From positions 1 to 31,337 of IMG/VR virus record IMGVR_UViG_3300031601_001447: DNA of 31,337 bases; one strand, given 5' to 3'. Under the pieces are notes generated by a model. It made no database searches. It saw only the letters and a program-made list of their open reading frames with translations, and was not told the DNA's origin. This stretch comes from a virus. Both the position numbers and the translations under genes were made by a program. Below, one piece after another: positions 1 to 31,337 of the stretch; position 1 is the stretch's first letter; each line of letters opens with the position of its first letter.

Positions 1-1787
1 GGGGTCCCAGTGTACGTTCCCGATCCATCATCTTGATACCCTTGAAGATCAACCGAAACTCTACCACCAATTTTTGTGTCTGCCATAGAGTTTCCAGTAA
101 GAGTGACGGTCCCTGTTTTAGTTGCAGTCCCTGTTTTAGTTGCAGCCCCTGTTTTAGTTGCAGCCCCTGTCTTGGTTGCTGCCCCTGTCTTGGTTGCTGC
201 CCCAGTCTTGGAAACAGCACCTGTTTTGGGATTTTCATATTCAAAAAACGTAAGTTTTACGCCAACTAAAGTAATTGTGACATCCCCATCGAAAGTAGCG
301 CCAGCATTTACCCTCGCATAGCCAGAAGCCGCTGGATAATCAGATGCACTTGTGTAAAAAATTCTTGGTACATTATTGTCCACAACAACACCTGCATTAA
401 TTTCATAAATATCCACATAGCTTCCACTGTCAAAATTCCTAATTTCTATTTTACATATACCAGCCGTTCCGTAATCATTGACATTTATATTAAATATCCA
501 CTCTGCCGAATATCCATTTTCACTTTTAGAACTTGTCCACTGAGGAGCCCAAACAGTGGCTGTTTTATCAATTGTTTTGGTTACTAAGTTATATCCGGTC
601 ACATGCCAAGTGTACCCAATATCTGCGTCGCTCGAATTCGTAACATAATTCCCAAAAAAAGCTGTAGTATCACTCACTCCAATACCATCACTCACTCCAA
701 TATCATCACTCACTCCAATATCATCACTCACTCCAATACCATCACTCACTCCAATACCATCGTCAACACCAATCGTATCTTCGAGTTCCAGCGCAACAAA
801 TCGTGCTAATATCTGAGATTCAGTAAATTTGATACACGCCTTCGCACCGTAAGTGGCGTGCTGATCCCCCGCCTGTCCCGTGTAAGCCGTGTACCATGCG
901 GCAAGAAGGCGATCTTCTCCAACATATACTTCGTCTATGGCTTTAACCGCATTCCCAATAATATAAAAATATTCAGCTTGCACTTGGGCAACAATGCTCG
1001 TTTTAGGATGAGCAATCGCGGATGTACCTCCCGTACCCCTTGAACATCCTGTGAGTTGATTGCTTGCATTTCCAGTATAAGTAATCTCCTCTACCCCAAT
1101 TTGAACTGTACCTGAAGCATCAAATCGTGAAGAATTTGATAAGATTAAAGTCACAGAAGAATCTGTAACATCATCTACCAACGAAGTCGCTGCCCCAGCA
1201 TCCACAGCCATAAATGGCACTCGTATTACATCGCCATAAACTTGCGGTAGCATTTTCCCTATATCATCAGGGTCAGCATCAGAATAAGTAGTGGCATCTA
1301 CAATATTATAAGGAAATTTATGCACTATATCCAATTCGTAGCCAGAACATACAATGGCAACTTGTTCTGATAATAAATCTAATACATTTTCAATACTACC
1401 CTTGTAAAAATCAATTTTGTCAGCAGACACAGATGCCCCCTCAAATATTTGAGAAAACATAAGATCCGCATAATAGAAGTTGTATGAATCAAGAAGAATT
1501 GAAAAAGTGGCTTCCCCACCAATAGGAGTATTATTATCTATGACTAAAGTAGCCGATCCAGGGGCTGTTTTATAGCTAACAGGATCAATAATTCCAGAAT
1601 TGATACTCCAGGATATTACAACCGGCTCGTAAAGTTGTGAATCAAACACACAAGTATCCGCACCAGTACCCCATACCCGATCACACAAGTATAGGGTAAG
1701 GCCGGACAATTCCAACTTGAACAAACCAATGGGTGATACGTAAGGATTATCTATCGCTGTATCATTGAATGACGATAATGATTTCAT
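1..1787 (-). CDS. Tail-tip/hub-like virion protein with two hexapeptide repeat arrays (3' end outside window)
   Basis: Reading the minus strand from the ATG at 1787 gives 595 codons with no stop up to the left edge, so the C-terminus is missing. The Shine-Dalgarno TAGGAG overlaps the stop codon of the upstream gene and lies 5 nt before the ATG. The N-terminal ~200 residues look like a tail hub or attachment protein, ending in a 'LPQVYGDVIRVPF' stretch of the kind seen in such proteins. Residues ~205-255 contain an 'EEITYTGNASNQLTGCSRGT' segment, a small beta module common in phage tail proteins. Two low-complexity arrays follow: GVSD(G/D)I repeats and later TKTGAA repeats, probably flexible linkers between receptor-facing domains. 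It follows a distal-tail-like gene, which fits a baseplate or tail-tip role. The role is inferred from position and composition; the open frame itself is certain. Confidence 0.85.
   Translation of the reverse strand, partial: MKSLSSFNDTAIDNPYVSPIGLFKLELSGLTLYLCDRVWGTGADTCVFDSQLYEPVVISWSINSGIIDPVSYKTAPGSATLVIDNNTPIGGEATFSILLDSYNFYYADLMFSQIFEGASVSADKIDFYKGSIENVLDLLSEQVAIVCSGYELDIVHKFPYNIVDATTYSDADPDDIGKMLPQVYGDVIRVPFMAVDAGAATSLVDDVTDSSVTLILSNSSRFDASGTVQIGVEEITYTGNASNQLTGCSRGTGGTSAIAHPKTSIVAQVQAEYFYIIGNAVKAIDEVYVGEDRLLAAWYTAYTGQAGDQHATYGAKACIKFTESQILARFVALELEDTIGVDDGIGVSDGIGVSDDIGVSDDIGVSDGIGVSDTTAFFGNYVTNSSDADIGYTWHVTGYNLVTKTIDKTATVWAPQWTSSKSENGYSAEWIFNINVNDYGTAGICKIEIRNFDSGSYVDIYEINAGVVVDNNVPRIFYTSASDYPAASGYARVNAGATFDGDVTITLVGVKLTFFEYENPKTGAVSKTGAATKTGAATKTGAATKTGAATKTGTATKTGTVTLTGNSMADTKIGGRVSVDLQGYQDDGSGTYTGT
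111..218 (-). repeat. 18-bp tandem repeat array encoding TKTGAA-type hexapeptides
   Basis: Six consecutive 18-bp units are present, at 111-128, 129-146, 147-164, 165-182, 183-200 and 201-218. On the plus strand the core unit is CCCTGTTTTAGTTGCAGC. Adjacent pairs are identical or nearly so: units 2 and 3 match, units 4 and 5 match, and unit 6 is the most diverged. In the coding frame they give repeated K-T-G-A-A-T. The period is a multiple of three, so copy-number changes keep the frame. This looks like recent slippage or unequal crossover within a tail gene. Confidence 0.93.
669..758 (-). repeat. 18-bp tandem repeat array encoding GVSD(G/D)I hexapeptides
   Basis: Five almost perfect 18-bp units (plus strand ATCACTCACTCCAATACC, with ATC in place of ACC at the end of two units) run from 669 to 758. 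A degenerate sixth copy lies at 759-776. In the coding frame they read G-V-S-D-G/D-I. The unit is unrelated in sequence to the array at 111-218 but has the same period and lies in the same gene. There are no spacers, so it is not a CRISPR array. Confidence 0.93.
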
Positions 1788-1795
1788 GATAACTC

Positions 1796-2533
1796 CTACA
1801 ACATCTCAATGAGCCTAAGTGTCATTGTCACATGGCCCTCGGTTATAAAATTTTTCGGTAATGTACCTACAAGCCGTGCCATCCAGTAATTGCCCTCATG
1901 GTCTTTTAGGTAAAACGGTTTTGATTGATCGTCTAAATTATCAATGGCTGCTCTGAAATTAGCCAAAGTTCCATCACTGGATTGAAGAAACAACGCATAT
2001 GTCCTCTCCTTACGCTCATCCCCAAGTTTAGTTGATCGTTCAATCCCCCCCACGGTTTGATTCCAAATTACATTAGGAATTTCATCCGCTACCGGGTTTT
2101 GAACAAAATCTACTTGGAATTCATCCCCATGACTTATGAATATTTCAGAGCATTGCGGGTTCTCTATGGATGACACGGTAATCCGCCAGTATTGTTTCGT
2201 TAATTCGGTTGATATGGTTTTTACGATCTGATTGTTATTGGTCTGCTCCCATCCTGTAACGGCATCTGTCCATGCGTTATTGTCGGTCGAATGCTCCCAC
2301 GTCATGCTTTCGCCGCTGAAGTTATGCTTTTCAATTGCTAAAAAATCTACCGATTCATTTTCAGCGGCTTGATCCACATGGAAGGTTTTGGCTTCGGTAA
2401 CGGTATCCTTCCAATACAGAGATATGGCCCGATCATATAGCCTCGTTTTTGGAAATCCCGTATCGGGGGTTCCCGTAACTGTAACCGTTCCATCTTCTAA
2501 AATATTCTTGGTATAAAGTTTTATCTTTGCCAT
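1796..2533 (-). CDS. Distal-tail-like minor tail protein
   Basis: This is a 245-residue beta-rich protein without a signal peptide. The middle (about residues 40-140) has the look of a carbohydrate-binding or discoidin-like beta sandwich: 'TWEHSTDNNAWTDA', then 'KQYWRITVSS'. The C-terminal part (about 160-245), ending 'GHVTMTLRLIEML', resembles the closing beta strands of distal tail or tail-to-fibre adaptor proteins. It comes after the tape measure and before the large tail-tip-like protein, which is where Dit or minor tail proteins sit in siphophages. The ATG overlaps the stop of a preceding 14-codon micro-ORF as TAATG, so initiation is probably coupled. The assignment rests mostly on gene order and fold impression, so a general minor tail protein is the safer reading. 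Confidence 0.75.
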   Translation of the reverse strand: MAKIKLYTKNILEDGTVTVTGTPDTGFPKTRLYDRAISLYWKDTVTEAKTFHVDQAAENESVDFLAIEKHNFSGESMTWEHSTDNNAWTDAVTGWEQTNNNQIVKTISTELTKQYWRITVSSIENPQCSEIFISHGDEFQVDFVQNPVADEIPNVIWNQTVGGIERSTKLGDERKERTYALFLQSSDGTLANFRAAIDNLDDQSKPFYLKDHEGNYWMARLVGTLPKNFITEGHVTMTLRLIEML

Positions 2534-2577
2534 TACACCGTCCCCCGATTAAACCGTTCCCCCAGAATTAAATCCAT
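2533..2577 (-). CDS. 14-codon micro-ORF linking tape measure and minor tail gene
   Basis: After the tape-measure stop, the sequence TAATG opens a frame reading M-D-L-I-L-G-E-R-F-N-R-G-T-V. Its stop is again TAATG, supplying the ATG of the minor tail gene. It fills exactly the 43-nt gap between the two larger genes. It also contains GGGGGAACGG and CGGGGGACGG stretches that could act as ribosome binding sites for the next gene. It may be a coupling leader whose translation carries ribosomes across the gap rather than a functional peptide. A chance open frame cannot be excluded. Confidence 0.35.
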   Translation of the reverse strand: MDLILGERFNRGTV

Positions 2578-5500
2578 TAGGCTGTCCCCCACTGATGATC
2601 CAATTCACCAATCGCTTTCTTAAATTCCATCGCTGCACTCCGCATTGCCGTTCTATCTCCGGTCATAACCATCGGGGCAAAAGTGACATGAAAAGTGTTT
2701 CCACCAGCGGTTGCTAATTGCGAGGAAGGTTGCGGCATCATTGCATTCAACTTACCAAAAAAACCAGCCCCGTACTTTGCCACCGCTTCCTTTTTGACGA
2801 CGAACTCCCCACGTTCGAGCATGGACGGGACCGTATCACCGCCCCCGTAACCGGGTATGGGACCACCTGACTGAAAAGACTTTGTTGAATTTATAAGCCT
2901 CCCATATTCATTATAATCATCCCAAGTCACAAGGCCAGTTGAGGAAATTTTCCTTATAGTTCTAAATACCTTTCTTGCTTTCTCCTCAACAGAGTCAAAA
3001 GCTAAACCCATACCTGAAAGTTTATCGATAAATTTTGAAACTATGTCAATTAGTTGTTGTATTTTATCCATAAGCCCCGTCGTAGTAGATCCGGAACCTT
3101 TAAAATCCACAGTGTAAGTGGCACCTTCTTCAGCCTTCTTTGTTGTAGAATCGAGCCACTCATTCACCTCTTTGACCTTTTCCCCAAGTGGTTTTGTGGT
3201 GGAGCCTTCGCCCTCGAATTTTGTGGTGACAGTGTGTGTTGATCTTGTATTAAGACCATTCACGCTGAGTTGGTATCTAATTGCAGCTTTAAGAGCGGCA
3301 AGCCCCCTCACAATAATCGTATGCGTTGAAGTGGTATCGACAATTTTCGCTAAGGCATCTAAGACCAATTTTATATTGGCGAGGGCTGCATCGACAACAA
3401 TGTCAATAACCGTTTCTGTAGCTGCTTTTTCTTGAATCTCGGTTAACCCTGTATCAATTGTTTCTATCTCAGTCTTTGCATCTTCACCACTAAGGCCGAT
3501 CTCTGGTTTTGGGTCTGGTGAAACTCCACTGAAAAAGTCCTCAACAATTTTATCTACGGCCACCACCGTTTCTTCAGCAGAATCAGCGTTGATATTGAGA
3601 ATATGTTCCTTTGCTGCTTCTACGCCAAATTTCTTAATCTCGCCTTCCGCTGTCTCCATAGCGGCCATAGCATCTATGGTATTAATGTCTAATTTGATGC
3701 TACCATCTGCAAGTGCCTTTTTTAGATTATTGCTGAAAGTCTTTATTTGAGTTTCGGTATACCCCAATTCAAGAAGGGCTTCTTTAGTATCTATTTTAAG
3801 TTTCTTCTCTTTTTCTACTTGCTCTTTAAGGTCCCTATCTTTGTCCTTTATATCCTTTAAATCTTTTTCAGGATCTGTTATATCAATGTCCAGTTTTGCC
3901 GGGTCTGCAAATTTGTCTCTAAGATTAGTGATCAGATCCCCAATCATTTTAAAAGCATTTTCGGCAGCAGTCTTCATGCTATCATAAGCAGCTTTTGAAC
4001 TATCCGTTGTCGCCTTATCTGCATCCTGTGCATCTTTCACTCTTTTCTTATGCCATTTTGCATTATACTCATCTTCAATTTTCTTCAGCCTTAGCATGGT
4101 ATTTAATCGTAGTTGCGCTAAAGCAAGCTCTCGGGTTGTTTCAGAAGCAAACCGCCCTACTCGGACTATGGCTACTTGTTTTAGCTCTTCATCTTTAGCC
4201 TTTTCAATTTCGACTTCTTTTTTGGCAGCTTGCATTGCCATGGTAAGGATTTGAGAATACGCCTCTCGTGCAATCTCAATTTTCTTCATTGCTGTTTTAA
4301 ATTCTGCGGCAGTACGTGCTTCATCAACCGCTTTAAACGCATCATTCAGCTTTTGTTTTGCATCCAACATTTCATCATTGTATCTTTGGCTTTCTGTCAT
4401 CTCCGCTTGCCTGATTATTTTCAAATCTTCTTGCAATTTCTCTTCAAGGGATTTGATTGAGTCAAGCAATTTTGTCCGTTCTTTTAGTCTCGCTTCTGCG
4501 GCTTTCTGTGCGGCCTTAGCTTCAGCTTCAGCCCTCTTTTCTGCGGCCTTCCTCGCTACTTCAACTTCCTTATCCTGATTCGCAACAAATTTATCAAACG
4601 CCGCTTGTTGAATGGCTTCTATTTGGTCTTGTAATTCATTTTCAATGACACCCATATCGGCAGCGTTTTTCCTGTAAGCCGAGACACGTCTTTGCATCGA
4701 GGCTATCATTTCAATAAACAATGCCCGATCTTTTGCGGCCAATTGATTATAAACTTGTTCAAAATGAAGGGGTAATTCAGCAAATACATCTTTTATTTGA
4801 GAGACTGCCTCACGGCTTGCGAGTCCAATTCTATTGAAATGATGAACGAACGCATTTTGCAAATCCTCAATCGCGTCCTTTTCGAGACCCATCGCTTCGA
4901 TTCTTTCTAACGCCTGATCAATGGTTATTTCACCTGTTTTAACAAGCGTCTTTAATGAGTGAATTTGACTCTCTTGTGCCTCGGTCAATTCTTTTTGGAG
5001 CTTTGTTGTTCGATCATACGCGTCACCTATACCAAGCAAATTATGGTAAATTATTGGCCACAACTCGCTGATCCTAACAAATTGAACTTCAGATCGACCC
5101 AATTCTACACGGTATCGTTCTGACGCCTTCGTAGCGTTGTCAAGGGCTTCCCATGCCCTTTTAGCTGCAATCTTATCCATAGCCTCGGTCAAGGCTTCTG
5201 TGGCCAAATCAGCTAAATCAAGCGCCTTAGTCATCCTCAGTATCTCTTTAGTGACTTCTGGGTATGTAACTTGAAATCGCTCTAAAACAGATTGGTATTC
5301 ACGTGAGCCTGCGTCTAACGCATTTAAGGAATCAGAGTATAAGTTAATCCCCTCTGCCATTCTTCTGGCTTCAACAGATGCCACCGCCAATTCATTCGCT
5401 AATTTTTCGTTGGACCCTGTAATTTGATCTAAGGCAATAAATAGAGCTGCAACAGCAGTCGCTATCGCTGTAATAGGATGGGACGCGATTAAAGCCCATA

Positions 5501-7004
5501 AGACAGTGAACGCAGCTCGTAATTTTCCTAATACCCCGGTCATTACAGTAAAACCTGCGGTTGCCGCACCCAAGCCAGTCGTTAAGAGTAAGAAATTAGA
5601 GGTTATCATTTTCAAAATTATCAACCCCTTAAAGCTGCTAACCAATAAACTCGTTGCCATTCGTAGTGCAGTAAAGGTCGCAACTAAAAGAGTTACCTTC
5701 ACAATGACGCCACCAACAGCACTTGTCGCAAACGCTTCGAAGGCGATAGTTACCCCTATTAATATATCTGTAAGAACGGCCAACGCCCCACCAACGCCTC
5801 CTTCACCGAGAGCAACTGCTACTAACTTTGCCCTATCCGCCAAATTCTTAAATTTAACCCCGAGACCTTCTTGCTGAGTTCCCGACATCTCCGCGGCAGT
5901 TCCCACTTCATAAACATTGTTTAAGGCCGTCTGGAACTCCCCACCAACATATCCCTTAACAAGAATAGCCGCCGCCTGAGCACCACGAAGCCCAAACAAT
6001 TCAAAGGCTTTAGCCATATTGACAGCATTGGTTTCTGAATTAAATAGAATTGCAGTTAGGTTTTCTAAGACCTTTTGATATCCCACAGTTCTCGGGTTTA
6101 CTTGATCTAATGCAACCCCCTGGGCCTCATACGCCTCCCTGAGCCTTGAATTAGGGGCAATCAGCCTGCTTAACACTTGCCTCATACCTGTACCGATCGT
6201 GCTGGCCCTGAGACCATTATTCGCAAGGGTCATCATGGTGGCCGCAGTCTCTTCAAGGGATACTCCCGCCTGGGCCGCTGTAGCACCAATATAATTGAAA
6301 GATATCCTGAGTTTGTCAATGGTGAGTTTTGACTTGTTGATCGCATTTGCCATTACATCGGAAACACGCCCAGCCTCCATAGTGTCAAGGCTAAATGCAC
6401 GGATGGTTGTGGTAAGAAGATCGGTCGTGAGCTTCATGTCGGACAAGGTTCCGGTAGCAAGGTTAGCCGTAGCCTGCATAGCGTCCATGGCTTCCCCGGC
6501 ATCAAACCCGGCCTGGCCTAACAACACCATGCCTTCTGATACTTCAGAGGTTGAAAACTTAGTGGTTCTTGCAACGTTCTTTATGGTCTCTCCCATAGCC
6601 ATCACTTCAGCATCCGTAGCCCCAGTAATGGCCTGAAGGTTTTTAAGGGCCTGGTCGTAATCAATAATTGCCTGGGTCCCGACCTTAAACGCATTGATAA
6701 CCATATAAATTGCTGAAGCTGCAATACCATAGGACGCTGTAACCTTGAACGCCGCCTTGACGCGCTCAAGACCACCGTGAACCCGGGATATTTGCTTGGT
6801 GAAGCCGTGATATTGCTCTGTGGCTTTTTTGGTGGCGGTAGTAGCTTTTCTGGTTGCAGTCGTTGCTCCAGTAGAAGCCTTAGTATTGGTATTCAATACT
6901 GTATTGACACCCTTCACTGCCTGCTTGATCTGCCCTAAAGCTGCTTTAAGGTTGGTTGCATCACCCGTAAACAACGTCCCAAGCGTCAAATTTTTATCAG
7001 CCAT
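2577..7004 (-). CDS. Tail tape measure protein (TP901 core type)
   Basis: This 1475-residue protein sets tail length and is ejected during DNA delivery. Residues ~110-340 hold a TP901-type tape-measure core, with 'TTKFSTSEVSEGMVLLGQAG' and 'GVSLEETAATMMTLANNG'. Residues ~415-530 contain several hydrophobic segments that could cross or perturb the host membrane. Residues ~790-1000 are Ala/Lys/Glu-rich and predicted coiled coil. The C-terminus (~1380-1475) has the common glycine motif 'GGPIPGYGGGDTVPSML' followed by 'RGEFVV'. At roughly 0.15 nm per residue, a family rule of thumb, the tail would be about 220 nm. The ATG overlaps the chaperone stop as TAATG. This is one of the surest calls in the window. 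Confidence 0.96.
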   Translation of the reverse strand: MADKNLTLGTLFTGDATNLKAALGQIKQAVKGVNTVLNTNTKASTGATTATRKATTATKKATEQYHGFTKQISRVHGGLERVKAAFKVTASYGIAASAIYMVINAFKVGTQAIIDYDQALKNLQAITGATDAEVMAMGETIKNVARTTKFSTSEVSEGMVLLGQAGFDAGEAMDAMQATANLATGTLSDMKLTTDLLTTTIRAFSLDTMEAGRVSDVMANAINKSKLTIDKLRISFNYIGATAAQAGVSLEETAATMMTLANNGLRASTIGTGMRQVLSRLIAPNSRLREAYEAQGVALDQVNPRTVGYQKVLENLTAILFNSETNAVNMAKAFELFGLRGAQAAAILVKGYVGGEFQTALNNVYEVGTAAEMSGTQQEGLGVKFKNLADRAKLVAVALGEGGVGGALAVLTDILIGVTIAFEAFATSAVGGVIVKVTLLVATFTALRMATSLLVSSFKGLIILKMITSNFLLLTTGLGAATAGFTVMTGVLGKLRAAFTVLWALIASHPITAIATAVAALFIALDQITGSNEKLANELAVASVEARRMAEGINLYSDSLNALDAGSREYQSVLERFQVTYPEVTKEILRMTKALDLADLATEALTEAMDKIAAKRAWEALDNATKASERYRVELGRSEVQFVRISELWPIIYHNLLGIGDAYDRTTKLQKELTEAQESQIHSLKTLVKTGEITIDQALERIEAMGLEKDAIEDLQNAFVHHFNRIGLASREAVSQIKDVFAELPLHFEQVYNQLAAKDRALFIEMIASMQRRVSAYRKNAADMGVIENELQDQIEAIQQAAFDKFVANQDKEVEVARKAAEKRAEAEAKAAQKAAEARLKERTKLLDSIKSLEEKLQEDLKIIRQAEMTESQRYNDEMLDAKQKLNDAFKAVDEARTAAEFKTAMKKIEIAREAYSQILTMAMQAAKKEVEIEKAKDEELKQVAIVRVGRFASETTRELALAQLRLNTMLRLKKIEDEYNAKWHKKRVKDAQDADKATTDSSKAAYDSMKTAAENAFKMIGDLITNLRDKFADPAKLDIDITDPEKDLKDIKDKDRDLKEQVEKEKKLKIDTKEALLELGYTETQIKTFSNNLKKALADGSIKLDINTIDAMAAMETAEGEIKKFGVEAAKEHILNINADSAEETVVAVDKIVEDFFSGVSPDPKPEIGLSGEDAKTEIETIDTGLTEIQEKAATETVIDIVVDAALANIKLVLDALAKIVDTTSTHTIIVRGLAALKAAIRYQLSVNGLNTRSTHTVTTKFEGEGSTTKPLGEKVKEVNEWLDSTTKKAEEGATYTVDFKGSGSTTTGLMDKIQQLIDIVSKFIDKLSGMGLAFDSVEEKARKVFRTIRKISSTGLVTWDDYNEYGRLINSTKSFQSGGPIPGYGGGDTVPSMLERGEFVVKKEAVAKYGAGFFGKLNAMMPQPSSQLATAGGNTFHVTFAPMVMTGDRTAMRSAAMEFKKAIGELDHQWGTA

Positions 7005-7411
7005 TATCCTGCCCTCGTTTTACCGCCCATGGGTTTACTCTCCTGAGCCCAAATCCTGTGCCGGTTCATCATTTGCTTTGTTATTTGTTCTCTTTCAACC
7101 TTCGGCATATCCTTGTACGTTTCCGGGTCCCCAAACACGAACCCGCCCTTTGGCTTTTTAGTCTGTTTCGGTGCCGGGGCAGCCTTCTCTTCAATTTTTG
7201 CTCCATGAATCTGTGCCTCAAACTTCAGCCTATCACCAAGCCTCTTCTCCGAATGCTCGAACAGTACAATCAACTGTCCGAAGGTGCATCCTCCGTCTCG
7301 GAAGGACTTTTTGTAGAAGTCGTCAAGTCGGTATCCATATCGCTCGCAGACTGCGGTAACGGCCTCTCCGATGGAAACAGCGTCATCACTTTCTCGAAGA
7401 GGCTCTTGAAG
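7004..7411 (-). CDS. Tail assembly chaperone, -1 frameshift extension (lambda gpGT-like 'T' part)
   Basis: This is the downstream half of a two-frame tail assembly chaperone. Read in the -1 frame relative to the upstream gene, it is open from 7411 to the stop at 7004 (135 codons). The translation is plainly protein-like, with 'VSIGEAVTAVCERYGYRLDD' then 'FYKKSFRDGGCTFGQLIVLF'. Any independent start has to be a TTG at 7273 with a weak ribosome site, and would discard about 46 well-formed codons. The better model is synthesis as a fusion after a -1 slip at A AAA AAC (7417-7411), giving about 249 residues in all. The C-terminus is basic and proline-rich ('KAAPAPKQTKKPKGG'). The stop overlaps the tape-measure ATG as TAATG. 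The fusion product is expected to bind the tape measure and recruit tube subunits, as lambda gpGT does. Confidence 0.85.
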   Translation of the reverse strand, partial: LQEPLRESDDAVSIGEAVTAVCERYGYRLDDFYKKSFRDGGCTFGQLIVLFEHSEKRLGDRLKFEAQIHGAKIEEKAAPAPKQTKKPKGGFVFGDPETYKDMPKVEREQITKQMMNRHRIWAQESKPMGGKTRAG

Positions 7412-7752
7412 TTTTTTGCTACAATACCGTAATTTGTCTCATAAACCACTTCGGCTATCGAAGCCGCCTGAAGGTTGGAGACCTCTTCTAAGAGCTTGTC
7501 ATCCTCATCTGTTACCATGGTTAAGATACGGCCAAGGTTTTCCTTCACTAATTCCACAATAAACGCCACCAGTGCCATATCCCCGCCTTCTTCTTTGGCA
7601 AACTGCGCCGCAATTGCCGTGGATATTAAATCAGTCAATTTCAACTGATCCGACATGGACAAGGGATAAATTTTAATCTTCCGCATTTCACGGATACCAA
7701 TCTCGATCTCCGTGATCTGCGGATTGATCTTTTTCTGTTCATTCTCCGACAT
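7270..7752 (-). CDS. Tail assembly chaperone, unshifted product (lambda gpG-like)
   Basis: This is a 160-residue acidic, helical protein lying between the tail tube and the tape measure, where siphophages encode the G/GT chaperones. The ATG at 7752 has a good GGAG 7 nt upstream. Residues 1-110 resemble a phage tail-assembly-chaperone domain: an N-terminal beta segment ('EIEIGIREMRKIKIYPLS') followed by helices. Codons 112-114 (A-K-N) are encoded by GC-A-AAA-AAC, a slippery heptamer. Past it, the 0-frame tail is low-complexity Ser/Thr/Pro/Glu ('PLPQSASDMDTDLTTSTKSP') up to the TGA at 7270. That contrast supports two products, a shorter abundant one and a longer shifted one. Confidence 0.85.
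   Translation of the reverse strand: MSENEQKKINPQITEIEIGIREMRKIKIYPLSMSDQLKLTDLISTAIAAQFAKEEGGDMALVAFIVELVKENLGRILTMVTDEDDKLLEEVSNLQAASIAEVVYETNYGIVAKNFKSLFEKVMTLFPSERPLPQSASDMDTDLTTSTKSPSETEDAPSDS
7411..7417 (-). promoter_or_regulatory. Slippery heptamer A AAA AAC for programmed -1 ribosomal frameshift
   Basis: On the minus strand the heptamer AAAAAAC is in the X XXY YYZ phase of the upstream chaperone frame (GCA AAA AAC, codons 112-114). The -1 frame has a TGA about 30 nt upstream of the site and no stop for 135 codons after it, so the site lies in the permitted overlap. Downstream bases could form a modest imperfect hairpin (AAGA/TCTT, then TTC/GAG with a one-base bulge). The heptamer class is established in viral frameshifting; use here is inferred. 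Confidence 0.82.
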
Positions 7753-7768
7753 GATACTTCTCCTTATT

Positions 7769-7795
7769 TTGTGGTGAGCACAACGCCCACCACAA
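7769..7795 (-). promoter_or_regulatory. Hairpin in the gap between tail tube and chaperone genes
   Basis: An 11-bp inverted repeat with a 5-nt loop lies here; on the minus strand TTGTGGTGGGC, loop GTTGT, then GCTCACCACAA. The only imperfection is one G-T pair, which wobbles in RNA. It starts shortly after the tail-tube stop and ends just before the chaperone Shine-Dalgarno. No T tract follows, so it does not look like a complete intrinsic terminator. More likely it attenuates transcription, marks an RNA processing site or stabilises the abundant tail-tube message. Confidence 0.6.
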
Positions 7796-7808
7796 TTATC
7801 TTAAAGGT

Positions 7809-8393
7809 TTACGCCCAAATGATATGACCAAGGGCCATGTCGTCCCAAATCGCATCGCCGTCCGTAACGTCACTTGACGCATTTTTGGACTCAAATGAAA
7901 TCGGAACAGCGGCAGCATCCTCAGCCTGTAAATCCATCTCCACGTTTGCTGACACTTGCGCTCTCGGGAAGATAATGGTCATGGTATTGGTCGCATTAGG
8001 ATAGGTGTATACCGCCTCCATCCGCACGTAATCAGGTGCAGAACGGCTACCTAACGTAACCTCACCAGAATGGGCAGTGTAACTATCCGCACTGGTGTCA
8101 GTACCATGAGCCAGAGCCATGTGCTCCGGAGTAATCTCTTTAAACGCACACTCCAGCATAGCTCCTTCCCTGATAGGCGTGGTGTAATCCTCAATCAGAG
8201 GAAATCCTGACTCCAGCTTGTACCAATCGGTATTCCCGGTGAATTTAGTATTCGCCAGTGCTCCAATCGAATCACTGGAAGACAGCTCAGCTCCGGGTTT
8301 AGTAATATTGTCAGACGAACTACCAACTCGTATTTGCGCTAATCCAAGCGCAATGGTACTCGTATCTGTTGCTACGGGACCTGATCTTGCCAT
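7809..8393 (-). CDS. Major tail (tube) protein
   Basis: This 194-residue protein polymerises into the tail tube. The sequence is Ser/Thr-rich and beta-strand-rich. Its C-terminal half, containing 'TMTIIFPRAQVSANVEMDLQ' and then 'PISFESKNASS', matches the usual tail-tube pattern of a long beta hairpin and closing strands. The position is standard: downstream of the terminator and upstream of the chaperone and tape measure. A strong Shine-Dalgarno (AAAGGAG) precedes the ATG. It is also the only gene flanked on both sides by non-coding gaps over 50 nt, one with a dyad and one with a hairpin. That fits separate control of an abundantly needed subunit. Confidence 0.88.
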   Translation of the reverse strand: MARSGPVATDTSTIALGLAQIRVGSSSDNITKPGAELSSSDSIGALANTKFTGNTDWYKLESGFPLIEDYTTPIREGAMLECAFKEITPEHMALAHGTDTSADSYTAHSGEVTLGSRSAPDYVRMEAVYTYPNATNTMTIIFPRAQVSANVEMDLQAEDAAAVPISFESKNASSDVTDGDAIWDDMALGHIIWA

Positions 8394-8497
8394 AGTAAAA
8401 CTCCTTTCTGTGAATGTTCACAATGTTAAATTTATAAGTCGGAGTTCTCGGATAAACCGATTGAGGTAAGATTCAGAATAGAACTGATTGAAGTGTT
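8394..8497 (-). promoter_or_regulatory. Intergenic leader upstream of tail tube gene
   Basis: This 104-nt gap is the longest non-coding stretch in the window. It ends in the strong tail-tube ribosome site. It contains a perfect TGTGAA-TG-TTCACA dyad at 8409-8422 and a weak 4-bp stem (TCGG/CCGA) near 8450. A TATAAA lies on the minus strand, but no convincing -35 is spaced correctly from it. A dedicated promoter or an RNA leader are both possible, and neither is shown. Confidence 0.4.
8409..8422. repeat. Perfect 14-bp dyad TGTGAATGTTCACA
   Basis: The arms TGTGAA and TTCACA are perfectly complementary around a 2-bp centre. The spacing is too short for an RNA hairpin and fits a DNA-binding dimer better. 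It lies a few nucleotides upstream of the tail-tube Shine-Dalgarno. It superficially resembles CRP or LexA half-sites but fits neither consensus fully. No second copy was noticed in the window. Confidence 0.5.
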
Positions 8498-8728
8498 TTA
8501 AGCAGCATCTCTATTTTCCTTGAAAGGAAGATAGTTTAAAGTGTTGACATGCCCACAAGTTCTCCGTAGACATTTTATTTGAAGGTTTCCATGAATAAGA
8601 ATGTCAACCGGAGGCTTCCCCGGATCTTCAGGATTACGCCCAAAACAGAATCGCCACAATCCGTTCGGCAATCGCTCGATTAAACGCTTTCCACATTTCT
8701 CGCAAGTAACGAAAATCTTCTTATCCAT
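8498..8728 (-). CDS. Com-like small zinc-finger protein
   Basis: This 76-residue protein has two Cys pairs. 'CEKCGKRL' lies at about 9-16 and 'IKCLRRTCGHVN' at about 51-62, separated by a Gly/Pro-rich loop. The arrangement recalls the Com family of phage Mu, whose founding member is a zinc-binding translational activator of a DNA modification gene. The ATG is preceded by AAGG with 6-nt spacing, and 1 nt separates it from the upstream gene. It sits between the tail terminator and the tail tube. Whether it regulates translation here is unknown; the Cys pattern supports metal binding. Another small zinc ribbon is the alternative. Confidence 0.7.
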   Translation of the reverse strand: MDKKIFVTCEKCGKRLIERLPNGLWRFCFGRNPEDPGKPPVDILIHGNLQIKCLRRTCGHVNTLNYLPFKENRDAA

Positions 8729-8729
8729 A

Positions 8730-9200
8730 TTAAACCTTTGATGAAAACCTGAGTCTCGCTGTTAAGATTTTGTATTTCGTGCCATCATCCGCCTCAAACT
8801 GCTGGCTTTCAATAACGTCCTGAACAAGAAAGTAGCCTATACCTGTCCAGTTACCATCCGCTCGGCTCCGGTAAAACGTGATCCGGGCCATACCATCAGT
8901 CTGAGTATTGTCGGTTAAATATTTATAAACTTTGTCCCGAAGCTGGGCTAACTTAAACCCCTCACCATCTGCCCGGGTACAGCAATAGATATTGAGCATA
9001 TGAGACGACAACTCGCTGAGTTCCATACCACCGAAATTAATAGATACCCATCGATCCACGGATTTTGAGCGGACATCCGGAGTGCTGAGATATCGATCGA
9101 ATGTAACTTGAACGCCTTCGGCAGTATGGAGCGAATCGATGAAAAACTTTTTTATCGAATCGCGTATATTTGACTCCTTGGCCGTATTATCGAGGCTCAT
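8730..9200 (-). CDS. Tail terminator-like protein
   Basis: A 156-residue protein starting at the ATG at 9200, which has a strong GGAGGGATT ribosome site. A TTG further upstream (9218) would place that site inside the coding region, so the internal ATG is preferred. The alpha/beta layout resembles siphophage tail terminators of the lambda gpU type: an N-terminal helix 'SNIRDSIKKFFIDSLH', a central 'DRWVSINFGGM' strand and helix 'FKLAQLRDKVYKYL', and closing strands 'KYKILTARLRFSSK'. It follows the gp10-like gene and precedes the tail tube. The call is based on shape and order rather than a diagnostic motif. Confidence 0.65.
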   Translation of the reverse strand: MSLDNTAKESNIRDSIKKFFIDSLHTAEGVQVTFDRYLSTPDVRSKSVDRWVSINFGGMELSELSSHMLNIYCCTRADGEGFKLAQLRDKVYKYLTDNTQTDGMARITFYRSRADGNWTGIGYFLVQDVIESQQFEADDGTKYKILTARLRFSSKV

Positions 9201-9224
9201 AATCCCTCCAGTTTGCAAAATTGC

Positions 9225-9410
9225 CTAAAGCCATCTGTCTTTAACCTCTGTTGATACGTTCGTGCAAGCCGTTCTATCCGACCCAATATCCAATCTATCC
9301 ACGTTAACTCTCAGGATTGAAAAATGTGTCTCCGATTCAAAATGGATAATCGCCCGGTAAATCACATCGTCCAGGGCTTCTTTATGCTGCATTACGCTTA
9401 AGTGGTCCAA
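9225..9410 (-). CDS. Small hypothetical protein
   Basis: This is a 61-residue ORF if started at the TTG at 9410, which has GAGG 6 nt upstream inside the previous gene. The alternative ATG at 9392 gives 55 residues but lacks a clear ribosome site. The sequence 'HKEALDDVIYRAIIHFESET' followed by 'HFSILRVNVDRLDI' looks like a helix then strands. No family is recognised. It lies between the neck and tail-terminator genes, so it may be an additional tail-completion factor. That it is a real gene rests on its fit in the tightly packed operon. Confidence 0.5.
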   Translation of the reverse strand: MDHLSVMQHKEALDDVIYRAIIHFESETHFSILRVNVDRLDIGSDRTACTNVSTEVKDRWL

Positions 9411-9603
9411 CTTCTTCCTCGACCTCAGATAGAAACTTGAAAAACAGTTTTAAAAACCCGGATGCCTCTACCATGTCTGGCTCTTTCTTTCCGTCATAAT
9501 CAATCTTAACTTTATCTAATGCTTTCAATAGCATTTTGACTTCCCTGATACTCAGATCAATAGTTACGTGGATATCTTTTGGTTCTATGTTAAGAATCTG
9601 CAT
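9382..9603 (-). CDS. Small hypothetical protein, Lys/Glu-rich
   Basis: A 73-residue protein with a beta-like start ('MQILNIEPKDIHVTIDLSI') and a predominantly helical remainder ('VKMLLKALDKVKIDYDG' and 'GFLKLFFKFLSEVEEEVG'). Its ATG overlaps the end of the preceding 48-residue ORF by 14 nt. GAGCGAG upstream may serve as the ribosome site. No domain is recognised. The placement suggests a phage-specific accessory protein rather than a core structural subunit. Confidence 0.55.
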   Translation of the reverse strand: MQILNIEPKDIHVTIDLSIREVKMLLKALDKVKIDYDGKKEPDMVEASGFLKLFFKFLSEVEEEVGPLKRNAA

Positions 9604-9736
9604 GGTCTCGCTCTAAAAAATCAATAAAATCATCAAGACAATCTGTGTGGTATACTAAGCCATCGGTCCTCTCCCAATTGTTCCACTCCTCATAACGCTC
9701 AATAGCTTTTTTTAGCCATAAGATATAATCTTCCAT
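9590..9736 (-). CDS. 48-residue acidic micro-protein
   Basis: This short ORF fills what would otherwise be a 132-nt gap. It begins at 9736 in a TAATG overlap with the stop of the gp10-like gene. It reads 'MEDYILWLKKAIERYEEWNN' and continues to '...DFLERDHADS', ending at TAA 9592-9590 inside the next gene. It is acidic, rich in Trp and Tyr, and helix-forming. The coupled start and the exact fit between neighbours favour a real gene. No homologue is recognised. Confidence 0.6.
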   Translation of the reverse strand: MEDYILWLKKAIERYEEWNNWERTDGLVYHTDCLDDFIDFLERDHADS

Positions 9737-10257
9737 TACGCCCACGCCTTTCTCAATTCATTTAACGCTTCCTGCCCGCGCTTTGACCAGCCTGTACCGG
9801 CATACTCGCTGGAGGTCGGTCCAAACACCGGCCTTCGGGCTTCTTCAATGGACCCATACATGGCAATTGATTTTGAACCACCGCTCGGCCCTTTTGAACC
9901 CTTCCCAAACCATGATTTGCCCCCCTGATCCATCGCACCTATTGGAACCCCTCCGATATAGCCATTTCCATCAGGGGCCTTAAAAGCAGACAGGCTACTT
10001 ACCAAATCCCCCCTTAATCGCCATGGGGACGGAAACCCCATCCAACTATATTTCATCTTCCATCTGGCATACCGTGGATTATACGATGGTTTTGGCGTCA
10101 TCTTTTTCATGATATTCTTCACAAGTAACTGATAATAATCAACCGCGCACCGCCGTTGCATCTCGTTCTGACCAAATGTCTTAACGCTCTGCTGGAGCTT
10201 TGTAAGCGCTCTCATGTATCGCTGGAGGTCAGCTTCTTTAAATTTGATTGTTATCAT
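9736..10257 (-). CDS. HK97 gp10-like neck/tail-completion protein
   Basis: A 173-residue basic protein. The N-terminal helix ('DLQRYMRALTKLQQSVK'), then 'WRLRGDLVSSLSAF' and the C-terminal 'RRPVFGPT...GWSKRGQEALNELRKAW', match the general scheme of HK97 gp10 tail-completion proteins. In that family an 'RPV' motif precedes a terminal helix. These proteins sit at the head-tail interface or cap the tail. The ATG overlaps the upstream gene by 20 nt with GGGTGGG before it. The glycine/serine-rich loop ('KSWFGKGSKGPSGGSKS') is unusually long. Confidence 0.7.
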   Translation of the reverse strand: MITIKFKEADLQRYMRALTKLQQSVKTFGQNEMQRRCAVDYYQLLVKNIMKKMTPKPSYNPRYARWKMKYSWMGFPSPWRLRGDLVSSLSAFKAPDGNGYIGGVPIGAMDQGGKSWFGKGSKGPSGGSKSIAMYGSIEEARRPVFGPTSSEYAGTGWSKRGQEALNELRKAWA

Positions 10258-10627
10258 AAACCCACCCGTTTAATACGGTTTCAAACATTAAATCGGCCTT
10301 AACGGGAACAAGGGAGTCTTCCCCCAATTGAACAGCACGTCGAAATAACCTGGGCGCCTTAAAGAATTTATCCTTTGACTGCTTTCCCAATACCAGGACA
10401 TCCACCTCACTTTGCTCAATAAAAACCTTCAACCCTTCCTTGAGCGGTTCGTCAATATATTCATCATCATAGATCACAGCATACCACTCGTTTTTCTTTT
10501 CTTTCTCATTAATGCTCTGGATGTTCGGCACGAAATGAATTTCATCGGCTAATCCCTCAAATGATTTTACCACCAACGCTGAATCCAATTTATCCGCCCT
10601 GCTTTGCACAACAAATAGCGTCAACAT
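10238..10627 (-). CDS. Conserved small protein, possible degenerate GT-A fold
   Basis: This is a 129-residue protein. It begins with an alternating beta-alpha pattern like the start of a GT-A glycosyltransferase ('MLTLFVVQSRADKLDSALVV', then 'ADEIHFVP'). It contains 'EWYAVIYDDEYID', with an acidic cluster where a DxD metal motif would lie. It lacks the rest of a transferase domain. Its position, directly after the glycan cassette and before the gp10-like gene, allows two readings: a cassette member or remnant, or a phage-specific structural-locus protein. GAGG lies 5 nt before the ATG. No enzymatic claim is made. Confidence 0.5.
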   Translation of the reverse strand: MLTLFVVQSRADKLDSALVVKSFEGLADEIHFVPNIQSINEKEKKNEWYAVIYDDEYIDEPLKEGLKVFIEQSEVDVLVLGKQSKDKFFKAPRLFRRAVQLGEDSLVPVKADLMFETVLNGWVYDNNQI

Positions 10628-10791
10628 ATATGCCTCGGATCGGGCGGCATAAAGGTAGTTGGCTTAATTTCCCATTCAATTCTCGTTACCTTTTCCATTG
10701 TCCGCCCGCAATTCTCACACCAATAATCATCAAGTTTGTCATCTTCAATTTCATTTTTGTAATGACATTTTGGACACACCCAGATCATCAT
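10621..10791 (-). CDS. 56-residue zinc-ribbon protein
   Basis: This short gene occupies the space between the radical SAM gene and the next ORF. The ATG at 10791 overlaps the radical SAM stop as ATGA, and a second ATG follows immediately. The protein begins 'MMIWVCPKCHYKNEIED' and continues 'DYWCENCGRTMEKV', giving a CPxC...CxNC zinc ribbon within 30 residues. A basic and Pro-rich tail ends at the TGA at 10623-10621, overlapping the downstream ATG by 7 nt. Its N-terminus resembles that of the other cassette zinc ribbon at 16395-16712 ('MIYWVCKQCGRSM'). Function is unknown; metal or nucleic-acid binding is plausible. Confidence 0.78.
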   Translation of the reverse strand: MMIWVCPKCHYKNEIEDDKLDDYWCENCGRTMEKVTRIEWEIKPTTFMPPDPRHIC

Positions 10792-11993
10792 CTCAAAAGC
10801 TCTCTCGGTTTATATTCAACTTCAAGCATTTCCCGCCACGCAACAATTTCCTCAGCATTCAATTCTTCTGTTTCGATATTCGCTTCATATTGCCCGGGCG
10901 TACCTTTATACCAACCTGGCTGGCCGTTATAGTTGAATTTGATTCCCCACTTGGTCGGATCAGCGAATATCCTTGACCCCGGCATCGGTTGAAAGATTGA
11001 AATATCGATATCATCCGGTTGTGCTTCTTCAATCCAATCTGCAGTCTCAACCACCGTTTCATTTGTTTCCCCGGGGAGTCCGACAATCAGGAACGCCTTC
11101 GCCCTGATTCCATGATTGTGAAGTTTCTCAACGGCCCGGGTGTTCATGATTCTGGTAGTTCCTTTCATGTTCTTTTTGAGGACTTCATCAGACCCGCTTT
11201 CAATGCCTATGCCAACTTCCACAACTCCGAGCTTACTGAGTAATTCACACGTTTCATTATCAATCAGGTTACTCCTTCCAAGGCACCGAAATAGATATTT
11301 CCCGCCAATCTTATCAACTATCTTGCCTAATCGCTTTTTGCTGGCAATAAACACGTCGTCAAAAATCATAAACGCTTCGTATCCATATCTCTCATGGATA
11401 TGCTCTATTTCATCTACTGTTCTCTCTGCTGACTGCATTTGGAAGTTGCTGTCAATCTTACCACAGAATGAGCAGTGATATGGGCACCCCCGGGTAGTCA
11501 TAATGGGCGTAGAGGGAACACCATCGATCTCATAGTGATAATCGCGTATCGGCAATACATCCCGGTCAGGGAAAGGAATATCGTTAATATCTATTTGTAG
11601 CGGTACGTTGAAATTCGTTCCCAATATCTGAGACAAAAATAACATCAGTCCTGTCTCACCCTGCCCTCGCACTACATGAGTGAATCCATGTCCGAGACAC
11701 TCCTGAGATTTATGCGTAGCGTGAGCCCCTCCAGCAATAACTTTTTTACCCATGTGATTAAATTTCTTTGCCAACTTAAATGCTTCTGCCCTTTGTGGCG
11801 TAGTGAGTGAAATCCCAACAACATCAGATTCTACCATGTCTGGTGTATGGCCAAGTCCCATGTCAAGGCACTGAACATTTAAGCCGAATCTTTTTAAGAA
11901 CGCTGATAGATATAGAATTCCCAGGGGCGGAAATACCGCCTGGTCTAACAGGAACTTGGAACTTGGAAATATTAATGTGATATCAGGTTTCAT
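10788..11993 (-). CDS. B12-binding-type radical SAM protein
   Basis: A 401-residue protein starting at the ATG at 11993, which has GGAG 8 nt upstream and overlaps the methyltransferase stop as ATGA. Residues 1-125 resemble a cobalamin-binding N-terminal domain: 'PPLGILYLSAFLKR' early, 'DVVGISLTT' near 57, 'KKVIAGGAHAT' near 83, 'VVRGQGE' near 107. The radical SAM cluster motif CxxxCxxC is C170, C174, C177 within 'TTRGCPYHCSFCG'. Later motifs 'EVGIGIESGSDEVLKK' and 'LIVGLPGETNETV' are typical of the superfamily. Such proteins methylate, epimerise or rearrange unreactive carbons in natural-product and lipid pathways. The substrate here is unknown; a sugar or lipid-linked glycan is inferred from context. 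Confidence 0.88.
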   Translation of the reverse strand: MKPDITLIFPSSKFLLDQAVFPPLGILYLSAFLKRFGLNVQCLDMGLGHTPDMVESDVVGISLTTPQRAEAFKLAKKFNHMGKKVIAGGAHATHKSQECLGHGFTHVVRGQGETGLMLFLSQILGTNFNVPLQIDINDIPFPDRDVLPIRDYHYEIDGVPSTPIMTTRGCPYHCSFCGKIDSNFQMQSAERTVDEIEHIHERYGYEAFMIFDDVFIASKKRLGKIVDKIGGKYLFRCLGRSNLIDNETCELLSKLGVVEVGIGIESGSDEVLKKNMKGTTRIMNTRAVEKLHNHGIRAKAFLIVGLPGETNETVVETADWIEEAQPDDIDISIFQPMPGSRIFADPTKWGIKFNYNGQPGWYKGTPGQYEANIETEELNAEEIVAWREMLEVEYKPRELLR

Positions 11994-12529
11994 TTTGCCA
12001 TCTCCTGGCGTACCCAAACCATCATTCCAAGCGATCCCTCGATGCCAGTAAATAACTCATCCACCGCTTGCTTAACCCCATAAACACCTTCAGGGTAATA
12101 ATCATGAAAGAACATTAGTCCGCCGGGACGTAATAATTTCAAGCTGTTTTCTGCATCAGTCTTCACTGCTTCGTAAGTATGTAAACCATCGATAAACACT
12201 AAATCAAATGTTTCCTTTATCTTTGGAACGGCCAACCCTGACCGATTGATGATAATGTGAATATTTTTATATCCATTGATGTTCTTAAGAAATCCATTGA
12301 GAGACGTAAACACATCGCTTTGATCTTGCGTAGGCGGCAACCCTTTAAAGGTGTCTACTGCATAAACCTTCTCAGCGGTCTCAGCCATGGCGATGGTGGA
12401 CCTTCCGAACCAGCTTCCGATCTCCAGACACACCTTGCCTTTGGCGTGGTCTTGAAGTATCTGGCACTCTTCAAAGGTCACATGACCGTCTTTAACCTGC
12501 TGATATGTTAGACGCTGTACTTTTTCCAT
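11990..12529 (-). CDS. Class I SAM methyltransferase (Methyltransf_24-like)
   Basis: A 179-residue protein with the glycine-rich SAM-binding motif 'CLEIGSWFGRST' (34-45). The motif 'FIDGLHTYEAVKTD' (112-125), then 'LLRPGGLMFFHDY', is characteristic of small CmcI/TylF-like and Methyltransf_24-like enzymes that often act on sugars or polyketides. The catalytic substrate is not evident. The start overlaps the upstream GT8-like gene by 22 nt, and the ribosome site is weak (GGAG only 2 nt away). It lies immediately before a radical SAM gene and forms a coupled pair with it. Confidence 0.85.
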   Translation of the reverse strand: MEKVQRLTYQQVKDGHVTFEECQILQDHAKGKVCLEIGSWFGRSTIAMAETAEKVYAVDTFKGLPPTQDQSDVFTSLNGFLKNINGYKNIHIIINRSGLAVPKIKETFDLVFIDGLHTYEAVKTDAENSLKLLRPGGLMFFHDYYPEGVYGVKQAVDELFTGIEGSLGMMVWVRQEMAK

Positions 12530-13248
12530 AGCTCCAGGTACTCCGGTTTGATATGGCCTTCAAGCTCCGTGAGAGGCTTGTAAATGTAGTGAATTATTTC
12601 ATGGTCAAACATCTCAGCAACGCTCAACTGCGGAACGATCCTGTTGTAGCTCTGCGGAATCTCGTAAAGCTCATCCCCAAACAGCTTCGTAAAAAGGTGC
12701 ATGGGTTCCGCCGGCTTTGCCTGATCATGTTTTGCATCGAGTAACCATTTATAGGTCTCGGAATTCAGGTACTTCTTGCCAACAATGAATAACCCCCAGT
12801 TCCAATCTTTCCAACCTTTGGTCTGCTCTGTGGTTCCAATATCGCACTGGATGTTCAGGAGTCCGGATATGTCCTTCAAGCAGAGCATATCCACATCGAT
12901 GAATATCACCTTGTCGTATCCACGCAGATTAAAGACTTCCATTCGCCAGAAATAAGGATTGGATTTCGAAGAAATTACATATTTGGAAACATCTACAGTT
13001 CTAAATTCAACCGAGGGATACAGCTCTTTAAGCTGTTGTTTTTCTTTCCAACTCAGGGCAGTATCAAAAATCAAGCGGGACGGATAATCCTTTTCCTTTT
13101 TTTTGATTGCTGCCGTATCGTTAGTTCCGGTAAAACAAATAAACGGGATGTCTACGATCGAAGGACTGTTGCTTTTTATACTGTTCAGAAACGCCCTCAA
13201 GTATGGCAAAAAGCTCCTTGTTACCGTTGTTGCGAATGCTGTTTTCAT
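12508..13248 (-). CDS. GT8-like glycosyltransferase
   Basis: A 246-residue protein with features of retaining GT8 enzymes (glycogenin, LPS galactosyltransferases). 'YDKVIFIDVDMLCLKDI' gives the metal-binding DxD at 118-120, the segment 'WNWGLFIVGK' (149-158) matches the acceptor-side loop, and a late 'HYIYKPL' replaces the usual HxxGxxKPW. It transfers a sugar from a nucleotide donor in the cytoplasm. GGAGG lies before the ATG, which overlaps the methyltransferase stop as ATGA. The imperfect C-terminal motif makes the donor hard to predict. Confidence 0.8.
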   Translation of the reverse strand: MKTAFATTVTRSFLPYLRAFLNSIKSNSPSIVDIPFICFTGTNDTAAIKKKEKDYPSRLIFDTALSWKEKQQLKELYPSVEFRTVDVSKYVISSKSNPYFWRMEVFNLRGYDKVIFIDVDMLCLKDISGLLNIQCDIGTTEQTKGWKDWNWGLFIVGKKYLNSETYKWLLDAKHDQAKPAEPMHLFTKLFGDELYEIPQSYNRIVPQLSVAEMFDHEIIHYIYKPLTELEGHIKPEYLELWKKYSV

Positions 13249-13982
13249 AATCCACCCTCCAATTCTTTTCGATAAAATTCAATGGCCTCTTGCGGATCAG
13301 GGAAACCGATATCCGTGTCATTCACAATGCGAACCGTAATATCTTCTTTCCACATAAACCCCAATTGCCCCCAGTCTAATGGTTCATAGTGCTTGAGCTT
13401 ATCCTCAAAATTAAAGACCATCATTTCAATGGCACTTACTTTCGGAAATGCCCACAACACTTTATCCTTAACGGTGAAAATCCATCTATGAGGGAATGCC
13501 CCCCTGAAGTGACCAATCAACCCGCATCGCTCCAAACCCTCGTCTGATATCTGCCGCCCGCGTCCTAATTCAAACATCTTGTTGGGGATAGCAATATATC
13601 CCTCATTAGCCACTAAAGGTAGCCTTTCAAGAAATCGTTGCGGATTTGCCAAATGCTCAAGCATATGTGTGCAAATCACGAAATCATATTTTCCGTTTTT
13701 GGCTACCTCTTGTCTCAGGTAAGACCACGTTAAATCATCCTCGCAATCATTTTGAATTATTTGCGAGTCCCATATCTCAGGATACGGCTTATACATTCCC
13801 GGATATCGCTTTTCCCAATCAGCAGGTGTTACCAGGTCCACATAGGTTGTTACGAACTTTGAGGCCCACGGTCTATGGACACCACCAATGTCAAGGCACC
13901 TGTGATAGCCCTGGGCTTCCAGGTACTCTAAGATACGTTTATCGCCCATTGGCTGGGTTTCTATTTGAGCATCATAAATCAA
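13245..13982 (-). CDS. Class I SAM methyltransferase (TTG start)
   Basis: A 245-residue methyltransferase. 'RCLDIGGVHRPW' (28-39) is the SAM-binding loop and 'DFVICTHMLEHL' (100-111) is the motif-IV strand of Methyltransf_11-like enzymes. The start codon is TTG at 13982, which overlaps the preceding GT4 stop as TTGA and has GGAGG 7 nt upstream. No ATG with a comparable ribosome site exists before the SAM motif. It probably O-methylates a sugar or acts as part of a glycan-capping step; the substrate is unknown. Confidence 0.8.
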   Translation of the reverse strand: MIYDAQIETQPMGDKRILEYLEAQGYHRCLDIGGVHRPWASKFVTTYVDLVTPADWEKRYPGMYKPYPEIWDSQIIQNDCEDDLTWSYLRQEVAKNGKYDFVICTHMLEHLANPQRFLERLPLVANEGYIAIPNKMFELGRGRQISDEGLERCGLIGHFRGAFPHRWIFTVKDKVLWAFPKVSAIEMMVFNFEDKLKHYEPLDWGQLGFMWKEDITVRIVNDTDIGFPDPQEAIEFYRKELEGGL

Positions 13983-15055
13983 AACGGCACCTCCACGGTT
14001 CCAAACCGTTCACCCGCGGCCACTCTTTCAAATAACCATTCGTACCGCCTGGCCATTAAATCCGCCGTGAATCGCTTTTCAAACTGTTCCCGGCAGTCAA
14101 TCGGATCGATCTCGTGAATACGATTAATTAACGGGACGCCCACGCTGAGAATTTCAGACAGGTTATTGGAATCGTAATAATTCAGGATAAATCCGTGCTT
14201 GCCGTGTTCGATAATTTTGTCCACGACGATTGAACAATCCTGATTAATCCGGTTCATTCCAACAACTGGGGTTCCCATGGCAAGGCTTTCGGCAAGGACA
14301 ATCCCGAAATGTTCCTTCCAGGTATTGTCATTACTGTAAATCAAACACTTGGCTTTGCTCATAATTTCGTATTTCATGGCATCGTCTACGCCGCGCACCC
14401 AAAAGATATTCTTATTGTCAATATGTGGCGCCACTTCATTCCAAAACGTCCCGGTATTATATGGCGGCCCCATAATGACCAGCTTAATCCCGGCAGCTCT
14501 TGCAAGCTCAATTCCCAGGTGAGGCGCCTTCCCACCTTCCAGCTTTCCGATCCAGCAGGCGTAATCTTCCTTGTCCGGTTGGAATTGGTATAGGTTTTTC
14601 GGCAACCCGTAATGAATCATAGTGGTCTCAATGTTCTGATCAACAAAATCGTTCTGAAGTACCTGAGAGTATGTCACTACATTGAACGGTTTTTTCTTCA
14701 ATTGCCACCAACTATGACACCAAACATTCCAAACCAATTCTACATAAGGGAACCGTTCCATCACTTCCGGGTCCCAGCCTTCACCAAAATATCCGCAAAA
14801 ATAAATATCAGGGCTCAGAGCGGTCCTGGCTATATATTCTTTCACTGCTTCATAATGAGTATCACGTTCGTTCGTGAGCGCACCTACTGGCACATAATCC
14901 GTGGCTGCAGGGACATCCGTGCCTTCCCGGGCAAAGAGATAGACTTCGTGGCCGAGCTTAATTAACTCTTGAGTAAGGTAGCCTAAAATACGTTCGCCCC
15001 CGTATGCGTGACCCTTGCCGAATGGAAACGAATTGCCTGTTAGAATAATTTTCAT
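13979..15055 (-). CDS. GT4 glycosyltransferase (GT-B fold)
   Basis: A 358-residue protein. The N-terminal half has a glycine-rich acceptor-side loop ('FPFGKGHAYGGERI', about 10-23), and the second half has the GT4 signature 'EHFGIVLAESLAMGTPVVG' (248-266) with the E-x7-E pair. Length is normal for the family. AAGGAG lies 5 nt before the ATG, and the start overlaps the previous gene as ATGA. It likely extends an oligosaccharide using an NDP-sugar at the cytoplasmic face. A C-terminal tail of about 20 residues after the last helix is not characteristic. Confidence 0.9.
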   Translation of the reverse strand: MKIILTGNSFPFGKGHAYGGERILGYLTQELIKLGHEVYLFAREGTDVPAATDYVPVGALTNERDTHYEAVKEYIARTALSPDIYFCGYFGEGWDPEVMERFPYVELVWNVWCHSWWQLKKKPFNVVTYSQVLQNDFVDQNIETTMIHYGLPKNLYQFQPDKEDYACWIGKLEGGKAPHLGIELARAAGIKLVIMGPPYNTGTFWNEVAPHIDNKNIFWVRGVDDAMKYEIMSKAKCLIYSNDNTWKEHFGIVLAESLAMGTPVVGMNRINQDCSIVVDKIIEHGKHGFILNYYDSNNLSEILSVGVPLINRIHEIDPIDCREQFEKRFTADLMARRYEWLFERVAAGERFGTVEVPF

Positions 15056-15891
15056 TTCAACTCCTTGGCCCCCACGTCACATGGGTAGCTGATATGATTG
15101 ATATACTCGACGACCTTCTTATAAGGCCATTCGTTGAGTTGTTTCAGGACCCCGGAACGATAACTGGACCATGCGAAGATTAAATATCGCTGAGATTGAA
15201 TAGGTGGATAAAACACCCGGTTCTGTCCACTGGTCATAAGCCCGAAGATATGTTCAAGCCATGGGTTTTTGGGCTCACCTTCAGCGCCGTATTTTCCGTA
15301 AAGATATTCTGAACTCCGCAGGCATTTGACGATCTCCGTGTAATCAATGTTTTTTCGTTTGGTCAAGAAGAATCGCGTACTGGCCCACCAGTACGATTTA
15401 TACCGTCCATCCGTAGCAGGCATCGGGGAATATTGACTTGGGTAGCTGATATAGTCAAACCGATCCTCGTCGAGCCACTGAAGCCATTCCTTGATTACAT
15501 TTTTGTCATTAATGAAGGCGTTCATATCTCCATCAAAATGAACCAGGTAATCCCCGCGTGTTAACACCATGGCATTCAAAAAGTTAATATCATTCCATTT
15601 GGGTTCATATTTCCCCAAATACTTCTCCGTGTGCCGATTGAAAACCAGATTGTCTATGATCCCACTTGCCTGTTGATTTAGTAACCAATCCTGTGTTTCT
15701 TTCGGGAGCGGATCGTGGACATCAATAAATACGGTCGTTTCAATCTCATGACCTTCGAAGAACTTGACCTTGTTGATTATACCCTCGGTGAAGAAATCGA
15801 GCGAACGGGTCCCGTTGAGCATAGTTCCCTGTTTCGTGGACTGCTCCATGAACCCGGGGCGTGTGTCTAAGTTTATGGCGATGCTAATCAT
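15052..15891 (-). CDS. GT-A-type glycosyltransferase
   Basis: A 279-residue protein with a DxD motif in 'GDYLVHFDGDMNAF' (DGD at 120-122), after an N-terminal Rossmann-like half ('ETTVFIDVHDPLP', 'FLNAMVLTRGD'). No close family is recognised from the C-terminal half, which has several aromatic motifs ('KSYWWASTRFFLTKR'). The ATG overlaps the small upstream ORF as ATGA, with GAGGA 7 nt before it. Function as a sugar transferase is inferred from the DxD and the cassette context. Confidence 0.75.
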   Translation of the reverse strand: MISIAINLDTRPGFMEQSTKQGTMLNGTRSLDFFTEGIINKVKFFEGHEIETTVFIDVHDPLPKETQDWLLNQQASGIIDNLVFNRHTEKYLGKYEPKWNDINFLNAMVLTRGDYLVHFDGDMNAFINDKNVIKEWLQWLDEDRFDYISYPSQYSPMPATDGRYKSYWWASTRFFLTKRKNIDYTEIVKCLRSSEYLYGKYGAEGEPKNPWLEHIFGLMTSGQNRVFYPPIQSQRYLIFAWSSYRSGVLKQLNEWPYKKVVEYINHISYPCDVGAKELK

Positions 15892-16190
15892 GATTTAATC
15901 CTCAATCCTATGCCGCGCCGATTACACCGGAGCTGTTTTAACCAAAATGCTTTCCTCACAAATAGAATGCACTTTGGAGGACCAAACGAAACAAATAATC
16001 CGAATCTAAGGAATTCTCTTGCAGCCACCGCATTGAGAATCATTTGAGAAACGATTTCTGACTCCATTTCCCCTTGGGCATAGTTTCTCACTGTTACTGT
16101 CGTACAGGAAACGAAGGTTGTACCGGAATAATTAGTGGGATTACTATCGGCAGTTCCGGAACAGTCATCACTGGTGTTATACAAGATCAT
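15888..16190 (-). CDS. Hypothetical protein in glycan cassette
   Basis: A 100-residue ORF whose ATG at 16190 has GGAGG 7 nt upstream, overlapping the end of the previous small gene. A GTG at 16196 is too close to that site. The N-terminal part is Ser/Thr/Asn-rich ('NTSDDCSGTADSNPTNYSGT'), like a glycosylated or exposed beta stretch. The middle is helical ('MESEIVSQMILNAVAAREFL') and the C-terminus is basic. No family is recognised. Its ATGA link to the following transferase supports it as a real gene. Confidence 0.5.
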   Translation of the reverse strand: MILYNTSDDCSGTADSNPTNYSGTTFVSCTTVTVRNYAQGEMESEIVSQMILNAVAAREFLRFGLFVSFGPPKCILFVRKAFWLKQLRCNRRGIGLRIKS

Positions 16191-16192
16191 CC

Positions 16193-16402
16193 TCACACCT
16201 CCGCTTGTTCTAACCCATGGTCTGACATATCTTCAAACATGGTACAGCGACAATTCTCGTCGATGTCGATTGATTTGAAAGTGCAATAAAGGCCCTCGAA
16301 TTTTCTCCCCCTGTGGACATTCATCCCATTAAACCTACAGGCCATAGTCCTGCATTCATAAATCGTTGTATCGTTTAAAAAAGCCCTTGGAAATTCAGCC
16401 AT
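16193..16402 (-). CDS. Small Cys-rich hypothetical protein
   Basis: A 69-residue protein with five cysteines ('IYECRTMACRFNGM', 'YCTFKSIDIDENCRCTMFE'), a spacing that could bind a metal ion. The start overlaps the upstream zinc-ribbon gene by 8 nt (ATGGCTGA), so translation is probably coupled. No known domain is recognised. It forms a run of three small proteins with the genes on either side, between two glycosyltransferases. Confidence 0.55.
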   Translation of the reverse strand: MAEFPRAFLNDTTIYECRTMACRFNGMNVHRGRKFEGLYCTFKSIDIDENCRCTMFEDMSDHGLEQAEV

Positions 16403-16712
16403 TGCCTCGTACCTCCACCATGATCGCGTCCTGGAATTGTCTCAGCGTTCGACCTTCCACTACAAGTTTTGGCCACCCTGATCCAGTTTCAACCTTCTTG
16501 AGCGTAACCATGGCAGGTTCACCTGATACCGGGTCCCATCTCACATCCCCGGGGAATTCAAAGGTCTCGCCCTCCGGAATATTCAGACCCATCTTGACCG
16601 CATCCTCGTCACTGATGTTTTCGATTGCATCCATGTGGTCAAAATAACAGCACATTGGTTTTTCATCGGCCCGCATTGATCTTCCACATTGCTTACACAC
16701 CCAGTAAATCAT
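16395..16712 (-). CDS. Zinc-ribbon-like small protein
   Basis: A 105-residue protein starting at the ATG at 16712, which overlaps the GT stop as ATGA and has GGAGG 5 nt upstream. A slightly earlier start would remove that spacing. The N-terminus 'MIYWVCKQCGRSM' followed by 'KPMCCYFDHM' gives a CxxC plus CC metal-site pattern. The rest is a mixed domain ('EFPGDVRWDPVSGEPAM', 'LRQFQDAIMVEVRG') that I do not recognise. The N-terminal resemblance to the 56-residue protein at 10621-10791 suggests that both come from one family. Confidence 0.6.
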   Translation of the reverse strand: MIYWVCKQCGRSMRADEKPMCCYFDHMDAIENISDEDAVKMGLNIPEGETFEFPGDVRWDPVSGEPAMVTLKKVETGSGWPKLVVEGRTLRQFQDAIMVEVRGNG

Positions 16713-17281
16713 AGTACCCTCCATTCATGGCCGTAGTTCTTCCATTTATGCCACTTCCAAACCTGATACTTCCGGTCTTGAAGATGGTAAACATAGTTCC
16801 CTGGCATATAGTACGCTTTGTATCCAGCATTCATAATTCTCTTGTAATAATCGCCGTCACAGTGCATTCCTTTTGCTTGGTTGAAGCCGCCTACATCTTC
16901 CCACGCTTTCTTGTGTGTCAAAATCATGTGGCCATTGTCGCAACCACCACCTTCTACGGTTGCGGTCCCATGCTCTTTCCAGACCTTCTCTGCCCACCTA
17001 ATATGGTCAACCAGATCGTCACTTCCTGCCGGACAACCGGGGGACTTTTGAGATCCGGACGCACAACGATTAGTAACGGCAGTTATCCAGCCTGCCTGGT
17101 GGCCAAGTTTTGTTGCTGCCGCTAAGAACGCCTCATACCAGTTTGGGTTACATAAAAACAGATCATGGTCCATTATCAGTACCCAATCATGCGCGTGTTC
17201 CATGGCCCGGTTATACGCAAACCCCACCTTCTTGCACGGCTCGTATGGGATTACAGTTTCAATAAATAGTCTTTCGGTCAT
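16709..17281 (-). CDS. Compact GT2-type glycosyltransferase
   Basis: A 190-residue protein with 'DWVLIMDHDLFLCNPNWYEA' (DHD at 38-40). The 'AWEDVGGFNQ...MHCDGDYYKRI' motif follows, the usual GT2/GT27 galactosyltransferase-like acceptor-side region in which a glycine-rich loop precedes acidic residues. It lacks the first ~40 residues of a full GT-A domain, including the strand before the nucleotide-binding loop. It may therefore be a naturally short form or a 5'-truncated one. The ATG overlaps the kinase stop as ATGA. Sugar transfer is likely; donor unknown. Confidence 0.8.
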   Translation of the reverse strand: MTERLFIETVIPYEPCKKVGFAYNRAMEHAHDWVLIMDHDLFLCNPNWYEAFLAAATKLGHQAGWITAVTNRCASGSQKSPGCPAGSDDLVDHIRWAEKVWKEHGTATVEGGGCDNGHMILTHKKAWEDVGGFNQAKGMHCDGDYYKRIMNAGYKAYYMPGNYVYHLQDRKYQVWKWHKWKNYGHEWRVL

Positions 17282-17763
17282 ATCATTTCCCTTAATTGTT
17301 TTTCGTCACTTTCATAATTTGGTCGCCAGAATGCTTTCCGAATATCTTTAACCGGGGGAATGCCAGATATAGATGCTAACTGAAAATCGATCAGATAAAT
17401 TTTTTCATCAAGATCCATAATGTTTCTAAGTTTCCCTTTAAATACCAGATCATTATGAACGATATCGGCCTTATTTAAAACACTTACGATATGGTCAATT
17501 TGCTTAGATGAAACGCTTTTCGTTTCTTCTCCTACATAAGACATTACAATAAAATTCTTGCCGTATTTTTTGACCACAGGCGCTATGTCATATTTAGCCA
17601 ATATCTCTAATGCCTTGACTTCATGTGCCACAATCGGCTCGATATCGCCTGGGTAGTATGGTTTCAAAAATGAATTAACCAGTTTGGTTGTTGAGGAATC
17701 AAGATCGATAGTCTTCAATATGTTCCCCTCTAATCGTTCAATGTTTGCGGTGTTTCCTCTCAT
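17278..17763 (-). CDS. Minimal kinase of the APH/choline-kinase or RIO-like fold
   Basis: Only 161 residues long, yet it has the core catalytic features of the kinase-like superfamily. A possible Lys is present in 'ILKTID' (K17), and the helix-C-type Glu is in 'HEVKALEIL' (E48). The catalytic 'IVHNDLVFKGKLRN' has HND at 103-105 and N114, and 'IYLIDFQLA' has the metal-binding DFQ at 126-128. Such small kinases phosphorylate sugars, Kdo/heptose residues or small alcohols such as choline. The shared cassette with an HxGH cytidylyltransferase and a LicD-like gene makes an alcohol or sugar substrate more likely than protein. Ribosome site AGGTG precedes the ATG, which overlaps the upstream methyltransferase as ATGA. 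Confidence 0.75.
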   Translation of the reverse strand: MRGNTANIERLEGNILKTIDLDSSTTKLVNSFLKPYYPGDIEPIVAHEVKALEILAKYDIAPVVKKYGKNFIVMSYVGEETKSVSSKQIDHIVSVLNKADIVHNDLVFKGKLRNIMDLDEKIYLIDFQLASISGIPPVKDIRKAFWRPNYESDEKQLREMI

Positions 17764-18401
17764 CTATAACACCTGAATATGTTCCGTGGATACCAGCCGT
17801 CCTTTACCGTACCGAGATCATCAATTTGATAATCTGTATTGTCTTTCAGGATGTTGAAGACGTCTTGGCTTGATGATATATTGGCGCTCTTGGCCATAGC
17901 GTCTCCCTGGGTGGTTGAGAAGAACAGGCAATCGGTTTTCTGTGACACAATCGAAATGCACCCATACGCATCTTCGCCCGCTTGCTTTAACAACCACATC
18001 CACTGATCGAACCATATAATGAAGTCATATCGGTCTAATCCGGATATTAATTCCTTGTCAATAATTGAATGAACAAACTTGGCGCCGGTCTTGAATTCCA
18101 TCTCTATTGCTGTCGCAAGGTCTATCATGGCCTTGTCGTAATCAATCCCGGTCATACTTGCCCCAACAGATTGAAGGCGAAAGGTAATCCCACCCGCCGA
18201 GCAACCCAGGTCAAGGCCCTGCTTGCCTTTTACGTCAATTTCTTCCAGGATTCTATCTACCCGCAAGCTGGTATTCTTCCTGTGGCTCGGCAGAGACATG
18301 AAAGGGATGTCATGGTAAAGTTTGCCTTGATCCAAGGAAGATCCCCCGATTTTTTCTACGCCTATTTTTGATGCAAGTTTTTTCAGGTGTTCCTTAGCCA
18401 T
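17760..18401 (-). CDS. Class I SAM methyltransferase
   Basis: A 213-residue protein starting at the ATG at 18401, with GGAG 8 nt upstream and an 8-nt overlap with the upstream transferase. A longer frame from 18614 exists, but its first 71 residues read as an out-of-frame translation of the neighbouring gene. 'GLDLGCSAGGITFRL' (62-76) is the SAM-binding loop and 'MTGIDYDKAMIDLA' the acidic-loop strand. 'YDFIIWFDQWMWLL' is the motif-IV region. It probably acts on a sugar of the decorated glycan. It is directly upstream of the small kinase. Confidence 0.85.
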   Translation of the reverse strand: MAKEHLKKLASKIGVEKIGGSSLDQGKLYHDIPFMSLPSHRKNTSLRVDRILEEIDVKGKQGLDLGCSAGGITFRLQSVGASMTGIDYDKAMIDLATAIEMEFKTGAKFVHSIIDKELISGLDRYDFIIWFDQWMWLLKQAGEDAYGCISIVSQKTDCLFFSTTQGDAMAKSANISSSQDVFNILKDNTDYQIDDLGTVKDGWYPRNIFRCYR

Positions 18402-19122
18402 TCCATCTACTCCAATGGTTATTGTTAGACGCATGCTCCATGTAGTACGCCTGGTCAGGGGACACGTTATCCGGGTCCACATACCAATCCAAGTGCTTGG
18501 CCGTATAGGGGGCCAGAGTACGTATGCCATGCTGCAACCTTCTCCACTCCGTACCGGACCGATACATGCCGAAAGTGGTATCAATAGGGGCCTTAATATA
18601 TCGGATAGGATCATGACCCAAATTTATGGTCCTAATAGCACTGCGGTGGAATTTGTAATGCAGACCCTTCTTGCCGCTTAACAGTATTTCCTTCTCTGGG
18701 TAATAGCCTGGAATATCATCTATGCGCAACATTGGACCGACCACCGCTACGTTTGTCATCTTTCCCAGAAGAGTTGAGTAGACGGCAAGAATGTTCCCGT
18801 CAGCAGGGTCCAAAGCAATATCTGGGTCCGTGACCACATAGTTGGAGCTGCCGTGGGTTGTAAAATAGTCCTTAATGCTCTGTGTAACCATCAGGTCGTT
18901 CCGCTTGGCATTGCGCCTTTTTCCAGTGTTGGGTGAGGACCACCGATACACCTTGGTTCCCGCTGACTCCAACATACGTAGGTACTCCACAGTTGGCCCG
19001 TATGAACTGCCCTGGTCTAACATCACTATTATGAATGGCGTATCAATGGTATCGTGATACGACTGGATAGACTCCTGTAGCATGGTCAATCGGTCACACG
19101 TTACGATAAAAATAGGGATCAT
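18394..19122 (-). CDS. GT-A-type glycosyltransferase
   Basis: A 242-residue protein beginning with a canonical GT-A first strand ('MIPIFIVTCDRLTMLQESIQ'). It has the segment 'NYVVTDPDIALDP', whose DPD at 99-101 is the DxD-type metal site. Late aromatic and charged motifs ('DNVSPDQAYYMEHASNN') are in keeping with a GT2-like enzyme. The ATG overlaps the methyltransferase stop as ATGA, with GAGG 7 nt upstream. Specificity is unknown. Confidence 0.78.
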   Translation of the reverse strand: MIPIFIVTCDRLTMLQESIQSYHDTIDTPFIIVMLDQGSSYGPTVEYLRMLESAGTKVYRWSSPNTGKRRNAKRNDLMVTQSIKDYFTTHGSSNYVVTDPDIALDPADGNILAVYSTLLGKMTNVAVVGPMLRIDDIPGYYPEKEILLSGKKGLHYKFHRSAIRTINLGHDPIRYIKAPIDTTFGMYRSGTEWRRLQHGIRTLAPYTAKHLDWYVDPDNVSPDQAYYMEHASNNNHWSRWNG

Positions 19123-19724
19123 CCCATGTCCTCTTTCAATATCAGCCCTGTTCCCTGTCCGAATGAGTATTCCTTGTCAACTCTTTTTGTATAATAACCT
19201 GTGAGTGTAATAAAAGTTCTATCCTGTATTCTACTCTTTGCAGCCTTAGCCATTAATTCATCCCAGAATCCCCTAATGCAGTCTTCAAATACTATATCGT
19301 GTATGGCAATAATATTTTTTGCTAAGGGGGCATAAATTTTATAATCCTCTTTTAGCACCTCATAGGTATGTTTGGCATCCAAATAAACAAGATGAACATC
19401 CCGCCCATTCAGTATTTTCATCAGCTCCACCATTGTTGCTGGATTTCTACTGTTCCCTACTATATCAGGACAGCGTGCTGCGCTTATATCAACCCCGATA
19501 TGCTCATAGCCCAAAATCTCTTCATAATATCTCTTCTGTTTGCCAAACCCAATACCAACTTCAACTATCATAGGTTTTTTTATTTCCCTGTTTCTGAAAT
19601 AGGTATCTATAAACTCAAGGTAAGCCTGCCATTCCCCCATACTCTGGGATGGCATTGTAGGATGCTGTCGTGTGCATTCTGTTGTCGTCCACGGTGGCAT
19701 AAGATTGTTTATTTTACCTAACAT
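19119..19724 (-). CDS. Class I SAM methyltransferase (CmcI-like)
   Basis: A 201-residue protein. 'MIVEVGIGFGKQKRYY' (52-67) is the SAM loop, 'HIGVDISAARCPDIVG' follows, and 'LVYLDAKHTYEVLKEDYKI' with 'IIAIHDI' mirrors the Methyltransf_24 and CmcI pattern seen in the other cassette enzyme at 11990. A GTG at 19727 is an equally close alternative start; the ATG at 19724 forms TGATG with the upstream stop and has GAGG 8 nt before it. It is immediately downstream of a truncated radical SAM gene. The substrate is not shown. Confidence 0.83.
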   Translation of the reverse strand: MLGKINNLMPPWTTTECTRQHPTMPSQSMGEWQAYLEFIDTYFRNREIKKPMIVEVGIGFGKQKRYYEEILGYEHIGVDISAARCPDIVGNSRNPATMVELMKILNGRDVHLVYLDAKHTYEVLKEDYKIYAPLAKNIIAIHDIVFEDCIRGFWDELMAKAAKSRIQDRTFITLTGYYTKRVDKEYSFGQGTGLILKEDMG

Positions 19725-20836
19725 CACTGCTTCCTCAAATCTGATAGTTGATGACTGTTACATGGGAGTTCTGATATAAGCTGCGCCGTCATAGACCTCT
19801 CTTCTGGCGTCTCCCCCTCGAATCCACGCATGAACGTCCCATGCACCCTAATACCCATGCTTCTAATCGCCCTCAGCGTTTCCTTAGCTTTCTCCAGGTC
19901 CAAGCTCTTGTTTATAACCTCATCGAGTATCCTTTGGCTACCACTCTCAAAGCCTACCTTGACCTCAACACATCCACCGTCCTTCATGGCTTGCCACGTA
20001 CTGACATCACAAGTATCTATTCTACACATGGCCCCCCACGGCAGACCTATTTCCTTCATCACTCTTGCAATCCCCTTGATTCGTGCGTTTCCAATGTTGA
20101 ATGTGTCATCATCAAAGTATATGTAGCGTAACTTAGGGAATCTCTTTACTGCATCCTGAACCTCTGCCTGGATCCGTTCTGGACTATGACCCCTATACCT
20201 TTTATTCTTCTGGAACTTCTGTGAATAGCAGAACGTACAGCTAAACGGACATCCTCTACTCCCCCACATATTTAATGCGAGTTTATGCCTCGCCATCTTA
20301 TAATCATAAATACTCTCATCTCTGGTTGGGAATGGCGCATTATCTATGTTTTCCCATTCATCGAACTCATACACGCCACCCTTACCGCTTGTCAGGCAGG
20401 CATACAGGCTCCTTTCATATTCACCCCGCAGGACAGCATAGACTTCAGGCTGATCTATCAATTCAGCGTTAGATGTTGCAAGTGGGCCGACCAAAATGAC
20501 CTTGCTGTATTTCGATACCTCCTTTGCTATGTAATAATCATTATCCTTCGATGCCATAGCTGTTTCCATCACCACGTAGTCAAATTCCCGTGCGAGATTG
20601 AAGAAGTAAGTGTATTCATCCAGATGCAGAATGGAGTCACGGAATACGGACTGCATTCCCTTTTGCTTCAAATAAGCATCCGCATACGCCAGGTTAAATG
20701 GGAAGGGGAAATAATTTCGATGTATTGGTCTTATATACGGCCATCTACATCCAGCCCGCAGCCCCATTTTCGGTTTCGCATCCTTCGATGCCCCAACAGG
20801 TGTAAACCATGGTTGGTTGGAAATCAATATATTCAT
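19724..20836 (-). CDS. Radical SAM protein with B12-type N-terminus, C-terminally short
   Basis: A 370-residue protein. Residues 1-150 look like a cobalamin-binding N-domain ('FPFPFNLAYADAYLKQKG', 'DYVVMETAMASKD', 'KVILVGPLAT'). The [4Fe-4S] motif is C196, C200, C203 in 'GSRGCPFSCTFC', and 'IYFDDDTFNIGN' and 'GCVEVKVGFESGSQRIL' are radical SAM core strands. The protein stops soon after 'RSMTAQLISELP', where related enzymes (including the 401-residue one at 10788) continue with a 'QFS...PFPGT'-like strand. The final SAM-binding strand and accessory domain therefore appear to be missing. It may be a broken paralogue or a minimal form. The start overlaps the upstream GT as ATGA. Confidence 0.82.
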   Translation of the reverse strand: MNILISNQPWFTPVGASKDAKPKMGLRAGCRWPYIRPIHRNYFPFPFNLAYADAYLKQKGMQSVFRDSILHLDEYTYFFNLAREFDYVVMETAMASKDNDYYIAKEVSKYSKVILVGPLATSNAELIDQPEVYAVLRGEYERSLYACLTSGKGGVYEFDEWENIDNAPFPTRDESIYDYKMARHKLALNMWGSRGCPFSCTFCYSQKFQKNKRYRGHSPERIQAEVQDAVKRFPKLRYIYFDDDTFNIGNARIKGIARVMKEIGLPWGAMCRIDTCDVSTWQAMKDGGCVEVKVGFESGSQRILDEVINKSLDLEKAKETLRAIRSMGIRVHGTFMRGFEGETPEERSMTAQLISELPCNSHQLSDLRKQ

Positions 20837-21513
20837 TTGAACCCCTCCTGTGCTCGTCTATGAAAGTTTTCTTTGTCTGCGGCCAAAAGATGTCTTGATC
20901 CTGTGTAGACCGTATCCTTCGCTGATTTATGGTTGCCCTTCCCTCCCCAGTGATTGTGCCACACCACAGAAGTAGGACAATACTTTACCCTGTTCATTGA
21001 TTTACTTTTGCTGAACAGCTCAGTGTCGGCACTAAAATGTTTATAAATCTCATTATAGAAGATGCCTTTGAGACTTGTCTTTATGTAATTCCGTGAAATT
21101 AGGCCGGCGCAAGCATTCCGTCCATTCTGTATCCCATCCTTGAATGTAACTAATCCTTCTGCGTTTGGAAACGTTTGCTGCATACATTTCATGGCTTCTT
21201 TGAGCCATCCTTTTTCCACTTCCATGTCATCGGACAAATACACGAAATATGGTTCTTCACTAATAGAACAACACCTATTTGTAGCTTTGACGCATTCTAC
21301 CGTTGAGGGGAACATTTCTATATCTTCTTCATAAAACTGGCTCAATGATAATTCTTTTAATGTAGCCTCGTCTTTTTCATGGTCAATTATAATGTGCAAT
21401 CTATAATTTTCGTACATAGTGCGATCTTTAATCCATGTGAGTGCTTTAATGAGCTGTTTTGGCCGCCTGAAAGTTACAACACACACCCCGACCGCTGGTT
21501 CATTTAATTCCAT
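20833..21513 (-). CDS. GT2-type glycosyltransferase
   Basis: A 226-residue protein with 'VGVCVVTFRRPKQLIKALTW' as the first GT-A strand and helix, 'LHIIIDHEKDEATLKEL' as the second, and 'PYFVYLSDDMEVEKGWLKEA' with SDDM at 94-97 as the metal site. A late 'NHWGGKGNHKSAK' is typical of the acceptor loop in some GT2 enzymes. The ATG overlaps the SDR stop by 14 nt, with AGGA close by. It likely adds a sugar to a growing chain in the host cytoplasm. Confidence 0.83.
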   Translation of the reverse strand: MELNEPAVGVCVVTFRRPKQLIKALTWIKDRTMYENYRLHIIIDHEKDEATLKELSLSQFYEEDIEMFPSTVECVKATNRCCSISEEPYFVYLSDDMEVEKGWLKEAMKCMQQTFPNAEGLVTFKDGIQNGRNACAGLISRNYIKTSLKGIFYNEIYKHFSADTELFSKSKSMNRVKYCPTSVVWHNHWGGKGNHKSAKDTVYTGSRHLLAADKENFHRRAQEGFK

Positions 21514-22534
21514 TATTCCTAACCCAATTAATGAGGTTTCTGCATCCGGTTTGTGGTGTGGTTCTTGGATGCCAACTTAAATCTTTGTTTATTTTATGAA
21601 TATCCGAAATATACACTTTCTGGTCAGATGGTCTCCAGCCAGCGTTTGTCCGCATTACTTTAATATTCAATTCAGATTCCAGAAAAACAATGAGTTCATT
21701 AAGGGATACGGTATTATCGGGACCGCCACCGACATTCCACACAGCACATTGTATATCTGATTGTATGAATGCGTCATAGGCGCTCACTACATCATCCACA
21801 TAAAGAAGGTCCCGTACCTGTTTCCCATCTCCAAAAATGGTAATTGGCTTGCCATTAATCATAGCAATAATAAACCAGGCTACCCAGCCTTGATCCTCAA
21901 ACCCGAACTGCCGGGTTCCATAGATACACGACATACGAAATACAGCAGTTTTCATCCCGTAAATATGGGCATATTCCTGCGTATATAAATCTCCTACATA
22001 TTTGCTTACCCCATAAGGAGTATGCCCAGTGTGGTCTATTGGCATATCCTCCGCTACCCCTGTTTTGACACTAAAATAGGCGTATCGTGTTTCTAACTCG
22101 TTAAGTGTAATCGTGTCTACATTCCCTCCATAGACCTTATTCGTAGAGCAATAGACAAAAGCTGCTTTCGGACATATTTGCCGAGTACACTCCAACATAT
22201 TGAGCGTGCCGAAAGCATTGATGCTAAAGTCCTCTTTGGGAATACGAATAGAAAGAGGCACCCCTGGCTGTCCCGCGGCATGGATGACGGCATCTACACC
22301 GTCTCCGAGAGCCATCTTTACATCATCTACATTACGCACATCCCCTTTTACTCTCTGAATATTCTCGTATCTTCTGAGCCATTTCCAATTATATTCTACT
22401 GATTCTTTATCGAACCCAAAGAGACTTGAGCGCATAAGGTTATCAAGGATGATTACTTCATCACCTTTTTCGGCATAGAATTCAGCAGCATGACTGCCAA
22501 CCATCCCAGCTCCGCCGGTAACGAGAATTCTCAT
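21500..22534 (-). CDS. NAD-dependent SDR epimerase, CDP-paratose 2-epimerase-like
   Basis: A 344-residue extended SDR. The NAD-binding motif is GGAGMVGS (7-14), the Ser/Thr site is in 'CSTNKVYGG' (129-137), and the catalytic Tyr-Lys pair is Y174 and K178 in 'TPYGVSKYVGD'. Family-specific segments 'STNKVYG', 'YGTRQFGFEDQGWVAWF' and 'GDGKQVRDLLYVDDV' closely follow CDP-paratose (tyvelose) 2-epimerases. An epimerisation of a CDP- or NDP-sugar is therefore likely. GGAGG lies before the ATG, which overlaps the LicD-like stop as ATGA. No other gene of the 3,6-dideoxyhexose pathway was found, so the donor may come from the host or the reaction may differ. Confidence 0.88.
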   Translation of the reverse strand: MRILVTGGAGMVGSHAAEFYAEKGDEVIILDNLMRSSLFGFDKESVEYNWKWLRRYENIQRVKGDVRNVDDVKMALGDGVDAVIHAAGQPGVPLSIRIPKEDFSINAFGTLNMLECTRQICPKAAFVYCSTNKVYGGNVDTITLNELETRYAYFSVKTGVAEDMPIDHTGHTPYGVSKYVGDLYTQEYAHIYGMKTAVFRMSCIYGTRQFGFEDQGWVAWFIIAMINGKPITIFGDGKQVRDLLYVDDVVSAYDAFIQSDIQCAVWNVGGGPDNTVSLNELIVFLESELNIKVMRTNAGWRPSDQKVYISDIHKINKDLSWHPRTTPQTGCRNLINWVRNNGIK

Positions 22535-23115
22535 ATTTCACCTCCTGGGTGTTTATGGAAATAATCGGCATATTTTGCCAATGATATTCGTTTTGAATTC
22601 GGTGGTAAGTATGATGTTTGTTTCGGTGTCTTCCAGTCAGAACCATAGTGCAATGTAAGATAATCGTCTGCTGGGTATGGTATTCTACATCGTGTACCGC
22701 AGAAATTTACAAAGTGATTCCCCCTGAATAATCCTGCGGGTAGTATGTCATAATTTGACCGGGGTGCACCCGCTAATACTACAACCAAATCTTCTGGTAG
22801 ATAATAATAGCCAAAACACATATCTGTCTTAATGCCTCGCTTGGTAACTATTATACCGGAAGGCAAATCTCCATAGAGTTTCGGATTTATAGATGTACGG
22901 ACAGCAAATCCAGATTCCTTGAATGCCTTGGATAATCCAGAAAGAGTGCAGTCCTTCGCCATTACCCTCAAATCCATATCCTTGTCGTATGGGATGAATG
23001 CTTTGTCTCTTACCGCCCCCAACGCAACACCGTCAACGAGCCAGAACTTCACTTGCAGCTTATTTAATACGGCTTCGATATCAAGTAGCGTTTGCTTGGC
23101 TTTTTGAGTATCCAT
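22531..23115 (-). CDS. LicD-like phospho-transferase family protein
   Basis: A 194-residue protein carrying the LicD/fukutin-type nucleotidyltransferase-fold signature: 'FWLVDGVALGAVRDKAF' followed by 'IPYDKDMDLRV' (24-51, acidic triplet D44, D46, D48), then 'IKTDM' (95-99). It ends with 'IPYPADDYLTLHYGSDW' (145-161), matching the conserved Y-G-x-D-W region. LicD enzymes move phosphocholine, or related phospho-alcohols, from a CDP donor to a surface glycan. GGAGG lies 8 nt before the ATG. Placed two genes after an HxGH cytidylyltransferase, it fits a CDP-alcohol-dependent decoration step. Substrate not determined. Confidence 0.82.
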   Translation of the reverse strand: MDTQKAKQTLLDIEAVLNKLQVKFWLVDGVALGAVRDKAFIPYDKDMDLRVMAKDCTLSGLSKAFKESGFAVRTSINPKLYGDLPSGIIVTKRGIKTDMCFGYYYLPEDLVVVLAGAPRSNYDILPAGLFRGNHFVNFCGTRCRIPYPADDYLTLHYGSDWKTPKQTSYLPPNSKRISLAKYADYFHKHPGGEI

Positions 23116-23118
23116 AAC

Positions 23119-23496
23119 TCATTCCTCCTTCCAAACATATTCATTAAGGACATAACAAGCATGTTTCGTTCCTATATAGGTTAGCGTTATAGCAGTCATG
23201 GCTTTCCAGTTACCTGTTACAAAATAAGTAATGGTTCCAAGGATGATATTGCCACATAAGGTCTCATAGGTGAACATCTTCCATAGAGACCGCCGGAACA
23301 TTTTCGTTCTGGGGAACCTCAGCCACACCCTTTCATGAAGGTAAAACACGACCAGGAATACACTGTGATGAATAACTGTAACCAAACCTGTTTGCATCCA
23401 GTTTCTCGTAAATGCGTAAGTAATGGCAGCTAAAATAATCACCCCCACGATTCTCCATGCCATGCTCTTTGTGGCCGACCTAAGTTTTGTTTCCAT
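23119..23496 (-). CDS. DUF2061-type membrane protein with two repeats
   Basis: A 125-residue hydrophobic protein made of two similar halves. Each has a transmembrane pair and ends in a Tyr/His-Glu-(Arg/Tyr)-Val-Trp motif: first 'FYLHERVW', second 'CYVLNEYVW'. This is the DUF2061 pattern. About four membrane segments are expected, likely in the host inner membrane. It overlaps the cytidylyltransferase gene by 17 nt and stops 3 nt before the LicD-like gene. It may anchor or export the product of those enzymes. The molecular role of DUF2061 is not established. Confidence 0.85.
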   Translation of the reverse strand: METKLRSATKSMAWRIVGVIILAAITYAFTRNWMQTGLVTVIHHSVFLVVFYLHERVWLRFPRTKMFRRSLWKMFTYETLCGNIILGTITYFVTGNWKAMTAITLTYIGTKHACYVLNEYVWKEE

Positions 23497-23893
23497 TCTT
23501 GATTTTATCCTTAATGTTAGTTGATGATTGCCCTGGATAGTATGGCATTATTACCAATCTGCCTCCAAGTTGTTCCATTAAGTCTCCACCTTGTTGTAAA
23601 AGCTCTTTGCTGTGACTGGCACTTTCCATCAGGACATCAGCCCCTATTGACCTAACATTATCATGCGGGGCATACGTTTCTTGAGGAACTACCAAATCGA
23701 CACATTTCAGCGAGCTTACTAAAGCCATTCGTTCTGAGAAGGATATAATAGGCTTAGGTTTTTTCTCCATTACCGCTTCGTCTGTCAGTACGCCCACTAT
23801 GAGCTTGTCACCCATGGCCTTACCGTTCTCTAACTGCCTGAGATGGCCTATATGGATGATATCTCCACAGACATACGCATAGACTATTCTCAT
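23480..23893 (-). CDS. HxGH-type cytidylyltransferase (glycerol-phosphate/ethanolamine-phosphate CT-like)
   Basis: A 137-residue protein starting at the ATG at 23893, preceded by GGGAG 6 nt upstream. An upstream frame extension to 23920 lacks a ribosome site. The nucleotide-binding 'GDIIHIGHLRQLENG' (HIGH at 14-17), 'FSERMALVSSL' (52-62) and the closing 'SSTNIKDKI' (123-131) match the cytidylyltransferase family that makes CDP-glycerol, CDP-ethanolamine, CDP-choline or nucleotide-linked sugars. It would activate a phospho-alcohol for the LicD-like enzyme. The exact substrate cannot be read from sequence. Confidence 0.85.
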   Translation of the reverse strand: MRIVYAYVCGDIIHIGHLRQLENGKAMGDKLIVGVLTDEAVMEKKPKPIISFSERMALVSSLKCVDLVVPQETYAPHDNVRSIGADVLMESASHSKELLQQGGDLMEQLGGRLVIMPYYPGQSSTNIKDKIKNGNKT

Positions 23894-23910
23894 GATATCT
23901 CCCGTAATTT

Positions 23911-24648
23911 TCATTTCCAATACTCCGGGTCTGCATACTTCGCCATTTCAGGACTCGGATCTCCTTCGAATATATCCGCTTCCAGCCCAAGCTCTTTACG
24001 CCGCGCCTGGTTTCTTAGCCATTGCCGTTCGATATTGTCCCGGTCCCGGGCGTCCTCTTTGCCATGGTAGTGAATCAGGTCTGCTTGAATATTGTGGTTA
24101 GTGAATAAACCTTCCTGCATTCCATACATGATATGGTGCGGTGAGTTGATCCAGTGCATCCCGAGCTTACGCCGGATAATCCGCAACTGAAAGTCCGGGT
24201 ACTGACCGATGGTATGAGACGTGATCCAAAACCCGTTCTCGTCTGGGATCGCAAACGGTGAATCATCAAACCGCATTAATTCGTATGACTTCCGGGATAC
24301 ATGAACGCAGTCAACATCTTCGGGCATACCGTCTTTGTCGATCTCGGCCAGGAGAGCTTTCAACTCGTCAGTACACTTTTCGTCAAAGTCCAAGATAAAG
24401 AAGATTGAGCCCAGCGGAATATACTGAAGCAGGATATTCGATTGTGTCGTTTCCTGGGCATGGAACCATTTTTCCCACTTGTGGGAATAAACCTCGACCT
24501 TATCGAATTGACGAAGCTCATGAACCGTATCATCAGAACTGCAACCATCGATCACGATAATCCGGTCAACCCACGGCTCATTGTGGATGTCACTAATTAC
24601 GGGTTTAACCATTTTTTCTTCATTACAGCACTTCATCCCAATTATCAC
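23911..24648 (-). CDS. GT2 glycosyltransferase (GTG start)
   Basis: A 245-residue GT-A enzyme. I choose the GTG at 24648: AAAGGAG lies 5 nt upstream, and GTGA overlaps the stop of the GT4-GT9 gene. An earlier ATG at 24753 would add 35 residues that overlap the neighbour and lack family resemblance. 'IIVIDGCSSDDTVHELR' (30-46) is the GT2 nucleotide-binding strand and 'FFILDFDEKCTDEL' (DFDE at 87-90) the metal site. The late 'GDPSPEMAKYADPEYW' tail is not a known motif. It is the second gene of the cassette. Confidence 0.82.
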   Translation of the reverse strand: MIIGMKCCNEEKMVKPVISDIHNEPWVDRIIVIDGCSSDDTVHELRQFDKVEVYSHKWEKWFHAQETTQSNILLQYIPLGSIFFILDFDEKCTDELKALLAEIDKDGMPEDVDCVHVSRKSYELMRFDDSPFAIPDENGFWITSHTIGQYPDFQLRIIRRKLGMHWINSPHHIMYGMQEGLFTNHNIQADLIHYHGKEDARDRDNIERQWLRNQARRKELGLEADIFEGDPSPEMAKYADPEYWK

Positions 24649-26645
24649 AGCAACTCCTTTAACGCCTTCTTGATTTTCATGGGTGAAATCGTATGGATAC
24701 ACGGCGAATTGCACTGAGGATTCTCCCCCCAGCAGTGGGTCATCTTCGAGCAAACCTTCAGCATATCCGGTTTCAGGTTAATAATTTTGCAGCCTTGGGC
24801 TTTAGGCTGAACCACCCTCGGGGGCGCCGGGCCGTACAAAACCACGGCATCCGTACCCACCGCACCGGCCAGGTGAGACAAGAAACTGTCAATCACGACC
24901 GCGGCCTCTGCGTTAGCCATTACCCAAGCGCTTTCCCGCCAGGTCAACTTCCCACAAAGGTCAAGATCCGATTTACACCGGATATCACTCGAGCCACCGA
25001 TCTGAATCACCGGGAGGCCAATACCTTTCAGGGCTACATCCATGTGAGGATATGATCGATATTTCGCGCTCCCGCCGGTTGTGTGGACAACGATGAATTC
25101 AACTTTTCCGTCATTGAGTAATTCAACATCAGGTCTAATCATTTCAATGCTAATCCCATCCGCTTTCACCTTGGTAAAATACGGGTACATACTGTGAAGG
25201 GTCACATCCAGATTGTTAAACCCACCTTTCAAGATATGCTCCCCATGAGGATTGTAAACAACCTTGTATTTGCCTAATAACTGTGCATCCCAGTCAATGA
25301 TTTCGTCAATGTACGGATTGCCCTCCACGATATCCTGGTATATCCTCTGGGTCATATACACCAAAGGCAGTTTAGGATGTCGCTCTTTGACCCCCTTGAA
25401 GCACTGGGTCGTCATTAGCACATCCCCGGCAGACGAGTGTTGAGCAAATAGCACCTTGTTGATCTTGGCCGGCGGTTTAATTTTACCGACCGCATCAAAT
25501 AGGTCGTTGACGTTCCCTACCCCTTCCAGCCAATCCTTTGCCCTTTCGATCCCTTTTTTGCTCATCTGCTTGCGTAAGACCGGATCAGCGGCTACCTTTA
25601 AAATGGCGTCCTTGATATCTCTCACCTTACACGCTCTTGATTCCACTTCGGACTTTCCGCCTTCGGTCATTAGCGGAACAAACGCCAGATCGTTGCACGG
25701 CACCATCTCCGCTACGCCCATAACTAACTCTGTCTGAGCCGTAGTATCTGAAGCAATTACCGGGATCCCACAGGCCATTGCCTCAAGAGGTGTCCATGAC
25801 AACCCCTCCTGAATTGTGCAATTTACGAGACAATCCATAGCGTTATAAACATCCACCATTTGTTCGACGGAATATTTAGACCCTTGGGTTTTCTGAACCA
25901 AATCACCCGAAATAGCGCCGTAATCTCTTGCAATCTGTTTTAGGTTATAAACCCCACCTTCTAAATCCGTATGAAGATACAACAAGATATTCGGATTCTC
26001 ACGCTTAGCCTCCAAATACGCTTTCAATAATCGTTCAGGAGACTTTCTAATTTGATTTTCTCCGACAAACCCAAATATTATCCTATCAGCGGCTACACCT
26101 GGGAAAACCTTTTTTCTTGCTAAAACTTTGTCCTGCGGCTTAAACAAATGTTTGTTAAAAAGTGGCGGTTTAAAATAGGCAAGGTGCGGTACTCTTTCTT
26201 TGAGCATCTTGACGCCATACTGTGAGTACACACATGGCAAATCACAGGCCGCCGCTAACTTCGCCCAATCAAGCCTTAAATGCTGAACATCGTAAGGGAA
26301 AATAAATATGATCTTAAATTTCTTGTGATCCCTGATTTGTGTTATACGATCCCAAATCATTTGATATCGCCAAATATCAATTCCAACAAAACAGAGAATA
26401 TCGAGATCAACTCTTTGAACAATGCTGACCAATCGCTCATTACCCCAAAAATCCTTCGGAGTTGTAGCATTAATGATCGTGAACGGCATTGGATCAAATA
26501 CTGTGCCTATCGGATCCACATCATGAGAGCAGAAACAGGCTACCTGATATTTTTCTTTATTCACTTGAGAAAGAACGGCGGCCATCATATTGCCATTGCC
26601 GACATTACTCAGTATATGTTCACCTACGAAAAGAACTTTTTTCAT
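24645..26645 (-). CDS. Bifunctional GT4-GT9 glycosyltransferase fusion
   Basis: A 666-residue protein joining two GT-B enzymes. Residues 1-385 form a GT4-like domain, with the acceptor and donor motifs 'FGFVGENQIRKSPERLL' (191-207) and 'EGLSWTPLEAMACGIPVIA' (280-298). Residues ~395-655 form a GT9 heptosyltransferase-like domain: 'KVLFAQHSSAGDVLMTT', 'FIVVHTTGGSAKYRS', and 'IDSFLSHLAGAVGTDAVVL' (585-603) followed by 'YGPAPP'. The latter is the usual 'DSGPSHLAAALG...GPT' pattern. The protein could carry out two successive transfers on one acceptor. GGAGG precedes the ATG, and a 17-nt gap separates it from the upstream structural gene. It opens the cassette. Confidence 0.9.
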   Translation of the reverse strand: MKKVLFVGEHILSNVGNGNMMAAVLSQVNKEKYQVACFCSHDVDPIGTVFDPMPFTIINATTPKDFWGNERLVSIVQRVDLDILCFVGIDIWRYQMIWDRITQIRDHKKFKIIFIFPYDVQHLRLDWAKLAAACDLPCVYSQYGVKMLKERVPHLAYFKPPLFNKHLFKPQDKVLARKKVFPGVAADRIIFGFVGENQIRKSPERLLKAYLEAKRENPNILLYLHTDLEGGVYNLKQIARDYGAISGDLVQKTQGSKYSVEQMVDVYNAMDCLVNCTIQEGLSWTPLEAMACGIPVIASDTTAQTELVMGVAEMVPCNDLAFVPLMTEGGKSEVESRACKVRDIKDAILKVAADPVLRKQMSKKGIERAKDWLEGVGNVNDLFDAVGKIKPPAKINKVLFAQHSSAGDVLMTTQCFKGVKERHPKLPLVYMTQRIYQDIVEGNPYIDEIIDWDAQLLGKYKVVYNPHGEHILKGGFNNLDVTLHSMYPYFTKVKADGISIEMIRPDVELLNDGKVEFIVVHTTGGSAKYRSYPHMDVALKGIGLPVIQIGGSSDIRCKSDLDLCGKLTWRESAWVMANAEAAVVIDSFLSHLAGAVGTDAVVLYGPAPPRVVQPKAQGCKIINLKPDMLKVCSKMTHCWGENPQCNSPCIHTISPMKIKKALKELL

Positions 26646-26662
26646 CCTTCACCCTCCGGTGA

Positions 26663-27283
26663 TTATCGATGATCCTCTTCTAAAATTGCGACATCTACGG
26701 CCGGGAATCTCCGTGTTTCCACTGTAGCCACTTGGTAATATTCCCCACTTACAGGTTGAAACCTATCCATTGACTGAATCCCAATCGAATGAGCGATATA
26801 AAGCTCATCTTTACGCATTTCTAACAACGCAAGCTCCTCATCGCTTTCTAAATCATTCCCATACAGTGCTGCCACCTGCATTGCGGAACAGTCCGTCTTT
26901 ATTTCTTCCCATTGAGTTTGCTTGTGGTATGTGTTTGAATCCCACGCTTCGCCACTGGGCCTTGTCAATATGCCATCAGATATATTGCATTTGTAAAAGA
27001 TACTCCCATAGGCAATCGTATCGTTCTTGAATAACTCGGGGAGCATGTTCATGACAAGAAACCGTTCGCTGGTTTCCTCAAACTCGACTACATCCCCGGC
27101 TACAACTTCAGTATCGTAAGCGAGGTCCGCTTTCCTGAAATGCTCCAAAGTTATTGGCTTGGTGGCCTGGGAGGTGTAATCATAAGTGGCATACTCATCG
27201 GACACGTTTCCGGCATCCCGTATGATAGTGTACTCACTGCCAACCTTCGCCAGCGCCTTTTTTATACTTGCACCAATTGCCAT
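26663..27283 (-). CDS. Putative head-closure/head-tail joining protein
   Basis: A 206-residue protein with a short N-terminal helix ('SIKKALAKVGSEYTII') and beta-rich body ('YDTEVVAGDVVEFEETSERF', 'FLVMNMLPELF'). Its small size, soluble composition and place between the connector genes and the tail region resemble SPP1 gp16-like or FII-like head-completion proteins. Its neighbours in the native order would be the connector upstream and the gp10-like protein downstream; a homing endonuclease and methyltransferase on one side and the glycan cassette on the other now separate them. No diagnostic motif was seen, so the function is positional inference. Confidence 0.6.
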   Translation of the reverse strand: MAIGASIKKALAKVGSEYTIIRDAGNVSDEYATYDYTSQATKPITLEHFRKADLAYDTEVVAGDVVEFEETSERFLVMNMLPELFKNDTIAYGSIFYKCNISDGILTRPSGEAWDSNTYHKQTQWEEIKTDCSAMQVAALYGNDLESDEELALLEMRKDELYIAHSIGIQSMDRFQPVSGEYYQVATVETRRFPAVDVAILEEDHR

Positions 27284-27286
27284 AAA

Positions 27287-27790
27287 TTATTCCGTTATCT
27301 CGACTGTAGCTATCGTATCGTTATGACAAGCCCCGTGGCAAACCAATAAGATTTCAATTATTTCAAATCCTCTCTTCTTCCCCATACCTACGCTATCCCA
27401 ACAAAATGAAATTACTTTACCACCAGGCTTTACAATCCTTGCTATTTCATCCTTACATTTAGCCCAATACTCAGCTCTTCCAGCCGTTCCATTTTGTTTG
27501 GGTGTGTACTTTCTCAAACACTGTTCAGTTGAATATGGAGGGTCAAATAAAACGCCATCACAGGATAACGATTGTTGTTCTGTCAGAAAATCAAGCGCAT
27601 CCATCTGAAACTTAGCTGAACGTCCTTCAATATCATTTGTCAAAAACGCTGGAGAACATTCACCTGCAAATGGGTCCAACCAGCCTTTAGGGTCGTCCTC
27701 CATATATTTTTGTAATAGTCTTAAAATACATGGAATTTTAAAGGTCCACTTATTGGGCATGGCCCATTCTCTATGAACATTCTGCCGCAT
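27287..27790 (-). CDS. Small DNA methyltransferase (adenine-type motifs)
   Basis: A 167-residue protein with 'GWLDPFAGECSPAFL' (37-50, SAM-binding motif I) and 'LFDPPYSTEQ' (81-90, catalytic DPPY) in the order of N6-adenine or N4-cytosine DNA methyltransferases. A late 'AGRAEYWAKCKDEIARIV' and 'KPGGKVISFCWDS' complete the fold. The ATG at 27790 has AGGGGA 5-6 nt upstream; a TTG three bases before it is unneeded. It overlaps the homing endonuclease by 20 nt. No restriction endonuclease partner lies alongside, so it is probably a solitary methyltransferase that protects phage DNA or regulates it. The target site is unknown. Confidence 0.85.
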   Translation of the reverse strand: MRQNVHREWAMPNKWTFKIPCILRLLQKYMEDDPKGWLDPFAGECSPAFLTNDIEGRSAKFQMDALDFLTEQQSLSCDGVLFDPPYSTEQCLRKYTPKQNGTAGRAEYWAKCKDEIARIVKPGGKVISFCWDSVGMGKKRGFEIIEILLVCHGACHNDTIATVEITE

Positions 27791-28736
27791 CAATATCCCC
27801 TAAAACCACTGAAAATTTTCTCAATGTCTTAATGCCTATTCCCCGCTTCCCATGTTTCATTGAGCTGATGTTTGGTAAATTAACCCCACTCTTTTCACTA
27901 AGTTCTACTTGTGTTATATTTTTTGCAAGCATAAGAGTCTCAATCTTTTTCCAAATAGCCCTATATGTTTTATTTTTTTCAATTCTTGTTGCTTTTATAG
28001 TAGCCTTATAGGAAGCTATTTTTTTCGCAATATGCTCTGGAGATTGTTGAGTACCCTTAAAAAACATACTAATTTGTTGCTTTCTTTCTTCTGATAATTT
28101 CCTACCTTTATGTGCTTTGCTTATTTTGTTACGTGCTTCGGCAGAATGCGTTTTACCAAACATGGGATTTTTATCACCATTCTGTTTTCCAATTTGTGCG
28201 CGGGATATCTTTTTCTTAGCCTGATCACTATGGTGTTTACCATAGAATGGATTTTTCTCTTTAGAAAGCGATTTAGACATTTTCAATCTTGTTTCTTTGG
28301 AATGATTTTTACCAAACATGGGATGCTTCGTTCCAGCAAAAAGACCTTTTAATTTTTTTGAAATTTTTCGTTTTACTTCTTCACTTGTCTCTATTCCAGA
28401 GTTGCCCTCTCCACCATTTGTATAATTTACAAGCGGTCCCGTCTTCAGGTTTCTTCTTCCCATGGCTTCAATAAGCGCCATTTCCAACGCAAATGCTTCC
28501 TCTTCTTCCAAGTCAGTGGAAACTTTTGTTACTTTAGGTGGCCAACCTGTTTCACACTTTATTTTCGCATACTTATTTTGAAAATGGGAATTTCTCCCCC
28601 ATAAAGCCTTGTATCTTCTTCCATGCCCCTTACCAATATAAAAAGGGAGATACTTGAAGATGTAACCTAAATATTCAAGTTTACATGGGTAACGAGTATC
28701 GCTCCATACATACACGTAATAATTAGCTGTTTTCAT
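27771..28736 (-). CDS. GIY-YIG homing endonuclease with NUMOD3 repeats and C-terminal HTH
   Basis: A 321-residue protein in three parts. Residues 1-115 form a GIY-YIG nuclease: 'YYVYVWSDT' (6-14), 'PFYIGKGHGRRYKAL' (31-45), a family Glu around E86-E90 and 'NYTNGGEGN' (104-112). Residues ~115-235 hold several NUMOD3 DNA-binding repeats ('HPMFGKNHSKETRLKMSKS', 'NPFYGKHHSDQAKKKISRA', 'NPMFGKTHSAEARNKISKA', then a weaker copy). Residues ~272-315 are an XRE-type helix-turn-helix ('TQVELSEKSGVNLPNISSMK'). Such enzymes cut a recognition site in genomes that lack them and promote their own spread. It is free-standing, not in an intron. It joins the connector gene by a TAATG overlap and so borrows late expression. 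Confidence 0.92.
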   Translation of the reverse strand: MKTANYYVYVWSDTRYPCKLEYLGYIFKYLPFYIGKGHGRRYKALWGRNSHFQNKYAKIKCETGWPPKVTKVSTDLEEEEAFALEMALIEAMGRRNLKTGPLVNYTNGGEGNSGIETSEEVKRKISKKLKGLFAGTKHPMFGKNHSKETRLKMSKSLSKEKNPFYGKHHSDQAKKKISRAQIGKQNGDKNPMFGKTHSAEARNKISKAHKGRKLSEERKQQISMFFKGTQQSPEHIAKKIASYKATIKATRIEKNKTYRAIWKKIETLMLAKNITQVELSEKSGVNLPNISSMKHGKRGIGIKTLRKFSVVLGDIDAAECS

Positions 28737-29179
28737 TATGGATGGATTAACACCTTATTGTCTTCATCATATGTGTAATCTCGGCTTGTTTGCCCCTGAT
28801 ATCCAAATCCAGAATCAATCTTTGTCCCAGCAATTTCTGTCGCTGCAACGCCAGCAAATTCCAGGGCGTTGTCCTCTATCGCCACATTGAAATCTTTATC
28901 CATCCGATCGATCAATTTCGAAAAATGATCAAATTGATGATTCAAGAATATATTCTTATACCTGAAGTCTTCCGCTGACTGCGAGAGCAGGTAAAAGAAT
29001 AAATGTCGCTTGCTTCGTGAGATTAACCAAGTGAGCTTAAAATTAGTGGTCTGAGGTAATGACCACCCGGTATCACGCTCTGCCGCTGAAATGGCATTCG
29101 TATAATCTTCAATATCTAAGCTACTCGAAAGCCCCTTCAATTCCTGGCGAAGCAACGCTGCCATTTCTGTGCTGGTCAT
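28736..29179 (-). CDS. Head-tail connector-like protein
   Basis: A 147-residue, mostly helical protein ('MTSTEMAALLRQELKGL', 'DYTNAISAAERDTGWSLPQT', 'FKLTWLISRSKRHLFFYLLSQ', then 'KLIDRMDKDFNVAI') of the size and helix layout of phage head-tail connector or adaptor proteins (HK97 gp6-like). It lies in the usual position after capsid accessory genes. Its start overlaps the HTH-fusion gene by 59 nt. A GAGG 7 nt before the ATG supports the start. The C-terminal 'EIAGTKIDSGFGYQGQTSRD' is unrecognised. Confidence 0.75.
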   Translation of the reverse strand: MTSTEMAALLRQELKGLSSSLDIEDYTNAISAAERDTGWSLPQTTNFKLTWLISRSKRHLFFYLLSQSAEDFRYKNIFLNHQFDHFSKLIDRMDKDFNVAIEDNALEFAGVAATEIAGTKIDSGFGYQGQTSRDYTYDEDNKVLIHP

Positions 29180-29636
29180 GTTTCGGCCTCAGTTTCTCAT
29201 ATTCTTTCTTAATTTTCGTAAGTATTTCAGGTTTTGGTGTGGCACCCTTTCGCCATCTCGTTATCGTCTGATAACTTACGTCAAGTAAGTTTGAGACAGC
29301 GGCTATCGTGCCCTTTGCATGGATTAGACCCTCCAGCTCCGGAAGGTGCTTGGTAGGTTTCTCTTTGGTTAAAAAGCTCGCGTTATCGGTTTCCGCCTCA
29401 ACGGTTTTCTCGGTTGCGGCCTCCGGGGTTTCTTCTTCCTCGGGTACATTAATAGTTGTTTCATGGATCGTTTCCGTCACTTCAGGCTTAGGCTCAGGGA
29501 GCACCCTTACTGTCCTGGCTCCCTGGGCCACTTCAGCCATTACATCCCTTGGAATCGGGGATATGGTGTCATCAAACACCATTCCCTTCTTCCAAAGTTC
29601 TTCACCTTTAATGTGTTTCAAGACTTCGACTTTCAT
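29121..29636 (-). CDS. Structural-locus protein fused to C-terminal helix-turn-helix
   Basis: A 171-residue protein. The first ~45 residues ('MKVEVLKHIKGEELWKKGMV' onward) resemble a short domain often encoded next to phage capsid genes. A Pro/Glu/Thr-rich linker follows (about 48-92). Residues ~102-150 form a helix-turn-helix ('HAKGTIAAVSNLLDVSYQTI', then 'TRWRKGATPKPEIL') that resembles Xre/Cro-type or phage regulator domains. The pairing of a capsid-locus N-domain with a DNA-binding domain is unusual. GGAGG precedes the ATG. It could bind DNA during packaging or regulate late genes; neither is shown. Confidence 0.7.
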   Translation of the reverse strand: MKVEVLKHIKGEELWKKGMVFDDTISPIPRDVMAEVAQGARTVRVLPEPKPEVTETIHETTINVPEEEETPEAATEKTVEAETDNASFLTKEKPTKHLPELEGLIHAKGTIAAVSNLLDVSYQTITRWRKGATPKPEILTKIKKEYEKLRPKHDQHRNGSVASPGIEGAFE

Positions 29637-29651
29637 GTCGATTGCCCTCCG

Positions 29652-30122
29652 TTAAGTAGGTTCAAATGCTACAGCCACGGCCAAATTCCGCATCTCGGTT
29701 GTAGGACTGGCTGTTCTGGTTAAGGTTAAGTTATAGGTTATCATGTCTCCAGGAGACACATCATTGGCAGACGCACTCATTACAGTCTGCGTAACACCAG
29801 TGTCACCACTCACCTTAGTTGTTTTGTTGCTTGACGCCTCCCCACTCACGTGAGCAATAATGGGAGCAGTGGTCAGGCAAGTTGTCCCGTTGATTTTTAC
29901 ATCAACAGTTAAGGACAAGGTGTTGGTATCATCCTTGCCGCTTTCCTCGCAAGACAGCCAAACGTCCTGGATCTTTCCGCCAACATTTGACGCCCCCAAA
30001 GGAGCATCGGTAATATTGCCAGTAATTTCACCAGAATGTACGGCCATCATGGGCGACACTTCATTTGCTGCCCACTGTCTTTGAGCACCCGGGGAAGAGT
30101 ATGGTCCCATTTTCTGTTTCAT
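29652..30122 (-). CDS. Capsid-accessory virion protein
   Basis: A 156-residue beta-rich protein directly downstream of the capsid gene. The middle has alternating strands ('DVWLSCEESGKDDTNTLSLT', 'TCLTTAPIIAHVSGEAS') and the end ('DMITYNLTLTRTASPTTEMR', 'NLAVAVAFEP') suggests a jelly-roll-like fold. Capsid decoration or head-fibre proteins often occupy this position. AAGGGGGTGACGGT lies before the ATG. No definite family is recognised, so 'virion protein' is safer than a specific function. Confidence 0.65.
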   Translation of the reverse strand: MKQKMGPYSSPGAQRQWAANEVSPMMAVHSGEITGNITDAPLGASNVGGKIQDVWLSCEESGKDDTNTLSLTVDVKINGTTCLTTAPIIAHVSGEASSNKTTKVSGDTGVTQTVMSASANDVSPGDMITYNLTLTRTASPTTEMRNLAVAVAFEPT

Positions 30123-30134
30123 ACCGTCACCCCC

Positions 30135-31337
30135 TTATGCTACGTCTAATTGATAAACTGCGTCCTCGTGCATCAAGACGGGTAAACCCTTGTCCTCGAC
30201 CCGCACAAACACTCCATCGGGATCCTCCGTTGTCCAACGATCAACCTGCTGTCCCCATTTTCTGGAAAGCGTATGGGGTGCCTTCATGAACTCGGCAATC
30301 GGTTCTCCGTCCACATTATCCGCCCACATAATGAATTTATCCGTGGGAACAAACTTTTTCGTCATATAGACCAAATCTTCAGTGGCCTTGTAAGCCGAAG
30401 AAAGCGTGCCAGTGCAGGTTATGGTTCCTGCATTCGTGTCTATCGAAGCGATGGTTAAGGTTTCAGTTGTATTTGCCGAAACATCCAGGCAAGTCAAAGT
30501 TCCGCCCACCTCAAAATCGGTGGTGTTATCGACATAAGCTGTCGGAGAGGCACCGGCGGCCAGGGCTGCGGTCAGGAACGACCGAATCTGAAACGCCTCG
30601 TCATACAAGTGCATATTCTGAATACCGACCAGGCTGCCAATCACACCTAACGGATTCTGGAACAGATCCCCATCGCCATAAGACGACTTCGAAAGAAGCG
30701 TCTGGATGGTATCGTCGAAGATCATGTACTTCAGAACTTCCGTGGTGAATATGGCATGGTTCAACACACCGGCATTCGCATTGCTAATCACAAGTTTTGC
30801 GGCAAAAATGTCCTGAGCGATGTCTCGCTTGGTTCCATCACTCCACTTGTAATCAACTCCCAATGAAACCTTGTTGTCGTCCGGGATGCCGTAATCCAAT
30901 GTAATGTAGGCGCCCGTATAATCCTCATACGTAAACCCGTCATTACAAAGCATCTGAGCAAACATCCACTCTTTTCTGCGGTACGCCCGGTTACTAAGGT
31001 TCCTCACCTGATTGCCCAAAGTCCTTGTGGCCTTTTGGTACATACGGTCGGTTCCAACCTGCCGGATGTTGTTCAAGAAAGAACTCCCAAAATAGGTTCG
31101 TTCCTTCCAGAACGCAGCCTGAGCAGAATTAAGTCCACTGCCCGGCACTACCGCATCGGGAGCCGCGGCATCTTCAGCCGCAAACGGGGTTAATCCCCTG
31201 CTACCAATCTGAGACTCCCACTCAATGTTATCCGATTCATACTGCACTTCATTGAACATCTTTTGCAGAATCAGATTAGGCGGGGTCATGTACTTGGTAA
31301 CGAGCTTGTTTAATACTGTCAGCCGTAAGGCTGGTAT
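30135..31337 (-). CDS. Major capsid protein (gpE-like), 5' end outside window
   Basis: The frame is open without a stop to the right edge, giving 400 visible residues ending at 30135. An ATG at 31289 is in frame, but 16 codons upstream continue in frame ('IPALRLTVLNKLVTKY'), so the true start probably lies beyond the edge. The C-terminal region 'DKFIMWADNVDGEPIAEFMK', then 'GVFVRVEDKGLPVLMHEDAV', and the middle 'VLKYMIFDDTIQTLLSKS' resemble the lambda gpE-type major capsid family (HK97 fold). A ~65-residue beta insertion ('GGTLTCLDVSANTTETLTI') may form a surface domain. It heads the visible late operon. Confidence 0.85.
   Translation of the reverse strand: MPALRLTVLNKLVTKYMTPPNLILQKMFNEVQYESDNIEWESQIGSRGLTPFAAEDAAAPDAVVPGSGLNSAQAAFWKERTYFGSSFLNNIRQVGTDRMYQKATRTLGNQVRNLSNRAYRRKEWMFAQMLCNDGFTYEDYTGAYITLDYGIPDDNKVSLGVDYKWSDGTKRDIAQDIFAAKLVISNANAGVLNHAIFTTEVLKYMIFDDTIQTLLSKSSYGDGDLFQNPLGVIGSLVGIQNMHLYDEAFQIRSFLTAALAAGASPTAYVDNTTDFEVGGTLTCLDVSANTTETLTIASIDTNAGTITCTGTLSSAYKATEDLVYMTKKFVPTDKFIMWADNVDGEPIAEFMKAPHTLSRKWGQQVDRWTTEDPDGVFVRVEDKGLPVLMHEDAVYQLDVA

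Follow-up and report, generated by a model that had tools for sequence, protein, structure and literature searches.

The function and wide conservation of the tail assembly chaperones G and GT are described in a review (PMC5009743), which cites Xu, Hendrix and Duda (2004) for lambda G/GT as a conserved phage class. According to the same review, the slip site of Escherichia coli dnaX is A_AAA_AAG, and A_AAA_AAC is less shift-prone than this heptamer in E. coli (PMC5009743). With high confidence, the locus analysed here is a G/GT cistron of the lambda type that encodes tail assembly chaperones, with a predicted −1 slip on A AAA AAC that is accompanied by a stem-loop. A −1 frameshifted tail chaperone had already been proposed in the initial annotation, and this proposal is supported by the architecture of the locus, the phase of the heptamer, the codon positions, the weak or absent initiation signals of T, and the family matches of G relatives.

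The analysed stretch of DNA (the window) comprises 31,337 bases and is a viral contig from IMG/VR. The genes treated here are all encoded on the minus strand, and the chaperone cistron has the following surroundings and parts:

7809–8393, minus strand: tail tube protein, 194 aa (weak match to Pfam Phage_TTP_17, below the cut-off)
7270–7752, minus strand: G, tail assembly chaperone, 160 aa (open reading frame with Shine-Dalgarno sequence, homologues in 52 loci, phrog_1442 matches in relatives)
7007–7411, minus strand: T domain, 135 codons in the −1 frame after the slip (family alignment, excess of third-position substitutions)
2577–7004, minus strand: tape measure protein, 1475 aa (Pfam PhageMin_Tail, 1.2e-34; phrog_1533, 1.5e-52)

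The gene order is tube, G, T in the −1 frame, and tape measure, so that the G/T cistron lies between the tube and tape measure genes. The tube protein also has a virion structural match (phrog_2729, 2.8e-4), and its place 5′ of G is kept in relatives. The start codon of the tape measure gene (ATG at 7004) is overlapped by the GT stop codon (TAA, 7006–7004). Elsewhere in the window, the tail genes are separated from the major capsid gene (30135–31289, Phage_cap_E) by a region of roughly 16 kb that holds genes for sugars and modification (10788–26645, minus strand). This region carries several glycosyltransferases, a GDP-mannose dehydratase-like epimerase, LicD, methyltransferases, and two radical SAM proteins, one of which has a B12-binding domain; its targets may be the virion, the DNA, or the host surface. 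A homing endonuclease-like protein is encoded near the capsid gene (27771–28736, minus strand); it contains three NUMOD3 motifs along with an HTH domain.

To avoid selection by the feature under test, relatives were collected via the N-terminal domain of the tape measure protein and via the tube protein rather than via the chaperone, and the interval from tube to tape measure was then inspected. This resulted in 52 distinct loci (prefix L), which include the window and three loci first found through G. In 51 of these, a script detected a G ORF together with an overlapping −1 frame that stays open up to the tape measure start; the same overlap was seen upon inspection of the last one (L060). 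T is always in the −1 frame relative to G. Counts are given for 42 representatives with T proteins less than 75% identical. Two further loci, L102 and L103, show the same −1 overlap and the same heptamer. A phage collection gave no match, neither by DNA search with the region 9000–6000 nor by tblastn with G and T from the window. A genome scan with G returned no relative, and one with the tape measure protein returned a single contig from a deltaproteobacterial metagenome-assembled genome, which is L103 (JAFDFZ010000191.1). This contig carries the same tape measure gene, G/T overlap, heptamer, and hairpin, and its binning may be a hint to a possible host.

The start of G is preceded by a well-matching Shine-Dalgarno sequence (AAGGAG, 7765–7760). 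The AlphaFold model of G has a mean pLDDT of 68 and consists of a beta hairpin followed by helices, with disorder past residue 128. Beyond the slip site, G had been described as degenerating into Ser/Thr/Pro-rich sequence; this part is Ser/Thr-rich, and residues 129–160 have a pLDDT below 50 and are predicted to be disordered. A comparison with G/GT families, which had been suggested as a check, relates G to annotated chaperones through its relatives, with weaker support from fold comparison and marginal support for T. Tail assembly chaperone family phrog_1442 is matched by 15 of 47 G relatives (best E-value 1.7e-7), whereas neither G nor T from the window matches a family model at E ≤ 0.001 (G to phrog_1442, E = 0.013). 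Six T relatives match phrog_10474, a family of unknown function, and no functionally named family covers T. Using Foldseek, the G model retrieved predicted chaperones; among these are proteins annotated as tail assembly chaperones or as frameshift G, such as that of Xylella phage Sano (frameshift protein G, E = 4.9e-3). One T relative shows weak matches (E 0.01–0.1) to annotated tail assembly chaperones of Streptomyces phages, whose genes occupy the same position. When G and T were compared with the PDB by sequence and by fold, no clear relative emerged.

The putative frameshift signal consists of three elements:

7411–7417, minus strand: slippery heptamer A AAA AAC, in phase (same or equivalent early in the overlap in 40 of 42 representatives)
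7404–7410, minus strand: 7-nt spacer UUCAAGA between slippery site and stem
7362–7403, minus strand: stem-loop with 5′ arm GCCTCTTCGA (7403–7394), a 22-nt loop, and 3′ arm TCGGAGAGGC (7371–7362), forming 10 pairs

The heptamer is read in the phase GC A|AAA|AAC, G codons 112–114 being GCA AAA AAC, exactly where the initial annotation had placed it, and is the only in-phase XXXYYYZ motif within the G/T overlap of the window. Since about 0.4 in-phase heptamers are expected by chance in an overlap of 56 codons (estimated from their density in the body of G), this single occurrence is by itself only mildly surprising. It is the family comparison which takes the heptamer far beyond chance. Of the 42 representatives, 40 carry an in-phase XXXYYYZ motif in the first 90 nt of the overlap, whereas the remaining two phases give 10 and 4. 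When A6 heptamers were preferred in cases of choice, the 42 representatives carried AAAAAAC (31), AAAAAAA (6), AAAAAAT, GGGAAAA, GGGAAAG, and CCCTTTA (one each), or none (one); from background codon use, A-AAA-AAC would be predicted at only about 5% of xKN sites. The representative without a canonical heptamer (L044) counts against the model, and some others are unusual (e.g. CCCTTTA). In L044 (3397–3551), the overlap is kept without an A6 run (ACA ATA AAA GTG) and the usual hairpin is present; in L051 (3376–3548) and L052 (3263–3432), it is kept with C CCT TTA/C. These A6-less relatives could reveal the minimum needs of a slip site. The lower shift-proneness of A_AAA_AAC compared to A_AAA_AAG in E. 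coli is a further point against the model; in a host that reads the site as E. coli does, it would fit a need for low amounts of GT, and perhaps for a hairpin.

The stem-loop had been overlooked in the initial annotation and strengthens the case for frameshifting. In the window, the stretch folds with −19.6 kcal/mol (z = −2.0), and the 60 nt 3′ of the site have a mean z of −2.5 across 41 representatives. For 39 of the 42 representatives, the best helix that begins 3–11 nt after the site exceeds 95% of shuffles. About 7 of the 42 have no clear hairpin at the homologous codons; helices picked in L027, L034, L037, L051, L053, and L094 are located off these codons and were not counted as this hairpin. 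Covariation was analysed for 32 representatives with a common hairpin geometry. In this alignment, 91.2% of the cells are paired, a value that is inflated because the rows were picked for shared geometry; the compensatory changes, found in 8 of 11 pairs, are less easily put down to the choice of rows. The covariation score is 0.397, compared to 0.230 for shuffled and at most 0.136 for slid alignments, and none of 500 shuffles attains the observed values. A tree was computed from those parts of the G and tape measure sequences that lie outside the hairpin; on this tree, at least 5, 9, and 10 changes of pair state took place at columns 15–71, 20–66, and 21–65, respectively. The held-out loci L102 and L103 match the hairpin model at 3.4e-12 and 2.6e-14, scores that partly reflect primary sequence, with L103 being a close relative of L055. 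The family thus has what is expected of a hairpin-stimulated −1 frameshift element, a stem-loop located 5–9 nt 3′ of the heptamer which shows compensatory changes. A search of the whole window against Rfam gave no match at the gathering score; the single weak match, mir-21, was below the cut-off and was taken as chance. A conserved pseudoknot pairing between the loop and downstream sequence was not found, the best candidate being about 72% paired compared to 91% for the stem.

It might be argued that the complementarity is a by-product of two conserved peptides and not a selected RNA structure, given that both arms lie within codons of conserved residues (EPL and GEA in the T frame) and that two pairs never vary. 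We consider this improbable, as the arms change jointly, to GACCTGGTC/GACCAGGTC in L042 and to ACCTCGTGG/CCACGAGGT in L093, with residues being altered and pairs being kept, and as pairing falls to 36–55% when the partner is slid by 1–3 columns. A selected stem-loop is the preferred explanation.

The −1 frame runs without a stop codon from 7438 to 7007 (last upstream stop TGA at 7441), and the initial count of 135 codons up to the tape measure start is exact when taken from the slip to the TAA at 7006–7004. The predicted fusion protein GT has 249 aa, 114 from G and 135 from T. A clear domain had been seen in this frame. In the family alignment, the conserved residues of T include the blocks around GEAV, YRLEDFYRKSFREGG, and FGDP, and the T frame is under selection within the overlap. 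Among close pairs, substitutions in T-only codons number 136/84/260 at positions 1/2/3. Within the overlap, they number 38/32/80 in the T frame, which corresponds to 32/80/41 in the G frame. Substitutions in the overlap thus concentrate on third positions of the T frame, and the −1 product is therefore under selection; the pattern indicates that selection acts mainly on this product while the G tail drifts.

Independent translation of T, perhaps coupled to the G stop codon, would have to begin at the following codon or at a later one:

7271–7273, minus strand: TTG in the T frame, the only nearby candidate start for an independent T, without Shine-Dalgarno sequence

This TTG overlaps the G stop codon (TTGA), and in several relatives, an ATG follows the end of G at a distance of no more than 20 nt. 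Nevertheless, we consider a separate T gene very unlikely. Initiation at the TTG would discard much of the T domain, as had been pointed out, namely the first 55 of 144 open codons with most of the conserved GEAV...DFYKKSFRDGG block, so that the blocks around GEAV and YRLEDFYRKSFREGG are dropped. The T-frame selection on the conserved block 5′ of the TTG is left unexplained by separate initiation. A well-placed start of T in homologues would have spoken against a fusion. T-frame starts occur at no conserved position, lying anywhere between −166 and more than +90 with respect to the G stop, and three representatives (L038, L044, L081) have no start codon at all between the opening of the T frame and 90 nt past the G stop. 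A Shine-Dalgarno match of at least 5 bases precedes 31 of 42 G starts but only 2 of 42 T starts; at the latter, there is no match in 29 cases, 4 bases in 11, and 5 bases in 2.

Even less probable is a fusion generated by transcriptional slippage. The site is an A6 run; however, documented bacterial cases involve tracts of about 9 A or T (PMC5009743). Moreover, the phase of the heptamer with C at its last position is kept in relatives, some of which carry GGGAAAA, GGGAAAG, or CCCTTTA instead, and a hairpin at a spacing of 5–7 nt fits ribosomal frameshifting. That two overlapping frames within one operon result from a former single gene, split by a frameshift mutation or by a sequencing error, is ruled out for practical purposes by independent contigs: 52 distinct loci, as well as L102 and L103, share this −1 overlap at the same place.

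For the frameshifted G/GT cistron, we thus envisage that most ribosomes would finish translation at the stop codon of G (160 aa), while a minority would undergo −1 tandem slippage at A AAA AAC and produce GT (249 aa). The stem-loop, 7 nt 3′ of the heptamer, probably helps the slip. By analogy to lambda, the G part may bind the tape measure protein and the T part may recruit tail tube subunits.

The finding belongs to the well-known lambda-like G/GT class and leaves the known function, tail length assembly, unchanged. New within this class are a chaperone family in which no functionally named PHROGs or Pfam model describes the T part, and a covarying frameshift hairpin that has no Rfam counterpart. 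It is a phage frameshift element with a putative stimulatory hairpin, which is unusually well conserved and backed by covariation over dozens of lineages. The annotation is also corrected: the initial concern that the fusion would be missed upon reading two genes is justified, as gene callers would give an 89-aa fragment or nothing instead of the predicted 249-aa protein. There is about an even chance that this uncultured tailed-phage lineage, undescribed within our searches, has a hairpin-dependent G/GT switch, in which a covarying stem-loop within two overlapping frames sets the chaperone ratio on A_AAA_AAC, a weak heptamer in E. coli, and that such chaperones can be found by searching for the element as an RNA signature.

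Streptomyces phages Coruscant and Belfort (Stanwilliamsviridae) also have two chaperone genes between the major tail protein and the tape measure, the second in a −1 relation and with weak similarity to T (E 0.01–0.1 only); their overlap, however, is short (46–58 nt) and lacks A_AAA_AAC.

In E. coli dnaX, an SD-like stimulator is located upstream of the slip site, whereas in the present family such a sequence is not enriched 5′ of the heptamer over control windows. Cassettes of the dnaX type resemble the locus in having an A-rich heptamer followed by a stem-loop (PMC5009743); the two heptamers differ in their last base.

Features expected of a lambda-like G/GT pair were found in its position, in the overlapping second ORF in the −1 frame without an efficient start, in the conserved in-phase heptamer, and, through G relatives, in the relation to annotated chaperones. 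Further hallmarks of the class are a low ratio of GT to G and the absence of both proteins from virions. Lambda G/GT shares with the locus the order tube, G, T, tape measure, the −1 frameshift near the end of G, and a short and a long product with a common N-terminus. The proteins of the window differ in having no detectable sequence match, and here a heptamer A_AAA_AAC with a covarying stem-loop is kept across the family.
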